The position numbers and the translations under genes are program-made. Of a stretch of DNA of 64,000 nucleotides, positions 1 to 64,000 are shown one piece after another. Every line of letters starts with the position of its first letter. The stretch's first letter is position 1. Source of the DNA: Oceanospirillaceae bacterium (GTDB lineage Bacteria > Pseudomonadota > Gammaproteobacteria > Pseudomonadales > Balneatricaceae); the NCBI GenBank assembly GCA_013215445.1, contig JABSRA010000018.1:1-64000 (forward strand). Direction: 5' to 3'. Under the pieces are notes generated by a model. The model was given only the letters and a program-made list of their open reading frames with translations, was not told the DNA's origin and searched no databases.

Positions 1-30
1 ACTGAGTAAAAAACTGCTTCATTTTCATTA

Positions 31-51
31 CCTCTAACTAATAATTAGAGG
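31..51. other. Small inverted repeat in the leading intergenic stretch
   Basis: Perfect 7-bp arms CCTCTAA / TTAGAGG flank a 7-nt AT-rich loop. The rest of positions 1-291 shows no convincing coding frame. The hairpin lies downstream of the minus-strand hydrolase gene, but no T-tract follows it, so a terminator role is only possible. Confidence 0.3.
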
Positions 52-291
52 CGACAACTAGTCTGACACAGGGGGGGAGCATAAAGTCTGCCTGTTGCTA
101 CGCTTCAGCAATTTAACCTTGTGCTCCGGCGGTAATTCAAGGGGCTTCTTTAGTCTGTTGTTAAACTTGAGTATGGTGAGTTCCTGCACTATCAAAAATC
201 TGTCTAACCATCGACTAAACCTGCTTAGACCACTAGGAATATAGGCTGCGCCTATCTTTCAAATTCTAAACCGGACACTAATATGTTTATA

Positions 292-1281
292 TCAAGGTTT
301 TTCTAGAATATGGCTGCGTTGCGCGGGGGCGACACGTCCCGTTTTGATTGGCCCTAGCATGTGATGCACGACTGGGCTTATCTGCTGTTGGTCATTTCTT
401 AAAAAGTAGGTGTGTCCTTTTTTATCGCCCCAACTATTGTTGAAATCGTCACAGTCAGCTTCGTAAACATTACGCGGCAATTTTTTCTCAGACATGGTCT
501 CTGGGCCGGTCATCCCTAAACGGCGTGATACTGTCATATTTTTAAGATTGGCGATTTTACTGGCGGGCATGGCGAAATCATCATTGGCATAATAGACCAC
601 CACATTTCGGGCCGCATCGGTGATGTAGCGGCCCTTTTCTTTACGTTCCAAAGTATGGTTAACGACATCGGGGGCCACCATGAAAATATTGCGGAAAATC
701 TGTGGCATCACGCCTCCCATATCATATTTGACCCAGCTATTCAGTGCATAGGTTAACACTCGACTGCCCATTGAATGCGCTAAAACATTGATCCGACGGG
801 TACAGGGATTGGGTTTTTTAGCTTCTTCTCGACGCCATTTATCAAATAGACCCAGCATGCGAGCAAAAGAATCACCACTCGCTCTAGAAGCCCTTTGGTC
901 ATCCCAGTAATCATCCATAAAGGAGACCACTGAATCATCATCACAGGGCCAAATCAAAGGAACCACATGCACCAGACCTGGACTGAGCTCTTCAAACATG
1001 TCCTGTAAAACTTCAGCATTGGGAAAAATATCTGATTCACCTAAATTATTGAATCCATGGATGTAAAATAAAATCTGGGTTTTTCCCGGCAAGTCTCTTA
1101 GTGCTTGAAAGAAAGCTTTGCTACCAATTTCAACATAATTATTTTTAGCATCACGGCGACAAAAATACATATCTTGTCGAACGGATGTGTTTTGCATAGA
1201 GAAACTTATCTTTCGGTCCCGTTTAGAGGCAACTGATTGCTCAGGGGTTCGATTGGTAGCGAATAACATAGGCTTCTCCAT
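292..1281 (-). CDS. Alpha/beta hydrolase of the DUF900 type
   Basis: Predicted serine hydrolase of 329 aa. The alpha/beta-hydrolase landmarks are visible: an oxyanion-hole segment YIHGFNN (about 73-79), the nucleophile elbow AHSMGSR with Ser170, an acid candidate at Asp234/235 (ANDDF) and a C-terminal His290 (GHTYF). This pattern matches the DUF900 family, whose members are mostly uncharacterised esterase- or lipase-like proteins. No signal peptide is evident, so it is probably cytoplasmic. It stands alone: the next gene on the same strand lies 270 bp upstream. The substrate cannot be told from sequence. Family assignment is firm; function is open. Confidence 0.8.
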   Translation of the reverse strand: MEKPMLFATNRTPEQSVASKRDRKISFSMQNTSVRQDMYFCRRDAKNNYVEIGSKAFFQALRDLPGKTQILFYIHGFNNLGESDIFPNAEVLQDMFEELSPGLVHVVPLIWPCDDDSVVSFMDDYWDDQRASRASGDSFARMLGLFDKWRREEAKKPNPCTRRINVLAHSMGSRVLTYALNSWVKYDMGGVMPQIFRNIFMVAPDVVNHTLERKEKGRYITDAARNVVVYYANDDFAMPASKIANLKNMTVSRRLGMTGPETMSEKKLPRNVYEADCDDFNNSWGDKKGHTYFLRNDQQQISPVVHHMLGPIKTGRVAPAQRSHILEKP

Positions 1282-1554
1282 TTGTTGTCAATATAGACTA
1301 AATATCGTCGTTTATATAAATATGAATCCGTGTAAGTATTTGATTTGTATTATCTTAAATGATAATTGTAAGATTATTGCCAAAGCATGCTTTATTTAAT
1401 GATAATAACCCCTGTGAATCAACTGTTTATATTTTGTACAGATTTGTTGCTGTATATAGCTTGTATCAAGCTGCTAGTCACTCTCGCGAGGTTAATACAG
1501 TGTAGTTGATACAGCTCATCTATGCAGTGTTGGCTTGGCTATCAGTGTGCAGCG

Positions 1555-2427
1555 TTAGTTTATTTTTCTAATAATAAATTCACAGGTGATGAGCACCGGG
1601 TTTGCGTGGGGCTGCAGGGTACCGCGCATTAATTGCCCTCCCGCACTGACAATGACAATGTCCAGTTGGCAAGTGGTGCTGTCACCGGTTAAATCGACCT
1701 TACCGTCGGTAATCAGAAATTCTGTCATGAAATTATTGAGGCAGCTACCATCGGTGAAATGGGCGCCAATAAGGCTGCCAATGCCGTGAACGGAGGCTTT
1801 GCGCCATTGGTATTTTTGGCAGAGTTCGAGGATAGGCTGACTCACTTCAATATTGGGTGCAATTCGCAGTAAGATAGCGTCGGTCTGTTGAACATTTATT
1901 CTATTCTGGATTTCAGGGCAGAAGAGCTTGAAACCCGTCTGGGGGTCGTTTATGCGTTTAAAAAAGGCATCTCTAAAGCCGAGTGCTTTGATGCATACCG
2001 GCTGTGACAAAGTCGACTTATCCAGCAGAAAATGTCCCATGACTGCTGCTGGTTGGCCATTGGCCGCCGTTACCGAGGCGTGGCAGTGATAATAGGGATC
2101 TCCGCTGCCACAGATGATACCGGCGTGTTCAAATTGACTACCACTGCCAGTATGGTGAAGCTGGCTATACCAGGCAACATGCTCGGCAGTGGGCGCTATC
2201 TCGGGAATGACATAGTCGGCAGCGGCAATGGCTGCCTGGCTGAAGTAAACATAGGCCCCCGCGTATTGACGGGTTGCAAGCTCTTGAGCAATGGCAGCGG
2301 CAATTGGCACTCCCGCGGGCAGTATAAACTCGAAATCTTCAACGCTGGTCGGCGCTGCAATGTAAGGTGCGCCCGTAGGGCCTGGTTGTTGAATCTGGCT
2401 GGGCAATGGATGCTTAACCACTGTCAT
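1555..2427 (-). CDS. Tandem PPC/DUF296-domain protein
   Basis: A 290-aa protein with two tandem PPC (DUF296) folds. The first (about 30-160) carries the family's metal-site-like HCH (114-116) and the GHFLL segment (131-135). The second (about 183-288) has the typical LRIAPNIEV start and HGIGSLIGAH loop, but the HxH position reads LDI, so its metal site looks lost. Bacterial PPC proteins have no well-defined reaction. The start codon overlaps the stop of the preceding acyl-CoA ligase by 4 bp, so the two are translationally coupled and the protein probably acts in the same CoA-linked pathway. Whether it is an enzyme, a binding protein or a regulator cannot be said. Confidence 0.75.
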   Translation of the reverse strand: MTVVKHPLPSQIQQPGPTGAPYIAAPTSVEDFEFILPAGVPIAAAIAQELATRQYAGAYVYFSQAAIAAADYVIPEIAPTAEHVAWYSQLHHTGSGSQFEHAGIICGSGDPYYHCHASVTAANGQPAAVMGHFLLDKSTLSQPVCIKALGFRDAFFKRINDPQTGFKLFCPEIQNRINVQQTDAILLRIAPNIEVSQPILELCQKYQWRKASVHGIGSLIGAHFTDGSCLNNFMTEFLITDGKVDLTGDSTTCQLDIVIVSAGGQLMRGTLQPHANPVLITCEFIIRKIN

Positions 2428-4007
2428 TCACTGTGCTCCTGATCAGCGGAGTTGGCAAAATATTGTTCTTTTACCAACTTTTTGGTGATTTTTCCATAGG
2501 CTGATTTTGGTAATTCAGGCCAAAAAGTAAATTGTTTGGGCATTTTATAGCTGGCGATTTTGCCACTTAAAAATTCTTCAATATCGAGATTGGCTACTGT
2601 CACTCCCTCGCGGGCCACACAGATAGCCACACCTACTTCGCCCCATTTTGCATCGGCGATACCGATCACCGCCACCTCATTGATATCCGCATGTTGCAGT
2701 ATTTTTTCTTCTATCTCGCGCGGATAGATATTGGAGCCGCCCGAGATATACATGTCTGATTCACGCCCGGTGATGTAAAAAAAGCCCTGTTGATCCATAT
2801 GGCCTACATCTCCCGTTCTAAACCAGCCATCGCGGAAAGCTTGTGCGTTGGCTGCTGGGTTGTTCCAATATCCTTTAAAAACAGCGGGGCCGATAACGCA
2901 AATTTCTCCCGTTTCACCGACCGGCAGTTCTGCGCCCTGCTTATCTTGAATTTGTACTTGCATGCCAGTACGAGCGTAGCCGCAGCTACCACTTTGCGAC
3001 GAGCCTGATTTATGATGTAGATGTGCCGGCAATACTGTGATGTTACCTGTGACTTCACCGAGTCCGAAATACTGGACTAAGACCAAGCCAATTTTGGCTA
3101 ATGCATTCTCCTGATCTACCTGATACATAGGGGCGCCAGCGTAAATCACATAACGCAGTGAAGAGTGATCCACTTGGTCAACCGCGGGGTGCTCAATCAG
3201 TATTTTTAAAATGGTCGGCACTGTAAACATGTTGCTGACCTGATATTTTTCTACCAGGCGCCAAATTTCATGCGGATCAAAACGTGATGTCTTGGGCAAG
3301 ATACTGGCCACCCCTCGCGCCACTTGCACCAGTGCATGTACACCAGCCCCGTGAGATAGCGGGGCCACCACTAATGAGACATCTTGCTCTGTGGTAGCGG
3401 GCATCAAATCGGCTAAATGATTGGTGACGACAAAAGCCATGTGGCCGTGGGTGAGTACCACCGCCTTGGGTTTTCCGGTCGAGCCGGAAGTGAAAAAGAA
3501 CCAACATGGGTCGTGATAATCGACGGCAACTAAGGGGGTGATTGCACCGCTGTGTTTGCTGACCAGTGCATCGTAATCAGCGGCGAAATCAGCGGCGCCA
3601 ATCGCCAGGGTGAAGTTAACCTTGGTCTGTAATTTTTTGGCATGCTCTGGAAAATCCGCATGGCAGATCAAACCGACGGCACCGCTTGAGCTCGCCATCC
3701 AATCTAAATCATCGGGGCTACCTCTGAAGTTAGCGGGCACCCATATCGCGCCGATGCGAAAACAGGCCAGCATGCTTTCAAACATTTGATTGCAATTAGT
3801 CGATTGCACGATAATTCGATCGCCTTTAAGCACTGCGAAATCGTGGACCAAGGCATAGGCCATCGCATTGATACGGGCATTCATCTCTCGCCAATTCCAC
3901 TGTTGGTCTCCCCATGCTAAAGCCATAGCTTGTGGATGGCGCATGGCTGCTTGCTCGACAAAATGGGCGAGATTCATCACTCGCTGGCTGACGGGTTCTA
4001 GTTGCAT
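2424..4007 (-). CDS. AMP-forming acyl-CoA synthetase/ligase
   Basis: A 527-aa member of the ANL superfamily, which activates a carboxylic acid with ATP and then forms the CoA thioester. Core motifs are present: the phosphate-binding loop TSGSTGKPK (about 173-181), the A5-type motif YFGLGEVTG, the FRTGDVG hinge-side motif, GRESDMYISGGSNIYP, and the C-terminal catalytic lysine in PKSAYGKITK. Length is normal for the family. It overlaps the thiolase stop by one base and the downstream PPC gene by 4 bp. Pairing with a thiolase suggests a medium-chain, aromatic or branched acid substrate; which one is not readable from sequence. Confidence 0.88.
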   Translation of the reverse strand: MQLEPVSQRVMNLAHFVEQAAMRHPQAMALAWGDQQWNWREMNARINAMAYALVHDFAVLKGDRIIVQSTNCNQMFESMLACFRIGAIWVPANFRGSPDDLDWMASSSGAVGLICHADFPEHAKKLQTKVNFTLAIGAADFAADYDALVSKHSGAITPLVAVDYHDPCWFFFTSGSTGKPKAVVLTHGHMAFVVTNHLADLMPATTEQDVSLVVAPLSHGAGVHALVQVARGVASILPKTSRFDPHEIWRLVEKYQVSNMFTVPTILKILIEHPAVDQVDHSSLRYVIYAGAPMYQVDQENALAKIGLVLVQYFGLGEVTGNITVLPAHLHHKSGSSQSGSCGYARTGMQVQIQDKQGAELPVGETGEICVIGPAVFKGYWNNPAANAQAFRDGWFRTGDVGHMDQQGFFYITGRESDMYISGGSNIYPREIEEKILQHADINEVAVIGIADAKWGEVGVAICVAREGVTVANLDIEEFLSGKIASYKMPKQFTFWPELPKSAYGKITKKLVKEQYFANSADQEHSE

Positions 4008-5179
4008 TAGTTTACTCTCTCTAAAATAGATACATAATTGGAGACTGCCGCGCCGCCCATGTTAAAAACCCCCGCCAGATTGGCATTGGCAATTTGCATG
4101 TCTCCGGCTTCTCCCATCAGTTGCATTGCGGCCATTACATGCATAGATACACCAGTGGCACCAATGGGATGCCCTTTGGCTTTTAGTCCGCCAGAGGGAT
4201 TGATCGGCAGTTTGCCGTCTTTTTGCGTCCAGCCTTCTGCTATGGCGCGCCACCCCTGACCGCGTTCGGTGAGGCCCATGGCTTCATACTCGATCATTTC
4301 AGCGATAGTAAAACAATCGTGAGTCTCTATTAGACTTAAGTCATCCAAGTTGATACCGGCCATTTCTTTGGCGAGGCTCCAGGTTCGTCGAGCACCTTCA
4401 AAGGCCGTCATGTCACGCATGGAGAGCGGGAATATATCGTTGCAATTGGCGCGCGCTCTAAAACCAATGGCGCGGTTTAAGCCCCGCGCGGTATCCCGGT
4501 CACAAACGACGATAGCGGCGGCGCCATCGGAGATTAGTGAACAGTCAGTTCGCCGCAACGGTTTGGCGACAAAGGGGTTCTTGTCAGAAATTTGATTGCA
4601 GAACTCGAGGTTGAGCGCTTTATGCATATGTGCGTATGGGTTGCCCATAGCATTGGCGTGATTTTTTGCCGCTATCATCGCCATCTCTTTGCTGCGATCA
4701 CCATTTTCTGCAAAATAGGCATTGGCTATTTTTGCGAAAACCCCCGCGAATCCACCTTCTACCGTCGATTCTTGCGGGCGATAACAGGCGCTTAACAGTA
4801 TTTCACCAACCTCGGTAATAGGGGTCGATGTCATTTTTTCTGCGCCTATCACTAGGGCTATTTTTCCGCGCCCACTCTCTACAAAATCTATCGCGCTATA
4901 CAGAGCTGCGGTGCCTGTGGCGCAGGCATTTTCTGCTCTTATGCTAGGCACGTAACGCAACTCTGGCATGGCAACGCCAATTAGAGCTGCTGCAAAACCC
5001 TGTTTTGAAAAACCGCCATTGAAGGTGCCAATGGTTGCAAAATCAACATCTTCAACGGCTATTCCGGCATGTTCTAGTGCGGCATAACCCACTTCCCTAA
5101 TCAGGCTTTCAATGTCGGGCTTGGCGCTTTTGCCGAAGTGGCTGTGTGCCCAGCCGACCATCAAACTTTCAGTTTTCAT
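4007..5179 (-). CDS. SCP2-type thiolase (acetyl-CoA acetyltransferase-like)
   Basis: A 390-aa thiolase of the SCP-x/SCP2-like branch. Cys86 in RAENACATGTA is the acyl-accepting cysteine, ETHDCFTIAE holds the branch-specific HDCF motif, and KGHPIGATG carries the catalytic histidine. The second, C-terminal catalytic cysteine of classical thiolases is not seen (GGAAVSNY), which is usual in this branch. Members cleave or condense 3-ketoacyl-CoA thioesters, often of bulky or branched substrates. It follows the IclR regulator by 39 bp and overlaps the ligase gene, so it belongs to one transcript with both. Direction of reaction and substrate are inference. Confidence 0.85.
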   Translation of the reverse strand: MKTESLMVGWAHSHFGKSAKPDIESLIREVGYAALEHAGIAVEDVDFATIGTFNGGFSKQGFAAALIGVAMPELRYVPSIRAENACATGTAALYSAIDFVESGRGKIALVIGAEKMTSTPITEVGEILLSACYRPQESTVEGGFAGVFAKIANAYFAENGDRSKEMAMIAAKNHANAMGNPYAHMHKALNLEFCNQISDKNPFVAKPLRRTDCSLISDGAAAIVVCDRDTARGLNRAIGFRARANCNDIFPLSMRDMTAFEGARRTWSLAKEMAGINLDDLSLIETHDCFTIAEMIEYEAMGLTERGQGWRAIAEGWTQKDGKLPINPSGGLKAKGHPIGATGVSMHVMAAMQLMGEAGDMQIANANLAGVFNMGGAAVSNYVSILERVN

Positions 5180-5218
5180 CGTTTACTTTCACCTTGACTA
5201 TCAATAGTTAGCAGCCTC

Positions 5219-6070
5219 TCAGCCGAATAATGCCCGAGAAGAGCGCATGCGTAAATGCGAATTGCGTATTAGCTTCTCCAGTTTTTTTGCCTCTTCGAGC
5301 AGTGGTATTGCCAGCTCGAGCTGACGCTCGCCGTTTAATCTGGATTCGATTGCGCCAATGGTTATAGCACCCAGTACTTTTCCATCCGGGTCTCGCACAG
5401 GTGCGGATATTGCCCAGGAACCAGGGAAAACTAGCCCCGGATTCAACGCCCATCCTCGCTGTCGCGCCTCTGCCACAAGGCGGTGCATCGACTGCATATC
5501 AAAATTGGGAAATTTACTCAGTACTTCTGCAGCCGTGATCTTTAACATAAAATCTACTTCAGACTGTTTAAGGCAAGATAACATCGCCAGAGATGCCGCT
5601 CCCATTGGCATAGGGTGGCGGTCACCAACGTTCAGTACATGGGTACGTATCGGGTATTTCCCCTCTTCACGGTGTAAGCAAACTGTGGATGTACCTTGCA
5701 GAATACTCAAAAATGCAGTGTCCTGAGAAACCTCAGCCAAATGGCGCATACCCTCTCGCGAGAGGTTGTGAATGTTATGCGGCGGCTCTGCCAGCTGGCC
5801 CAATAGATAAGCATCTATTCCCAGGCTATATTTTTTGCTAGCAGTGTCTTGTTTGATTAAGCCGGTCATTATCAGCGCCGATAAAATTCGATGCACAGTA
5901 GGTTTAGTAAACCCGGTGAGCTCGGCTAAATTGGTCAGGCCAATGTTAGGGATTAAGCCGACTTGGCGGAGTATTTTGGTCGCCCTTAAAATGCTCTTAG
6001 AGCTACCATGGGCTGCCTCGTCTAGAGCTGCATTGTCGGGTTTAGCGGATACATTTTTAGACGTAGGGAT
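5219..6070 (-). CDS. IclR-family transcriptional regulator, non-canonical start
   Basis: The effector-binding domain (SREGMRHLAEVSQDTAFL to the C-terminus) and the winged helix are both legible. The helix-turn-helix reads LTNLAELTGFTKPTVHRILSAL and continues in frame upstream of the first GTG (5896). That GTG lies inside the recognition helix, so starting there would destroy the DNA-binding domain. The frame is open back to a stop at 6107-6109 yet holds no ATG, GTG or TTG upstream of 5896. The best candidate is an ATC at 6068-6070, 8 nt after AGGAG (6079-6083), giving 283 aa, a normal IclR length. A lost start, CTG/ATT initiation or a sequencing error are alternatives. It probably controls the downstream thiolase operon. 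Confidence 0.72.
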   Translation of the reverse strand: MPTSKNVSAKPDNAALDEAAHGSSKSILRATKILRQVGLIPNIGLTNLAELTGFTKPTVHRILSALIMTGLIKQDTASKKYSLGIDAYLLGQLAEPPHNIHNLSREGMRHLAEVSQDTAFLSILQGTSTVCLHREEGKYPIRTHVLNVGDRHPMPMGAASLAMLSCLKQSEVDFMLKITAAEVLSKFPNFDMQSMHRLVAEARQRGWALNPGLVFPGSWAISAPVRDPDGKVLGAITIGAIESRLNGERQLELAIPLLEEAKKLEKLIRNSHLRMRSSRALFG

Positions 6071-6222
6071 AGATAGGTCTCCTGCTACTCGTGTCTTATT
6101 ATTAGGTTAAGAGCCTGCCTGACTAAACACAAAGCTACTTATCCTTAGCAGCGATCGGTCAAGTCCGACAGTCTCCTAGACTAGACTATTAAAATCGCTG
6201 TGTAAATATTACCTAGTATCCG

Positions 6223-6237
6223 TTCCACTTTGTGGAC
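6223..6237. promoter_or_regulatory. Candidate IclR operator, site 1
   Basis: Near-palindrome TTCCACTTTGTGGAC: 6-bp arms with one mismatch around a 3-nt centre. It lies about 150 bp upstream of the proposed IclR start. The 6-3-6 layout with TTCC/GGAA ends resembles known IclR-family operators. A second copy in the opposite orientation is at 6338-6352. Confidence 0.5.
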
Positions 6238-6337
6238 TTTGAAAATAATATAAAATCATTATCTACTCATGATTTTCTGGAATATAGCCTAATATTTTTG
6301 TAATTAATCATGTTTATAAAAATATTAATTATTTATA

Positions 6338-6352
6338 GTCCACATTGTGGAA
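6338..6352. promoter_or_regulatory. Candidate IclR operator, site 2
   Basis: GTCCACATTGTGGAA, which matches the reverse complement of site 1 except in the 3-nt centre. The centres are 115 bp apart with an AT-rich, promoter-like stretch between them, which suits cooperative binding or looping by a tetrameric IclR protein. Confidence 0.5.
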
Positions 6353-7030
6353 TTGTTAAGGCTTCTGGCAGCGTGCACTGGAATGAGAAAAGTAGCTCAA
6401 CAGGCGCAGCCTCGCCTCTCAGTGGTGATAGATTATTTTTCTGGGTCTGTGGATGCTGAGGGTAGGGCGATAAAAGATCTAAAATCTGTGCAGCTCAGTT
6501 GTCATAGTACTGCCTAATAACAATCTCTCAGGCTAGATTTTCATGTTAAAGTCGCCAGCTAAACTCGATGCATCTTAGCGCATGGTATTTACTAAGCTAA
6601 TGGGTCTTAGGGACGTCGCGAATTAGTCGCCAAAGATTCGCCCGTTTCTGCAGGCAAGCTAATTTCCAGCGGTTTATCCCCATAAACAGAGTGGTTGTTC
6701 AGCGCTGTTAATCATTACAGAAGGTCTTCATCGAAGTGATCAACAGCATCAACATATTGGCTTTAGCTGATAATCTAATGAGTTTGCCATGCATTACAAT
6801 CAACATCTCGATGTTGCTTCTAGGCTGCCTGCTAGCGGTGATATCAAAGGCTCTTACTTCGACCTCTGACGCGGTGGTTTTCTTAGGTCACGCACTGGGG
6901 CGATCATTTGATGACTGCGGCTTTTAGCCTTGTTAGCCTCATGCGATTTTCTGCTGCAGACTAAGTGGCTGATCGCTGCTTATTAATTTTGTACTATGCC
7001 TCTGTTTCTGTTTCTGTTTATGTCTTATAG

Positions 7031-7060
7031 CTGTGCGCCTATCAGTGGCTAGGGGCACAG
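7031..7060 (-). terminator. Possible terminator hairpin of the FAD dehydrogenase
   Basis: 11-bp arms with one mismatch (CTGTGCGCCTA / TAGGGGCACAG) and an 8-nt loop, 50 bp past the dehydrogenase stop. There is no clear T-run on the minus strand, so this may be only an mRNA-stabilising hairpin. Confidence 0.35.
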
Positions 7061-7109
7061 ATCCGTCAAGCTTACGACCCTAGCAGTTCTGCATCCAAGC
7101 GCTATTGCT

Positions 7110-8522
7110 TTATCCGTAGAATATTTTACCTGGATTCATGATGTTATTAGGGTCTATGGCTTTTTTAATCAAAAACATGTAGTTAAGGCCAAGACCGTGC
7201 TCGGCGAACATATATTTTGCCTTGCCAATGCCTATTCCATGTTCTCCGGTGCAGGTGCCTTCAAAATGCAGTGCACGTTGGGCGAGTCGATCTAAGAAGT
7301 CTGTTATTTTTTTATATTCTCGGTCGGAGTTCTCATCAAAGCTGAGCAGAACATGAAAGTTACCATCGCCTGCATGTCCGACGATGGGCCCGATAAGGTC
7401 GTTGTCGATGATGTCTTGTTTAGTTTGCGTGACGCAATCAGCGAAGTTTGAGATAGGCACACAGACATCGGTCGATAGGTGAGCCATCCCTGGAGCGAGG
7501 CCACAACCTGCCCAGTAGGCATCGTGTCTGGCTTTCCATAAAATATTTCTCTGCTCTGTTTTAGCCGCCGCTTTAAAGTCGTGAGAACCATATTCAGCCG
7601 CTATGTCTTTAAACATGTCTACTTGCTCGGCGCAATGATTTTCACTGCCGTGAAACTCAACAAATAAGGTAGGTCTGACTGCGAGTGATAATTTGGAGTA
7701 GGTATTGCAAGCGCTAACTTGAACTTCGTCGAGTAACTCAATACGCGCCACCGGTATCCCGCTCTGGATCGTTAAGATAACGGCTTCACAAGCTTGTTTG
7801 ATGCTGTCAAAACTACAGACCGCTGAGAGGATTTTTTCCGGAATTCCATAGAGCTTTAAGGTCAGCTCGGTGATTATCCCCAGGGTTCCCTCGCTGCCAA
7901 TCAGGAGTCTGGCCAGATCATAACCGGCGGCCGATTTTTTGGCGCGCCCACCGGTTTTAATGATATCGCCGTTGGGCATTACCACCGTCATATTGATCAC
8001 ATTGTCGCGCATAGTGCCGTAGCGCACGGCGTTAGTACCCGATGCACGAGTAGCTGCCATACCGGCTAAGGTAGCCTCGGCACCTGGATCAATAGGGAAA
8101 AATAATCCGCAGTCACGCAGGTAAATATTCAATTCTTGGCGAGTCAGGCCCGGGCCGACGATGACATCCAAGTCGGCAGTATTGAGCTTAATAACTTGAT
8201 TCATTTCCGACAGGTCAACACAGATACCACCATTGATAGCGGACACTTGTCCCTCCAGGGAGCTGCCGGCACCGTAGGCGATGATAGGGACCACATATTT
8301 AGCACAAATTTTAACAATCTCACTGACCTGGCTGGTGGAAGAGGCAAAGGCGACGGCATCCGGAGCTAAACTTTGGTGATAAGTGACTTCGCCACCCCCG
8401 TGCTGGTTTCGCACGCTGGGAGAGACAACCAGTTTTTCGCCGAGTAATAGGGTTAATTCTGCTATGGCCAATTGGCTATCGCCGTAAGCCTGATTGTATG
8501 GCTTTAAACTATTCTGGGTCAT
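7110..8522 (-). CDS. FAD-linked D-2-hydroxyacid dehydrogenase (D-lactate/GlcD type)
   Basis: A 470-aa VAO-fold flavoprotein. The N-terminal FAD-binding domain shows YGAGSSLEG and PGAEATLAGMAATRASGTNA, where the PP loop wraps the cofactor. The C-terminal domain shows the family signatures HAGDGNFH and GTCTGEHGIGIGK, with histidines that bind metal or substrate. Relatives oxidise D-lactate, glycolate or D-2-hydroxyglutarate and pass electrons to cytochrome c or quinone. No iron-sulfur subunit gene (GlcF-like) is next to it, favouring a single-subunit D-lactate dehydrogenase (cytochrome)-like enzyme. The start is supported by GGAGAG 6-8 nt upstream. The MarR gene upstream on the same strand may control it. 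Confidence 0.85.
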   Translation of the reverse strand: MTQNSLKPYNQAYGDSQLAIAELTLLLGEKLVVSPSVRNQHGGGEVTYHQSLAPDAVAFASSTSQVSEIVKICAKYVVPIIAYGAGSSLEGQVSAINGGICVDLSEMNQVIKLNTADLDVIVGPGLTRQELNIYLRDCGLFFPIDPGAEATLAGMAATRASGTNAVRYGTMRDNVINMTVVMPNGDIIKTGGRAKKSAAGYDLARLLIGSEGTLGIITELTLKLYGIPEKILSAVCSFDSIKQACEAVILTIQSGIPVARIELLDEVQVSACNTYSKLSLAVRPTLFVEFHGSENHCAEQVDMFKDIAAEYGSHDFKAAAKTEQRNILWKARHDAYWAGCGLAPGMAHLSTDVCVPISNFADCVTQTKQDIIDNDLIGPIVGHAGDGNFHVLLSFDENSDREYKKITDFLDRLAQRALHFEGTCTGEHGIGIGKAKYMFAEHGLGLNYMFLIKKAIDPNNIMNPGKIFYG

Positions 8523-8861
8523 TGCTCTCTCTCCATGCTGTTTATTATTCTAGGGGTTGATTGCTTTGGGCCGGTCTTCCAGCCTAAAACAATGGCTAAT
8601 TTATAACAATATTTAAGTGTTAATGCAATTATATAGATGCAAGTGCATATATATTTGAATATAGATTGATTATGACTATGATTTTGGCCTGCTCGGCTTA
8701 AGCTAGATATGCAAGGCAAACTTGTCGATAACAGCGACGATTAATGTTTTTTATAAAGCGTCTGAGGGGCTAATTTGGCGGGTGTTAATTTAAATGCAAG
8801 TGCTGTCTGCTAAGATCGCAGGAACTGGGCTATTAAGTAAAGCAGCCAGCTGGAACTTACT
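8523..8861. other. AT-rich intergenic region upstream of the dehydrogenase
   Basis: 339 bp between the MarR gene and the dehydrogenase gene. It holds the palindrome at 8632-8653 and a half-similar copy (ATGCAAGTGC) at 8794-8803. No protein-coding frame is convincing. Confidence 0.4.
8632..8653. promoter_or_regulatory. Candidate MarR-type operator upstream of the dehydrogenase
   Basis: Palindrome with core ATGCA-AG-TGCAT and outer arms TATAG / ATATA, one mismatch pair over 22 bp. It sits 110 bp upstream of the dehydrogenase start and downstream of a MarR gene on the same strand. MarR proteins typically bind 16-20 bp AT-rich palindromes of this kind. Confidence 0.42.
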
Positions 8862-9389
8862 TTACCAGCCGTCATTTTCAGAGTTGTCTAAGCTATCTAG
8901 ATGGTTTTCGAGTTTGTCACAAAGGGAAAATAGAGTAGATAATTCATGCTCGCTCAAGCCAGCTTGCACTTGTTGGTGGGCTTGTTGTCGCCCGGGTGCT
9001 ATTGCGTCATGCACCTGAAATCCATAATTAGTTAATTGTACTAACTGTTGACGACTGTCTTTGCTGGATTTTCTTGTTTCGACACAGCCCTTGTTTTTTA
9101 GGGATTTAATCGTCCGCGAGCCAACCGTTGGACCTATGCCGCTAAGTTTGGACAGCTCGCCAATCGGCATTCGGCCAAGCTTTCCCAGCTGCGCTATGAT
9201 GCGCCACTCGATCAGGGAGATTTTAGGCTCTGCCAAGTCGCTCCGCTCACCATAATTGGAGATACGCCACAATAACCGATTAAAGCGGTTGGCAATGATA
9301 TTCTCCAGATCCATGGCATGATCTGAAATAGGTTTATCTTTTTCTGGCAAGTGAGATCTCCTGCTTTTGCTAAAATTAATCAATGGCAT
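8862..9389 (-). CDS. MarR-family transcriptional regulator
   Basis: A 175-aa winged-helix regulator. The DNA-binding core runs from ISLIEWRIIAQLGK through the helix-turn-helix PIGELSKLSGIGPTVGSRTIKSL to the wing ETRKSSKDSRQQLVQLT, with dimerisation helices at both ends. The ATG at 9389 gives a 25-residue basic N-terminal lead; an internal Met at residue 26 is a possible alternative start. It lies upstream of the FAD dehydrogenase on the same strand, with a palindrome between them, so local control of that gene is a reasonable inference. The ligand is unknown. Confidence 0.82.
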   Translation of the reverse strand: MPLINFSKSRRSHLPEKDKPISDHAMDLENIIANRFNRLLWRISNYGERSDLAEPKISLIEWRIIAQLGKLGRMPIGELSKLSGIGPTVGSRTIKSLKNKGCVETRKSSKDSRQQLVQLTNYGFQVHDAIAPGRQQAHQQVQAGLSEHELSTLFSLCDKLENHLDSLDNSENDGW

Positions 9390-9425
9390 AAGAACATAAG
9401 CACTTAAACAGATAAAGAAAAATTA

Positions 9426-9692
9426 GCCTAAAGCCCCAGATAGTCTGGGACGCCAAGGGCTTTGCTTGGGGTTGCTACGCGAGCGGTCACCGTCGAAGCT
9501 TTGCCGCAAATTTAAAGTGTGCCTATAGATCGGCGAAGGTCGGGGAGGCAAGCTTAAAAGCCCCTGAATATGCCGATAAATTGGCTGCCTGACAGGGTTT
9601 AACAGCATCGCAACTGCGCGATCTTGAACAATGGGAGCTTGAACAATGGGAGCTTAAACAAGCAAAATTAACAGCACCAAAGGCGGGCCAGA
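9426..9692 (+). pseudogene. Decayed coding remnant upstream of the SDR remnant
   Basis: In one plus-strand frame from 9426 the sequence reads like protein, crosses a TGA near 9590 and continues to a TGA that overlaps the start of the SDR-like remnant, as in an operon overlap. A 15-bp tandem duplication (9623-9652) sits inside it. I cannot name the family. It may be the 3' part of a lost gene that once preceded the dehydrogenase; this is tentative. Confidence 0.35.
9623..9652 (+). repeat. 15-bp tandem direct duplication
   Basis: CTTGAACAATGGGAG occurs twice, head to tail, followed by a diverging third start (CTTAAACA). The unit is a multiple of three, so it keeps reading frame. It lies in a decaying region and looks like a slippage product. 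Confidence 0.7.
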
Positions 9693-9966
9693 GTTGACCG
9701 TAAAAATCGCTATTGTCAGTGGTGCAGCCGTGGTATTGGCTTGGCTGGTGCGCCGTTACTCGATGAAAAAGAGGCGGTAGTGATGAAAATGGTGACTGGG
9801 ATGCAACCCTGGCGGTAAATTTGTCGCCACATTGGATCTAGCTCAAGCCAGCTATGCCCTATTTAAAACAGTGAATAATCCCGGCGTGGTCTTTATGGAA
9901 TCACCTAATGTGCGTGCCCCTAGTGCAGGGGCAGCAGCTTACGCTGTATCAAAGGCAGCAGTTTAG
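9693..9966 (+). pseudogene. Short-chain dehydrogenase/reductase remnant
   Basis: Two landmark SDR segments are readable, but not in one frame. The start TVKIAIVSGAA gives the first beta strand and the first half of the TGxxxGIG cofactor motif. The GIGLAGAPLLDEKEAVV continuation needs a frameshift near 9732. After another break, a frame reads LAQASYALFKTVNNPGVVFM, then the active-site segment AAAYAVSKAAV (YxxxK), and stops at once at 9964-9966. The usual spacing between these parts is heavily shortened and the C-terminal third is missing. An intact SDR is about 250 aa; here under 90 codons remain. Clear gene decay. Confidence 0.72.
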
Positions 9967-10062
9967 CTGTTTTGTTTCACTCTAATGATACTACGCAGGT
10001 GGAAAACTACTCTGCTGTTTAGCAGAGCAGAGATTGGGATGGGCGCCTCTAATCGCCAATTG

Positions 10063-10845
10063 CTAGCTTTGCTCTTCGCGCAGAAATACCCAGTTATTAG
10101 CGGTTGATTGCTCGGCACTGTAATAATAACCGGCGTAGTCAAAATCTTTGAGTTGCTCGGAGTTGCTGACACGATTATCGATAATGTAGCGCACCATCAT
10201 GCCGCGGGCTTTTTTGGCGTAGAAGCTGATGATTTTATACTGACCATTTTTCTGATCTTTAAAAATAGGGGTGATCAGGCGGGCTTTAAGTTGTTTCGGC
10301 TGAACCGCTTTAAAGTATTCATTGGAGGCCAAATTAATTAAACAGGCTTCTTGACCGGTATTTTGCAGGGTGTTTTTATTGAGCTGCTCGGTGAGGCTAG
10401 TGCCCCAAAACTGGTATAAATTCTCTTTGTTACGCAGCTTTAATTTGGTGCCCATTTCCAAGCGGTAGGGCTGGATTAAATCTAGGGGTTTTAATAGGCC
10501 GTACAATCCAGAGAGGATCCGCAAGTGCTGTTGAATAAAGACAAAGTCTGCTTCATCGAGGCTCTGTGCATCTATCCCGGTGTAAACATCGCCTTTAAAT
10601 GCGAGGAGTGCCTGCTTGGCATTGTCTAGGTCGAAAGGCGGTAACCAAGAGCCAAATCTGGCTACGTTTAGCGCGGCCAGTTTATCACTGAGTTTCATCA
10701 GTACCGCCACATCTTGTACCGACTTCTTGCTCAAGTTATTAATCAATAATTGCGATCGATCTAAAAATTGCGCATCCGAGTGGATTTGGGTGTTAGGTGC
10801 GGTTTCAAAATCTAAGGTTTTGGCCGGAGAGATAACAATTTGCAT
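10063..10845 (-). CDS. yaaA: Peroxide stress protein YaaA (DUF328)
   Basis: A 260-aa YaaA-family protein, starting at the conserved [14 protein letters not shown]; a farther-upstream ATG would add 13 unconserved residues. Family landmarks include [43 protein letters not shown], and [11 protein letters not shown] near the end. In E. coli YaaA lowers free iron and limits DNA and protein damage during hydrogen peroxide stress; its biochemistry is DNA-binding-like. It stands alone and diverges from trpS. Length and motifs are normal. Confidence 0.92.
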
Positions 10846-10940
10846 TTTAAGCGCCCTTGATAAATTCAGTGCTCTTTTTACCATTAGTAGCGGGCGGTTT
10901 AAAGATTTTTTGCGGCTAATTAAGATCCGCGTGCTATTTG

Positions 10941-10970
10941 TCCCAACATTGCTAGTGTATGATGTTGGGA
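10941..10970 (+). promoter_or_regulatory. Inverted repeat in the trpS leader
   Basis: Perfect 9-bp arms TCCCAACAT / ATGTTGGGA with a 12-nt loop, ending 44 bp before trpS. It could be a repressor site overlapping the promoter or an RNA hairpin in the leader. No leader peptide with clustered Trp codons was seen. Confidence 0.4.
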
Positions 10971-11014
10971 TTGATTGAATCTGACTTAATGCTTTGAGTC
11001 ACTAAGGAATTTAC

Positions 11015-12292
11015 ATGTCTAAGAAAACAGTTTTAACCGGTATCACCACCACAGGTACACCCCATATAGGTAATTATTTAGGGGCGATTAAACCAGCCAT
11101 TACCGCCAGCGAACAACCTGGCTTTGAGAGTTATTTTTTCTTGGCGGATTACCATGCACTAGTTAAGTGCCATGATCCAGAGCGGGTGGCTAGATCCTCC
11201 CGTGAAATTGCCGCCACTTGGTTGGCAATGGGTTTAGATACCGACAAAGCCACCTTTTACCGCCAGAGTGATATCCCTGAAATTCCCGAGTTGTCTTGGA
11301 TATTAACTTGTATGACCTCAAAGGGATTGATGAATCGATCGCATGCTTATAAGGCCTCAGTGGATGCCAATCAGGCGTCAGGTAAAACCGAGTTGGATGA
11401 CGGCATTAGCATGGGTTTGTTTAGTTATCCAATCCTGATGGCTGCCGATATTTTAATGTTTAATGCCGATATCGTCCCGGTCGGTAAAGATCAGATTCAA
11501 CATATTGAAATGACCCGTGATATCGCCGGTCGCTTTAACAGTACTTATACAGAACTGTTTAATTTACCGACGGCGCAAGTGGATGAAGAGACGAAATTAA
11601 TTCCGGGCCTCGATGGCCGCAAGATGTCAAAGAGCTATGATAATACCCTACCGCTGTTTTGCTCTAGCCAGCAGTTATATAAGTTGATAAAGCAGATAGA
11701 CACTGACTCTAAGCAGCCTGGAGAGCCTAAAGATCCTGATTCAAGCACGGTTTTTCAACTGTACAACTGCTTTGCCAATGAGGCAGAAACAATGCAAATG
11801 CGTGAACAATATTTAAACGGTATCGGTTGGGGTGACGCTAAGAAAGAGTTGTTTGAGTTCTTAGATGAAAAACTGGCCGCGCCGCGCAATGAATACAACC
11901 GGCTGATGAATGACTTGCCCTTCGTCGAGTCTGTGTTATTGAAAGGAGCTGAAAAGGCGCGTGCTAAAACGGTGCCATTGATGGATAAAATTCGCATTGC
12001 CGCGGGGATTCGCCCGCTGCCGTTTGTGCCCGTCGAACAGCTTAAGAAGGTCAAAAAAGAAAAGAGCGCTGAAGATATCGCCAGGGCGGAGCAGGGCAGA
12101 CGGCGCGGCATTTTAATGCAGTTAAAAGCAGCGCTTGACGCGGTGGCCAATAGTGACGAGCCCAACCTTGCAGCTGCCCAGTTACTCGAAGAAAAAACCG
12201 CAAAACTTGCCACACTGAAAGCAAAAGCTAAAGATAGAGCAGAAAATGAGTTGAGTATTTTAAAAGAAGAATTGGCAAAATTCAGTGCATAA
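11015..12292 (+). CDS. trpS: Tryptophanyl-tRNA synthetase, long form
   Basis: A class I aminoacyl-tRNA synthetase charging tRNA-Trp with tryptophan. The HIGH-type motif appears as PHIGNYLGA near residue 17 and the KMSKS loop as GRKMSKSYDN near residue 204. At 425 aa it is about 90 residues longer than E. coli TrpS. The extra length is C-terminal: a lysine/alanine-rich, probably helical segment (VKKEKSAEDIARAEQGRRRG and onwards). Longer forms of this kind occur in Pseudomonas and relatives. An inverted repeat lies in its leader. The rhodanese gene follows after 50 bp and may be cotranscribed. Confidence 0.93.
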   Translation: MSKKTVLTGITTTGTPHIGNYLGAIKPAITASEQPGFESYFFLADYHALVKCHDPERVARSSREIAATWLAMGLDTDKATFYRQSDIPEIPELSWILTCMTSKGLMNRSHAYKASVDANQASGKTELDDGISMGLFSYPILMAADILMFNADIVPVGKDQIQHIEMTRDIAGRFNSTYTELFNLPTAQVDEETKLIPGLDGRKMSKSYDNTLPLFCSSQQLYKLIKQIDTDSKQPGEPKDPDSSTVFQLYNCFANEAETMQMREQYLNGIGWGDAKKELFEFLDEKLAAPRNEYNRLMNDLPFVESVLLKGAEKARAKTVPLMDKIRIAAGIRPLPFVPVEQLKKVKKEKSAEDIARAEQGRRRGILMQLKAALDAVANSDEPNLAAAQLLEEKTAKLATLKAKAKDRAENELSILKEELAKFSA

Positions 12293-12342
12293 TAGCTTAC
12301 AGTGAGTATTGGCAGTGGTTTTGCAAGCAGTGGAGAGGTCAT

Positions 12343-13167
12343 ATGTATAACACCATTATTAGCGCAGCGGCGTTACAAGATAACTATAACCGCGACAGTT
12401 GGATTATCATCGATTGTCGCTTTGATTTAGCGGATGCCACCAAGGGAGAGCAGTTGTATCATCGAGGTCATATCGAAGATGCGCAATATCTCAATCTTAA
12501 CCTGCAATTATCCGGTGAAATAACCACCAGTAGTGGCAGGCATCCACTGCCTAACATAGCGGCGTTGTGCCAAATTTTTTCTGAAGCGGGTATTGCTGAA
12601 GATACTCAAGTGGTCGTCTACGATAATATGTCAGGCGCTATGGCGGCGCGGGCCTGGTGGTTGCTGCAGTGGCTTGGACATACTAATGTCGCGCTCTTAG
12701 ATGGGGGTATTCAAGCCTGGCAAGCATTAGATTTCCCATTATCTAGCCAGAGCTATAGCGCCCCTACAGCACATTTTATCCGTCATCGCTCAGCGTTTGA
12801 AGTACGCACTACCGACCAGCTATGCAGTGGTAGTTATCAATTAGTGGATGCCAGGGCGGCCCCAAGATTCAATGGAGAAGTAGAGCCGATTGATCCAGTG
12901 GCCGGTCATGTTCCCGGTGCATTAAACAGACCTTTTAGTTTGAATTTAACAGATCAGGGGGTATTTAAAGCCCAGGGCGTATTAAAAGTAGAGCTCGAGT
13001 CGCTCGCCGACGATAGTACCGTGCATATGTGTGGCTCAGGAGTGACCGCTTGTCATAATATATTGGCAATGTGTTATGCGGGGTTCAATCCCAGTAAACT
13101 CTATGTGGGCTCTTGGAGTGAGTGGATTCGCGATTCGCTGCGTCCAATCGCCACTAATCAGCCATAA
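12343..13167 (+). CDS. Two-domain rhodanese (thiosulfate/3-mercaptopyruvate sulfurtransferase)
   Basis: A 274-aa sulfurtransferase with two rhodanese folds. The N-terminal domain is inactive and structural (VVVYDNMSGAMAARAWWLL). The C-terminal domain carries the persulfide-forming Cys230 in CGSGVTAC and ends with the GSWSEW signature. The loop CGSGVT is closest to the CGSGVTA type seen in mercaptopyruvate sulfurtransferases (SseA-like), but thiosulfate specificity cannot be excluded. A GGAG-type ribosome site precedes the ATG. It sits between trpS and a DyP peroxidase. Confidence 0.88.
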   Translation: MYNTIISAAALQDNYNRDSWIIIDCRFDLADATKGEQLYHRGHIEDAQYLNLNLQLSGEITTSSGRHPLPNIAALCQIFSEAGIAEDTQVVVYDNMSGAMAARAWWLLQWLGHTNVALLDGGIQAWQALDFPLSSQSYSAPTAHFIRHRSAFEVRTTDQLCSGSYQLVDARAAPRFNGEVEPIDPVAGHVPGALNRPFSLNLTDQGVFKAQGVLKVELESLADDSTVHMCGSGVTACHNILAMCYAGFNPSKLYVGSWSEWIRDSLRPIATNQP

Positions 13168-13257
13168 AAAGCGGACATAAATTGACGCTATTGCGCTGAT
13201 CAGAGTTCGCTGTTGATTCATTAATTTTTGGCACTTATATTAAAATAGGAATGATCC

Positions 13258-14220
13258 ATGGATGGAATAGAAGCTGATTATCAACCGGGAATCGTGGCCA
13301 GTGCCAGCTCTCATGCGCTATTTATTACCTTAAACAGGGCGAGCCCGATTGATTCCCAACAGTCGCTAGCAGCCGCTAAAACTAAGCTATTAGGCATTAT
13401 CGCCGGGTTACCTGAACGGTTAAAAAGTCAGCAGGCTATTTACCCAGATGCGCAGTTACACCTCAATGTTGGCTTGAGTAGCAAACTCTGGGACTATCTA
13501 GAAATATTACCTAAGCCCCCTAACTTGCAGCCTTTCAAAGCTATTGCCAATAAAAATCTAAGCATGCCCGCCACCGATGCAGATTTATTACTGCATATTC
13601 GTTCAAATCGTCACGACCTCAACCATCATTTATCGCAAATTTTATTTGCTGAACTGTTACCACTGTTAACCATAGACGAGATGGTGCATGGTTTTTGTTA
13701 TCTAGACAGTAGAGATTTAACCGGCTTCGTCGATGGTACCGAAAATCCTGAGGGTGAACACCGCAAAGCGGTGGCACTGATTAGCGATGATCGCGATTTT
13801 AATGGCGGCAGTTATGTTCATATTCAAAAATATGTCCATGATTTAGCACGTTGGCAACAGTTGAGCACCACTGAGCAAGAGGAGAGTTACGGGCGTAGTA
13901 AAGCTGACAACATTGAATTTCCAAGTAGTGATAAAAGTAGCAGGGCCCATACTTCGCGTGCGGTAGTGAAAAATAAAGAGCGGCAAAATATTGAAATACT
14001 CAGACAGAGTTTACCTTTTGCCACTCAAGCTAGTCAGGGGCTAATGTTTGCCAGTTACGCGGCTAAGTCAGACAGTTTTGACTTAATGTTGGCAAGCATG
14101 TGTGATATTGATCCACACGGCCACAGTGATGCTATTTTAAATATCAGTCGTGCAGAATCTGGGCACGTATTTTTCGCCCCGCCGTTAAGTTGGTTTAAAC
14201 GTTTAACCAGGTCGTTATAA
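13258..14220 (+). CDS. DyP-type haem peroxidase
   Basis: A 320-aa dye-decolourising peroxidase. The diagnostic GFVDGTENP motif holds the distal Asp159. The proximal haem ligand is His231 in RAHTSR, and the distal Arg249 lies in EILRQSLPF. No twin-arginine signal is present, which points to a cytosolic enzyme of the bacterial B type. It oxidises substrates with hydrogen peroxide; its natural substrate is unknown. No encapsulin gene is adjacent, unlike several DyP loci. It is spaced 90 bp from the rhodanese gene, with AGGA before the ATG. Confidence 0.9.
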   Translation: MDGIEADYQPGIVASASSHALFITLNRASPIDSQQSLAAAKTKLLGIIAGLPERLKSQQAIYPDAQLHLNVGLSSKLWDYLEILPKPPNLQPFKAIANKNLSMPATDADLLLHIRSNRHDLNHHLSQILFAELLPLLTIDEMVHGFCYLDSRDLTGFVDGTENPEGEHRKAVALISDDRDFNGGSYVHIQKYVHDLARWQQLSTTEQEESYGRSKADNIEFPSSDKSSRAHTSRAVVKNKERQNIEILRQSLPFATQASQGLMFASYAAKSDSFDLMLASMCDIDPHGHSDAILNISRAESGHVFFAPPLSWFKRLTRSL

Positions 14221-14322
14221 AAAGCTGAGCAAAAAATATACAATGTTGCTAAGGTGACATAGAGAAATGGCATAACGCGTAACACTTGTACCTATTAAGT
14301 TAATCTTAAGAGTGGGGATATT

Positions 14323-14751
14323 ATGAAATCCACAATTTATAGCGGTCAACACATTGCCTATCAATGCTCAATGCCTAAATCTAGCTTTGATGATGTTAAC
14401 TTGTTTAAGTCTAGCTTTAACAATGTGAATTTATCTGAGAACCATTTCACCAACATTAACTTCTCGCATAGCACTTTTCACGATGTTAATTTTAGTCGCT
14501 CGGTGTTTAATCTGGTGAACCTTAGCGGGGCTAAATTTACCCACATTGGCACTTGTAATAGTGATCAAGTCAGTGAGAACAACGTTGACCCTATTCACTT
14601 TGAAGATGTGGATTTAACCAATAGTCTGTTCAGCGCAGTTAACTTGACCAACGCTACCTTCAGTCACTGTATTATTAAGGGATTGGTGATTAATGGGGTT
14701 GATATTGAAGCGCTGCTTAAAGGTAGGGCAAAGCCGCCCTGCAAAAAATAG
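14323..14751 (+). CDS. Pentapeptide-repeat protein
   Basis: A 142-aa protein built largely of A(D/N)LXX-like repeats, seen here with Phe or Leu at the centre: FDDVNLFKS, FNNVNLSEN, FTNINFSHS, FHDVNFSRS, FNLVNLSGA. Such repeats fold as a right-handed quadrilateral beta helix. Some family members mimic DNA and protect gyrase; most have no known role. The N-terminus carries a short lead and no signal peptide. It follows the DyP gene by 102 bp on the same strand. Function is not assigned. Confidence 0.8.
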   Translation: MKSTIYSGQHIAYQCSMPKSSFDDVNLFKSSFNNVNLSENHFTNINFSHSTFHDVNFSRSVFNLVNLSGAKFTHIGTCNSDQVSENNVDPIHFEDVDLTNSLFSAVNLTNATFSHCIIKGLVINGVDIEALLKGRAKPPCKK

Positions 14752-14902
14752 GCCGGCGAGCAGAGCCAAATCGCTAGTGCTAATAAGCTTTCAAACATTC
14801 ACTAGCTGCCTGAAAATACCCACAAAACGTGGTGCGGTGTTGACGTTCTGTCTAATAGCGCAGTCTGAAGTATCTGCAACAATTTCAGGTGAGTGCAAGC
14901 GA

Positions 14903-14940
14903 TGCACCAATATTAAAAAAACGTATTAAATATTGGTGCA
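14903..14940. repeat. 12-bp perfect inverted repeat between convergent genes
   Basis: TGCACCAATATT and its exact complement AATATTGGTGCA flank a 14-nt A-rich loop. It lies between the pentapeptide gene (plus) and the helicase gene (minus). On the plus strand the loop, not the tail, is A/T-rich, so this is not a classical terminator. It may be a 3' stabilising element or a binding site. Confidence 0.6.
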
Positions 14941-14963
14941 CTTGCCGTTAACGTAGCGGTAAA

Positions 14964-14986
14964 TGCCTATCTGCTGTAGATAGGCA
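14964..14986 (-). terminator. Hairpin at the 3' end of the helicase gene
   Basis: Perfect 9-bp arms (TGCCTATCT / AGATAGGCA) with a 5-nt loop, 15 bp past the helicase stop. Only a weak T-tract (ATTT) follows on the minus strand, so termination efficiency is uncertain. Confidence 0.45.
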
Positions 14987-15001
14987 GGATCTATCAATTG
15001 C

Positions 15002-16258
15002 TTACTTTTTTGAGCGTGCTTTACCCGGGATTTTTGCCGCACGTGAAATTTTAGTATGGGTGGCTTTATTGCTCGGTGTTTTTTTGCGGCCCTTGGCGAT
15101 GTTTTTACGCAGAGTTTCACGGTTGCTAACATCATAACCCGGCATGTGGATGCGCTTTATGGTGCTGCCGATTAGGCGCTCAATATTGTTGACTGCGCGC
15201 TCCTCTTCACGAGAGACGAAAGAGATGGCATACCCCTTATTACCCGCTCGGCCGGTGCGGCCAATACGATGCACGTAATCTTCAGCGAGGTAGGGCAGGT
15301 TGTAGTTGACTACATATTCTAAGCCTGGAATATCAATCCCCCGCGCTGCTACTTCAGTGGCAATCAATACTTGCACTTTTGCCGATTTAAAATCGGCCAG
15401 TGCGCGGCGACGTGTGCCCTGAGTTTTATCACCGTGGCACAAGGCGGTAGTGACACCGGTATTTTTCAGCTTGCGCATGAGCGCATCGGCCTGGGCTTTG
15501 GTGCTGGTAAAAACCAGTACTTGAAACCAATTGAATTTATGAATTAACTCGGCAAATAGATCCGCTTTGCGGCGCTCTTCAACGGGGTAGAGTACATGTT
15601 CTACCGTGTCTGCTGCGACATTTAATTTAGCGGCGCGTATCTCGACTTGACGCGTTAAGATCGACTTCGATAAACGCTGTACTTCCGGTGAAATAGTGGC
15701 AGAAAACAACATGGTTTGGCGTTTGTCTGGGGTGTGCCGCAAAATGGTGGCTACATCGGTAATAAAACCCATGTCCAACATGCGATCGGCCTCGTCGAGG
15801 ACCACAAACTCAGCGTGTGACAAGTTAATGTTGCATTGCACCAAGTGCTCGAGTAGTCGCCCTGGGGTGGCGATGAGGATATCCACGCCGCGCTTGAGTT
15901 TCTTCTTTTGCGAATCCATATTGACACCGCCATAGATGGCGTTGATTTTCAAATCCATAAATTGCGCGTAGCGGTTGATGGTTTCGCTTAACTGCTCAGC
16001 CAGTTCTCGGGTGGGCGTCAAAATAATCGCGCGACAGTAACCTGATGCTATTTCTTTTGGCTGATCGCAAATCTGTTGCAGTATGGGTAGGGAAAAAGCG
16101 GCGGTTTTTCCGGTGCCGGTCTGCGCGGTTGCCAGCAGGTCTTTGCCACGTCTGGCGGGGATGATGGCCTTTTGCTGAATAGGGGTCATTTCCGAGTATC
16201 CACAAGCCTCTATTGCCTGCTGTAACTTTGGGTTTAAATCTAGGGCTGAAAATTTCAT
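15002..16258 (-). CDS. DEAD-box ATP-dependent RNA helicase, RhlE-like
   Basis: A 418-aa superfamily 2 RNA helicase. All motifs are in order: Q motif with MTPIQQKAI, motif I AQTGTGKT, Ia TPTRELAEQ, Ib TPGRLLEH, II DEAD, III SAT, IV VFTSTKAQAD, V ARGIDIPG and VI HRIGRTGRAG. The tail after residue 375 is Lys/Arg-rich and probably binds RNA. Gene layout and tail favour the RhlE subgroup, linked with ribosome assembly and RNA turnover. It is transcribed alone and convergent with the pentapeptide gene. Confidence 0.93.
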   Translation of the reverse strand: MKFSALDLNPKLQQAIEACGYSEMTPIQQKAIIPARRGKDLLATAQTGTGKTAAFSLPILQQICDQPKEIASGYCRAIILTPTRELAEQLSETINRYAQFMDLKINAIYGGVNMDSQKKKLKRGVDILIATPGRLLEHLVQCNINLSHAEFVVLDEADRMLDMGFITDVATILRHTPDKRQTMLFSATISPEVQRLSKSILTRQVEIRAAKLNVAADTVEHVLYPVEERRKADLFAELIHKFNWFQVLVFTSTKAQADALMRKLKNTGVTTALCHGDKTQGTRRRALADFKSAKVQVLIATEVAARGIDIPGLEYVVNYNLPYLAEDYVHRIGRTGRAGNKGYAISFVSREEERAVNNIERLIGSTIKRIHMPGYDVSNRETLRKNIAKGRKKTPSNKATHTKISRAAKIPGKARSKK

Positions 16259-16323
16259 AGGGATATCTCGGTTTAGTAACGTTAATAGGCGGCGATTGTA
16301 CGCGCCCTGTTACTCTTAAATAA

Positions 16324-16355
16324 AAGGCGCACATTATATAGGGATTGTGCGCCTT
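16324..16355. repeat. 10-bp inverted repeat upstream of the helicase gene
   Basis: AAGGCGCACA and TGTGCGCCTT flank a 12-nt loop, 66 bp upstream of the helicase start codon. It may form a 5'-UTR hairpin on the helicase mRNA, which would fit autoregulation, but this is inference. Confidence 0.5.
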
Positions 16356-16552
16356 AGTGGGAAATATTTTGCGGCTAAGGCTGTTTATATTTTGCACGAG
16401 GCCGATAGCACTACTCAAATCATGCAGATTTTTTTAGGGTGCCGGTAAAAGGTTGACGATCTTACCCTTATTTCACCGGGTATAATTGCTTTTGTGGGCT
16501 ATTGGTAACGGCTACAAAACCATCGGGGTCGGCTTGATAAAACGCTTTTAAC

Positions 16553-16588
16553 GCAGAGATAGCCTAAGCCTCCCTAAGCTATCTCTGC
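16553..16588 (-). terminator. Putative terminator of the urease operon
   Basis: Perfect 11-bp arms GCAGAGATAGC / GCTATCTCTGC around a 14-nt loop, 18 bp beyond the ureG stop. The minus-strand tail is GTTAAAAGCGTTTTATC, which is T-rich but interrupted. Confidence 0.6.
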
Positions 16589-16606
16589 TAAAGGTCTTTA
16601 GATAAA

Positions 16607-17254
16607 TTAGACGACGGCTACCGCCTTGGCAATCTCTTGTGGGGCCAGCATACCCTGGGAGATGATAAAATCGATAATTTCATTAACCCCCTGGGCTTTC
16701 TTTAAGTTAGAGAAGACAAAAGGGCGCTGGCCGCGCATGCGTTTCGCATCGACTGCCATCACCTCAAGCGACGCGCCAACATAGGGGGCTAAATCGGTTT
16801 TATTGATGATCAATAAGTCAGATTTAGTGATCCCTGGGCCACCCTTGCGCGGGATTTTGTCCCCTGCGGAGACATCGATCACATACAAGGTTAAATCAGA
16901 TAGCTCTGGGCTAAATGTGGCACTGAGGTTGTCGCCACCACTCTCGATAAAGATAATGTCGAGCTCACCGTGGCGATCAATCAACTGGTCGATGGCCGCT
17001 AAATTCATCGAGGCATCTTCGCGGATGGCGGTGTGCGGGCAGCCACCGGTTTCTACACCTATGATACGGTCGGCACTGAGGGCTTGATGCTCGGTGAGAA
17101 ATTTAGCATCTTCCTGGGTATAGATATCGTTGGTAACCACAGCGATATCATAGTGATCACGCAGGGCAATGCACAGTGAGCGCAGTAGTGCTGTTTTGCC
17201 AGAGCCCACCGGGCCACCGACACCAATACGCAGCGTTTGTTTGATTTCTAGCAT
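16607..17254 (-). CDS. ureG: Urease accessory GTPase UreG
   Basis: A 215-aa SIMIBI-class GTPase that drives nickel insertion into apo-urease together with UreF, UreD and UreE. The P-loop is [12 protein letters not shown] near residue 13. The conserved nickel-binding CPH appears in [13 protein letters not shown], and [11 protein letters not shown] gives the G4 base-specificity motif. Length is typical. It is the last gene of the operon, 24 bp after ureF, and is followed by a strong hairpin. Confidence 0.96.
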
Positions 17255-17278
17255 GTAAAATTCCTTATAGCTTAAATA

Positions 17279-17956
17279 TTATGAGCGAAAAATTCGGGTA
17301 TATTGGGTCTCATGTAACGCACTGGCAATCGCCAGAGCCGGCAGAGCCGCGCCGATTTGCTCGGCTTCAATGGTTTCGGCGTCAGTCACGGCGTCGATTA
17401 ACAAAGCTTGTAAATTGCCTAATAAACGCTGCGCTTGGCTCTGTCCCAGAGGTACCAGTTTGGTCGCCGCGGCGACTTGATTTTCTAACCACGACCAACT
17501 AAACCCGAGAGCGGCGTGGTGATACTCAATTTTCCAGTGATGGGCTGCTATCGCAAACATCAATACAAAACTGACTTCGGTCTTTTTCTGAAAAATGACC
17601 GGGATTTGTTGCTGGCGCAAGACTCGGGTTAACGCCTCGCCCATCGCGCTGTCCGACAGGCGTAATTCACTGCTCTCTCGGTTGGCCAAAATCAATTGAT
17701 TGAGGGTTGGCAGCGCATTTTCATCGCACCTAGTTAACGCCTGCATAGCCAGGCGCAAGATGGGCAGATCCAGTTGGGCGAGGCCTTGAGTGATTTGCGT
17801 GGCCAGCCACTGCTGGACTTGCTCTTCATTACTGAGCCAGTCTTCTTCAATGGCGTATTCTAGCCCCTGCGAAAAAGCGTAGCCGCCCACTGGCAAACTG
17901 ACGCTACTGAGCTGCATTAGGCGCAACAGAGCCGTATCTGCGCTAGTTATTGACAT
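17279..17956 (-). CDS. ureF: Urease accessory protein UreF
   Basis: A 225-aa, all-helical UreF. It bridges UreD-bound urease and UreG and gates nickel delivery. The conserved LPVGGYAFSQGLEYA near the N-terminus and AATKLVPLGQSQAQRLL in the C-terminal half identify it. The ATG at 17956 is chosen over an upstream TTG at 17974, since homology begins at the hydrophobic LLRLMQLSSVSLPVG segment. It follows ureE by 20 bp in the ureDABCEFG order. Confidence 0.93.
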   Translation of the reverse strand: MSITSADTALLRLMQLSSVSLPVGGYAFSQGLEYAIEEDWLSNEEQVQQWLATQITQGLAQLDLPILRLAMQALTRCDENALPTLNQLILANRESSELRLSDSAMGEALTRVLRQQQIPVIFQKKTEVSFVLMFAIAAHHWKIEYHHAALGFSWSWLENQVAAATKLVPLGQSQAQRLLGNLQALLIDAVTDAETIEAEQIGAALPALAIASALHETQYTRIFRS

Positions 17957-17976
17957 CTTTGTTCCGCGTACCAAGG

Positions 17977-18411
17977 TTAGTGTGCATGTTTATACGCCCC
18001 GGATTCTGGGTTGAATACCTGCTGCTGGTATTCTATTTTGAGACCCATCAATAACAGCATTTCCTCGAGCACGTGATCGGGTTTAATTTGCAACTGGCGA
18101 TCTCCGACCGATATTTTAACGTGCCGGTTACCCAAGTGATAACAGGCGCGGGCAAAGGTCGGCCAATCGTCACACCGGGCGATTGCCACGGCCTCGCTTG
18201 CGCCTTTTACCTGAATGATTTTGCCGCAGGTTGCCTGCAGGTACTCGCCGACGATGAGCGGCTTGCCGCGCTGCAAAAACAGCCTGATCTCCTCGTCGTT
18301 TTCACTGCGCAGTAATAATCGGCCGCGCATGCGCTGCTCGTGATCTAATACCACTGTGGCATCGACAGCGCCCTGGTGCTCTACACCCAGTCGCTGGTGA
18401 ACTTCTAACAT
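17977..18411 (-). CDS. ureE: Urease nickel metallochaperone UreE
   Basis: A 144-aa nickel chaperone. The N-terminal peptide-binding domain carries DHEQRMRGRLLLRSENDEE, and the metal-binding domain has CYHLGNRHVKISV, whose histidine is the interfacial nickel ligand. The C-terminus is short (YKHAH) with only two histidines, unlike the long His-rich tail of Klebsiella UreE, so nickel storage capacity should be low. The start ATG is 9 bp after the ureC stop. Confidence 0.94.
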   Translation of the reverse strand: MLEVHQRLGVEHQGAVDATVVLDHEQRMRGRLLLRSENDEEIRLFLQRGKPLIVGEYLQATCGKIIQVKGASEAVAIARCDDWPTFARACYHLGNRHVKISVGDRQLQIKPDHVLEEMLLLMGLKIEYQQQVFNPESGAYKHAH

Positions 18412-18420
18412 GGCAGGCTC

Positions 18421-20127
18421 CTAAAAAAGATTGTAAAGCTGGGCTAAGGGTAATACTTTGGCGGGCTCGCAATTGAGCAATTCGCCATCGGCACGCACTT
18501 CATAAGTCTGTGGATCGACGCTGATATCCGGTAGCCAGTCGTTTAGCTTCATGTCCTTTTTACCGATATTGCGAGTATTCTTACAGGCGACTAAGGTGCG
18601 GCTTAGACCCAGTTTTTCAGCGATATTATTGTCCAGTGCGGCCTGTGCAACAAAGGTTATACAAGTGTTGGCTGGCGCCAGTCCCAATGATCCAAACATC
18701 GGGCGATAGTGAACGGGCTGAGGGGTGGGGATTGAAGCATTGGGATCGCCCATTTTTGCCGCCGCTATCATGCCGCCCTTAATGATAAGTTCTGGTTTTA
18801 CGCCAAAGAAGGCCGGTTTCCACAGGACTAAATCGGCAAGTTTACCGACTTCTATGGAGCCTACCTGCTCACTAATTCCGTGGGTGATCGCCGGGTTGAT
18901 GGTGTATTTGGCGATGTACCGCTTGACTCTAAAGTTATCGCAGCCGCGCTCTAAATCCTCTTTGAGTAGGCCCATTTGCACTTTCATTTTGTGCGCGCTC
19001 TGCCACGTTCTGGTGATCACTTCACCGACCCGACCCATTGCCTGAGAGTCTGAGGAGATCATGCTAAAGGCACCGCGATCGTGCAGTATGTCTTCAGCGG
19101 CGATGGTTTCTTTGCGAATGCGCGAGTCGGCAAAGGCGACATCCTCGGGGATGTTACTGTCCAGATGATGGCAGACCATCAACATGTCAAGATGCTCATC
19201 CACGGTATTGTGAGTATAGGGGCGTGTTGGGTTGGTGGAGGAGGGCAGCACATTGGGATAGGCACAGGCCTTGATGATGTCCGGTGCGTGACCACCGCCT
19301 GCGCCTTCAGTGTGGTAGGTGTGAATCACCCGATCTTTAAAGGCGCCGATAGTATCATCGACAAAACCGGATTCATTTAAGGTATCGGTGTGTATCGCCA
19401 CTTGTACATCGTACTTTTCGGCCACTGATAAACAGTTATTGATGGAGGCGGGGGTGGTGCCCCAATCTTCGTGCAGTTTTAAGCCACAAGCTCCCGCTTC
19501 TAATTGCTCGGCTAATGCCTCTGGCAAGCTGCCATTACCCTTGCCTAAAAAGCCTAAATTCATTGGCATGCTATCGGTGGCCTGTAACATCTTACCGATG
19601 TTCCACGGTCCAGGTGTACAAGTGGTGGCCTTGGTGCCGGTAGCAGGGCCAGTACCGCCCCCGATCATGGTGGTAATCCCCGACATTAGCGCTTCATCTA
19701 TCTGCTGTGGGCAGATAAAGTGTATATGTGCATCGATGCCGCCCGCGGTGAGGATTGATCCCTCGCCGGCGATTACTTCTGTGCCCGGGCCGATGATGAT
19801 ATCGATGCCGTCTTGTATGTCTGGATTGCCGGCGCGGCCAATGGCTTTAATATGGCCGTCGACGATGCCGACATCGGCTTTGACGATGCCCCAATAATCT
19901 AAAATAAGTGCGTTGGTGATAACCGTATCTACAGCCACATCGTTGCAGTGCTGGGATTGTCCCATACCGTCGCGGATAACTTTGCCACCCCCAAATTTGA
20001 CTTCATCGCCGTACTGGCAGTAATCTTTTTCTACTTCTATCCACAGTTCGGTATCCCCTAAGCGCACTCTGTCACCGGTGGTGGGGCCAAACATTTGCGC
20101 GTAACTCGCTCTATCGATGCTGCTCAT
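18421..20127 (-). CDS. ureC: Urease alpha subunit UreC
   Basis: The 568-aa catalytic subunit, which hydrolyses urea to ammonia and carbamate at a dinuclear nickel site. HIHF (first His ligands) follows AGGIDAH. The carbamylated bridging lysine lies in GLKLHEDWG. Further ligand histidines are in [10 protein letters not shown] and [12 protein letters not shown], and the mobile flap contains VCHHLD. The length equals that of well-studied bacterial alpha subunits. ureB and ureC overlap by 4 bp (ATGA). Confidence 0.97.
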
Positions 20128-20456
20128 TGGGTCTCTCCCTTGCGATGTTCTGCCACAGTGCCCATCACTTGTCCCCTAAAGCCATAAATAGTTTTAGTGC
20201 CCGCGTATTCAACCAATTCGATACTGCGCCCCTGGCCGGGTTCAAAGCGGATAGCGGTGCCCGAGGCGATGTTTAAGCGATAACCCAAAGATGGCTCACG
20301 GTCGAATTTTAAGGCCGGGTTGGTTTCGTAAAAATGGTAGTGAGAGCCCACTTGGATAGGTCGATCACCGGTGTTTTCAACCCGTAGCTTGAGAGTTTTG
20401 CGTCCGGCATTGAGCGTAATATCACCGGCGGCGACTTGGATTTCACCTGGAATCAT
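20124..20456 (-). CDS. ureB: Urease beta subunit UreB
   Basis: A 110-aa beta subunit of the (UreABC)3 trimer. Family signatures are visible: MIPGEIQ at the N-terminus, [16 protein letters not shown] in the middle and [12 protein letters not shown]. It is a few residues longer than most beta subunits. It is separate from UreA, as in Klebsiella and unlike the fused Helicobacter form. It begins 17 bp after the ureA stop. Confidence 0.96.
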
Positions 20457-20473
20457 TTTCTACTCCTGTTCTT

Positions 20474-20776
20474 TCAGCTAATAGGATTGTGCACTGTGAC
20501 TAACTTAGTGCCATCGGGGAAAGTTGCCTCAACTTGCACGTCACTGATCATATCGGGCACGCTCTCCATGACCTGATCGGCGCTGAGCAGAGTTTTTCCG
20601 TAGCTCATTAGCTCAGCGACACTTTTACCATCGCGAGCCCCTTCAACAATTTCCATGGAAATATAGGCCATTGCCTCAGGGTAGTTAAGTTTAACCCCCC
20701 GCAATAGGCGTCTCTCGGCGAGCAGTGCGGCGGTGAACAACAGCAGTTTGTCTTTTTCTCTGGGTAGCAGATCCAT
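20474..20776 (-). CDS. ureA: Urease gamma subunit UreA
   Basis: A 100-aa gamma subunit. It starts with [20 protein letters not shown], then [10 protein letters not shown] and a C-terminus ending VTVHNPI, all canonical. It is structural in the urease trimer. It lies 21 bp after ureD. Confidence 0.97.
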
Positions 20777-20797
20777 GTAAACCTCTTGTGTTTTAAA

Positions 20798-21727
20798 TTA
20801 GGTGGCCCAAATACGCGGAGGGCAAGCGGGCCTGCCCAGTAATGCGGGGCGAATAATGGCCCAGCACTGGATAAATAAAGTGCGCGACTGCTCTGAGCAG
20901 TGTCCTAAATAGCGAACTTGAATAAATTCACCGTTCAAGGTGACGCTGCTCAGTGCATTTTCAATTGCCAGGTTGTCTACCTCAGAAGCAAGGTGGTTTA
21001 CGCAGCACTGTTGCAACTCTGCCAACAGCTCATGCTGGTCTGTATCCCGGTTAAACGGGCCGGCAACTAGCAGGGCATTCACTGGTCGATTATCCAGGCC
21101 AGCTTTGGCGCTTAATATAAATCTATTCTTATCATTGAGTACCAAGCGTTCACGCAGGGCAACAGTACCCTCTATTTCTATCTGTAAACACTGGGTTAAA
21201 CTGCCACTTGAAAAGGTTTGGCCGCAGGCGGGCAAACCAAAAGTGCAGATATCCCAACCGATGAAACTCGCCCCGCGCGCCAACTTTACGTGGGTGTCTA
21301 AGCGGGTATTGGCGCCGGGGTAGAGAATAGTCTCAAGGGGCAACCATTCAATACAGGCGTTGGGCATGGCCTCTAGCGTGACAATTTGTTGCTGAAGTAG
21401 CTGATCGGCACGAGCACGGTAGACGCGACCCGCTCCGGGGGTGGTCAATAATACTTTTACACCTTCATCCGCCAGCACCTTGATCAGTAATTTATCTCCG
21501 GATACTAAGCCACCGGGAGGGTGCAATATGTACAAGTGCGCAAGCTCTCTGCCCTCTGGATAAAAAGCTTTTTGCACGTATAAAGGGCCTTGGTGAGAGG
21601 TGTTTTTTAAAACTGACCCACGCTTTGTTAGACAGAGATAGAGGGATAAATGCGCCTGCCAGCGAGTATTACTGATACAGAAATCATTGCCTTCACTTAA
21701 CATTTTCGGTTGTGCTGTGCTTTGCAT
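20798..21727 (-). CDS. ureD: Urease accessory protein UreD
   Basis: A 309-aa accessory protein that binds apo-urease first and recruits UreF and UreG. Landmarks are QKAFYPEG, LHPPGGLVSGDKL, TTPGAGRVYRA and LPLETILYPGA. It is the first gene of the operon. The 319-bp stretch upstream holds no urea ABC transporter or nickel permease, so uptake must be encoded elsewhere. Confidence 0.94.
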   Translation of the reverse strand: MQSTAQPKMLSEGNDFCISNTRWQAHLSLYLCLTKRGSVLKNTSHQGPLYVQKAFYPEGRELAHLYILHPPGGLVSGDKLLIKVLADEGVKVLLTTPGAGRVYRARADQLLQQQIVTLEAMPNACIEWLPLETILYPGANTRLDTHVKLARGASFIGWDICTFGLPACGQTFSSGSLTQCLQIEIEGTVALRERLVLNDKNRFILSAKAGLDNRPVNALLVAGPFNRDTDQHELLAELQQCCVNHLASEVDNLAIENALSSVTLNGEFIQVRYLGHCSEQSRTLFIQCWAIIRPALLGRPACPPRIWAT

Positions 21728-22046
21728 TGTTACCTGCTTTTTTTGCTCGAAAGCGACTTAGTGTGATTTTCAGTACCCTTATTAGCATTTAACGCAATGA
21801 ATTGAAAGGTGATAATGTAAAGCGTAGATTGTTAAAGGGGTGTCTGAATATTGGCGAGAAGCTCGATTCAAGCAGGCTAATCTACCGTTAATTTAGATGT
21901 TTTACTATATTTGTCGTTTTCAATGGTCAGTTAGCAGTCTTTTTGCCTGCTAAAATTGCTAATTTTGGCAAATTTAGCCGAGTTTTCTCAGCTTTCACAA
22001 TTATCGATAAAGCGGTTAGAAGCTACTAACTTTGTAGACTCAATTA
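21728..22046. other. Presumed urease promoter region
   Basis: 319 bp between ureD and the stop of the ABC permease gene, both on the minus strand. It is AT-rich and has a short symmetrical element AAAATTGCTAATTTT near 21952. No NtrC, NikR or NAC site can be named with confidence, and no coding frame was seen. Confidence 0.35.
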
Positions 22047-22904
22047 TCACTGAGCGCGCCTCCTCAAGTGATAAGTGGCAGATAATAGTAGCGCGCTAAC
22101 GATGAGGCTCACTAGGTTAATTGGCTTATGTTTGGTTATGTTAGTCAGTGCATCCAGCGTCAGGGTCGGGCTCTGTTGCGGCCAGAAATAGTCATGCAGA
22201 ACAGCGTAGATAAAGTGCTGTGGCCAGTTAAACCAGCTAACCAAAATCGATTCAAATAACAGCGCGGCGATTACCGGCACTATGGCCCAGAGCAAAGGTG
22301 ATTTTTTGGCGATGATTGAGGCGAGCATTAACCAGCTATATAAAGGTAGTAGCCACAAGCTATTGCTTAAAATACCCAGCCAATTAGTGGCAAAAGAGGA
22401 CGCTGTCTGCGCGGAAAAAACATAGCCGAATAACGATAAATCATAACCTATAAACAGTATCATGGCGCCTAGTACGCTCAGACAAAAATATAGCAGCGCT
22501 GCCGCGATTAAAAACAGACTGGGAATAATCACCGCGCCAGTGAGCAATTTGGTGAGGACTGTGCTTAAGTCACTCACCGGAAGAGAGCGCCAGAACATCA
22601 CCGATAAATCGCGCTTTTCATCAAACAGGCAATTGAGTAGGTAATAAAACTGCACTAAGAGCGAAAAACTGCCAAAAAATGCCATTAGAGTACTGGGCAT
22701 AACCGTGCTGATACTGAGCGCTAGCTCTTGTTGCGTGGATGTTTGTAAGTCTTGGTAAATGAAAATATCTAAGCTGCCATTGCTGATAATAGCGAGCAGG
22801 GGCAGCAATAAAATACCAGCCATTAGGATCAACGGTAATTTAACAAAACTGCCGTGATACTCCCAGTACTCTTTTTTAAAGCCCATCATAATTTGATTGA
22901 TCAT
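22047..22904 (-). CDS. ABC transporter permease (ABC-2-like)
   Basis: A 285-aa integral membrane protein with about six hydrophobic segments (near 24-42, 62-85, 105-140, 165-210 and 260-280). The N-terminal MMGFKKEYWEYHGSF lead and RSLPVSDLSTVLTKL loop are typical of permeases paired with single ABC ATPases of the YtrB/BcrA type. It overlaps the ATPase stop by 4 bp. The substrate is unknown; lipid, peptide antibiotic or drug export are usual for the class. Confidence 0.78.
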   Translation of the reverse strand: MINQIMMGFKKEYWEYHGSFVKLPLILMAGILLLPLLAIISNGSLDIFIYQDLQTSTQQELALSISTVMPSTLMAFFGSFSLLVQFYYLLNCLFDEKRDLSVMFWRSLPVSDLSTVLTKLLTGAVIIPSLFLIAAALLYFCLSVLGAMILFIGYDLSLFGYVFSAQTASSFATNWLGILSNSLWLLPLYSWLMLASIIAKKSPLLWAIVPVIAALLFESILVSWFNWPQHFIYAVLHDYFWPQQSPTLTLDALTNITKHKPINLVSLIVSALLLSATYHLRRRAQ

Positions 22905-23800
22905 AATGAACCCCCTGGGTTATGGATTGCATCACTACTGGCGGTTGGCTGCGAGCCCGATACGCTGGCGATAAATATTTCAGCGAGGGTGGGTGTCGAC
23001 ACTGTGCCCAATTCACTGAGTTGGCTGTGATCTGCACTATCAAAAATCATACTGGTCAAACCCATTTGGCTATGTGTATACAAAGGCTTAAGTTCTAGTG
23101 CTGCCTGCTTTTGCTCCGCTGTGACACTTAAACAGCTAAAACGTTGCTGTAGCTGTTTTAAGCTGGCTGTCATCACTAATTTTCCCTCTTGAATAAAAGC
23201 GATGTCGGTCAGTATGTGTTCAATTTCTTCTATTTGATGCGTCGTTATTAAAATGCACTTATCAGATCGGTAAAAATCTTCAAGTAAGTGATCATAGAAC
23301 TGGCGTCTGGTGAGTAAGTCTAGGCCTAAAGTAGGCTCGTCTAAGACTAATACTTTGGCATCTACTGCGAGTATTAATGCCAGATGCACTTGGGTGATCA
23401 TGCCTTTAGAGAGGTTTTTTATTTTAGTGTTTAAGCCGATATTTGTTTTCGCCAGAAAAGCTAAGGCTTTAGCCCGATTAAATTTAGGGTGTACTGCCGC
23501 CATATAAGCGATGGTTTGCTGTACCTTCATCCACTTTGGCAAGATGGCAACGTCGGCAATATAAGCGACTTCACTGAGCATCTTGACTCTATCCTTGGCC
23601 GGGTTGTAACCCAGCACATCGATATCCCCCCGATAGCTGGTTAAACCTAATAGAGCCTGCAAACAGGTGGTTTTACCGGCACCATTAGGGCCCAGTAGAC
23701 CAAAGATCTGACCTGCGCTGACGGTTAACGAGACATCATCGAGTACCGTGTCTTTAGCATATTTCTTAGTTAGTCCAGTGATGGATATCAAGGCGCTCAT
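22901..23800 (-). CDS. ABC transporter ATP-binding protein
   Basis: A 299-aa ATPase. Walker A is GPNGAGKTT, the ABC signature is the variant LSKGMITQ instead of LSGGQ, and Walker B is VLVLDEPTLGLD with the switch histidine in TTHQIEEIE. The LSKGM form is common in exporter-type ATPases close to YtrB and CcmA. A regulator gene (GntR type) often precedes such pairs, but none is present in the 610 bp upstream. Confidence 0.88.
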   Translation of the reverse strand: MSALISITGLTKKYAKDTVLDDVSLTVSAGQIFGLLGPNGAGKTTCLQALLGLTSYRGDIDVLGYNPAKDRVKMLSEVAYIADVAILPKWMKVQQTIAYMAAVHPKFNRAKALAFLAKTNIGLNTKIKNLSKGMITQVHLALILAVDAKVLVLDEPTLGLDLLTRRQFYDHLLEDFYRSDKCILITTHQIEEIEHILTDIAFIQEGKLVMTASLKQLQQRFSCLSVTAEQKQAALELKPLYTHSQMGLTSMIFDSADHSQLSELGTVSTPTLAEIFIASVSGSQPTASSDAIHNPGGSL

Positions 23801-24410
23801 GTTTTACCTTAAATAAATAATCGGTTGGGTGGGTCTGGTTATTGTTTTGAGGTATCTGGTTGACATACCAAGTGCTAGATTAGCGGCAGTGTTTTTGATT
23901 TGCAAAGATAAAACAGCAAAAGGCACGATGAGTTTCTCTATACACTGGTAAGCCGATTTTTGTTTACGCGGTGCTAGGCGCATTTTTTCAAGGGCGTAGC
24001 TATGGATGAGTGAAACATCGCTTGATGATTAATTGCCAAATAATCCAGCACGGCTGGTGGCTATAATAGCCACTGCTTTTTCAGCTAAAATGGAGCTGGA
24101 TCCGCGAGAGATTAATTGGCCTTTGGAACACTCAGTGTGTATTTATCAGTCTGACTGAGGACCGATGTAACTACACCGACCAAGCTCTAAGCTGATAAAT
24201 TTAACCTAGAGCAGATTGCTGGCACGGCGATACCAAAGGTTAGCAGAGTTTGACCATTACTGAATTTGCTAAGCCCTTCATTTTATAGAGATATTTTGGC
24301 TTCACAAAGTGCCTATTATCAGATCCGTTAAAATGGTGGTTAGCGGTGACTTCAATGCTTAAAAGATATTTTAAGACGTCCAAGGGCATGAAATCTTCTG
24401 ACCACCGAGC
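23801..24410. other. 610-bp non-coding stretch
   Basis: Between the ABC ATPase start and the rhomboid stop. I see no convincing frame on either strand. A small hairpin with GTGGCTA / TAGCCAC arms (24057-24073), followed by CTTTTT, resembles a plus-strand terminator, yet no plus-strand gene precedes it. The remainder looks like ordinary or degenerate sequence. Confidence 0.4.
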
Positions 24411-24971
24411 CTATTTCTTATGCATCGTATAGGCGCAGCCTAAACCTACGATTAAACCAAACAGGTGGCTCTCCCAGGAAATGTAGCCTCTGACCGGTAA
24501 TATGCCAAAAATCAAGGTGCCGTAGGCGATACCGACAAACAGCGATATTAAGATTAATTTAATCTTTTTGGAGAGGAAACCGGCCAGTACTAAATAGCCG
24601 AAATAACCGTAGATGAGTCCACTGGCACCGACGTGTACCGCATTGCGGGCGAAAAGCCAGACTAACAAACCGCTGAGTACGGTGCAGATGATGGTGACTT
24701 CGATGTAGCGACGAGTGCCGTGCTGCAACAGTAAAAAACTAAACAGGGCGAAGGGGATGATATTGGATAAAAAGTGCCAGATGCTGCCGTGCAGTAGTGG
24801 GGCGGTTAACACGCCTATCAAGCCGGCGCTATCGCGGGGAATAAGGCCGTATTGATTGAGCATCCGCCCGGTTAACAGATTGATGACTTCAACGGCTGCT
24901 ATGACTAAGGACAATACTAAAATCAGATTAAATTGTTGTTTAAAAGACATTTTTTCTGCTTGTTTAGCCAT
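24411..24971 (-). CDS. Rhomboid-family intramembrane protein
   Basis: A 186-aa polytopic protein with the rhomboid serine-protease core. The catalytic Ser117 lies in GASG, the catalytic His169 in ESHLFG, and the HxxxN oxyanion motif is His66/Asn70 in WHFLSN. About six membrane segments fit a compact bacterial rhomboid. The ATG at 24971 is chosen, since the upstream extension is shared with the end of the ATP-grasp gene and is not rhomboid-like. It closes the PspA operon, 14 bp after the previous stop. Intact catalytic residues suggest an active protease acting on membrane substrates. Confidence 0.85.
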   Translation of the reverse strand: MAKQAEKMSFKQQFNLILVLSLVIAAVEVINLLTGRMLNQYGLIPRDSAGLIGVLTAPLLHGSIWHFLSNIIPFALFSFLLLQHGTRRYIEVTIICTVLSGLLVWLFARNAVHVGASGLIYGYFGYLVLAGFLSKKIKLILISLFVGIAYGTLIFGILPVRGYISWESHLFGLIVGLGCAYTMHKK

Positions 24972-24985
24972 GTTTTTCTCGATAA

Positions 24986-26149
24986 TTATAAAATAATATG
25001 GGGCAGATAGCGGGACATATCTTGGGTGACTTTGTTCTTGTCCTCGCGCACTGAAATGCCCGCTGGTTGGCCATCGACCAGCCATGAGCCTATTAAGGTG
25101 AAGTTGTCGCCGAAGGCTGGCAGTGGCGAATAGGCTTGGTAGATATAGCCTTCATCACCATAGGGCCCAGGCGACGAATAGACTTCTTTACCGGCTAAAT
25201 GGATGCTGATATTGGCGCCTTCGCGGGCAAAAATAGGCTTTTTGACGTAGTTGATTAACTGGCTGTTTTTCAATTCGTCTTCAAAAAAAGTTGGCAGCAA
25301 ATTGGGATGATTGGGAAACATCTTCCACAACATAGGTAACAGCGCCTTATTCGATAGCACTGCTTTCCAGGGGGGTTCTATCCAAGAAACTTCGCTCTGG
25401 GCCAAATTATCGCCAAACTCTTCGCGCAGCATAAATTCCCAGGGGTAGAGTTTGAACATCCAAGTAATGGCCAAATTATCCAAGTCGGTAAAGCAGTTAT
25501 CGGCAGATAATCCGATGTCTTCGATAAACACAAACTTACAGGTGATGCCCGCAGCGACCGCACAGTCTTCGAGGTATTGCACGGTGCCTCGATCTTCGTC
25601 GGTATCTTTGCAGCAGGAAAAATATAAGGTCTCAGCGGGGTGTTGCTGTTTTATGACCCTAAAGCGATTGATTAACTTTTCTTGCAGCGAGTTATATTGA
25701 TCGGACTTGCGGCTGAGTTTGCCAGCGTTGACTTGATCTTGCAGCCACAACCACTGCCAAAAGCCAGTCTCATAGAGACTGGTGGGCGTATCTGCGTTGT
25801 TTTCGTAGAGTTTTGCATGCCCGCTGCCACCATAGACTAGGTCCATTCTTGAATAGAGTGATGGTTCTTGTGCATGCCAAGAATTGCGAATGTAATCCCA
25901 GTGTTGACGGGGGATCTGAAATTTTTCCAACAGTTGTTGATCATCAACCACTTTTGCCACCACAGCAAGGCACATTTGATGTAGCTCTTGGGTGGGCGTT
26001 TCTATATCGCGCTCAATTTGCTGCAGCGAAAACTGATAGTAGGCGCTTTCATCCCAATAGGCTTCACCGTGCATAGTGTGAAAGCTAAAACCGTATTCGC
26101 TGGCACTCTCGCGCCAGTGTGGGCGCTCTTTAATGATCGACCTAAACAT
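24986..26149 (-). CDS. Glutathionylspermidine-synthase-like ATP-grasp protein (YgiC/YjfC family)
   Basis: A 387-aa protein of the GSP-synthetase C-terminal-domain family, without the amidase half found in E. coli Gss. Landmarks are NADTPTSLYETGFWQW, EPPWKAVLSNKALLP and the ATP-grasp strand YVKKPIFAREGANIS. E. coli homologues YgiC and YjfC are ATP-grasp ligase-like, with no settled substrate. The ATG at 26149 overlaps the stop of the DUF1190 gene (TAATG), the same gene pairing as ygiB-ygiC and yjfM-yjfC. Confidence 0.87.
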   Translation of the reverse strand: MFRSIIKERPHWRESASEYGFSFHTMHGEAYWDESAYYQFSLQQIERDIETPTQELHQMCLAVVAKVVDDQQLLEKFQIPRQHWDYIRNSWHAQEPSLYSRMDLVYGGSGHAKLYENNADTPTSLYETGFWQWLWLQDQVNAGKLSRKSDQYNSLQEKLINRFRVIKQQHPAETLYFSCCKDTDEDRGTVQYLEDCAVAAGITCKFVFIEDIGLSADNCFTDLDNLAITWMFKLYPWEFMLREEFGDNLAQSEVSWIEPPWKAVLSNKALLPMLWKMFPNHPNLLPTFFEDELKNSQLINYVKKPIFAREGANISIHLAGKEVYSSPGPYGDEGYIYQAYSPLPAFGDNFTLIGSWLVDGQPAGISVREDKNKVTQDMSRYLPHIIL

Positions 26150-26760
26150 TAACCGCCCCAACTGCTGCGTGATGTCTTGCCAGAAAATCTGGATTTAGCC
26201 GAAATTGTCGAGCCGAAACCACCGCGGGACATAGTGCGTTTAATTGCAGGTTTGGGATTGAAGGCTTTATTACTGACGCGTACATTGCGGTTGCGGGTGC
26301 TGCCGAATAAATTACCATCTGTAGAAGACCATTTTCCATAGGTGGGGGAGTATCTAGAATATGAGGTATACAGCGGCGCAGAGCGAAAGCCACCATTGAT
26401 CATTGAACTGAGCATATAACCAGCCATGAGCGGCATAAAGAAGCTCTGATTGTTCGAGCTGGTATAAGAGGCACAATTTTGTCGTCCAAAATCTTCGACA
26501 CAAGCATCTATGTTGCTGTATTTGGGGCCACTTTTAACCGCCTCATCGACCGCCTCTTTATAGGCCAGTTGACATTGTTCAACTTGATCGGGGTTGTTGA
26601 CAGCACATTCATCGGCACTAGTGTAAATTTTCGCCTGCTCGGAGTCATCGCTACAACCGATTAAAGTACCCGCTGTAACAGCGAGTGCTAAGGGCTTAAA
26701 GGCGAATAGCTTGGGTGCTTTACGCATTGCCCCTAGGTCTATATTCTGCGTCCTTTTCAT
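26149..26760 (-). CDS. DUF1190 lipoprotein (YgiB/YjfM family)
   Basis: A 203-aa predicted lipoprotein. After a long N-terminal lead (about 22 residues) comes a hydrophobic stretch ending in the lipobox LIGC with Cys36. The mature part has paired cysteines (SADECAVNN, QVEQCQLAY, IDACVED, RQNCASY) spaced as in DUF1190 proteins. The C-terminal third is rich in Ser, Gly and Arg. AGGAG precedes the ATG. It is coupled to the ATP-grasp gene by a one-base overlap. Confidence 0.84.
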   Translation of the reverse strand: MKRTQNIDLGAMRKAPKLFAFKPLALAVTAGTLIGCSDDSEQAKIYTSADECAVNNPDQVEQCQLAYKEAVDEAVKSGPKYSNIDACVEDFGRQNCASYTSSNNQSFFMPLMAGYMLSSMINGGFRSAPLYTSYSRYSPTYGKWSSTDGNLFGSTRNRNVRVSNKAFNPKPAIKRTMSRGGFGSTISAKSRFSGKTSRSSWGG

Positions 26761-26769
26761 GATCAGCTC

Positions 26770-27186
26770 CTAGTAGGTCATGCAGGCGGCGTTTAATAAA
26801 CCGACGGCAATTGACGTTCCGCCCAATACGATTCCCGCGGAGACTTCGTTATCATTGATCCGTTGCACAATCTTAGGCATGAAAATAAAGCGCACGATGG
26901 CAAAGGCAATGGTCTGGGCAATTAAGGCAATCAAACCCCACACTACAAAGTCGACTAGAGATTCAGAGTTTGATGCAGCACTGGCGAGTGCGAGAGAAAA
27001 GCCGATCACGGCACCCATAAAACCAATAGCGGCCGCGGTGTTCTGCTCTTCCTTTAACAACTTCCACTCATCCTGTGGAGTAATAAAGGTGTAAACTACT
27101 TTAAAGGTCAGTAAGAGAAGAATTGATACGGCAAAGTAGCTGGAAAAGTCGATGAGACCAACGAGCGAAGCTTGAATGGCTTCCAT
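26770..27186 (-). CDS. DUF350 membrane protein (YjfL family)
   Basis: A 138-aa protein with four hydrophobic segments (about 12-32, 48-70, 80-100 and 118-136), the layout of DUF350. Signatures are AAAIGFMGAVIGFSLALASA and the duplicate-like GIVLGGTSIAVGLLNAACM. YjfL relatives are inner-membrane proteins of unknown role. AGGAG lies 8 nt before the ATG. Confidence 0.85.
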   Translation of the reverse strand: MEAIQASLVGLIDFSSYFAVSILLLLTFKVVYTFITPQDEWKLLKEEQNTAAAIGFMGAVIGFSLALASAASNSESLVDFVVWGLIALIAQTIAFAIVRFIFMPKIVQRINDNEVSAGIVLGGTSIAVGLLNAACMTY

Positions 27187-27270
27187 GTGTGTAACTCCTG
27201 TAAATTATTAGGGTGTTGCGCAGAAGTTTAAGCCATTTAAAGGCTTAGATAAAGTGCAACGATCCTAGGG

Positions 27271-27924
27271 TTAGCCAATTATATCAATATCGGCCGCTTG
27301 CAAGTCAAAACCAGTGGTTTTAACCAGGCAGCGATCGGCGCGATTATCGATAATTTTCTCCTCGGCACTGAACATTGCGTACTCAAAAACACCTTCTTTT
27401 ATCTCTCGTTCATAGAGCATGCAAAACTGATCGGTCTCTGAGTGAGTCTCGTCTTGGGCGTAGGTTTTTTCGGTCATGGCGACGGGTGCCGCCAGTGCCT
27501 GAGCGGCATTTTCCCACACCGGGCTATAACTATTACCCTCAAGTTCAATTTCGCTTTGACTGACAGTACTCTCTAAGATTTGGTTCCACTGCTGCTCGGT
27601 ACCGATACTCTTAGTATCGTAAAAATACCAGAGTTTAACATCGCTTATGTGGTTCTCGGTCATACCGCCCTCGAGCAGCACTTGTAAAAAGGCATCATCA
27701 TCCGTGTAGTAGCGAAGCACCGTGGTGGTATCGTCAAGTTTTACGACGCCCACCGCTTGTATCAAATGGGTGGTCGCAGCGCCTTCAATGACTAAATCAG
27801 GTTCTATCAAGCGTAGTTTTAAACTATCTAACTCAAAGGCACCGCCAATTCTTAAACCCATAATTTCAGGGGCTAGATCTTTGATCACAGGTTCTTCTTT
27901 TTTTCCAAACCATTTTTTAAACAT
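27271..27924 (-). CDS. DUF2491 protein (YjfK family)
   Basis: A 217-aa soluble protein. The start MFKKWFGKKE is followed by LGLRIGGAFELDSL-like sequence (here IMGLRIGGAFELDSL), the mark of DUF2491/YjfK. No signal peptide or membrane segment is seen. Function is unknown; the family keeps company with PspA-like YjfJ. It begins 9 bp after the channel gene. Confidence 0.83.
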   Translation of the reverse strand: MFKKWFGKKEEPVIKDLAPEIMGLRIGGAFELDSLKLRLIEPDLVIEGAATTHLIQAVGVVKLDDTTTVLRYYTDDDAFLQVLLEGGMTENHISDVKLWYFYDTKSIGTEQQWNQILESTVSQSEIELEGNSYSPVWENAAQALAAPVAMTEKTYAQDETHSETDQFCMLYEREIKEGVFEYAMFSAEEKIIDNRADRCLVKTTGFDLQAADIDIIG

Positions 27925-27933
27925 GGGGTGCTC

Positions 27934-28968
27934 CTAGTGCCAATCTATGTGTTTAATACGCTCTGCGGCTATATAAAATAGCCGGCTATGGGGACTGACT
28001 TCTCTATCGAGGCTGGGATTTAGCTCAATTTTATCTTGTCCTGCATCACATACGCCAATCAAGGTGGCTTGATATTGGTGTTTGAAACTATGAAATAAGG
28101 CTTCAAAGGCGCTGCTTTGTGCTGCATCATAAGTGATAGAGTACTGAGTCATACCCTGATTAGAATCGAGCAGCTGTTGATGTAAGCCGCTCGAACCTGG
28201 GTCCATGGCAGACTTTGCCAGCATTTCAACCGCAACAGAGGGCATACACTCAATATTCGGGCAGTGACTTTTTAGTAAGTTGCCCAGCTGTTCATCTTTA
28301 AAATAGGCAATGGTATGGGCGCTGGGGTTCTGTTGTGCGCAAAACAACGCGGTGGTCATGGTCATATCATCTTCGGGATTGTCGATAATGATACAGCTGG
28401 CAGCAGACACGCTAGCGCGTTGCATTTCCTGTTGATTGGTAAAGCTTTCAACCCGGACGAAGCCGATTTTATCCGGCAGTGGATTTTCGATGGCAGCGGA
28501 GACACAAAGTGCAATTTGTTGCTCTGGATTGCCCTGTTGAGTCTCTTTTAATAATAGCCGAATTAATTGCAGAGTTCGTGGGCCATTCCAGCCAATGATA
28601 AGAATATGATTTTGGTAATTGAGGGGCTTCAAGCCTTGTACTCCTTTGCGCCAATGATAAGAGACAAATACGGCAATGCGTCCAATGACCAGACCGAAGA
28701 TGCTCAATCCCAGGGGGATGACAAAAAGTGCAGTGGCGATTTTACCAGCAGTAGTGGTGGGAGATAAGTCGCCATAACCTACGGTAGAGGCGGTGACCAT
28801 TATCCAGTAGAGGAAATTGGCGCCGTCGGTGATACCTGTCTCACCGCAGAGTTTGAGAATTACCCAGCTGGCGAAAAAATAGAGAGCGATGGCAGTAAAA
28901 ATAGTCTGCCATCGCATGTCGATAAAGTATTTAGTTAAGACCTTGCGGATCTTATCAAAAGAAGTCAT
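27934..28968 (-). CDS. Two-TM potassium channel with TrkA-N/RCK-like domain
   Basis: A 344-aa channel. Two membrane helices (about 22-40 and 78-105) flank a pore loop with the K+ selectivity filter TVGYGD (62-67). A Rossmann-type domain follows, beginning HILIIGWNG, with the acidic IIIDNPEDD. It resembles Kch/MthK-type channels gated by ligand or nucleotide. The C-terminal third (about 240-344) may hold a further regulatory fold. Its place inside a PspA-type operon suggests control of K+ flux during membrane stress. E. coli yjf genes lack this member. Confidence 0.88.
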   Translation of the reverse strand: MTSFDKIRKVLTKYFIDMRWQTIFTAIALYFFASWVILKLCGETGITDGANFLYWIMVTASTVGYGDLSPTTTAGKIATALFVIPLGLSIFGLVIGRIAVFVSYHWRKGVQGLKPLNYQNHILIIGWNGPRTLQLIRLLLKETQQGNPEQQIALCVSAAIENPLPDKIGFVRVESFTNQQEMQRASVSAASCIIIDNPEDDMTMTTALFCAQQNPSAHTIAYFKDEQLGNLLKSHCPNIECMPSVAVEMLAKSAMDPGSSGLHQQLLDSNQGMTQYSITYDAAQSSAFEALFHSFKHQYQATLIGVCDAGQDKIELNPSLDREVSPHSRLFYIAAERIKHIDWH

Positions 28969-28975
28969 CTAGGTT

Positions 28976-29659
28976 TTATTTTCCAAGAATCCTAGCTAGT
29001 TCGTCATCAGCAGAAGAATTACTGCCGGTGATACCCGCACTTTGTAAGCGCTTTTCTAACTCACTACCAGACTCATCCGCTGCTAATTCAGAGGCCGCTT
29101 CCATTTCAGCTTGACGCTGATTTTGTCGATCTTGAATGCGGCTTAAAGATTCAGCTGCTGTTTTCATTTTACCGTTAGCGCCTAAATGACGTGATGAAAC
29201 CGCCGCCTGAGCTTTTTGTACAGATTCAGTGGCCTTTACCATATCCACTTGTTGCTCCATGCGACGTAAATTGTTTTTCGCCTGGCTAATGTTGGTGCGC
29301 AGTATGGACTCAGATTTAGTGAACTGATCAACGTACTGTTGTTCAGCATCCATCTGCGAACGTAGGTCAACTACTTTACGGGCACAATCTAACGCTAGCG
29401 CCGAATCGCCTTTTTCATTGGCAGCTTTAGCGTGTGCTTCGTATTCGCTCACTGACTGTTGAAAACTTGACACTTTTTGTTGTGCCAACTTACGCTTCGC
29501 CATGATTTGCGTCAACGAGTGATCAGAGCTGCGCAATTCTTGTTTCGCCTCGCGAATTTCCTGATCGAGGATACGCAGTGCCTGACTATCGGCAATGGCT
29601 TCGGCTGCTTCATTGGCGCCGCCTCTAACGGCCGTTACTAATCTTTTCCATACGCTCAT
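28976..29659 (-). CDS. PspA/IM30-family protein (YjfJ-like)
   Basis: A 227-aa, almost wholly helical protein with a long coiled coil (about 25-150). It starts with MSVWKRLVTAVRGGANEA, the amphipathic N-terminal helix used by PspA and Vipp1 to bind membranes. ESCRT-III-like assembly and membrane protection are known of the family. An Ala/Ser-rich tail ends in DDELARILGK. It follows the DUF2170 gene by 10 bp. Confidence 0.9.
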   Translation of the reverse strand: MSVWKRLVTAVRGGANEAAEAIADSQALRILDQEIREAKQELRSSDHSLTQIMAKRKLAQQKVSSFQQSVSEYEAHAKAANEKGDSALALDCARKVVDLRSQMDAEQQYVDQFTKSESILRTNISQAKNNLRRMEQQVDMVKATESVQKAQAAVSSRHLGANGKMKTAAESLSRIQDRQNQRQAEMEAASELAADESGSELEKRLQSAGITGSNSSADDELARILGK

Positions 29660-29669
29660 GGTATTACCT

Positions 29670-30059
29670 CTATTTTAAATAATCTTCGTAGGCATCTAGG
29701 AAAGCGGCGACATTATCAAATAATGTCTCTACTTCGATGATGATACTCTCTTCTTTAGACTGGGAAGAAAGTGCCCCAAATGCCATATAATAATCTTCAT
29801 TTTCCACGGTAGTGATACCAATAGTGGTCAGTGGAAATACTTGATGTGTTTTTAAAATTTGCTCATTTAGCCCGGTGACATCAGCAACGGAAGCGCTGGC
29901 AAATAAAATGGATTCAACCACTATTTGTGCGCCACTGACAGCTACGTAAGCATCTAGTCCATCTTCGTTGGTGATAAATAGGCAATCATCTTCTGAATGA
30001 ACTACCCATTGACCTTGCTGCGAAAGCGACTTTTCGATATTTGAAAGGTCCCAAGTCAT
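29670..30059 (-). CDS. DUF2170 protein (YjfI family)
   Basis: A 129-aa protein, taken from the ATG at 30059, which has a strong AGGAGA site 7 nt upstream; an upstream start would add 10 residues that overlap this site. The segments EDDCLFITNEDGLDAYVAV and HQVFPLTTIGI match DUF2170. It is the first gene of the eight-gene operon and diverges from the DUF6471 gene. No function is known. Confidence 0.85.
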   Translation of the reverse strand: MTWDLSNIEKSLSQQGQWVVHSEDDCLFITNEDGLDAYVAVSGAQIVVESILFASASVADVTGLNEQILKTHQVFPLTTIGITTVENEDYYMAFGALSSQSKEESIIIEVETLFDNVAAFLDAYEDYLK

Positions 30060-30179
30060 ATTTGCATCTCCTAAAATATTTAACCGCAATACTCGACGTG
30101 CTGCGATTGAGCTTATAATATATAATTAATACGATCTGTAAAGTAAAAATAACGTTTATTTGTAATTTATGCTGTATTT

Positions 30180-30199
30180 TTGTAATATATACGTTACAA
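30180..30199. promoter_or_regulatory. Palindrome in the divergent DUF2170/DUF6471 promoter region
   Basis: A 20-bp imperfect palindrome TTGTAATATATACGTTACAA: 6-bp perfect outer arms, with two mismatched pairs inside. It lies 35 bp upstream of the DUF6471 start and 121 bp upstream of the DUF2170 start. It is well placed to control both directions; the protein that binds it is unknown. Confidence 0.42.
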
Positions 30200-30233
30200 A
30201 AACACTTTATTAATGACATTGAGGATAATAACC

Positions 30234-30500
30234 ATGACCCAAAAACCTCCAGTAATTGACTATAGGGAGTTGATAAGCCGCTTAATTAAGTCCGAAATGT
30301 CAAAACGTAAAATCCGCTATGAAGACCTAAGTCAGTCATTAGCGGCGCTCGGCACTAAACAAAGTAGTGCCAATCTAAGAAACAAGATCAACCGAGGAAT
30401 AATGGGAGCAGACTTGTTTATCCAATTAATATTAGTATTAAATGTTAAACAGATCGATAGAGAATCCATTCTCGACATTGTGTCTAGTCTCAATGATTAG
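30234..30500 (+). CDS. Small DUF6471-type protein
   Basis: An 88-aa basic-then-acidic protein starting at the ATG at 30234, preceded by GAGG. LISRLIKSEMSKRKIRYEDLSQSL, then NLRNKINRG, then FIQLILVLNV, matches the DUF6471 pattern. That pattern resembles a helix-turn-helix of the Cro/C1 type (YEDLSQSLAALG ... LRNKINRG). It may therefore be a DNA-binding regulator of the divergent PspA-type operon, which is inference from fold likeness and position. Confidence 0.72.
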   Translation: MTQKPPVIDYRELISRLIKSEMSKRKIRYEDLSQSLAALGTKQSSANLRNKINRGIMGADLFIQLILVLNVKQIDRESILDIVSSLND

Positions 30501-30574
30501 AAACTGAGCAAAATATACAGTATCCCCCCCTAAAATGCGCTTTTTAACCCCATCGTTTTACGGTTAATGTTGAT

Positions 30575-30602
30575 TTAAGGCGAATCATTAGATTCGCCTT
30601 AA
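30575..30602. terminator. Bidirectional terminator hairpin
   Basis: Perfect 12-bp arms TTAAGGCGAATC / GATTCGCCTTAA with the 4-nt loop ATTA, between the convergent DUF6471 and M24 peptidase genes. The stem itself ends in T-rich sequence on both strands. Good candidate for ending both transcripts. Confidence 0.75.
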
Positions 30603-30611
30603 CCGGATAGG

Positions 30612-31820
30612 TTAACCAAAGGGATCGTCGATTGATTTACTGGGGCTGGTGAACCACACTGGGCCGCTATCACTCATATAGAAATGATCTTCTAGGCGTA
30701 TGCCGAATTCATCCGGTATCACTAGCATAGGTTCATTGGAAAAACACATGCCCGGGCGCAGCAGAGTTTGATCGGCGCGGTTCAGGTAGGGCCACTCGTG
30801 GATATCCAGGCCAATGCCATGACCGGTACGGTGAGGGCAGCCTGGAGTTTGATAGTCAGGCCCCAAGCCCTGTGATGCCAGGTAATCTCTGGCGGCTATG
30901 TCAATATTGGCACAGGGGCTGTTGAGTACCGCGGCGTCGAAGGCCGCCTGCTGCGCATCTTTTTCGACTAACCAGAGTTCTCGCTGGCGAGCGTTTGGCT
31001 GGCCAAAAACATAACTGCGGGTGATGTCTGATATATAGCTGCCAATGCTGCATCCAGTATCAATTAATACCATGTCATTAGCGGCGAGTGGTTTAGGCGC
31101 TTTTACTCCATGTGGGAAGGAGGAGTCAATGCCAAACAAGACGATGCAAAAATAAGAGCCTTTAGCTGCCCCCATCTTGCGGTGGGCAGCATCGATAAAG
31201 TTCTTGACCTCTGTAGTGCTGATGCCCTCGTATAATATTCTGGCTACCGCTTGTTGTACGCATAAGGTGATGTCTTTGGCCTTTTGCATTAGGGCTAATT
31301 CAGAGCTAGATTTTATTGCCCGACAGCCCGCAGTAATCGGGGTCGCGCTGACAAATTGATAGTTGTCGCTAATCTGTGCAATACCATTACTGATGAAAAA
31401 GGGGGTGGACTCATCGATACCAATCACCCCAGAGGTGATACCCATGTGGCAAAGTGTGTCGATAAATAACTGATAGGGGCTCTGATGCTCCTGCCAGGGA
31501 GCTATTTCACCTTTAACGGTCATAAATTGTAAAATGGTACCTTGTTCAAAGAATGGCACAATGTAAACCAGCTCTCCCTCGGCGGGCAAGATGGCGCCGA
31601 CCATGCGCTCGCTCGGCGACCACTTGGTACCGCTAAAATAGAACAGATTAGTACCGGCATTTAAGTAGATAGCGGCGATGTTTTCGCGCTGCATCAATAC
31701 TTGGGCGCGTTTTATCCTATCGCTAAATTCTGCCACGGTAATCGGTGCTATCGCTTGGCAAACATCGTTTAATTTTGCCAATTCTGTGGCGGCATTGGAA
31801 CCGCCTACTCCTATTGTCAT
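30612..31820 (-). CDS. M24-family metallopeptidase (Xaa-Pro dipeptidase-like)
   Basis: A 402-aa pita-bread-fold enzyme. The five metal ligands are visible: Asp in LIDTGCSIG and in ISDITRSY, His in GHGIGLDIHE, Glu in FSNEPML and Glu in IRLEDHF. The N-terminal creatinase-like domain (about 20-150) precedes the catalytic one. It is an aminopeptidase P/prolidase-type hydrolase, though some relatives act on creatine or DMSP. The ATG at 31820 has AGAGG 8 nt upstream; a start farther upstream is possible but less supported. It is monocistronic. Confidence 0.87.
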   Translation of the reverse strand: MTIGVGGSNAATELAKLNDVCQAIAPITVAEFSDRIKRAQVLMQRENIAAIYLNAGTNLFYFSGTKWSPSERMVGAILPAEGELVYIVPFFEQGTILQFMTVKGEIAPWQEHQSPYQLFIDTLCHMGITSGVIGIDESTPFFISNGIAQISDNYQFVSATPITAGCRAIKSSSELALMQKAKDITLCVQQAVARILYEGISTTEVKNFIDAAHRKMGAAKGSYFCIVLFGIDSSFPHGVKAPKPLAANDMVLIDTGCSIGSYISDITRSYVFGQPNARQRELWLVEKDAQQAAFDAAVLNSPCANIDIAARDYLASQGLGPDYQTPGCPHRTGHGIGLDIHEWPYLNRADQTLLRPGMCFSNEPMLVIPDEFGIRLEDHFYMSDSGPVWFTSPSKSIDDPFG

Positions 31821-32216
31821 GGTGCTTACCTCTTGGTCTTCGCGCGTTATCTTGGGCGAAAGTTTATTATTATCAATGTTGAAACTGGCTAGTGATTTAC
31901 CAACCCTGGTCAAAAATCAGCAACTGCGCCAAATAATGGACATTCAGCGGGTGAGTAGCTGCCATGGATTTTCACCTAATGGCATAATTTTCAAAAATAT
32001 GAGTCGGCGAAAAATTGGCGAATGCTGGTCGGTTTATTATAGAGAAATTGACACGGGGCTTTTGAGTAATATATTCAAATTGCTTGGATGATAAACAGAG
32101 TACAGGTTTTGCAGCAGTAGCATGCATAGCGAAACGCCTTACGGGTGATATTTTTTGCTACTCTACCTTGCCTGTAAAATATTTAGTAGGAGATAAATGA
32201 ATTTTGCGCTGGGAAA
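31821..32216. other. Intergenic region between the peptidase and bfd
   Basis: 396 bp upstream of the M24 gene and downstream of bfd, both on the minus strand. No supported gene. A plus-strand open frame overlapping the peptidase start is an antisense shadow. Confidence 0.35.
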
Positions 32217-32393
32217 TTACAGAGAATGCAAATTAATTTGCGATTGAATGACTTTTTTGGCGGCGCAGGCACACTTGCCGCATTGATCGGCGATACATAA
32301 ATCTTTATTGATGTCGCGCAGAGATCTTGCGCCACGTACAACACACTCTTTAATTTGGGAGTCAGTAACGGCGTTACAAATACAAATATACAT
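32217..32393 (-). CDS. bfd: Bacterioferritin-associated ferredoxin Bfd
   Basis: A 58-aa [2Fe-2S] ferredoxin that reduces the ferric core of bacterioferritin to release iron. It begins MYICICNAVTDSQIKE; Cys4, Cys6, Cys38 and Cys41 (CIC ... CGKC) coincide exactly with the cluster ligands of E. coli Bfd. GARSLRDINKDL and the CGKCACAAKKVI helix complete the family pattern. A longer open frame on the same strand but another phase covers this gene and is meaningless. It is divergent from the two bacterioferritin genes, with Fur-like palindromes between. Confidence 0.93.
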   Translation of the reverse strand: MYICICNAVTDSQIKECVVRGARSLRDINKDLCIADQCGKCACAAKKVIQSQINLHSL

Positions 32394-32444
32394 ATAATCA
32401 ACAACTAAGTTTTTAAAAGTTAAACGAGCTACAAATCTATAGCT

Positions 32445-32465
32445 AAATAATAACGATTATTATTT
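32445..32465. promoter_or_regulatory. Fur-box-like palindrome 1
   Basis: Perfect 9-bp arms AAATAATAA / TTATTATTT around a 3-nt centre, 51 bp upstream of the bfd start. The AATAAT / ATTATT content approaches the GATAAT hexamers of the Fur consensus. Likely position for control of bfd. Confidence 0.5.
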
Positions 32466-32521
32466 ATATTACAAGAACTATTTGTAAATGCGCCTAAGCT
32501 CTCAACATAAAATGTAAAACG

Positions 32522-32542
32522 AAATGATAAAAGTTATCATTT
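32522..32542. promoter_or_regulatory. Fur-box-like palindrome 2
   Basis: Perfect 9-bp arms AAATGATAA / TTATCATTT around AAG. The TGATAA/TTATCA pairs are close to the Fur consensus core. It is the best Fur-box match of the three. Confidence 0.6.
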
Positions 32543-32550
32543 ACTAAGTC

Positions 32551-32566
32551 ATTGATAAATATCAAT
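32551..32566. promoter_or_regulatory. Fur-box-like palindrome 3
   Basis: ATTGAT / ATCAAT arms with a 4-nt centre, 8 bp after palindrome 2. The close spacing suggests an extended operator occupied by more than one Fur dimer. Confidence 0.4.
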
Positions 32567-32889
32567 AATTTGACTATTTTGGCAGTTGTGCTATTATGTT
32601 TAGCTAATTAATTACGATCGTCTATTGTTAGGTTACAGGCTAATTCTTGTAATGAAATTAAGACGTTATCGTATTTTTTAATAATTATATCAGCCCGAAT
32701 GTTGCAGGTAATGCCGTAGTAACTGTACTGCTATTTTTTTACAGGCTTTTTTCGATTGAGCGCCGTACTGGAATGTTCGGTGGATTAAAATAGAGTCTGT
32801 AAAAACCAAAAGTAAGTTAGGATACGAGCGTTTACAGGCAATATCCAGGCTAAATACCGCGATCTTGCGGCGTAAGGGTGGAGTCGAAT

Positions 32890-33360
32890 ATGCAAGGTGA
32901 TAAGGCTGTAATCGGTCAATTAAACAAGGTTTTAACTTTTAAATTAACCTCTATCAACCAGTACTTTTTACATGCTCGCATGTACAAAAACTGGGGATTA
33001 GACTTGTTAAATAAAACCTCGTTTAAAAAGTCGATCAAGGATATGAAGCAAGCCGATGACTTAATTGAGCGGGTACTTTTTTTAGAGGGCCTGCCCAATT
33101 TGCAGCAATTAGAACGATTGCGCATCGGTGAAAATACGGAAGAAATGCTCAACTGCGATTTTGAATTACAGTATGAGTTGATGGCTATTCTGCGCGAGAC
33201 TATTGCCCTGTGTGAAACCCAGCGCGACTATGTCACCAGAGACGTATTAGAAGATATCCTCGAATATGAAGAGGAGCACTTAGACTGGATAGAGGCGCAG
33301 CAGTATCTTATCGCCAATAGCGGTATCCAAAATTATCTACAATCTCAAATGGGAGAATAA
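32890..33360 (+). CDS. bfr: Bacterioferritin subunit, haem-ligand type with degenerate ferroxidase site
   Basis: A 156-aa ferritin-fold subunit. The ATG at 32890 follows GGAG by 7 nt. Aligned by eye with E. coli Bfr, Met52, the axial haem ligand, is kept. Four of six ferroxidase ligands are changed: Glu18 to Lys, Glu51 to Asp, His54 to Gln and Glu94 to Gln; Glu127 and His130 remain. It therefore binds haem but should not oxidise iron efficiently alone. The next gene, 2 bp downstream, encodes a subunit with the opposite pattern. Together they would form a mixed 24-mer iron store. Confidence 0.9.
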   Translation: MQGDKAVIGQLNKVLTFKLTSINQYFLHARMYKNWGLDLLNKTSFKKSIKDMKQADDLIERVLFLEGLPNLQQLERLRIGENTEEMLNCDFELQYELMAILRETIALCETQRDYVTRDVLEDILEYEEEHLDWIEAQQYLIANSGIQNYLQSQMGE

Positions 33361-33362
33361 CA

Positions 33363-33830
33363 ATGAAAGGTAGCGATGTAGTCATAGAGCAGCTCAACAA
33401 GTTATTGGCGGGTGAGCTCGCGGCGATGGATCAGTACTTTGTGCATTCTTGCATGTACGATGATTGGGGTTTAACCAAGTTGCACGCGCGTATTTCTCAC
33501 GAGTTTGACGACGAGAAGGAACATGCAGAATTGCTTATTCAGCGTATCCTATTTTTAGAGGGGCGCCCGGATATGATTACCAGGGATGCCATTAATATAG
33601 GTGCGGATGTTCCCAGTATGTTAAAAAGCGATCTATCCATTGAGTATGGTGTGGTAATAGCGTTAAAAGAGGCTATAGCCATTTGTGAAACTGAGAAAGA
33701 TTATCAAACACGTGAGATTCTTGAAAAACTGTTGGAAGACACCGAGGAAGATCACGCTTATTGGCTAGAGAAGCAACTTGGGTTAATTGACAAAATTGGT
33801 TTACCTAATTACCTGCAGTCTCAAATGTAA
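33363..33830 (+). CDS. bfr: Bacterioferritin subunit, ferroxidase type without haem ligand
   Basis: A 155-aa ferritin-fold subunit. Glu18, Glu51, His54 and Glu94 are intact; Glu128 and His131 match Glu127 and His130 of E. coli Bfr after a one-residue insertion (EDTEEDH). The haem ligand Met52 is replaced by Lys. The subunit should hold a working di-iron ferroxidase centre but cannot anchor haem in the usual way. It starts 2 bp after the first subunit's stop, so both are made from one message in coupled amounts. Confidence 0.9.
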   Translation: MKGSDVVIEQLNKLLAGELAAMDQYFVHSCMYDDWGLTKLHARISHEFDDEKEHAELLIQRILFLEGRPDMITRDAINIGADVPSMLKSDLSIEYGVVIALKEAIAICETEKDYQTREILEKLLEDTEEDHAYWLEKQLGLIDKIGLPNYLQSQM

Positions 33831-33854
33831 TATGCTTTAGTTAGATTGGCTATC

Positions 33855-34778
33855 CTAGAGTGTGGGGGCTGTGTTCCCCATGCTTTTTTTGATGTCTGAC
33901 CAAAGTGCTTTAAGCTGTGAGTGAGAGTTCTGTCTTGCTTTATATGCACGTATTTCTAAAGGGATTTCCCAGTTTTCTCCGCCTGCCGGTACTAATCTGC
34001 TATCTTTTGCTGGGCCAATCATACGCTCAGGCAGCCATCCAATACCAAATCCTTCCTCTATCATTGCTTTAATGCTTGTTGCTTGGCCACTTTCACTGAC
34101 CACTAACAGTTGTGCTGATTCTTGTTTGCGGGCCAGAAATTTACTGATTACTTTATTCATTGCGGTTTGATCATTATAACTTATATAAGGCAGATGGTTG
34201 CGTCCAGGTAGGGAGTACATTGCCTTGCCTGTGTCACCAACAAGGCTCATCGGTATGAGTTTTTCGTGAGCGATAGTGATGTGATCAAAATCTCGTCCAT
34301 CGATAATGTCAAAGAAATCGATGTTGGGTGACCAGTAACAAATGATTAAATCACATTTTTGTTGTTCAAGTTCTTTTATTAATTGCTTGCTTGCCCAAGA
34401 CGCTGATTTTAGGTTTATTTTTAAATCGATGTCTGAATTTAAATTATTTACCCAATCATTATAAAAGCTTAAATAAAGAGTCTGTGTAGTCGCAAAATGC
34501 AATTTTTCAGATTCAGCTTTTACGATATTGTGGCATCTCTCTTTGGTTTCTTTTAACTGCGTTGTAATATCCACACAGGTGACTAGAAACAATGCTCCAG
34601 AGGGAGTAAGCGTTAGAGGCATTGTCTCGCGATTTATCAGCATAGTGCCCATTTCTTCCTCGAGTAATTTAATACGACGACTGAAGGTGGGTTGCGTGAT
34701 ATTGCGCTCTTCTGCTGCGCGTGAGAAATGTAAGGTACGCGCTAACGCACAAAAGTCTTCAAGCCATCTAACTTCCAT
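33855..34778 (-). CDS. LysR-family transcriptional regulator
   Basis: A 307-aa LysR-type regulator. The winged helix-turn-helix is at the N-terminus: MEVRWLEDFCALARTLHFSR, then AAEERNITQPTFSRRIKLLE. The effector domain follows from about residue 90. The ATG at 34778 is preferred, because homology begins there; a farther-upstream ATG would add 20 residues. It lies just past the end of a minus-strand peptide-transporter operon and may control it or respond to its substrate, which is positional inference. Confidence 0.87.
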   Translation of the reverse strand: MEVRWLEDFCALARTLHFSRAAEERNITQPTFSRRIKLLEEEMGTMLINRETMPLTLTPSGALFLVTCVDITTQLKETKERCHNIVKAESEKLHFATTQTLYLSFYNDWVNNLNSDIDLKINLKSASWASKQLIKELEQQKCDLIICYWSPNIDFFDIIDGRDFDHITIAHEKLIPMSLVGDTGKAMYSLPGRNHLPYISYNDQTAMNKVISKFLARKQESAQLLVVSESGQATSIKAMIEEGFGIGWLPERMIGPAKDSRLVPAGGENWEIPLEIRAYKARQNSHSQLKALWSDIKKSMGNTAPTL

Positions 34779-35072
34779 TAATTGCCAGCTCCGAAAGTAT
34801 GGACATGCTCGGTTTTTTGGATTTAGTCGAAAAATCAATAATTTGCATAATGTTTCTTTTTTAGAATTATGGAGCTTACATCACTATTTATGATATAAGA
34901 ACCGTTAGAAGACCTTAGCATAACTTATCTTTGGGTAGGATAACTGCAATCGATAAAACGGTGTTATATGTAAGCTCAATATCCAGTTAACAAGATGAAA
35001 TAGCATAATTTTCCATTTCATTACTGGTATTATCTCTGGCCGTTAAATGATGCGCCGGTCTTATTATATCGA
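34779..35072. other. Intergenic region before the LysR gene
   Basis: 294 bp between the stop of the transporter ATPase and the LysR start. It is AT-rich and would contain the LysR promoter. No clear hairpin with a T-tract was found for the transporter operon. Confidence 0.35.
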
Positions 35073-36128
35073 TTAAAGACGATTTTCCTCTATGGCGTGA
35101 CAGGCTACTTGTGAACCGTCATTTTGCACGATAAGAGCCGGGATTTGTATTTTACAACGCTCATTTGCATGCGGGCAGCGACCATGAAATACGCAGCCAC
35201 TAGGCAGATTTATCGGTGTTGGCACTTCACCAGTAAGCTTAATGTGTGCCGTGTTTTTAGCATCTAATCGAGGAATCGCACTCATTAATGCTTGAGTGTA
35301 AGGGTGCTTAGGCGTGGAGAATAGTGTTTTAGTCGCCGCTAGCTCGCAAACAGTCCCTAAATACATCACAGCCACTCTTGTGCCGAAATGCTCTACTACC
35401 GCTAAATCGTGGGTGATAAATAAATACGTTAGGTTTCTCTCCTGCTGGGTATCCATCATCAGATTCAGAACTTGCGCTTGGATTGATACATCTAAAGCAG
35501 AAATTGGTTCATCAGCGACAATAAATTCAGGTTCAACGGTGAGTGCGCGGGCAATCGATATTCTCTGTCGTTGACCGCCGGAGAATTCGTGCGGGAATCT
35601 AACTCCCCAATTGGGGTCCACACCGACTGAGAGCATTACCTCTGCGACTTTGTCTTTAACTTGCGCAGCGCTAAAGCGTGGGTTATGAAACTTTACCGGT
35701 TCCTCAAGAGTCTCTGTGATGGTTTTTCGGGGGTTTAATGAGGCATAAGGATTTTGAAAAATCATTTGCATCTTTCTTCGAAAGGGCAGCATTTGTGAAT
35801 TGGATAAATTATCTATGCGCTGCCCTTTAAAGCTGATTTCTCCCTCACTCGGTTTTAAAAGCCCCATGATAGTGCGAGCTACGGTTGATTTTCCACAGCC
35901 ACTTTCACCTACCACACACAGCGCTTCGCCTTTATATACTTCTAGATTCACGCCGTTAATGGCATGCACATATTCTCTTTTTCTGCTTATCTTTCCGCCT
36001 TTAAGCTGTAGAGAGTCAAGAAAACCCCTTGAAATATCAAAACGCTTATGTAGATTTCTTACTTGTAAAATGCTTTCTTCAACACCGTTGTTTTTATCAG
36101 TTACAACGCTTTGTTGGTTATTACTCAT
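35073..36128 (-). CDS. Peptide-type ABC transporter ATPase (OppF/DppF-like)
   Basis: A 351-aa ATPase with Walker A GESGCGKST, signature FSGGQRQR and Walker B FIVADEPISALD. The C-terminal oligopeptide-transporter domain carries the cysteine pattern GCVFHGRCPHANERC, which binds an iron-sulfur cluster in some relatives. The ATG at 36128 overlaps the stop of the partner ATPase by 8 bp, with AAGGA upstream. It is the last gene of the operon. Confidence 0.9.
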   Translation of the reverse strand: MSNNQQSVVTDKNNGVEESILQVRNLHKRFDISRGFLDSLQLKGGKISRKREYVHAINGVNLEVYKGEALCVVGESGCGKSTVARTIMGLLKPSEGEISFKGQRIDNLSNSQMLPFRRKMQMIFQNPYASLNPRKTITETLEEPVKFHNPRFSAAQVKDKVAEVMLSVGVDPNWGVRFPHEFSGGQRQRISIARALTVEPEFIVADEPISALDVSIQAQVLNLMMDTQQERNLTYLFITHDLAVVEHFGTRVAVMYLGTVCELAATKTLFSTPKHPYTQALMSAIPRLDAKNTAHIKLTGEVPTPINLPSGCVFHGRCPHANERCKIQIPALIVQNDGSQVACHAIEENRL

Positions 36129-37116
36129 AAGCACTGTGTCCTTTTTCAGCATCTTTCATTGCTTTAACCATATGACAGGCGACAGAGCAGCCTCCTGATT
36201 GGGTGAACTCTGGCCTTTGCTTAGTACATATATCTAATACGAAATCGCAACGGGGGTTAAAGGAGCATCCACTGGGTATATCTTGTAAAGAGGGCATTGA
36301 TCCTCTGATTTGGTTTAGTTTTTCCCCAGGCAGCGTTTGCTGTGGTAAAGCATTAATTAAACCTTGAGTGTAAGGGTGTTGGGCATCATTAATTATTTCG
36401 TTGGTTGGGCCTTGCTCTATGATACGACCTGCATACATGACGATAGTTTTCTGGGTGACTTGGGATACAACGCCCAAATCATGGGTGATGAGTATTAGGG
36501 CAACGTTATTGGATTCACATAAATCGAGCAGTAACGCCATTATTTCCGCTTGAATTGTCACATCCAACGCTGTTGTTGGTTCATCTGCAATAATTAATGC
36601 AGGGTCCATCAGCAGGGCAATGGCGATAATGATACGCTGCTTCATACCACCTGAAAGCTCGTGTGGGTACTGATTCATGCGCATTTCAGGGGAGGGTATT
36701 TGCACTAGTTTCAACTTTTGTATGGCAATTTTCACAGCATTGGATTTGGATATTTTGCGGTGCGCCTTTAGGCATTCGATCATTTGAGTGCCAATAGTGA
36801 AAACAGGGTTTAGTGTCATCATTGGATCTTGGAAAATCATTGATACTTTATTACCGCGAATTTTACGCATCTCTTGCGGGGAAAGCTTGGATAAATCCTG
36901 CCCATCTAATAATACTTCGCCTGCGGTTATCTTACCGGGGCGGCTTATTAAGTTTAAGATTGCAAAAGCGGCAACAGATTTACCTGCGCCACTTTCACCG
37001 ACAATGCCTAAGCGTTCGCCACGTTCTAAATCAAAACTAATATTTTGCAGAGCTTTGAGAGATTTGCCACGCAGATTGAAACTAACTTCTAAATTTTTTA
37101 CTTCCAAGAAGCTCAT
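36121..37116 (-). CDS. Peptide-type ABC transporter ATPase (OppD/DppD-like)
   Basis: A 331-aa ATPase pairing with the OppF-like subunit. Walker A is GESGAGKSV, the signature is LSGGMKQR (GM instead of GQ, normal in OppD), and Walker B is [12 protein letters not shown]. The tail has the cysteine motif GCSFNPRCDFVLDIC. It starts 3 bp after the permease stop. Confidence 0.9.
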   Translation of the reverse strand: MSFLEVKNLEVSFNLRGKSLKALQNISFDLERGERLGIVGESGAGKSVAAFAILNLISRPGKITAGEVLLDGQDLSKLSPQEMRKIRGNKVSMIFQDPMMTLNPVFTIGTQMIECLKAHRKISKSNAVKIAIQKLKLVQIPSPEMRMNQYPHELSGGMKQRIIIAIALLMDPALIIADEPTTALDVTIQAEIMALLLDLCESNNVALILITHDLGVVSQVTQKTIVMYAGRIIEQGPTNEIINDAQHPYTQGLINALPQQTLPGEKLNQIRGSMPSLQDIPSGCSFNPRCDFVLDICTKQRPEFTQSGGCSVACHMVKAMKDAEKGHSAYE

Positions 37117-37119
37117 TTT

Positions 37120-38073
37120 CTAATCCTTATACAGTTTAGGGTTGAGAACATCACGTAACCAATCCCCTAGTAAATTAATCACCATCACTAATACAACGAG
37201 TACTAAGCCTGGTATGGCTGTTATCCACCAAGAACCACTAAATATGTATTCAAATCCGCTCGATATCAAAGAGCCTAATGAAGGCTGAGAAACCGGCATG
37301 CCTAAGCCCAAGAATGAAAGGGAAGCTTCACTAATGATTGCGTTTGCAATCTGTACCGTGGAGATAACCAGTAGCGGCGATAGAGTGTTGGGTAAAATAT
37401 GCCCCAGCATTATTCGGCTATTTGTAAAGCCCATAACACGTGCGGCATCTACATACTCTTTATGTTTCTCTGCAAGTACTGAGGCTCTTACTGTGCGAGC
37501 GTACTGCGGCCACTCTGCAAAACCTATTACCAATATCAGCATAAATACGGCAAGTTTTGAGTAGAGTTCTGCACCAAAGGAAGCCTGGAATACGGCCAGC
37601 ACCACAATGGCCACCATCAGTGTTGAAAAGCTCAATTGTATGTCGGCGATTCTCATTAAAAAACTATCGATTCGTCCGCCAAAATAACCGGCACTAAGAC
37701 CAACAACAACGCCTAAGAAGCACTGTAGTAGTACTGCGCAAATTCCGATCAATAACGAGGTGCGCATGCCGTATAAAATAGTGCTGAGTAAATCTCGGCC
37801 TTGGGCGTCAGTGCCTAAAAGAAATTTAGCTTCAGAGTCTTCTTGCCACACGGGCGGTAACTCTGAATCCATAATGTCGATGGAACTTGGATCGTAGGGA
37901 TCAAAAGGGGCTAATACAGGGGCTAATATAGCCACGCTGACGAACAGTATGAATACCAAAAAGCTGGCGAAGGCTACTTTATCTTTTTTAAGGCTATGCC
38001 ATAAATGAGAGTCTTTAAAGCGTCGTAATAGGCTCGGGTTTTTTGCTGTTGTGGTGATTGTATCGTCTCTCAT
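37120..38073 (-). CDS. Peptide-type ABC transporter permease (OppC/DppC-like)
   Basis: A 317-aa permease with a long cytoplasmic N-terminus, about six membrane helices and the EAA-type coupling loop around YVDAARVMGFTNSRIMLGHILPN. The stretch LGTDAQGRDLLSTILYGMRTSL is the DppC/OppC signature, given here in part. It abuts the OppB-like gene (one-base overlap). Confidence 0.9.
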   Translation of the reverse strand: MRDDTITTTAKNPSLLRRFKDSHLWHSLKKDKVAFASFLVFILFVSVAILAPVLAPFDPYDPSSIDIMDSELPPVWQEDSEAKFLLGTDAQGRDLLSTILYGMRTSLLIGICAVLLQCFLGVVVGLSAGYFGGRIDSFLMRIADIQLSFSTLMVAIVVLAVFQASFGAELYSKLAVFMLILVIGFAEWPQYARTVRASVLAEKHKEYVDAARVMGFTNSRIMLGHILPNTLSPLLVISTVQIANAIISEASLSFLGLGMPVSQPSLGSLISSGFEYIFSGSWWITAIPGLVLVVLVMVINLLGDWLRDVLNPKLYKD

Positions 38074-39050
38074 TATTTTTCTCCCACAAGTTTTACAGTG
38101 GGGTTAACTAACCCGTAAATTAAATCGACGATGGTATTGGTAATAACAAATATAGCACCCACGACAATCAAATAAGCGACAATTAATGGAGTATCAACTC
38201 GGTTAACCGCCTCTAAAAATAAAAAGCCCATCCCCGGCCATTGGAATACTGTTTCAGTCAGAATGGTATAAGCAACCATAGTGCCTATTTGTACACCACC
38301 TACTGTAATGACGGGTAGCATGGTGTTTTTTAGTGCGTGCATAAACCAGATCCGCCGCGGAGAAAGACCTTTCGCCCAAGCAAATTTTATATACTCAGAT
38401 TGCAGTACTTCCATCATTTCAGCGCGTATTAACCTTATAAATAACGGCAGCATAATAGAGGCTAACGAGAGACACGGCAGGAGTAAGTGCAGTAATCCAT
38501 CAACGTTAAAAAAACCTGTTTCCCAAGTGCCGAACACGTGTTCTGTCACCCCTCGCCCAAAAGAGGGGAGCCAGCCCAATTCAACGGAGAAAATGTAAAT
38601 AGAGATGATGGCTGTGAGAAAAACAGGCACTGATATGCCAATAATACTGATGCCCATGGCAACTTTAGAAAAAAGACTAGAAGGATTTATTGCAGAGTAA
38701 ACACCGACAGGTATTGAAATAACAATGATTAATACTGTCGCCCCAAACACTAACTCTAAAGTCGCGGGGAGTTTTTTTAGAATAACCTCTAGAGCGGGTT
38801 CTTTGAAGAAGTAAGAAGTACCTAAATCCCCTTGAATAGCTTTACCGGCAAAACGAAAGTATTGAGTGAGAAAAGAATCGTTTAATCCGAGCTCTTCACG
38901 CAATTCCATTCTATCTGCTTCGGAAACTGACTGGCCAATCAGTTCTCGCAATGGATCGCCTAGGTTATCTTGAATTGAAAAGCTAAGAAGACTGATAACA
39001 AACATCACAATAGCGGCTTGAAATAGTCGGTTAATCAGAAAGGCAATCAT
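38073..39050 (-). CDS. Peptide-type ABC transporter permease (OppB/DppB-like)
   Basis: A 325-aa permease with N-terminal helix (AFLINRLFQAAIVMFVISL), a periplasmic loop, and the EAA loop YIKFAWAKGLSPRRIWFMHA. About six helices. It forms the channel heterodimer with the OppC-like protein. 129 bp separate it from the binding-protein gene, a usual gap where expression is stepped down. Confidence 0.9.
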   Translation of the reverse strand: MIAFLINRLFQAAIVMFVISLLSFSIQDNLGDPLRELIGQSVSEADRMELREELGLNDSFLTQYFRFAGKAIQGDLGTSYFFKEPALEVILKKLPATLELVFGATVLIIVISIPVGVYSAINPSSLFSKVAMGISIIGISVPVFLTAIISIYIFSVELGWLPSFGRGVTEHVFGTWETGFFNVDGLLHLLLPCLSLASIMLPLFIRLIRAEMMEVLQSEYIKFAWAKGLSPRRIWFMHALKNTMLPVITVGGVQIGTMVAYTILTETVFQWPGMGFLFLEAVNRVDTPLIVAYLIVVGAIFVITNTIVDLIYGLVNPTVKLVGEK

Positions 39051-39179
39051 AAAAAACTCTCATTCGGAGGATGTTTTAATCTTGCGGTGAGGAAACCGAT
39101 AATCAAGATCAAATACAATTTGAAAAGACTCTCTCTCTATGAAGTAGAGGGCCTGATTTTGCAAAGACTAATTTTGCGT

Positions 39180-40739
39180 TTATTTTTCATCGATAACTAA
39201 ATCGCTTAAATATGGGAAGTTCTGTACATTGATAACAGCTGCAATGTTGACGCCTTTACGTGCAGCCCATGCTAGGTTCTGCCAGTGTAAAGGAATAAAT
39301 GCAGCATCCTCATACAAAATCTGCTCGACTTCTTGTAACATTGCAGCGCGTTTTGCTGGATTTGTCTCAGTAGCGCTGGCTTTGACTAGTGCATCTACTT
39401 TTGGATTACAGTAGTTACCACTGTTATATTGACCCGCCCCCGTGTTTTTATTAGGGCAAGTGGTTAAAAACTCTGAAAAGTTAGCAGAGTCTTCAGTATC
39501 AGCATGCCAGCCGATCATCATTAGGTCAGCAGAGCGCTTATCAAACTCAGGCCAATATTGTGCTTTAGGCATCGTTTTTAAATTAACTTTGATATTAATT
39601 TTAGCCAACATGCTCACTACAGCTTGGGCAATTTTTTCATCGTTTACATAACGGTTGTTAGGCGCCATCATCGTGACAGAGAAACCCTTTTCAAGACCCG
39701 CTTCTTTCATTAGTGCTTTGGCTTTTTTTAGGTCGTAACGAGGTTTTAAATTCGCCTTGAATCCCGCATACCCAATAGGACCTTGCTGCGCGGCGGCTGT
39801 CGCAAATCCCTTCATGATCTTTAGCACGATACCTTCGTTGTTTATAGCATGAACAATTGCTTGACGGACCCGAACGTCTTTAAACTCTACCTTTCGCTGT
39901 TGATTCATCTGGAAAGTGATGATACGGGTACCCGGTAAAGTGATCAGGTCAACTTTATCACTGGCTTTAATTCTTTTGTGATCATTGGGCGGGACGGGTG
40001 TGATGAAATCTACATCACCCGATAAAAGAGCGGCAACGCGAGTCGGGGCTTCTTTAATAGGGGTTAAGATGATTTTGTCAACATTGCCTTTACTGGTTGT
40101 ATCCCAATAGGTCGATGAGCGATTGAAAACGACTTTAACACCTTGTTCTCGGCTTGAAACCCGATAAGCTCCAGTGCCTGATACATGGGTAGAAGCATAA
40201 GTGCCCGCATGTTTTACTAGCTTATCCTTAGGCTCTCCCTGTTCATCGGTGCCAGTATAAAATTGTGCGTCCATTGGGAAAATATAGGTCGCTGTATGTA
40301 GCACTAGTGGGTAATGACCTTTTGTGACTAACTCAAAAGTGTGATCATCAATCACATTTAGTTTCTTAAACTGCTCAAATATACCTTTGAAGTCAGGACT
40401 GTTTTTTAAGCGGTTGTAAGTCCATAGTACATCAGCTGCCGTCATTGGATTACCAGAGTGGAACTTAACGCCTTTGCGTAAATTAAAGCGTACAGTATTT
40501 TCGTCAATACGTTGCCAGCTTTCTGCTAAACGTCCTTCAAAACCTAATTCCTGAGTCCAGCGAATTAAAGGATCAAAAACCATGTGCGACAGTTGTAAGG
40601 TACCGCCAGAAAGTTGCTCGTGTGGATCAAGTGACACAGGATCCGCATCATAAGCCATTTTCAGGGTAGCAGCGTTAGCACTTAGGATTAGGCCTATAGC
40701 AATCGCACCGCCTGTCAAAACAGGGGTTAATTTATTCAT
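39180..40739 (-). CDS. Peptide/nickel-type solute-binding protein
   Basis: A 519-aa periplasmic binding protein (SBP family 5). The signal peptide MNKLTPVLTGGAIAIGLILS ends near ANA-A. The mature start LKMAYDADPVSLDPHEQLSG is characteristic. Two cysteines (CPNKN, NYCNP) near the C-terminal third could form a disulfide, as in DppA. AGGA lies 9 nt before the ATG. It leads the minus-strand operon SBP-OppB-OppC-OppD-OppF. Peptide, opine or other substrates are possible. Confidence 0.9.
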   Translation of the reverse strand: MNKLTPVLTGGAIAIGLILSANAATLKMAYDADPVSLDPHEQLSGGTLQLSHMVFDPLIRWTQELGFEGRLAESWQRIDENTVRFNLRKGVKFHSGNPMTAADVLWTYNRLKNSPDFKGIFEQFKKLNVIDDHTFELVTKGHYPLVLHTATYIFPMDAQFYTGTDEQGEPKDKLVKHAGTYASTHVSGTGAYRVSSREQGVKVVFNRSSTYWDTTSKGNVDKIILTPIKEAPTRVAALLSGDVDFITPVPPNDHKRIKASDKVDLITLPGTRIITFQMNQQRKVEFKDVRVRQAIVHAINNEGIVLKIMKGFATAAAQQGPIGYAGFKANLKPRYDLKKAKALMKEAGLEKGFSVTMMAPNNRYVNDEKIAQAVVSMLAKINIKVNLKTMPKAQYWPEFDKRSADLMMIGWHADTEDSANFSEFLTTCPNKNTGAGQYNSGNYCNPKVDALVKASATETNPAKRAAMLQEVEQILYEDAAFIPLHWQNLAWAARKGVNIAAVINVQNFPYLSDLVIDEK

Positions 40740-41261
40740 TTCATGGAATCCTAGTGTAATTATTTTTATCGAACTCGAATGCTTTGCTTAGCTGATGTTT
40801 CTACTACTATTCTTCACAATAGAGGATAAGTCGTAATGTTGGCAATAGAAATTGTAGTACGCGTGTATAGAAAATATGCATAACTATTTTTTTATCGATA
40901 CATATCTGCTAAAAATGTAAAAATAAATGCACAAGTTCTGCGCGTTTTAATTTTTGCAGTCTATTATTTTTAATGAAAGAGTAAAAATTTTTACCTTAGG
41001 GTAATATCACAACAAAATATTGACCTGCAATATTTGTTATGTCTATCATAGTATGCTGTTTTTTGTGTTTGACACGATATTTAATCCTTTCTTTTTTTAT
41101 GAGAGTATTGTTTATCACGCGCTTTCTATTGAAAGGCGCGCACGCTCATGCAAAATGCAGGCACGTCTATTTTTGAATTAGGCATCGAATAACAACAATA
41201 ATACTAATTTAAGTCTGTGATTGGCTTTACAAAAGTCAGCTGGGCTTTATGAGGAAACATT
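40740..41261. other. Divergent promoter region between two transporter loci
   Basis: 522 bp, AT-rich, shared upstream by the two binding-protein genes. An imperfect hairpin with GCGCTTTC / GAAAGGCGC arms spans about 41119-41140. No frame is supported. Operators for a common regulator would be expected here, but none is named with confidence. Confidence 0.4.
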
Positions 41262-42857
41262 ATGAAAAAGAGTATTTTAGCTGCAGCAGTGCTTGCAGGC
41301 GGAATGATTATGTCTGGTCAAGTTCTCGCTGCTAAGACATTAGTCTATTGCTCAGAGGGTAGCCCAGAGGGGTTTGACGCAGCACTATTTACCTCAGGTA
41401 CAAGTTTTGATGCCTCGGCAAATACCATGTTTGATGGATTAGTTAACTTTAAAACCGGTACCACGGAAGTTCTCCCTGGTGTTGCAGAGAGCTGGTCTGT
41501 TTCCGAGGACGGTAAAGAACTTACTTTTAAGCTGCGTGCAGGGGTTAAATTCCACAGCACTAAGAACTTTACACCGACCCGTGACTTAAATGCCGACGAC
41601 GTTATTTTCTCTTTTAATCGTCAAATGGATAAAGAAGATCCGTACTTCAAATTAGTTAATGGTAAATTCCCATACTTCAACGCAATGGACATGGCTAAGC
41701 TGATTGTCGATATCGTTAGAGTTGACGATATGACAGTGAAGTTTGTGTTAGATCACCCAGAGGCGCCGATTGTTAGTAATATGGCGATGGCCTTCGCTTC
41801 TATCCAGTCTGCTGAGTACGCAGCGCAGTTACACAAGGCGGGTAAAGAGACTGACTTAAACCAAAAGCCAGTTGGCACCGGTCCCTTTAAGTTTGTTGGC
41901 TATAAGAAAGACTCGGTGATTCGCTATGCTAAAAACGATGCTTACTGGGGTGAAAAACCAGCCATCGACAACTTAGTATTCTCTATCACTACCGACGCAT
42001 CCGTGCGCTTTCAGAAAATGAAAGCGGGTGAGTGTCATGTTATGCCTTATCCAAACCCTGCCGATATTGCTGAGATCAGAAAAACTGATGGCATCTCTGT
42101 GATGCAGCAAGAGGGCTTGAACGTAGGCTATTTAGCTTATAATACTGAAAAAGAAAACTTTAAAGATGTGAAAGTGCGTAAGGCACTGAACTACGCGATC
42201 AACAAAGAAGCGATCAAGCAAGTGGTCTTTGACGGTGAGGCAACGATTGCTAAGAACCCGATTCCACCAACTATCTGGTCTTATGATGAGTCAACTGTTG
42301 ATGATTCATACGATGTTGAGAAAGCCAAGGCTCTGTTAAAAGAAGCGGGCTTAGAAAATGGCTTTAAAACTAACATTTGGGCCATGCCAGTACAGCGTCC
42401 GTACAACCCTGATGCCAAGAAAATGGCAGAGCTGATCCAGGCGGATTGGGCAAAAGTCGGTGTTGAAGCTGAAATCGTTACTTTCGAGTGGGGCGAGTAC
42501 CTTAAGCGCTCTAAAGCAGGTGAGCACGATACCGTATTGTTAGGCTGGACCGGCGATAATGGTGACCCGGATAACTTCCTACGGGTACTTTTAGGCTGTA
42601 AGTCTAAGATCAACGGCACCAACCGTGCACGCTGGTGTAATGAAGATTTTGAGAAAGAACTACAAGCTGCACTCTTATCGACAGATCCTGCGGTACGTAC
42701 TAAAGCTTACAAAAATGCACAAAAGATCTTTAAAGAGCAGGCACCTTGGGCAACAATTGCTCACAGTACTGTGTTTATGCCAATCAGTGACAAAGTCACA
42801 GGCTACAAGATCGATCCTCTCGGTGGACATTTCTTCCACAACGTTGATTTAAAATAA
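41262..42857 (+). CDS. Dipeptide-type solute-binding protein (DppA-like)
   Basis: A 531-aa periplasmic binding protein. The signal peptide MKKSILAAAVLAGGMIMSGQ is cut after VLA-A. The mature start TLVYCSEGSPEGFDAALFTS is the DppA signature, and the paired cysteine segment LGCKSKINGTNRARWCN is also DppA-like. It imports dipeptides and, in E. coli, haem. It is followed by a strong hairpin, then by the permease genes, the usual way to make excess binding protein. Confidence 0.93.
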   Translation: MKKSILAAAVLAGGMIMSGQVLAAKTLVYCSEGSPEGFDAALFTSGTSFDASANTMFDGLVNFKTGTTEVLPGVAESWSVSEDGKELTFKLRAGVKFHSTKNFTPTRDLNADDVIFSFNRQMDKEDPYFKLVNGKFPYFNAMDMAKLIVDIVRVDDMTVKFVLDHPEAPIVSNMAMAFASIQSAEYAAQLHKAGKETDLNQKPVGTGPFKFVGYKKDSVIRYAKNDAYWGEKPAIDNLVFSITTDASVRFQKMKAGECHVMPYPNPADIAEIRKTDGISVMQQEGLNVGYLAYNTEKENFKDVKVRKALNYAINKEAIKQVVFDGEATIAKNPIPPTIWSYDESTVDDSYDVEKAKALLKEAGLENGFKTNIWAMPVQRPYNPDAKKMAELIQADWAKVGVEAEIVTFEWGEYLKRSKAGEHDTVLLGWTGDNGDPDNFLRVLLGCKSKINGTNRARWCNEDFEKELQAALLSTDPAVRTKAYKNAQKIFKEQAPWATIAHSTVFMPISDKVTGYKIDPLGGHFFHNVDLK

Positions 42858-42876
42858 GTTTATTTTAAATCTCTCC

Positions 42877-42903
42877 AACAAACCGGCGTAATGCCGGTTT
42901 GTT
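42877..42903 (+). terminator. Attenuating terminator after the dppA-like gene
   Basis: Perfect 11-bp arms AACAAACCGGC / GCCGGTTTGTT around a 5-nt loop, 20 bp past the stop, followed by TGTATTT. It probably stabilises the dppA message and reduces readthrough into dppB. Confidence 0.75.
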
Positions 42904-43002
42904 TGTATTTAGGGAGCTCTCTTGAGTGGTGAATGCATCTTTACCTCTCTACAGAGAATATCTTTTTAATCCCTACGCTTTATTTTTTCCAAGGATAAAA
43001 CA

Positions 43003-44016
43003 ATGTTTAGTTTTTTATTCCGACGTATGTTGGTTCTGATCCCAACATACATAGGTATTACCTTAATCGCGTTCGCCTTCATCCATGTTATTCCAGGTGA
43101 TCCCATATTGGTGATGGCAGGTGAGCGCGGACTACCCCCTGAAAAGTACGCTGAATTGATGCATGCTTTTGGCTTTGATCAACCACTGTGGAAGCAGTAT
43201 CTTGATTATGTTGGACAATTGCTGCAAGGTAATTTTGGGGTGTCATTTGTTACCGGCAGACCCGTCTTAGATGAGTTTTTCGAATTGTTTCCCGCCACTG
43301 TTGAACTGGCGTTTTTTGCCCTGTTTTTTGCTTTATTGATCGGTATCCCCGCGGGAATTATCGCCGCGGTTAAACGAGGTACTTTCTTTGATCACTCGTT
43401 GATGACCATTTCTTTAACAGGATTTTCCATGCCACTCTTTTGGTGGGCACTACTACTGATCGTGTTTTTCTCCGGCTATCTGGGCTGGACACCCGTCTCT
43501 GGCCGTATGTCGGCGCTGTATTTCTTTGAAACCCCGACTGGCTTTATGTTGATCGACAGTTTACTCTCCGGTGAAGAGGGGGCATTTAAATCTGCAGTGA
43601 TGCACCTTATATTACCCGCCGTAGCGCTGGGTACTATCCCCATGGCTACTTTTGCCAGACAGAGCCGCTCAGCGATGTTAGAGACGCTCAACGAAGACTT
43701 TATTAAGACTGCTCGCGCTAAAGGCTTAAGCCCTTTTAGAGTGACCATTGTACACGCCTTTAGAAATGCACTTATCCCCATCGTGACCGTGATTGGACTG
43801 TCAGTAGGGGTGTTATTAGGTGGTGCGATCTTAACCGAAACCATCTTTTCATGGCCGGGTATTGGCAAGTGGATGGTCGATAGTATCTTTCGCAGAGACT
43901 ACCCCGTGGTACAAGGTGGTTTGATTTTAATTGCGACCATTGTGATCATCGTTAATCTAATCGTGGATGTTTTGTACGGTATTATCGATCCAAGAATTCG
44001 TCGGCAGGGGCATTAA
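43003..44016 (+). CDS. Dipeptide ABC transporter permease (DppB-like)
   Basis: A 337-aa permease with the DppB hallmarks: AFIHVIPGDPILVMAGERG, a helical core, and the EAA loop FIKTARAKGLSPFRVTIVHA. About six helices. It forms the channel with the DppC-like protein two bases downstream. Confidence 0.93.
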   Translation: MFSFLFRRMLVLIPTYIGITLIAFAFIHVIPGDPILVMAGERGLPPEKYAELMHAFGFDQPLWKQYLDYVGQLLQGNFGVSFVTGRPVLDEFFELFPATVELAFFALFFALLIGIPAGIIAAVKRGTFFDHSLMTISLTGFSMPLFWWALLLIVFFSGYLGWTPVSGRMSALYFFETPTGFMLIDSLLSGEEGAFKSAVMHLILPAVALGTIPMATFARQSRSAMLETLNEDFIKTARAKGLSPFRVTIVHAFRNALIPIVTVIGLSVGVLLGGAILTETIFSWPGIGKWMVDSIFRRDYPVVQGGLILIATIVIIVNLIVDVLYGIIDPRIRRQGH

Positions 44017-44018
44017 TT

Positions 44019-44930
44019 ATGAATGTTGAATCATCGACAAACCAGACCCAACAATCGGCTATGATGGCGATGTTGGCCAGTTTTTGGTTTGAGTTTAGAC
44101 AAAATAAAGGGGCGTTATACGGCCTAATCTTTATTTCAATACTGGCCTTTATTGCCATTTTTGCTGATTTTATCAGCCCCTATGATCCCATAGAGCAGTA
44201 TCGTGACGTACTTAAATTACCCCCTATTTGGGCTGAGGGTGGCTCTTGGGCGCATATTTTAGGCACCGATGCGCTCGGCAGGGATATGCTATCGAGAATG
44301 ATCTACGGCTCACGTTATTCCTTCTACATCGGCTCTATCGTTATTTTCTTCTGTTTAACCATCGGTATTGTACTGGGCTTACTGGCCGCCTTTAATCGCG
44401 GTTTCATTGAAAATACGATTATGCGGTTGATGGATATCATCTTGGCATTCCCCAGTTTGCTGATGGCACTGGCGCTGGTGGCGGTTTTAGGACCCTCACT
44501 GGAAAACGCCATGATCGCCATTGCTGTGGTATTTATTCCACACTTTGTGCGTTTGACCCGCGCTCAAGCCCTTGCAGAGCTCGGTAAAGACTATGTTGCC
44601 TCTAGTAGAAGTATGGGAGCGTCAACCTTTAGATTGATGTTCATCAATGTACTGCCCAACTGCATGGCGCCGATTATTGTGCAGGCGACTATGAGCTTCT
44701 CCTCGGCGATTCTCGATGCCGCGGCACTGGGCTTTTTAGGCATGGGTGCTCAGCCGCCTTCACCAGAGTGGGGGACTATGCTGGCGGATGCTCGTCAGTA
44801 TATTTTGTCTGATCCTTGGATGATGGGTGTGCCCGGCTTGGCAATTTTGTTTACCGTATTGTCAATTAACTTAATCGGGGACGGTTTGCGCGATGCACTC
44901 GACCCTAAAATGAAAACAGCAAAAGGGTGA
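44019..44930 (+). CDS. Dipeptide ABC transporter permease (DppC-like)
   Basis: A 303-aa permease. The signature LGTDALGRDMLSRMIYGSRY and EAA loop YVASSRSMGASTFRLMFINV are clear. It begins 2 bp after dppB and ends 7 bp before the fused ATPase. Confidence 0.93.
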   Translation: MNVESSTNQTQQSAMMAMLASFWFEFRQNKGALYGLIFISILAFIAIFADFISPYDPIEQYRDVLKLPPIWAEGGSWAHILGTDALGRDMLSRMIYGSRYSFYIGSIVIFFCLTIGIVLGLLAAFNRGFIENTIMRLMDIILAFPSLLMALALVAVLGPSLENAMIAIAVVFIPHFVRLTRAQALAELGKDYVASSRSMGASTFRLMFINVLPNCMAPIIVQATMSFSSAILDAAALGFLGMGAQPPSPEWGTMLADARQYILSDPWMMGVPGLAILFTVLSINLIGDGLRDALDPKMKTAKG

Positions 44931-44937
44931 GGAGGCA

Positions 44938-46602
44938 GTGATGAGTGAAACAATGAAAAATGTTAATGCAAAAGATCCGATACTGTCGATTAAAGACTTA
45001 AGTGTCAGTTTGCCGGCCAGAGCCGATCGCCCTTTTGCGGTGGAAAACATGAGCTTTGAGGTTTATCCCGGCGAAATTCTCTGCATCGTCGGCGAGTCAG
45101 GCTCGGGAAAATCAATGTCATCAAATGCGGTGATGGGCCTATTGCCAAAACCGCACGTTAACATAGCCAGTGGTGAGATACTCTTTGAAGGGCAAGATTT
45201 AGCCCAGATTAGCGATCGACAGATGCAGAGCATTCGCGGCAGTAAAATTGGCATGATCTTTCAAGAGCCAATGACCGCGTTAAATCCAGTGATGAAGGTT
45301 AATAAGCAGCTGGAGGAGGTGTTTAATAGCCACCACTTAAAGCTGTCTAAAAAACAGGTAAAAGCCAAGATTATCGAAATGCTCGATGATGTAGGTTTAC
45401 CTGACCCGAGTATTATCGGTAACTCCTATCCGTTTGAGTTATCGGGCGGACAGCGTCAGAGAGTGATGATTGCCATGGCGCTGGCGCTAGAGCCAAAACT
45501 ATTAATTGCCGATGAGCCAACCACGGCACTGGATGTGACCACTCAGGCGCAAATCCTCAAGTTGATCGCCCAATTACAAGACAAGCATGACATGGGGGTG
45601 ATTTTTATCACCCATGATTTTGGTGTGGTTGCAGAAATTGCCGACCGAGTGATCGTGATGCAGTTGGGTAAAATTGTTGAGCAGGGTCCTGCTGAGCAAG
45701 TCTTGAATCGTCCAGAACATCCCTATACTAAAAAATTAATTTCCACAGTGCCGAGTCTCACCGCGAAGAAAAAAGAGCCGGTGACGGCGGATGTGGTGGT
45801 GAGTGTTAAAAACTTATTTAAGACTTATGGCTCGGGGAAAAAATCTTTTTTTGGCGCCCCAGGGCGTGTGGTGCATGCGGCTAAAGATGTGAGCCTAGAG
45901 ATTAGAAAAGGCGAAACGCTTGGGCTAGTAGGTGAATCAGGGTCGGGTAAATCGACTGTAGGGCGCTGTATCATTCGTCTTCATGAATCCGACAGTGGCG
46001 TTATTGATTTTCATGGTCAAGATCTTTTATCCCTCACCGATAAAGAGATGATGCCGCTTAGACAGCACATTCAAATGATCTTTCAAGATCCTTATGCCTC
46101 GTTAAACCCCCGCCGAAAAATTGGTGATATTATTACCGAGGGACCGACTATTCACGGCGTGCCTAAGGCTGAATCTTGGAAAAAAGCTGAGGAGCTGTTA
46201 GAAATTGTCGGCTTAGATAAGTATGCACTCAAACGCTACCCGCACGAGTTTTCCGGTGGTCAGCGACAGCGTATTGGTATTGCCAGAGCCCTGGCCATGT
46301 CGCCCAAGCTGTTGATTGCAGATGAGGCTGTTTCTGCACTCGATGTTTCGGTGCAAGCTCAAGTATTGCAGCTGTTGGATGAGATCAAAACCAAAATGGA
46401 TTTGGCGATGCTGTTTGTCACCCATGATCTACGCGTTGCGGCGCAAGTGTGTGACAATATAGCGGTGATGAGATTAGGTGAAATCGTTGAATATGGGCCC
46501 ACCTACGAGGTGTTTACCAACCCTCAGCATGAGTATACCAAAAGCTTGTTAGAGGCTGTGCCCGGTAAAGAATGGGTAGTGCCTGAGCTGGTTTTTGATT
46601 GA
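44938..46602 (+). CDS. Fused double ATPase of the dipeptide transporter (DppD-DppF)
   Basis: A 554-aa protein carrying two complete nucleotide-binding domains in one chain. The first has Walker [10 protein letters not shown] (52-60), signature LSGGQRQR and Walker [12 protein letters not shown]. The second has [10 protein letters not shown] in its Walker A, FSGGQRQR and [11 protein letters not shown]; Pro in DEP is Ala here. E. coli uses separate DppD and DppF; a fused form is known from GsiA (YliA). The OppD-type cysteine tails are absent from the first half. A strong terminator follows. Confidence 0.92.
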
Positions 46603-46629
46603 TCGAGCCGGTTAAGCGTTAATACCATC

Positions 46630-46653
46630 AACCCAGCACTGCTGGGTTTTTTT
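46630..46653 (+). terminator. Rho-independent terminator of the dpp-like operon
   Basis: 8-bp perfect arms AACCCAGC / GCTGGGTT with a 3-nt loop, directly followed by a T run, 28 bp past the stop of the fused ATPase. Classical shape. Confidence 0.88.
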
Positions 46654-46862
46654 ATGCTAGACCTTTACCTGTTTGGCTAGTTTAGGGCTCTTATAGATTC
46701 TCTAAGCTAGCCATTGCAGGTTTAAGCATCAATTACCCCAAGGGAATGCCCACGTTCGAGAAAACAAGGTTAGAAGCCGCTTGGCCCTGCACCGGTGCAT
46801 ACCTCTAAAGCGGTTGCGGATAACTATTCTCGTCCATTTTGCGAAGGTTTCAACTAGGTAGT

Positions 46863-49800
46863 TTATAAGCCTAAGCTTACCTTGGGTTGCGCTTTCGTAT
46901 CCTTCAGTTGCACTTTGGCAAAACAAACGAATAGTCGCTCATGATCAACCTTTAATTTGATCAGAATATCTTTGACTGCTTCACCGCGCGCCGTGGCTAA
47001 CGCCTGCAGCTCGTTGGCGAGTTCCTTGTTGAGGGCAGCGTCCGCTAACGGCTTTTTCAATTTACTGTTCTGTTCAATTAGGGCTGCATTGAGTAGGTGT
47101 TTATCGCTGGAGACGGCGCTGCCACAAAGTTTCAGTTTTAGTCTTTTTCGCTCGGCCATCATCAGGGTTATTTTCCCCAGATAATCGCGCATTTTCACGC
47201 TTAATTTGCTGCTCCCTGGCGCAAAATCGATTGGCGTCAAACTAATAAAGGAGCCTGATTGCTTGGCATCAATCACGGTTGAAGCAATGTTCAATAATGC
47301 TCCGTAGGGTTGTAATACTTTGGTCAATAAACCAAAGGCCGCTTGTTTAACGCTCTTCTCAGCTACTATTTGCACAATGCTAGCATAGCCAAAGTTGGGG
47401 TTCTCCACTGTGCCATCGATAGGTACTGACAGTTTAATGTTACCCGCATCGTCTTCAAGTAAAGCAATCGCCAAATCTAGCGGCATACTTAAAGCGCTGT
47501 TGGTTGCCTGTGTTTCACTGGATTCTGCAGAGCGCACCGCAAGCTGCTCTATAACAACCTCGTTAGTCCCCTTGATTATCCCATTAGCAATGGTGCCAGT
47601 ACTGGTCAGCGCCAGTTTACCGCTGTCGAGGAAGTAACCTGAGGCCTTACCGGCGTAGGGGCTGATAACTGGCAGTGAAAGTGCCATCACTTTGAGCAGC
47701 CACTGGCCATTTTTGTCGTTGGCAAATAGAGCATAGTTGGCATCGAGTTCGAGCTTAGCCCGGTCGTTAAACTGCGCCTTAAGTTTTAAGGGTACTTGGT
47801 TCTGCTTACTGCTATCGATAGCGGCCAAACTTATTAAACTAATATCCACCTTGCTCTTAAACCAGGGGTCGACACTCTTGTCTTCAATATCGAGGATATT
47901 TTGGCCAGTTACCTTAAGCTGATTAATAGTAAAGTTGAAAGGCGCTGGCTCAGCTTGTTGCGGGTTGCTGGCGACTGGTTTACTGCCTAGTGCATCAATA
48001 CTTCGTTGTAGTGCGTTTAATCTATCTAACTGCCCCTGCTCTGTGAGGTGAAGTTGATGTAAAGAATCTGCCAGTGCAATGCTATTAATCGTTAAGTGCT
48101 GATTATCACTGAGCTTAAGTTTATTGATGGTCAATTTGTTGATTTTACTTAAGGCGGAGTCCCCGGTGGGCGTGGCAATGGTAAGCTGCTGTAGATCGAG
48201 ATTGTCGAAGGCGGTCAAGGTAGCACTATAATTGGCATTGTCTAGGATCAGTTTATTGATAGCGATCAGTTCAAGTGAATTTGCTTGGTCAACGATTGCC
48301 AGTTTACTCAGGTTGAGATGTATAGCGTTGATCTTGGGCTGATCTAAGCGCATATTTTTTAACTTAAAACTAAGTCCTAGCTGAGCGAGTTTAATGGCCA
48401 GTTGATCTTTGTCTAGGTTAATTGCGCTGCTGGAAATTTTGCTGTTGCCAGTGATCGCCGGTGTTGTACTTAGCTGGGTCAACTGCATAGAACCGGTAAG
48501 GTTGGTGCTTTTGGCCGCCAGCTTAATATCGCTTTGGCTTAGTGAGAAATTGGCTAGATTTAGGGTGGGTGATAACTGGAGCTTATCCAAGCGGCCCTGA
48601 TCAAAACTTAGTACTAGGGGCTGGTTATGGTTTAAATTTAACCCACTGAATGTTGCGTTGAGACTTGCTGCAGCCAACTTCAGCTGACGGATTTTCAATT
48701 CACTGGAAAGGCGAATACTTTGGATGTTGTCATCGTTGAAATCAATTAGTAGTGGCTTATTCGCCCCTTGCAGGCTCAGCGAGTCCATCGCCAACACGAT
48801 TGGCTTGAGCACTTTCAGCTGCGTAATAGTCAGTTGTTCAGCCACTTCGAGCTGGGTTATTTTACCTCGCTCAAAAATGGCATTAAGAGGACCGTGCCAA
48901 TCAAGCTTGGCAATAGTTAGTTGCTCTTGACCTTGCTCTTTACCCTTAGTTGCAACAGAAAGTTGCTGCAACGAGAGTGCACCATCAATCTCAGCGCGAG
49001 ATAGTAGGCTCTCCTTTAAGTCTATCTGTCCACTGCCGTCCCAATGGATGTTTTGCAGGGAAATTTGCTGCTGTTGATCTTGCCAACTCAGCCCAGATAA
49101 GTTGAATTGCCCCAGATGTTTGATCACATCGTGGCTTTTATCTGCGGCATAATCAAACTGAAATTTGGCATCCAATACTGCTGAAAACCCTGGGACTATG
49201 CTTGTGGTTAGTGTCTCAACTGCTAAATTACTAATTTGTAATTTTACCTGCGAGGTTTTTGCAGCAGATAGGGGAGACGTGGTTATAGCCAGGTCAACGG
49301 GTGCATCATTTAGCGCGCCTTTAAACTTCAGTTGAGTAACTTGTTGGGGTGCCCACTGGTAAAAGTCTTCGAGGGTGGCTTGGTCAATACGCAGCTGTAA
49401 GTTGAGGGTTGGGCTAGTTAGCGCAAAATCTACATCGTTAATCGCTAGTTTAGTTAAACCCAATAGAAAAGAGCTGGCAGTATTATCCGCTTTATCGCTA
49501 CTCTCAGTCTGTTGAAATTGACTGAGATCGATTGGCCCAATGGACTGTTTGTCACCTTGAAGATTAAAACTTGTCTCTAAACCTTGCAGTGCAATACTCT
49601 CGATCAATAGCTGTTTATTAAACAGTGCTGAATAGTCTACAGTTAGAGTCAGTTTTTCTAAGATTAGCGGGGGAGAGCCGCTTTTTATTGCTTCTAATCC
49701 CTTGATAACAACGGTGCCGGTGTGCCATTGCAGGGATATATTGTTAAGTTTGGGGTAATCGATGCCCTGTTTTTTTAACCAGATTAACGCCTGATCTTTA

Positions 49801-49865
49801 ATTACATATGGCAAACTGTAAACTGAAAGTATTAATAGGACAATTAGCCCCCATAGATAACGCAT
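46863..49865 (-). CDS. AsmA-like DUF748 envelope protein
   Basis: A 1000-aa protein with an N-terminal membrane anchor (about 3-21) and a very long stretch of beta-rich, Leu/Ile/Asn-patterned repeats, as in AsmA and DUF748 proteins. Residues near 880-910 (PIDFAPGSSKLSVKMRDYL) recall the OmpA-like C-terminal segment of DUF748 members. AsmA-like proteins form hydrophobic grooves that carry phospholipids between membranes; for DUF748 this is extrapolation. It stands alone and is read on the minus strand, convergent with the dpp-like operon. Confidence 0.84.
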   Translation of the reverse strand: MRYLWGLIVLLILSVYSLPYVIKDQALIWLKKQGIDYPKLNNISLQWHTGTVVIKGLEAIKSGSPPLILEKLTLTVDYSALFNKQLLIESIALQGLETSFNLQGDKQSIGPIDLSQFQQTESSDKADNTASSFLLGLTKLAINDVDFALTSPTLNLQLRIDQATLEDFYQWAPQQVTQLKFKGALNDAPVDLAITTSPLSAAKTSQVKLQISNLAVETLTTSIVPGFSAVLDAKFQFDYAADKSHDVIKHLGQFNLSGLSWQDQQQQISLQNIHWDGSGQIDLKESLLSRAEIDGALSLQQLSVATKGKEQGQEQLTIAKLDWHGPLNAIFERGKITQLEVAEQLTITQLKVLKPIVLAMDSLSLQGANKPLLIDFNDDNIQSIRLSSELKIRQLKLAAASLNATFSGLNLNHNQPLVLSFDQGRLDKLQLSPTLNLANFSLSQSDIKLAAKSTNLTGSMQLTQLSTTPAITGNSKISSSAINLDKDQLAIKLAQLGLSFKLKNMRLDQPKINAIHLNLSKLAIVDQANSLELIAINKLILDNANYSATLTAFDNLDLQQLTIATPTGDSALSKINKLTINKLKLSDNQHLTINSIALADSLHQLHLTEQGQLDRLNALQRSIDALGSKPVASNPQQAEPAPFNFTINQLKVTGQNILDIEDKSVDPWFKSKVDISLISLAAIDSSKQNQVPLKLKAQFNDRAKLELDANYALFANDKNGQWLLKVMALSLPVISPYAGKASGYFLDSGKLALTSTGTIANGIIKGTNEVVIEQLAVRSAESSETQATNSALSMPLDLAIALLEDDAGNIKLSVPIDGTVENPNFGYASIVQIVAEKSVKQAAFGLLTKVLQPYGALLNIASTVIDAKQSGSFISLTPIDFAPGSSKLSVKMRDYLGKITLMMAERKRLKLKLCGSAVSSDKHLLNAALIEQNSKLKKPLADAALNKELANELQALATARGEAVKDILIKLKVDHERLFVCFAKVQLKDTKAQPKVSLGL

Positions 49866-50247
49866 CTTTACACTCCCTTGAAAAATTGTTATTAATCTAG
49901 CGCATTTAATCCGCTAATTAAAGCATTCTTATTGGGAATTTCCTATATATATCATGAGCCAAGGAATTATTTATAGTCGTTATTGGTAGTGCTCTTGGCG
50001 GTCATTAATATTTAGCTGACGTTGGTGCACGCTGCGGCTATCTATACATATTTAGCATCATTACTGCTCATCCTTTAACTATTTTCGATGTTTATCTAAG
50101 ATTAGTATTAGCTGTCAGGCTCACTCTACCGCTCTTTATTTCTCAATAAACCTGGCTAAAACGCTTTGTTTTGAAGAATTAGCGGATTATTAGTGTTTAA
50201 ATGAAAGCTAACTCACCTAACTATTTTTTGTGGCAATTTTGTAAACT
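49866..50247. other. Divergent promoter region, DUF748 / CLCA_X
   Basis: 382 bp, AT-rich, between divergent genes. No palindrome with good arms was found and no frame is supported. Confidence 0.35.
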
Positions 50248-50985
50248 ATGTCATCCCAGCCAAATTTAACCATCACATTTGTCGATGTGCGCCGGCGCTT
50301 TGATTTTCGCAGTATCAGTATTGGTCGCTGGGTTAGCAATGCTGAGCGCGATCGATCTGCGACCCAATTTTACTGGGCTCTAGAGGATTTGATGCGGGCG
50401 CTAAACTGCCCAGAACTGGTTATTTCACTGCGTGGTAGTTTGTCTTTTCAATACGGTATAGGCGGCAGACCTGGGGTAGCGGCGCATTACGATCCTAGTA
50501 CGCGCACTTTCTCGCTGGCCAAAAATGCCGGTCCTGGCAGTATTGCCCACGAGTGGTTTCATGCATTGGATCATTATTTGGCTGCTAAGGTATTCAGTGA
50601 TTGCCCGCGGGCTATGTTCGCCTCGACTGCTTGGTTATCTGAGGCGACACCGGTGGTGCATTCACTCAACGATAAACTGTTGCAGTGTTTTCAAGCGATC
50701 CTGTTATCCAGCAATGGCAGACAGCCCAGTGAGTTATTTGCAATCAGTGCCGCTATGGATAAAAAATTAAAAGTACAGTATTACGCGAAACCAGAAGAGA
50801 TGTGTGCCAGGGCTTTTGAAGCCTTCGTTGATGATGGAGTGAACAATAATTTTTTAGTGGGAAATACCCGCACTAGCAAAGAAGCTAAATGCGGTTTGTA
50901 CCCGCAGGGGCAGCAGCGAGAGCGAATAAACATAGCTTTTACAAGCTATTTCAAATCTCTGGCTGCGGCCATATCAGGTCAGTAG
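50248..50985 (+). CDS. CLCA_X-type protein with HExxH zinc-protease motif
   Basis: A 245-aa protein recognised as the CLCA_X family of gammaproteobacteria. It contains HEWFHALDH (101-109): an HExxH zincin motif in which His101 and His105 would bind metal and Glu102 would be catalytic. The surroundings (GSIAHEWFHALDHYL) resemble the LPD1 domain of phage and conjugative polyvalent proteins, which share HEWGHALDHY. No signal peptide is seen, so it would be cytoplasmic. Its substrate is unknown, and protease activity is only predicted. It is convergent with ohr, 5 bp apart. Confidence 0.75.
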   Translation: MSSQPNLTITFVDVRRRFDFRSISIGRWVSNAERDRSATQFYWALEDLMRALNCPELVISLRGSLSFQYGIGGRPGVAAHYDPSTRTFSLAKNAGPGSIAHEWFHALDHYLAAKVFSDCPRAMFASTAWLSEATPVVHSLNDKLLQCFQAILLSSNGRQPSELFAISAAMDKKLKVQYYAKPEEMCARAFEAFVDDGVNNNFLVGNTRTSKEAKCGLYPQGQQRERINIAFTSYFKSLAAAISGQ

Positions 50986-50990
50986 AGCTA

Positions 50991-51419
50991 TTAAATTAGA
51001 TTAATGGTCACTTTAATATTACCGCGAGTAGCATTTGAGTATGGGCATACGCTATGTGCCGCATCGACCAGTGCCTGTGCTTGAGTTTTATCCATATCCG
51101 CTAAATCGATGTTTAACGTCGCGGCGATACCAAAACCATTCTCGATGGGACCGATGTCGACGTTAGCATTGACTTTAGTCGTCACAGGCAAGGTGATTTT
51201 CATTTTAGCGGCAACTAGATTCATCGCTCCGATGAAACAAGCGGCGTAGCCAGCGGCAAAGAGTTGTTCGGGGTTGGTACCCTCACCGCCTGATCCGCCC
51301 AAGCCGGTTGGGGTCGATAATTTAACCGCTAACTTAGTATCATTAGATTTAGCCGTGCCATCACGTCCGCCAGTGGCGGTCACATCTGCAGTATATAGTA
51401 CGCTTTGTAGTGTATTCAT
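50991..51419 (-). CDS. ohr: Organic hydroperoxide resistance protein Ohr
   Basis: A 142-aa thiol peroxidase of the Ohr/OsmC fold. Cys61 (peroxidatic, in GYAACFIGAM) and Cys125 (in SVCPYSNATRGN), with Arg19 and Glu51, all fall at the positions known for Xylella Ohr. It reduces organic and fatty-acid hydroperoxides using lipoylated proteins. The ATG at 51419 is used; a longer start would overlap the operator region. It diverges from a MarR/OhrR regulator. Confidence 0.95.
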   Translation of the reverse strand: MNTLQSVLYTADVTATGGRDGTAKSNDTKLAVKLSTPTGLGGSGGEGTNPEQLFAAGYAACFIGAMNLVAAKMKITLPVTTKVNANVDIGPIENGFGIAATLNIDLADMDKTQAQALVDAAHSVCPYSNATRGNIKVTINLI

Positions 51420-51440
51420 GGTGGTTTTCTCCAGGTTATT

Positions 51441-51456
51441 AGTTTGTATGCAAACT
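51441..51456. promoter_or_regulatory. OhrR-type operator, ohr-proximal
   Basis: AGTTTGTATGCAAACT, a 16-bp palindrome with one mismatched pair, 22 bp upstream of ohr. A near copy lies at 51488-51503 next to the regulator gene. Confidence 0.65.
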
Positions 51457-51487
51457 ATAATAGGGGCGTTCAATTCGTATTGCAAGT

Positions 51488-51503
51488 GTTTTGTATGCAA
51501 AGT
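51488..51503. promoter_or_regulatory. OhrR-type operator, regulator-proximal
   Basis: GTTTTGTATGCAAAGT, with the same core TTTGTATGCAAA as the other site. The two centres are 47 bp apart. It lies 28 bp before the regulator start and overlaps its likely promoter, which suits autoregulation. Confidence 0.62.
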
Positions 51504-51531
51504 ATAATCATAGCTAATACTAGGAGAAAAA

Positions 51532-51969
51532 ATGAACAGTGATCACTTATTACTTAGCCAGCAGATATGTCATCGGGCCTATGTTCTGTCCAATGCTATC
51601 ACCAGAGCCTATCGACCTTTATTAGCTGAGTTTGATATTACCTACCCACAATATGTAGTGATGATGGCACTGTGGGAAGATGACGACATAGAAATAAATA
51701 AACTATTAGAAAAAACCTTAATAGATGCGGGGGCGATGAGTTTAATTTTAAAGAAACTTCAGTTAAAAGCATTACTGAGCTTAAAGGCGAGTGACATCGA
51801 TAAAAGAATCAAAGTGGTCACATTAACCGATAGTGGGCGTCATTTAAAGATACGGGTGCAAGATATCCCCGCGAAAATGAAGTGCACAGTGCCTTCTTTA
51901 AGTCAGCAGGAGATCAGCACTTTTAAACAAATAGTGGATAAAATGAATCGTGATTTGTTAAATTTATAA
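51532..51969 (+). CDS. ohrR: MarR-family peroxide sensor OhrR
   Basis: A 145-aa MarR-type repressor. LTYPQY-like DITYPQYVVMMALWEDD is the OhrR signature. Cys13, in SQQICHRAY, is the peroxide-sensing residue, and a second cysteine, Cys118, lies 105 residues on, the same spacing as Cys22-Cys127 of Xanthomonas OhrR; a two-cysteine disulfide mechanism is likely. The helix-turn-helix is weaker than usual. AGGAG precedes the ATG. It diverges from ohr over twin operators. Confidence 0.9.
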   Translation: MNSDHLLLSQQICHRAYVLSNAITRAYRPLLAEFDITYPQYVVMMALWEDDDIEINKLLEKTLIDAGAMSLILKKLQLKALLSLKASDIDKRIKVVTLTDSGRHLKIRVQDIPAKMKCTVPSLSQQEISTFKQIVDKMNRDLLNL

Positions 51970-52087
51970 CGCCACTAACAGCAATTATTATCAGCGCTGC
52001 ATTTCCCTCTCAGTCTGATCATTCTAGACTCGGCAATCGAATCACCAAAGTAGGGTTTGAGTGCTCACCTCCTTATCTTTCTCTCGC

Positions 52088-53449
52088 TTAATTTAGTAAG
52101 ATTTTATGGCTTTTCTCACTGGATTTTCTGTGGCTTTTGCTTAAATTAAGTAATGATTTTGCCGCTTGAATGGATATTTTTGTACGGTCTTTTGCATTTG
52201 AAGGTGTTGGTTGGGCAAAAGCTCGTTGGTTTAGTACGACTAAGATAGCTAATTGAGCTGGGTACTGAGCAAATAGTTCTCGACAAACATTGAACTCTTT
52301 ATTGGGTAGTTGATAATAATTAAACAGTAGCTGGGTTGCCAATTGATATTGTTCTTGTTTGATGGCCACTAAAAACTGCCGTTTAAGCCGCCGCTGCGCT
52401 TGATGGGTTAGTCTCGCGTAACCAGCTAAGATAAATGTGCGTTTATTAATCAACCCGTACCCTAACGATATTATCGCTAAACAGACTAATAGGACGATCA
52501 CCAGGTCAAAGGAAATAATGCGTCTGTTGATCACATCATCAAGTTTTAGCTTATTGCCACTGCCCCCTACTTGACCCTGATAGCCTGCAATTTTTAATAA
52601 CTTTAAGCTGTTAGTGGTTAAATCCCACCAGTAAAAAGTTTGTTGTTCAATTTGAAACTTTCCGGGCTGTTCAAATATATAGGTAAAAGATTCAATTCGA
52701 GTGCCGGTCAGATTACCGCGGTTGGCTTTATCAAAGACCTGTGCGGTTTTCTGATAGATACTGATGCCATTGATGTTGGCGACTGACATTGGTGGGATCA
52801 TCATTGCTGGACTACCGATAACAGTAAAAGTGACTGTTTGGGTAATCGCTTCACCGATCGCATATTGATTGTCTGTACCTTGATTCGCATCATTTTGGGC
52901 AAAATTGTTTGCTACTTTGAGGGTAAACGATGGGGAGACAACAAAATGCTCAATGTCGCTGAGTTCTTCAGGTAGGCTGATAGTAAAGCTTGGGATCGAA
53001 GTGGTCATTGAACCTTCAACAATACCGTGGTTTTCTGTGTTAACCGAGATATCAATGGTGATGTCGGATATTTGATAATCACCCGCTTTGGTGGGGTACA
53101 AGGTGAGCTCTTTGGTTTGTGTGGACCAAGTCATACCCTCTATCTTTTTAGTACCATTTATCGACACTTCGCTACCGGGTAACATAATTAGGTCGGTATG
53201 TTTAAAGTTTAGTACCCGAGTGCCTTTGGCAAACCATCGACTGGTGGCTATTTCAATGGATAAAATTAGTGGTTGACCAACAATTTGTTCGGTTTTTTGT
53301 TCAATTCGGCTGGTGATGGTTAATTGCTTAGCGTTGATTAAATCTCTAATACTGGTGGCCGAAGCATTGCCAGAGATTACCGTTAATTGAGTGATTAAAA
53401 ATATCGGCCCCAGTATCGATAATAGTGAAACAACTAATTTATTATTCAT
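52088..53449 (-). CDS. BatD-like oxygen tolerance protein
   Basis: A 453-aa protein with a signal peptide (about 1-31), extended beta-domains (about 40-300) with the BatD-type phrase VGQPLILSIEI, one membrane helix near 316-335 (FDLVIVLLVCLAIISLGYG), and a cytoplasmic helical end. BatD proteins belong to the Bacteroides aerotolerance (Bat) group, whose mechanism is unknown. It overlaps the TPR gene by 8 bp and ends the operon. Confidence 0.8.
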   Translation of the reverse strand: MNNKLVVSLLSILGPIFLITQLTVISGNASATSIRDLINAKQLTITSRIEQKTEQIVGQPLILSIEIATSRWFAKGTRVLNFKHTDLIMLPGSEVSINGTKKIEGMTWSTQTKELTLYPTKAGDYQISDITIDISVNTENHGIVEGSMTTSIPSFTISLPEELSDIEHFVVSPSFTLKVANNFAQNDANQGTDNQYAIGEAITQTVTFTVIGSPAMMIPPMSVANINGISIYQKTAQVFDKANRGNLTGTRIESFTYIFEQPGKFQIEQQTFYWWDLTTNSLKLLKIAGYQGQVGGSGNKLKLDDVINRRIISFDLVIVLLVCLAIISLGYGLINKRTFILAGYARLTHQAQRRLKRQFLVAIKQEQYQLATQLLFNYYQLPNKEFNVCRELFAQYPAQLAILVVLNQRAFAQPTPSNAKDRTKISIQAAKSLLNLSKSHRKSSEKSHKILLN

Positions 53450-54149
53450 CTTTACCCCCTAGGTCATCGACTTTATGCTCAGTGACAGATTGGCTATCTT
53501 TTTTCTCCAGTTGCATATAAAACTTTTGCGCTAAAAATCGGCCTGGATCCTTTTGTACTTGCCTTAACCACATCTGATTAAGGTTATCGTCAAGTAATAA
53601 CTGTTCAGAGCTTAGTTGCTCCTTTTTTACTTCTTTACCATTTTCTCGTTCGGCCCCATCACCGGTTTGAGGTTCGTCACCCAACTCTTTAGAGGATTCA
53701 CCCTCATCCTGTTGACTCTTTGATAGCAGGTTTCCCGCATCGATGATCTCTTGAACAATATTTAGATTTGTTTTGGCGGCACTAAAGTCAGGATAGTTAC
53801 TGATAATATCTCGGTATAGGTTTCTAGCTTTGATATAACGACGCCCATGGGCTAAGGCATTAGCTTGGGCTAATAAGCTGGGTGCATCATTAAATTGGCT
53901 ATAGAGGGTTGCGGCTTTGTCGTAGTCTTCATTGCCATAGGCACTAAAGGCCTGCCAGCGGTTATTGGTAAACGTGCTGTTCGCCTGTTGATAATGGCCC
54001 CGGTTAAAAAGGAGTTGCCCCTGTTGATCTTTGCTCAGCCATAAGTCAATAAACTGATGAGGTTGCAGAGCGATGTAGGCGAGTGATCCGATCACGACTA
54101 GGCTGGTTAACCAAACTTTTTTACGCTGAACCAGGATCGTTTTTACCAT
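53442..54149 (-). CDS. TPR protein of the Bat locus (BatC-like)
   Basis: A 235-aa protein: a membrane anchor (about 13-31), then three to four TPR-like helix pairs (about 40-140: FNRGHYQQANSTF, GNEDYDKAATLYSQF, RRYIKARNLYRDII), then an acidic, low-complexity tail rich in Glu and Lys. TPRs suggest a docking role with the VWA proteins. It overlaps both neighbours by 7-8 bp. Confidence 0.78.
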   Translation of the reverse strand: MVKTILVQRKKVWLTSLVVIGSLAYIALQPHQFIDLWLSKDQQGQLLFNRGHYQQANSTFTNNRWQAFSAYGNEDYDKAATLYSQFNDAPSLLAQANALAHGRRYIKARNLYRDIISNYPDFSAAKTNLNIVQEIIDAGNLLSKSQQDEGESSKELGDEPQTGDGAERENGKEVKKEQLSSEQLLLDDNLNQMWLRQVQKDPGRFLAQKFYMQLEKKDSQSVTEHKVDDLGGKDE

Positions 54150-55114
54150 TGTAAAGTCCAGCCTTTTCTAAACCAAAAAAGATAAAGCAGGGCGATAATA
54201 AAGATCAGCGGATATCCAGCATCGTGCCAGGGGCGCGATTTATCTTCCACTATCACCAAGTTATGTTTGATAAAACGATTAACCGCTAAGACGTCTGTTT
54301 GGTCGGCAGTCATGCTGACTAATCGCCCGTGGCTATTGTTAGCTAACGATTGTAGCTGATTAATTTGTAGAGGAATAATGTTAGTGCTAGTTGATTTGTC
54401 GCTAGCTTTTGGCGCTGTTTTGCCGATTGCCCAAACGATCAATTGGTCAGTATGGAGATTAAAAAAATCGGCAAATAAAGTATCTGTCGCACTGGTTGCG
54501 CCATCGCCAATTAATAATAATGTGCCAGGAATGGTAGAAGTTGCTAATAAATCGTTAACTAAGGGCAAGATACTTTGTGGTAATTTACCTGGCACAGGCA
54601 TTAAGTTTGGTTCAAGTACATCTAAAAAATGCTGAATCATGGCCTGATCATCAGTGACTGGCATAACAATATGGGCACTGCCAGAAAAGGCGATTAACGC
54701 AGTTTTAGTATCGCCTCGAATAGCCAGTAGTTGCAATATTTTTTGTTTTGCTCTGAGTAATCGACTGGGTTGCACATCATCTTGGAGCATTGTTTGTGAG
54801 ACATCTAATGCGATCACTAATATGGCATTATTTTCACTGAAAGGTGAGGGCTGTTGTTGCCAGGTGGGTCCCATCAGCAACAGGGTGAGAGGTAGAGCAA
54901 TAAACCAAGTCAGTTTTTTGGGGGATAGCCAATAACTAGCATTACCCTTAACGGTTAAATGGTGAAGGATTTCAGGTGACATGATTTTTCGCCATGTTAC
55001 CAAACTGTCATCTCGTTGTGAAAAATACCGCAGGATCAGAAAAATAGCGATAAAGGCTAAAAACCAATAGGGTCGCAGGAAATGGAAATGCTGTAAAAAG
55101 GTGATATCAATCAT
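54143..55114 (-). CDS. VWA-domain protein, BatB-like, degenerate MIDAS
   Basis: A 323-aa membrane-anchored von Willebrand A protein with helices near 15-30, 68-82 and 303-318. The MIDAS start reads DVSQTM (104-109), so the second Ser of DxSxS is Thr, and the usual MIDAS Thr is not evident in the PGKLPQSI loop; the later Asp is seen in LIGDGATSA. Metal binding is therefore doubtful. It overlaps the BatA-like gene by 8 bp. Confidence 0.8.
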   Translation of the reverse strand: MIDITFLQHFHFLRPYWFLAFIAIFLILRYFSQRDDSLVTWRKIMSPEILHHLTVKGNASYWLSPKKLTWFIALPLTLLLMGPTWQQQPSPFSENNAILVIALDVSQTMLQDDVQPSRLLRAKQKILQLLAIRGDTKTALIAFSGSAHIVMPVTDDQAMIQHFLDVLEPNLMPVPGKLPQSILPLVNDLLATSTIPGTLLLIGDGATSATDTLFADFFNLHTDQLIVWAIGKTAPKASDKSTSTNIIPLQINQLQSLANNSHGRLVSMTADQTDVLAVNRFIKHNLVIVEDKSRPWHDAGYPLIFIIALLYLFWFRKGWTLQW

Positions 55115-56135
55115 TGGTTGAGGCTCCCAATGCTGTTTTATCGGTAGATTTTTTCACTTGGCTTTTTAAATAGAAGCGTAGGTTCACCACAGATAGTGAA
55201 AGTAGATAGAGTAACACCATCAGTATCATGGGGTAGTGATGCACGCTGGTTCTCGGTCTAAAAGAAAGTGAGTCAAATTGCTGAGGCTCTAACAAATTTA
55301 TTTGATCATAGACGCTCTGTAATTCTTCGCGGTTAAGGGCTTGAAAACTCTGACCGCCAGTCACTGCACTTATTTGTTTTAGCACCTTTAAATCAACTTT
55401 CTCTTCGCCTACCGCCGTCGGATCGCCGATGGCAATAGTGTAAATTTTAATATGGTAAGCCGCGGCAACTTTAGCGGCTTCAATGGGAGGCACCTGTGAA
55501 GCGTTATCGTTACCGTCGGTCAGCACGATCAGTACTCTGTTTTGTGTTTTAGAACTTTCAAAAACACTGATAGATAAACCAATTGCGTCACCAAAGGCGG
55601 TACTTTGACCGGCCATGCCGATTTCAGTTTCATTGAGTAGTGTTAACCAAGTTTTAACATCTGGGGTGAAGGGGGCCTGTAAATAGGGGGCATCACCAAA
55701 GAGAATTAAACCTAGACGGTCATGCTTTCGCGCTTGGGCAAACGTGCTTAATACTTGTTTTACAGCGGTTAACCTGTCGACCAGGGTATTATTGGCAAGG
55801 GTAAAGTCTGTTACCGCCATTGAGCCTGATAAATCAACGGCAACCATGAGATCTCTGGCCGATTTCTGTTGGTTGATGACAGGACCAATACTTTCAGGTT
55901 TCGCCATGGCAGTGATAATACACAGCCAGGAAAAGGCGACCAACAGTCGTTGAATATTTTTACGAGTAATTAACACCGCACCACTTTGGGGTTGCTCGCC
56001 GGTGACATCAACCAGACGCGCAAAATAGGGCACCTTTACCGATGCTTTTTTCTCTTTATAGGCGGGGGCTAGCCAAATTACCAGTAGGGGTAGCGGTAAT
56101 AATACAAAAAATCCAGGGTGGGCAAATTCAATCAT
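55107..56135 (-). CDS. VWA-domain protein, BatA-like, intact MIDAS
   Basis: A 342-aa membrane protein with a VWA domain between two membrane regions (about 7-23, 63-77 and 306-325). All MIDAS elements are present: DLSGS (101-105), Thr in QSTAFGDAIG, and Asp in VLTDGNDN. It should bind a divalent metal and a partner protein. It is coupled to the DUF4381 gene by an 8-bp overlap. Confidence 0.85.
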   Translation of the reverse strand: MIEFAHPGFFVLLPLPLLVIWLAPAYKEKKASVKVPYFARLVDVTGEQPQSGAVLITRKNIQRLLVAFSWLCIITAMAKPESIGPVINQQKSARDLMVAVDLSGSMAVTDFTLANNTLVDRLTAVKQVLSTFAQARKHDRLGLILFGDAPYLQAPFTPDVKTWLTLLNETEIGMAGQSTAFGDAIGLSISVFESSKTQNRVLIVLTDGNDNASQVPPIEAAKVAAAYHIKIYTIAIGDPTAVGEEKVDLKVLKQISAVTGGQSFQALNREELQSVYDQINLLEPQQFDSLSFRPRTSVHHYPMILMVLLYLLSLSVVNLRFYLKSQVKKSTDKTALGASTND

Positions 56136-56631
56136 CTAGCCTCCGATGAAATTGTATCCATAGTGCGATTTGTTCACTGAGTAATTGATGCTGTTCTTCA
56201 TCAATACTAATGGCGCGCGAATAGGCGAGTTGGTGTAATAAAGTTGGACATAACTGGTTAAAATTAGTCTTGCTACATTGTTGGTCTAACCATATCTCCC
56301 AAGTCGTGCCATTGAGTTGCGTTACTTGGGCTCGGTTAAAACCTGCTAATGCAACTTTCCTTAATAGCACCGGTAATTGACGGCTATCATATTGATCCGC
56401 TGAGTATTTAAAGCGTCGCAGAATTTGTAATGCGTCTCGACGATAGGCATTGCTTTGATAAATTTTATAAATTCGATAACCTTTAATGCTGAGGCTCAAC
56501 AGAATTATCAATAGCAGAATTTTCCAGCCTAGGGTTTGTGGCAGCCAGCTAATTGACTCTGGTGCTTGGGTTTCAACTATTTTGTCTAATATATAATTGC
56601 CCCATGGCTTTTCAAAGGTAGTGACACTCAT
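56128..56631 (-). CDS. DUF4381 membrane protein
   Basis: A 167-aa protein with one membrane helix (about 36-52: WKILLLIILLSLSIKGYRIY) and a helical cytoplasmic part. The ATG at 56631 has GGAGG directly upstream, inside the end of the DUF58 gene. DUF4381 proteins occur only between DUF58 and VWA genes in MoxR loci. Role unknown. Confidence 0.82.
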   Translation of the reverse strand: MSVTTFEKPWGNYILDKIVETQAPESISWLPQTLGWKILLLIILLSLSIKGYRIYKIYQSNAYRRDALQILRRFKYSADQYDSRQLPVLLRKVALAGFNRAQVTQLNGTTWEIWLDQQCSKTNFNQLCPTLLHQLAYSRAISIDEEQHQLLSEQIALWIQFHRRLDD

Positions 56632-56632
56632 G

Positions 56633-57595
56633 TTAGCCTCCCAACGCTTTGCGTAGCTGTTGATCAACAGGGCTTAAGGTATCTATGGACAGTAGCGGGA
56701 TGCGAAGCCGCTTGGTGGTATCGCTGTAGGCTTTTAATTGTTTTTCAATTTCTATTTGGTATTTTTTTTGGGTGGTTTTATCCTCTGATGAAAATTGAAT
56801 TTGCTGTAAGCCGTCACTGACCACCATTTGCGACATTTCAGGCAGGGCTAATTCAATAGGGTCAAAAACATAGCAGGCAATAATTTCACTGTGTTGGCGA
56901 ATTTGTTTGATGAAAGTGGTGCTTTTATCGTTCCAACCGTGACCATCGCCAATGAGTATTACCAGGGAATTATGTCCCGCTACGGTGCGTAATTTACCCA
57001 GCATTTTATTGTATGAATCAGCAAAGAAGGCCTTATTATCGACACTGTTGTTACGCTGCTGGTCAGTCACACTCAGTTGATGATTTTTTTTGATGATTTG
57101 GCTCAGTAAGTTGACCACATGTTGTCGACCTCGCTTAGCCGGAATTATCTTTATCTCATCATCATTATAGATAACGGCGCCCACCCTATCACCAGTTTCA
57201 ACCACCCGCCATGCCATCAGTGCGGCAATTTCTGCAGCGATCACCGATTTCATTTTATGGCTGCTACCAAAAAACATCGTCATGCGTTGATCGATAGCTA
57301 AGTACACATTTCGCTCTTTTTCTTCGGTATAGACTTTAATATGTGGCTTGCCAGTGCGCTGGGTGACTTTCCAATCCATCGCGCGTATATCATCACCGGG
57401 CCGGTACTGCCTGAGCTCTTCAAAATTGAGGCCTCGACCGCGCAACTTTGCCACGTTTTTTCCTGATAGCAAGCTTTTCGCTGGCTGCTTAGCTAAAAAT
57501 GAAAAACCATGAGTTTTAAATTGTAAGCGCCTCAGCTCATTTAAATCCGCGTAAATGAGTTTGTTTTGTTGCGGCGATTCAGGTTGCTTTGCCAT
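56633..57595 (-). CDS. DUF58 protein
   Basis: A 320-aa protein with the DUF58 signature LRQYRPGDDIRAMDWKVTQR and a degenerate VWA-like fold (IDQRMTM at the MIDAS place). DUF58 proteins accompany MoxR ATPases across bacteria and are thought to be their partners. It lies 11 bp after moxR. Confidence 0.86.
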   Translation of the reverse strand: MAKQPESPQQNKLIYADLNELRRLQFKTHGFSFLAKQPAKSLLSGKNVAKLRGRGLNFEELRQYRPGDDIRAMDWKVTQRTGKPHIKVYTEEKERNVYLAIDQRMTMFFGSSHKMKSVIAAEIAALMAWRVVETGDRVGAVIYNDDEIKIIPAKRGRQHVVNLLSQIIKKNHQLSVTDQQRNNSVDNKAFFADSYNKMLGKLRTVAGHNSLVILIGDGHGWNDKSTTFIKQIRQHSEIIACYVFDPIELALPEMSQMVVSDGLQQIQFSSEDKTTQKKYQIEIEKQLKAYSDTTKRLRIPLLSIDTLSPVDQQLRKALGG

Positions 57596-57606
57596 TTAAT
57601 ATACCT

Positions 57607-58572
57607 CTAGGCAACCGCCACCTGGCGTAAAATTTCATCGATTACTTGATCGGCGGTAATACCATCGGCGATAGCATCATAACTCAATACCAAGCGGTGA
57701 CGTAATACACTATGCACTATGCTGCGCACATCATCAGGATCACAATAATCTCTACCACTGAGCCATGCTCTAGCTCTGGCACACTTGTCTAAAGCAATAC
57801 TGGCACGAGGGCTAGAGCCAACTGTTAGCCATTGCTGCAAGGGCGAATCTGGATAGCGCTGAGGTTTACGGGTGGCCATCACAATAGCAACAATATAATC
57901 AATCATCGCTTCGCTCATGTGCACATCATGAATTTCATCGCGCGCGGTAAAGATATGCTCAGGGTCAATTTTAGCAAAAACCATTTCAGTTTTTTCTTCG
58001 TTGCGCACTAAATTAATGATTTTCGCCTCGGCGCTTTCATCGGGGTAATCAACCGTAACTTTCATGATAAAGCGATCCATCTGTGCTTCAGGCAGTGGGT
58101 AGGTACCTTCTTGCTCAATGGGGTTTTGGGTGGCCAATACCATAAAAAGTTTCGGCAGCGGGTAAGTTTTACCCGCCACCGTAATCTGTCTTTCTTCCAT
58201 GGCTTCTAATAAGGCGGCTTGCACTTTGGCCGGTGAACGGTTAATTTCATCGGCGAGTAAAATATTATTAAACACGGGACCTGGCTGAAAAGTCAGGGTC
58301 GGTTTGCCATTGATTTCATGATAGACCTCGGTGCCAGTAATATCAGAGGGCAATAGGTCGGGGGTAAATTGAACCCGACCTAGGTCAATAGCGAGTGATT
58401 TAGCTAAACTTTTGACCGAGCGAGTTTTTGCTGTACCAGGTAAACCCTCAAGCAAGACATTACCATTGGTTAATAAAGCCAATAATAAACAATCGACAAC
58501 GTGGGATTGACCAATCACAGACATCTCAATTTGACTTTTAAGCTGTTGCAGAGCAGCTAAACTTGGGCTCAT
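57607..58572 (-). CDS. MoxR-family AAA+ ATPase
   Basis: A 321-aa AAA+ ATPase. Walker A is GLPGTAKT (43-50), Walker B is LLADEINR, sensor 1 is ATQNP, and the arginine finger lies in DRFIMKV. MoxR proteins act with VWA partners as chaperones, for example for metal-cofactor insertion. It follows the cytochrome gene by 73 bp, with AAAGGA before the ATG, and begins the Bat part of the operon. Confidence 0.93.
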   Translation of the reverse strand: MSPSLAALQQLKSQIEMSVIGQSHVVDCLLLALLTNGNVLLEGLPGTAKTRSVKSLAKSLAIDLGRVQFTPDLLPSDITGTEVYHEINGKPTLTFQPGPVFNNILLADEINRSPAKVQAALLEAMEERQITVAGKTYPLPKLFMVLATQNPIEQEGTYPLPEAQMDRFIMKVTVDYPDESAEAKIINLVRNEEKTEMVFAKIDPEHIFTARDEIHDVHMSEAMIDYIVAIVMATRKPQRYPDSPLQQWLTVGSSPRASIALDKCARARAWLSGRDYCDPDDVRSIVHSVLRHRLVLSYDAIADGITADQVIDEILRQVAVA

Positions 58573-58645
58573 TTGTATATCCTTTACGTTTTGGTTCGTT
58601 GCCGAACTGTGTTGATAATGTTAAAAATTAATAGGTTAACAATTA

Positions 58646-60964
58646 TTATTTTATCTGATTACTCGGTAATTGTTGCTGTTTATACTGTTGTTTTAGTCGG
58701 TTAACGACCTCCAGAGGTGCTACCTTGGCAAAGTTAGCAATACATTGTTGAGCCAGTGATGACTGATGTCGCACTTGCATTTCGCATAAAGCATAAAGAT
58801 GTTGTGGGTCATTACTGATCTGATAGGCCGAAAATATCGCTTTATAGGCCGATAACTTATTTTTTTGTTCAATACTTAAACCGTATACATAAAAATAGTT
58901 AGCGTTTTGTGGCGCAAGCACCGTTGCCTGTTTTAAATAATCAGCTGCCGTAGATTTTTTTTTATGGCGAATATAAGTCAGGCCTATCGCATAAGCTAAT
59001 TCACTCTGATCAGGTATCTTCTTAAAACCTTGTAAAAGTGTCGACAGCGCCTGGTCATTTCTCTGTAGTAAACGATAAAGTTCGGCTTTATTGAGATAGG
59101 CATTAACATAATAAGGGTCGATTTTTATACTGTTATCATAGGCCTCTTCAGCGGGTAAATAATTACCTTGATGGGTGTAAATGTTACCAATATTGGTGTG
59201 AGAAAAACCACGATCTCTATTAAAGTGTTGAATACTAATATAATCATTTAGGCCCTCTTGTAAGCGTTGTTGCTGTGCAGTGCTTAAGGTTTGCCATAAT
59301 GGAGCCAGTGCCGAGGCCGCTTCTGAGCGAACCGCTAGTACTTTATCGCTGAGCAGTGGCGATAATATCCGCCAGCGTTCAGCTGCCGGCAATTCTACTG
59401 CGCCATTGATGGCGCCAAGGCGAATGATACTCTCTGGGCTTTTTACTGCCCGAGCAATAGCAATGAGGGTATTGCGGTCGGGAATATTGGTCATACGATC
59501 TAATGCTGAAGCTCTAATAATGGCCGGGTAGCTTCTAGTCTGGGCTATTTTAGATAACTCTGCGCCGACCCCTCGGGTTCCTACAGGGGCGTAATCAGCG
59601 GCGGTAAATACCGGCGTTACATTATCTCGCGCCCTGATCAGTGAGTCTGGTTGCCATGCTTTGGTGATCATATCACTCCACAAACTGTCCTTATTTTGGT
59701 GGCAGCTTAAACAGGTATCAGGGGTGCCAAATGATTTGGCTAAATCTGGACGGGGAATATGCCAACCATGATCACGTCTGGCATCTATTTGCATATAGGT
59801 GGTTTCTGGCATATGACAGTTAACACATTGTGCACCAGTTGATTGTTCTTGATGATGGTGATGCTCTGGCGTTGCGTAGTCTTCGCTCTGGTGACACTGC
59901 AGACAGACATCTTCTACCGGCAGGGTGAGCTCAGCTGAATGTGGGTCATGGCAATTACTACAGACCACCCCATTCTCATACATTTTACTTTGTAAAAAGG
60001 AACCGTAGACAAAATCTTCGTCATAGACTTGGCCATCGGGGTAATAGAGAGGCGAGTTAATTAAGCTGAGCATATAGCGGTCAGCTAACTCCTTACTTTG
60101 CACATGATCATTATTGCTAATTTGCACATGACGGCTATGACACTGAGCACAGACCAGCGTTTGCTGAGAGTGCTCGATTTTATCTGGCATCAAGGTACTT
60201 TTATTGCTTTTTGGTAGCCATTGCTGCACTGACTTGGATAAGTTGCGATTAAAGCCAAGGTTGTTGATGGTTTTGTTAATCGTCCAGGCTAAATGCTTAC
60301 TGGCAGCACCATGGCAGGCCTCACAGCCAACATTGATTTCGCTAAAGGTGGTTTGATAGCTATTGGTCTTTACATCAAAGTTTTTAACTACATTGGTTGA
60401 ATGACAATCCGCACACATGTAATTCCAATTTTGCCCGGTATTGGTCCAAAAAAACTCTTGATGTTTTTCATTGAATTGCGGATAGAGATTAAACCAGCGT
60501 TGACCTCCTTGCTTTTTTGTTCGTGAATCCCAGGCAAAGGGAATCAGTTGCACCCGGCCATCATCAAATTCGACCATATATTGCTGTAGAGGTGTATAGC
60601 CAAAAGTATACTTTATTTGGTAGTCGTGGAACTGGCCATCGGGCCCTTTGATATTGACCCAGTATTGTGCGGCTCTCCTATAAAAACGATTTTCTACGCC
60701 ATTAGTATCAGTAAAAGTAACGTTATTAAAATCACCTAGTACAGAGTCCTGCTCTGCATGTTGCATGGCCTGTTCATGGTGTGATCCCTGCCAGGCGTTA
60801 AATTCTTGTTGGTGGCAGGTTTGGCACTGTTCGGATCCGACAAAGGTCGGGGTGTTATCGGCTGTTATTGCGTTGGCATTCGCTGAGAATAAGCACACAA
60901 AAGCCAAAAGTAAGTGCGTGGCAGAAAAATTGCTGAGTCGTTGTCTTAACATCAAAATAGGCAT
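58646..60964 (-). CDS. Octahaem c-type cytochrome with C-terminal TPR domain
   Basis: A 772-aa exported protein. After the signal peptide (about 1-32) come eight CXXCH haem sites, at Cys47, 184, 214, 272, 335, 354, 380 and 418. Spacing falls into an isolated first haem, then clusters. The C-terminal part (about 450-760) is helical, with HEAT-like and TPR repeats (FSHTNIGNIYTHQGNYLPAEEAY-type units, given in part). The layout resembles TPR-cytochromes in the NrfB/Hao-like multihaem group. It should transfer electrons in the periplasm. It lies between a sulfatase and a MoxR/Bat locus on one strand. Confidence 0.9.
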   Translation of the reverse strand: MPILMLRQRLSNFSATHLLLAFVCLFSANANAITADNTPTFVGSEQCQTCHQQEFNAWQGSHHEQAMQHAEQDSVLGDFNNVTFTDTNGVENRFYRRAAQYWVNIKGPDGQFHDYQIKYTFGYTPLQQYMVEFDDGRVQLIPFAWDSRTKKQGGQRWFNLYPQFNEKHQEFFWTNTGQNWNYMCADCHSTNVVKNFDVKTNSYQTTFSEINVGCEACHGAASKHLAWTINKTINNLGFNRNLSKSVQQWLPKSNKSTLMPDKIEHSQQTLVCAQCHSRHVQISNNDHVQSKELADRYMLSLINSPLYYPDGQVYDEDFVYGSFLQSKMYENGVVCSNCHDPHSAELTLPVEDVCLQCHQSEDYATPEHHHHQEQSTGAQCVNCHMPETTYMQIDARRDHGWHIPRPDLAKSFGTPDTCLSCHQNKDSLWSDMITKAWQPDSLIRARDNVTPVFTAADYAPVGTRGVGAELSKIAQTRSYPAIIRASALDRMTNIPDRNTLIAIARAVKSPESIIRLGAINGAVELPAAERWRILSPLLSDKVLAVRSEAASALAPLWQTLSTAQQQRLQEGLNDYISIQHFNRDRGFSHTNIGNIYTHQGNYLPAEEAYDNSIKIDPYYVNAYLNKAELYRLLQRNDQALSTLLQGFKKIPDQSELAYAIGLTYIRHKKKSTAADYLKQATVLAPQNANYFYVYGLSIEQKNKLSAYKAIFSAYQISNDPQHLYALCEMQVRHQSSLAQQCIANFAKVAPLEVVNRLKQQYKQQQLPSNQIK

Positions 60965-60991
60965 TGTTATTATTCTTAGCTATTGTTTTTG

Positions 60992-61035
60992 ATAAATAAA
61001 AAGCCTAGATAATCGATTTAAAGGATTATCTAGGC
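60992..61035 (-). terminator. Terminator after the sulfatase gene
   Basis: Perfect 12-bp arms GCCTAGATAATC / GATTATCTAGGC with a 9-nt loop, followed on the minus strand by TTTTTATTTATC. It is 34 bp past the sulfatase stop and ends upstream of the cytochrome start, so the sulfatase is a mostly separate transcript. Confidence 0.85.
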
Positions 61036-61068
61036 GGGTTCAGTGTTTAATCAGCTAAATAAAATAAT

Positions 61069-62604
61069 TTATTTAGTGATGTCACTTTTCATTACATTAT
61101 CATAAACAGCTTCAACGGACCAAGAACCTGGCTTTTGACTCGGTGGATATTCTTTAAAGGTTTGTAAAAACTTACCCGTTTCGACTAAACCTAAGGTCAT
61201 GTATGGCGAGCGGCTGATCATCCAATCCCAATAGGTATTGGAGTTTTGCTCAGCTTTCTCATAGGGATCGCGTCTTAGGTTAGCAAGTTTAGGTAAGCGC
61301 AAGATAGTGAAAGGTTCAGCCCATAAAGCCATGGTTTTAGCCCGGTTTTCTGCGTAAGTTAGTTTCCAATCGCCGACACGGATAGCCACCGGGAAACCTT
61401 CATCATTCATATAATGGAAAACTTCACGGGGGCTCTTGTCGGATTTACCGGTTAAATAAGGCAAAAGGTTATAGCCATCGAGATGGATTTTAGCGGTTTT
61501 TTTGCCAAAACGTTTGCCCTTTAACATATCTTGTTTAAGACTGTCATCCCCAGCCATCGCGGCAAAAGTTGGCATCCAATCTAAGTGGGCAATCATTTCG
61601 TTAGAAATAGTGCCCGCTTTAATTTTAGCAGGCCAACGCACCATAGCGGGTACCCGGTAAGCACCTTCATAGTTAGTGTTTTTCTCACTTCTGAAGGGGG
61701 TTAAACCGGCATCGGGCCACGTATTGAAATGAACCCCATTATCGGTTGAATACATGACTAAAGTATTGTCGGTAATTTTCAACTCATCCAGTAAGTCTAA
61801 AAAAGAGCCAATAATTTCATCGTGGGCAACCATCACATCATTATAAGGGCCTTGACCTGACTTGCCGATGTGCTTTTTAGCGGGATGGGTTCTAAAGTGC
61901 ATGCCAGTAGTGTTCATCCAGACAAAGAACGGTTTATCATCTTGTACCGCTTTGGTGATGAACTTTCTTGCTACTGCAGCCGTTTCTTCATCGATCGTTT
62001 CCATGCGATTGATGGTGAGTGGGCCGGTATCTTCTATTTTACCATCGGCGTAAGAATGAATGACACCGCGGGGGCCAAATTGCTTTTTAAAGGCAGGATC
62101 TTTCGGGTAATCGAAATGTTCCGGCTCTTCTTCGGCATTTAAATGGTAAAGGTTGCCAAAAAACTCATCAAAACCATGATTAGTCGGTAGGTGTTCATCG
62201 CGATCACCTAAGTGGTTTTTACCAAACTGACCGGTAACATAGCCTTTTTCTTTGAGCATCTCGGCAATGGTGATATCCCTGTCTTGGATGCCTTCAGCAG
62301 CACCGGGCATACCGACTTTGGTCAAACCGGTGCGCAGACCCGATTGCCCAGTAATAAAAGTAGAGCGTCCTGCAGTACAGCTTTGATCTGCATAATAGTC
62401 GGTAAAGCGGATGCCTTCGTTGGCGATTCGGTCAATATTGGGGGTTTGATAACCCATTATGCCGTCACTGTAGGCACTGATATTTGTAATACCAATATCA
62501 TCGCCCCAAAGAATTAAAATATTAGGCTTTTCGGCCGCGACTACCACCGTTGAGCTTGCCACTAATAAGCTTAAGACTAGTGCAAGTTTGCGATTAAATT
62601 TCAT
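61069..62604 (-). CDS. Formylglycine-dependent arylsulfatase, exported
   Basis: A 511-aa type I sulfatase with signal peptide (about 1-24). The metal pair is Asp35/Asp36 (LWGDDIG). Cys76 in the SCTAGRS signature (C-T-A-G-R) would be oxidised to formylglycine. Later ligands lie in STDNGVHF, and a catalytic Lys/His region is seen around GKNHLGD. It removes sulfate groups from aryl or carbohydrate esters in the periplasm. No formylglycine-generating enzyme is in the window. AAAAGGA precedes the ATG. Substrate unknown. Confidence 0.9.
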   Translation of the reverse strand: MKFNRKLALVLSLLVASSTVVVAAEKPNILILWGDDIGITNISAYSDGIMGYQTPNIDRIANEGIRFTDYYADQSCTAGRSTFITGQSGLRTGLTKVGMPGAAEGIQDRDITIAEMLKEKGYVTGQFGKNHLGDRDEHLPTNHGFDEFFGNLYHLNAEEEPEHFDYPKDPAFKKQFGPRGVIHSYADGKIEDTGPLTINRMETIDEETAAVARKFITKAVQDDKPFFVWMNTTGMHFRTHPAKKHIGKSGQGPYNDVMVAHDEIIGSFLDLLDELKITDNTLVMYSTDNGVHFNTWPDAGLTPFRSEKNTNYEGAYRVPAMVRWPAKIKAGTISNEMIAHLDWMPTFAAMAGDDSLKQDMLKGKRFGKKTAKIHLDGYNLLPYLTGKSDKSPREVFHYMNDEGFPVAIRVGDWKLTYAENRAKTMALWAEPFTILRLPKLANLRRDPYEKAEQNSNTYWDWMISRSPYMTLGLVETGKFLQTFKEYPPSQKPGSWSVEAVYDNVMKSDITK

Positions 62605-63169
62605 GGTATGTCCTTTTGTTACCTTTCAATTTAAGAGTAAGTAAGGTGACTTTAAGAAAAATCACCTCGGAAATTTAATGCTATTTTTTGTGCAAAAGCA
62701 AATATTTAGGCAAACATTCATGGAATGTTAATAGGTTGGTTAGCAAGGGAATCAATGCGTCTCTATTCCAAGACGGAGTCGAGATAACTTAATGGCCATC
62801 AAAGGTGATATTGATGAACATCCAGTCACAGTGGGCTATATAAGTTTTTATAAAAAGTAAGTAGTGACAGGCAGGTAGCTATGGTTAGCGAAGTTGAATT
62901 TCATCATGGCCTAAAATATTATGTACAGGCGTGTGTTGCTATGAGACCTCAGCATAACCTCATCAGAGAAGGAAAGTAGCGGCGAATTAACCGAGTCAGA
63001 GTACCCTCTTATTGAGTATTAATCTGGTATTTAATGGCAAATTACAGCTGGTAATCGTTATGTTGAGATCTCAATTGAAGTGGCTACACCTACACCATCA
63101 ACGGTTGCTCTTCGCCCAGTTAAACCAATGCATGCAATACCCGGGTTAGTTAAGGTTAATGGCGATTGG
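62605..63169. other. 565-bp non-coding stretch with possible remnants
   Basis: Between the sulfatase start and the Dabb gene. A plus-strand frame from 63035 to 63193 reads as 52 coding-like codons without a start (for example AGNRYVEISIEVATPTPSTV) and ends in a stop. It may be the last part of a decayed gene, but no family could be named. The rest holds the sulfatase promoter region. Confidence 0.35.
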
Positions 63170-63478
63170 TTAAGTTTCGTAATCGATCACTAAAACGGGT
63201 GCTTCATCATCGGCTAAGATATCGCCAATCATGGTTTTTACCAACTCATGTTCAGGGTGAGGAAGATAGTTATCTCGTGCTTGGCTATCGATAAATTGCA
63301 TGTGAAATGCGTGTGTAAAGCCACGGTTTATCTGCTCGGGGCTATTATTGGCACCACTGCTGCAACTAAGCAGTCCTGGGATCAGGTCGACCAAGTTCTG
63401 CAGGGCGCTAAAGACAAGTTGACGTTGGCTCTCGCTAACATCAGCTCGACACTTGAGCAGTACAATGTGGTTCAACAT
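63170..63478 (-). CDS. Dabb-domain (stress-responsive alpha/beta barrel) protein
   Basis: A 102-aa ferredoxin-like dimeric barrel protein. MLNHIVLLKCR and the HAFHMQFIDSQARDNYLPHP segment, with its YLPHPEH histidines, fit the Dabb family. Such small proteins occur in catabolic operons as enzymes or binding proteins. It follows the amidohydrolase gene by 45 bp on the same strand. Confidence 0.85.
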   Translation of the reverse strand: MLNHIVLLKCRADVSESQRQLVFSALQNLVDLIPGLLSCSSGANNSPEQINRGFTHAFHMQFIDSQARDNYLPHPEHELVKTMIGDILADDEAPVLVIDYET

Positions 63479-63523
63479 AGTATCGTTCTCTCTCTTAATA
63501 GTAGATTCTAAAATTAATAGACG

Positions 63524-64000
63524 CTAAAAGCCAAATAATTTCCAGGCGTTATCAGTCAATATTTTTTGTTTATCTTGCGCTGTCGTGCCCCATGCCTGCA
63601 AACAGTCTAGCCAGGAATGTGAGTCTGGCCAATCGGTATGGTTGACAAGTCCCAAGTGCGGCCAATTAGTGCCCCAAATTAAATAATCCGGGTAGTGTTT
63701 TATTAAAAAACTTGCCAAGTTGCCCGCCTCTGATAGATAGGGAGAGGGACCTTTACTAGACTCGTAAGGGGCGCTGAGTTTGACATAAAAGCGGCCGCTG
63801 TCTAACAGTTTGCAAAGTGCTTTGAAGCTGTCATCTTTTATCGATACGCTAGGCTGGAATTTTCCGATGTGATCGATAATGATATTACCTTGCAGTGCTT
63901 TAAGGTCAGAGTATCTATGGCTTAATTCGCGGCCGTTAAACTGCAGTTGAGTCTGCCAGTTTAACGCTTGAATACGCTCATTAGCCGGGGCGACACAGCT
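63524..64000 (-). CDS. Amidohydrolase-family protein (PDC-lactonase-like), 5' end outside the window
   Basis: The open frame runs to the edge of the window, giving the C-terminal 158 codons of a TIM-barrel hydrolase. The segments IIIDHIGKF, RFYVKLSAPYE, and YLIWGTNWPH with the C-terminal ILTDNAWKLFGF match the amidohydrolase_2 family that includes 2-pyrone-4,6-dicarboxylate lactonase. A DNP or DNA motif (here TDNAWKLF) closes the barrel. With the Dabb protein it suggests a small aromatic or lactone catabolic unit. Confidence 0.82.
   Translation of the reverse strand, partial: SCVAPANERIQALNWQTQLQFNGRELSHRYSDLKALQGNIIIDHIGKFQPSVSIKDDSFKALCKLLDSGRFYVKLSAPYESSKGPSPYLSEAGNLASFLIKHYPDYLIWGTNWPHLGLVNHTDWPDSHSWLDCLQAWGTTAQDKQKILTDNAWKLFGF

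What the first reader, a model, noticed from the sequence alone, without database searches (positions are those of the whole stretch)
24411..30059. PspA-type membrane-stress operon extended with a K+ channel and a rhomboid
The order DUF2170, PspA/IM30, channel, DUF2491, DUF350, DUF1190 lipoprotein, ATP-grasp corresponds to E. coli yjfI-J-K-L-M-C, but with a TVGYGD potassium channel inserted and an intact rhomboid protease at the end. Spacing is 7-85 bp with one overlap, so one transcript is likely. The set joins membrane protection, K+ flux, intramembrane proteolysis and an amide-ligase-like enzyme, and no such system has an assigned function.
Basis: partly seen in the sequence, partly recalled or inferred. 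Interest (0 to 1): 0.68.

Follow-up and report, generated by a model that had tools for sequence, protein, structure and literature searches.

The report
PspA membrane-stress operon with rhomboid protease
This stretch is a known kind of bacterial membrane-repair operon (PspA type, with a potassium channel), and it ends in an intramembrane protease of the rhomboid family whose relatives keep turning up in such operons in different bacteria, which suggests a job for a group of proteases whose role in bacteria is still largely unclear.

Summary
At 24411-30059 (minus strand) lie DUF2170, PspA, an MthK-like K+ channel, DUF2491, DUF350, DUF1190, a glutathionylspermidine-synthase-type ATP-grasp ligase and an intact rhomboid, with gaps of 10, 7, 9, 84, 9, -1 and 14 bp. 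The first seven genes, channel included, are a published operon type: Ravi et al. 2024, third CesT/Tir-PspA group. The channel is not new.

The rhomboid is the new part. The main texts of three PspA papers do not hold the word, yet the linkage is far beyond chance. In 390 genomes of the order, 23 of 54 rhomboids of this family lie within 12 kb of DUF2170; random placement predicts 0.26. In an 80-locus named sample, 24 loci hold DUF2170 and 26 PspA. The window's order recurs in six loci of two orders. Different rhomboid lineages sit at four positions in this operon and in two other PspA operon types. The partner is optional: 4 of 27 DUF2491 genomes of the order.

A divergent DUF6471 gene with an XRE-like predicted fold and a palindrome suggest a dedicated regulator. 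Most likely role, inferred: clipping orphan membrane proteins at PspA-coated membrane. Substrate unknown.

The parts
29670..30059 (-). DUF2170 (YjfI/BacA family), first gene of the operon; CesT/Tir-like chaperone fold by the literature
   Evidence: Pfam PF09938 141 bits; matches the solved DUF2170 structure 8q8o at 2.5e-18; fold per PMC10948618 and PMC11237479
28976..29659 (-). PspA/IM30 (YjfJ type), ESCRT-III-like membrane protein
   Evidence: PF04012 136 bits; ESCRT-III kinship from the literature
27934..28968 (-). K+ channel with TVGYGD filter and MthK-like cytoplasmic domain
   Evidence: PF07885 51.5 bits; MthK match 2.6e-13 over residues 52-262
27271..27924 (-). DUF2491 (YjfK), beta-rich model; no solved fold matched convincingly
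   Evidence: PF10679 267 bits; model pLDDT 91.7; no match at E <= 0.001, best Z 4.0
26770..27186 (-). DUF350 membrane protein (YjfL)
   Evidence: PF03994 135 bits
26149..26760 (-). DUF1190 protein (YjfM family), called a lipoprotein in the literature
   Evidence: PF06693 164 bits; NF008655 211 bits, just under its cut-off of 223
24986..26149 (-). ATP-grasp acid-amine ligase of the glutathionylspermidine-synthase type (YgiC/YjfC); 1-bp overlap with DUF1190
   Evidence: PF03738 520 bits; YgiC structure 7uk8 7e-159, YjfC 7uk6 3e-130
24411..24971 (-). rhomboid intramembrane serine protease, last gene of the operon; S117 and H169 in place
   Evidence: PF01694 81 bits; S117 and H169 invariant in 17 aligned sequences
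30213..30500 (+). DUF6471 gene, divergent from the operon, probable XRE-type regulator
   Evidence: PF20075 78.8 bits; same family beside and divergent from DUF2170 in 12 further loci and in 6; five-helix model, top 15 fold matches are small HTH regulators but Foldseek E is not below 0.19
30178..30201 (.). palindrome TTTTGTAA-N8-TTACAAAA in the divergent promoter region, probable operator
   Evidence: one site in the window, 0 expected; in the own genome the only site with fewer than 2 mismatches; similar sequences by eye in relatives
30115..30142 (-). sigma-70-like promoter TTTACA-16-TATTAT for the operon
   Evidence: 10 of 12 consensus matches; similar sequence by eye in L037, L038, L040, L176, L177. 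Consensus match only

Best explanation
The locus is a YjfIJ-type (DUF2170-PspA) membrane-stress operon with the published set channel-DUF2491-DUF350-DUF1190-ATP-grasp ligase, plus a rhomboid protease as a real but optional partner. Shown here: gene identities, tight spacing, conserved order, recurrent rhomboid linkage in several arrangements, conserved catalytic residues, and a divergent regulator gene with a palindrome. Inferred: the DUF6471 protein controls the operon through the palindrome. DUF2170 restrains the system (as the rise of the other Bac proteins in a P. aeruginosa bacA mutant would fit). On envelope damage PspA polymerises on the inner membrane, the ligand-gated K+ channel and the polyamine-type ligase adjust potential and membrane charge, and the rhomboid cuts transmembrane segments of orphaned or misfolded membrane proteins at the damaged patch so that other proteases can remove them. 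The rhomboid substrate is not known.
For: (1) 23 of 54 rhomboids of this family (E <= 1e-15) in 390 genomes of the order lie within 12 kb of DUF2170, in 14 families; 0.26 expected. (2) Second sample, 80 named loci ranked by similarity to the window's rhomboid: 24 hold DUF2170, 26 PspA, 29 some family of these operons. (3) The window's order recurs in L176, L177, L179-L182, ligase-to-rhomboid spacing -4 to 30 bp. (4) Pseudomonas, Rhodospirillales and the pair L102/L103 carry other rhomboid lineages in the same operon at other positions: repeated recruitment, or loss and regain. (5) Of the families I annotated, only DUF2170 and PspA occur in all three main proteobacterial linked types (yjf, DUF4178-like, bac), which fits a general membrane-repair role better than one fixed substrate. 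(6) S117 and H169 are invariant in 17 sequences. (7) Shigella rhomboids GlpG and Rhom7 cut orphan membrane proteins and license their degradation (PMC7232013, passages).
Against: The rhomboid was not found in most such operons: 23 of 27 DUF2491 genomes of the order (of these L040 and L163 are cut by contig ends and L162 is a marginal hit), 3 of 3 DUF2491 loci outside it (L064 is cut before the ligase), and 7 of 11 DUF3686-protein loci (looking about 1.5 kb beyond the match). Outside the order 45 rhomboid loci of the family showed no PspA or DUF2170 within four genes. L078 and L079, close relatives of the window's rhomboid, sit elsewhere in genomes that do have DUF2170. Part of the linkage is inherited, so counts are not independent events. 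The named scan used a pattern from an alignment in which 15 of 17 rows were linked copies. No substrate, expression or phenotype was tested.
Confidence: 0.45

Rival explanations
1. The rhomboid is a specific switch: it cuts one membrane protein of the operon (DUF350, the channel or the DUF1190 protein) to set the level or activity of the system, a case of regulated intramembrane proteolysis.
For: Directly beside and co-oriented with a channel gene in several groups, with different channel types: L059, L080-L082, L100, L205, L215, L243, L200, L204, L233.
Against: Eight of ten Pseudomonas operons with the rhomboid, and L102/L103, have no channel in the locus. In the nine extended DUF3686-type loci no channel, DUF350, DUF1190 or ligase was annotated. 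No single integral membrane partner is common to all types.
Confidence: 0.25
2. The rhomboid is a bystander that landed near the operon and is carried along without a shared function.
For: It is optional (4 of 27 DUF2491 genomes) and relatives occur in many unrelated contexts.
Against: 23 of 54 against 0.26 expected, several operon types, several rhomboid lineages, 1-4 bp overlaps with the preceding gene in some loci (L165, L171, L182, L188, L205, L241), and the window's order kept in two orders of bacteria.
Confidence: 0.1
3. It is a rhombosortase-like enzyme that processes exported proteins with a GlyGly-CTERM tail.
For: TIGR03902 (rhombosortase) is the best NCBIfam match for the window protein and matches all 17 aligned sequences.
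Against: The window protein scores 44.2 bits against a cut-off of 84. The own genome has no GlyGly-CTERM tail over the cut-off (best 13.9 of 15.5 bits; a weak test for a 22-position model in a draft genome).
Confidence: 0.08

Closest known systems
Third CesT/Tir-PspA operon group of Ravi et al. 2024 (PMC11237479; section 19 and passages read)
   Same: DUF2170-PspA dyad, K+ channel, DUF2491, DUF350, DUF1190 and ATP-grasp ligase
   Different: The main text has 0 occurrences of 'rhomboid' and 'protease' (supplements could not be read). The DUF6471 gene is not in the section read.
E. coli yjfIJKLMC
   Same: Same six families in the same order
   Different: No channel and no rhomboid between yjfI and yjfC; the window's ligase is nearer YgiC than YjfC
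Pseudomonas aeruginosa bacA-F (PMC10948618, PMC2587700; abstract, sections or passages)
   Same: DUF2170-PspA head of a six-gene operon
   Different: I call loci bac-type by gene order only. Nine of the rhomboid loci read carry a DUF3686/AAA protein upstream of a rhomboid, seven of them with DUF2170-PspA. Whether BacF is a rhomboid was not tested.
Mitochondrial SPY complex (SLP2-PARL-YME1L; described in PMC13365137, passages)
   Same: Membrane scaffold, rhomboid and AAA protein acting together; resembles the flotillin-like/DUF3686-AAA/rhomboid loci
   Different: A functional analogy only. The bacterial flotillin-like protein was not recognised by Pfam, NCBIfam or PDB searches here, and the AAA protein is not shown to be a protease. 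The window's genome has no such AAA protein by search.
GlpG and Rhom7 of Shigella (PMC7232013, passages)
   Same: Active rhomboids of the inner membrane; quality control of orphan proteins
   Different: Window protein is not GlpG by its NCBIfam model (33 bits, cut-off 250)

Membership tests
Ravi third CesT/Tir-PspA group | DUF2170 (CesT/Tir) next to PspA | tested here: met
Ravi third CesT/Tir-PspA group | GSPS-type ATP-grasp ligase, DUF350, DUF1190, DUF2491 in the operon | tested here: met
Ravi third CesT/Tir-PspA group | K+ channel with intracellular ligand-sensing domain | tested here: met
   Pore above cut-off; MthK-like over residues 52-262; TrkA_N itself below cut-off; ligand not tested
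Rhomboid protease | Rhomboid domain above the curated cut-off | tested here: met
   81 bits, cut-off 22.6
Rhomboid protease | Catalytic Ser in GxSG and His | tested here: met
   GASG with S117, H169 invariant in 17; roles of the residues recalled
Rhomboid protease | Proteolytic activity | not testable with these tools
   needs bench work
Rhombosortase | TIGR03902 above cut-off | tested here: not met
   44.2 of 84 bits
Rhombosortase | GlyGly-CTERM substrates in the genome | tested here: inconclusive
   none over cut-off; 22-position model, draft genome
GlpG | TIGR04239 above cut-off | tested here: not met
   33.3 of 250 bits
Classical psp operon | PspF and PspC next to pspA | tested here: not met
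   the neighbours here are other families; ORFs that read as PspF-like and PspC-like flank the second pspA at G000:C149 (by reading, no family search)
Bifunctional glutathionylspermidine synthetase/amidase | both amidase and synthetase domains | tested here: not met
   only the synthetase part, 387 aa

The most novel reading that the evidence does not exclude
Rhomboid proteolysis is an effector arm of DUF2170-PspA membrane repair: different bacteria repeatedly attached a rhomboid to DUF2170-PspA operons, making a bacterial counterpart of the mitochondrial scaffold-rhomboid-AAA hub that both seals the membrane and clears its damaged proteins.
Probability: 0.35. Interest if true: 0.8.

Novelty: new variant of a known kind. 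Interest (0 to 1): 0.6.

Why it matters
Prokaryotic rhomboids are described as far less characterised than eukaryotic ones (abstract of PMC11389362 as listed), and the two Shigella rhomboids had no detectable impact under a variety of growth and stress conditions (PMC7232013, passage). A repeated genetic link to PspA operons names a condition (inner-membrane damage) and partners with which to look for a phenotype. It also adds a missing component and a candidate dedicated regulator to a published but functionally unexplained PspA operon.

Tried and rejected
Rejected: the channel as a new insertion. Linkage only in the window: my first survey, by channel, showed no terminal rhomboid in any relative and one mid-operon copy (L059); only the rhomboid-centred surveys showed the pattern. 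Rhomboid tied to the channel: many linked loci lack it. Rhombosortase. Sigma-54 control as proposed for bacA: I saw no such site in the window by eye, and the best match of the scan, which covers sigma-70 only, is sigma-70-like.

Led nowhere: fold searches with the DUF2491 model gave nothing at E <= 0.001 and a best Z of 4.0. A viral-contig scan with the channel found no relative. Popp et al. 2022 (PMC9239133) has 0 occurrences of six terms and a 2025 rhomboid review (PMC12615303) 0 of operon, flotillin, SPFH, phage shock, gene neighbo, potassium; neither was read. DUF3686 was not found in the own genome, but that family search rang in no control genome either.

Weak points: the random-placement expectation assumes 4.5-Mb genomes and ignores shared ancestry. 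Neighbourhoods were printed for four genes either side. The tree is the quick kind with 20 weak forks among 67 branches. It holds 42 of the 80 loci: L185 was dropped for a stop inside the matched stretch, L178, L184 and L217 as duplicates of L078, L080 and L082, and 34 others, L250 among them, were not entered. L202 is a contig of the same length as G052:C12 of the class survey, so probably a repeat too. My gene picker lost the window's own rhomboid and those of L099, L181 and L252; L181 was then read, L099 rests on the hit, L252 on that. Output lists were cut.
Full report
WHAT IS THERE. Eight genes run leftward at 30059-24411: DUF2170, PspA, K+ channel, DUF2491, DUF350, DUF1190, GSPS-type ATP-grasp ligase, rhomboid. 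Gaps are 10, 7, 9, 84, 9, -1 and 14 bp. A ninth gene, DUF6471 (30213-30500, +), is divergent. The window lies in a 4.6-Mb draft genome of 180 contigs; the closest named loci by this rhomboid are the Oceanospirillaceae (Nitrincolaceae) MAGs L176 (86% identity) and L177 (68%). The genome's second PspA, at C149, is flanked by ORFs that read as PspF-like and PspC-like.

KNOWN PART. Ravi et al. 2024 (PMC11237479; section 19 and passages read, not the whole text or its supplements) describe the DUF2170-PspA dyad with ligase, K+ channel with ligand sensing, DUF350, DUF1190 and DUF2491. E. coli has it without the channel. In relatives read here the seven genes stand complete, without a rhomboid, in 14 loci: L037-L042, L044-L049, L062, L063 (the contig of L040 ends about 300 bp after the ligase). 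L059 has the seven genes plus a rhomboid between PspA and channel.

RHOMBOID SURVEY 1. In 194 genomes of the order, 45 have a match to the window's rhomboid at E <= 0.001. Of 31 matches at E <= 1e-10 I read 29 loci (not G304, G342). Ten are next to genes of PspA or channel type: window, L059, L080-L082, L085, L099, L102, L103, and L100 with a channel alone. L080 shows no PspA, as its contig starts inside the operon. Nine stand behind a DUF3686/AAA protein of about 1,780 aa: L084, L086, L088, L090, L091, L092, L095, L097, L098. I extended all nine (L165-L173): seven carry DUF2170 and PspA upstream on the same strand; L165 and L167 show no such pair. The remaining ten have other neighbours: L078, L079, L083, L087, L089, L093, L094, L096, L101, L104. 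Of 27 genomes of the order with DUF2491, four have the rhomboid in the locus: window, L059, L102, L103. Of the other 23, L040 and L163 are cut by contig ends and G397 is a marginal hit whose stretch showed none of the operon families.

SURVEY 2. In 390 genomes of the order (survey 1 hits at this E-value reappear in it), there are 54 rhomboid matches at E <= 1e-15 in 53 genomes and 82 DUF2170 matches in 76 genomes. 13 rhomboids lie within 5 kb, 23 within 12 or 15 kb and 24 within 20 kb of DUF2170, against 0.26 expected at 12 kb for the 46 rhomboids in genomes with both. The 23 fall in 14 families.

SURVEY 3. 29 of 80 hold a family of these operons, 26 PspA, 24 DUF2170. By arrangement: window order, 6 (L176, L177, L179, L180, L181, L182); rhomboid between PspA and DUF2491 or channel in Pseudomonas, 10, two of them with the channel; rhomboid convergent with the DUF1190 end in Rhodospirillales, 3; DUF2170-PspA-(DUF4178-like)-small gene-(channel)-rhomboid, 6 (L184 cut by its contig start; L252 with the rhomboid seen only as the scan's match; the DUF4178 call is below cut-off, 18.8 of 25 bits); flavobacterial channel beside rhomboid, 3, two with PspA in the stretch; DUF3686 type in Providencia vermicola, 1. 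L178, L184 and L217 repeat organisms of survey 1. 51 of 80, among them all 14 cyanobacterial and 4 myxobacterial ones, are unlinked.

COUNTER-EVIDENCE. In 274 genomes of the class, all but a few outside the order, 48 including the window's have a match at E <= 1e-10. Of the other 47 I read 45 loci (not G153, G260); none has PspA or DUF2170 within four genes of the rhomboid, and L150 alone shows a channel-like hit. In 82 genomes of the order 11 have the DUF3686/AAA protein; in 4 of 11 a rhomboid follows within about 1.5 kb, and a gene of the flotillin-like cluster precedes in 11 of 11. The 3 DUF2491 loci outside the order (L062-L064) show no rhomboid; L064 is cut before the ligase. So the rhomboid is an option, not a fixed part. 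'Flotillin-like' rests on operon position and the description of Ravi et al.; Pfam, NCBIfam and PDB searches did not recognise the protein beyond a 12-bit FloT match.

TREE. In the careful tree of 73 rhomboids, linked copies do not form one clade and the linked state needs at least 9 changes. In the quick tree of 70, which holds 42 of the 80 loci of survey 3 and 28 of survey 1, the Pseudomonas-plus-L059 set, the Rhodospirillales set and the L102/L103 set are each one group with starred support (96, 97, 99); the window-order copies need 4 changes, with unlinked L078 and L079 among them. So the same operon has acquired rhomboids of this family more than once, or lost and regained them.

REGULATION. 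A DUF6471 gene lies beside DUF2170, divergent from it, in 13 loci including the window and in 6 of survey 3. In L102 and L103 the rhomboid overlaps the DUF6471 gene and runs with it. The model of the window protein (pLDDT 85) resembles small HTH regulators: the top 15 matches are C proteins, ClgR and XRE or HTH_3 proteins (XRE class partly recalled), TM about 0.5, probability 0.96-1.00, E not below 0.19. The 24-bp palindrome at 30178-30201 occurs once in the window, 0 expected. In the own genome its core pattern has one site with 0 mismatches, none with 1, and 28 with 2, where the reversed control pattern gives 47. Similar sequences are visible by eye in L037, L038, L040, L041, L176, L177, L179, L180, L181 and L182; they are not evident in L042, L045, L047, L048, L049, L102, L103, and only weakly in L039.

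MECHANISM. The catalytic serine and histidine are kept. Of the families annotated, DUF2170 and PspA alone occur in all three main linked types in Proteobacteria, so a general role at PspA-treated membrane is preferred over one fixed substrate. Shigella data on orphan-protein cleavage make this plausible. The mitochondrial scaffold-PARL-YME1L complex is an analogy. The switch model remains open.

LITERATURE. The claim that rhomboid-PspA linkage is not in print rests on searches of the open PMC library. 507 papers hold two of four terms (25 listed); 11 hold both whole words 'rhomboid' and 'PspA'; I judged them by title and abstract start only. PMC11237479, PMC9239133 and PMC10948618 hold 'rhomboid' 0 times by the listing, and PMC2587700 0 times. 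Subscription papers and supplements were not seen.

Noticed in passing
L042:3028-5715, L047, L048, L078:3937-6606: A helicase-like AAA protein of about 900 aa sits near the operon in three loci and beside the rhomboid in L078, where the rhomboid is away from the operon.
   Followed up: partly
L053, L054, L058: Channel-DUF2491-DUF350-short DUF1190-ligase without DUF2170 and PspA in the same run; the channel also occurs without the operon genes in L043, L051, L052, L055-L057, L060.
   Followed up: no
L200:9201-10001, L204, L233: Flavobacterial channels of different types (Ion_trans in L200, TrkA_N type in L233) directly beside a rhomboid of this family.
   Followed up: partly
L084:4807-6226, L090:4851-5534: Genes after the rhomboid in DUF3686-type loci: M90 metallopeptidase, zinc-ribbon protein, phospholipase-D-like protein.
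   Followed up: no
23801-24410: About 600 bp without a listed ORF between the rhomboid and an ABC transporter gene.
   Followed up: no
16607-21727: Urease genes by reading of the ORFs (ureC-like at 18421-20127); not searched.
   Followed up: no
53442-58572: By reading, a MoxR-type ATPase followed by von Willebrand and Bat-like genes; not searched.
   Followed up: no
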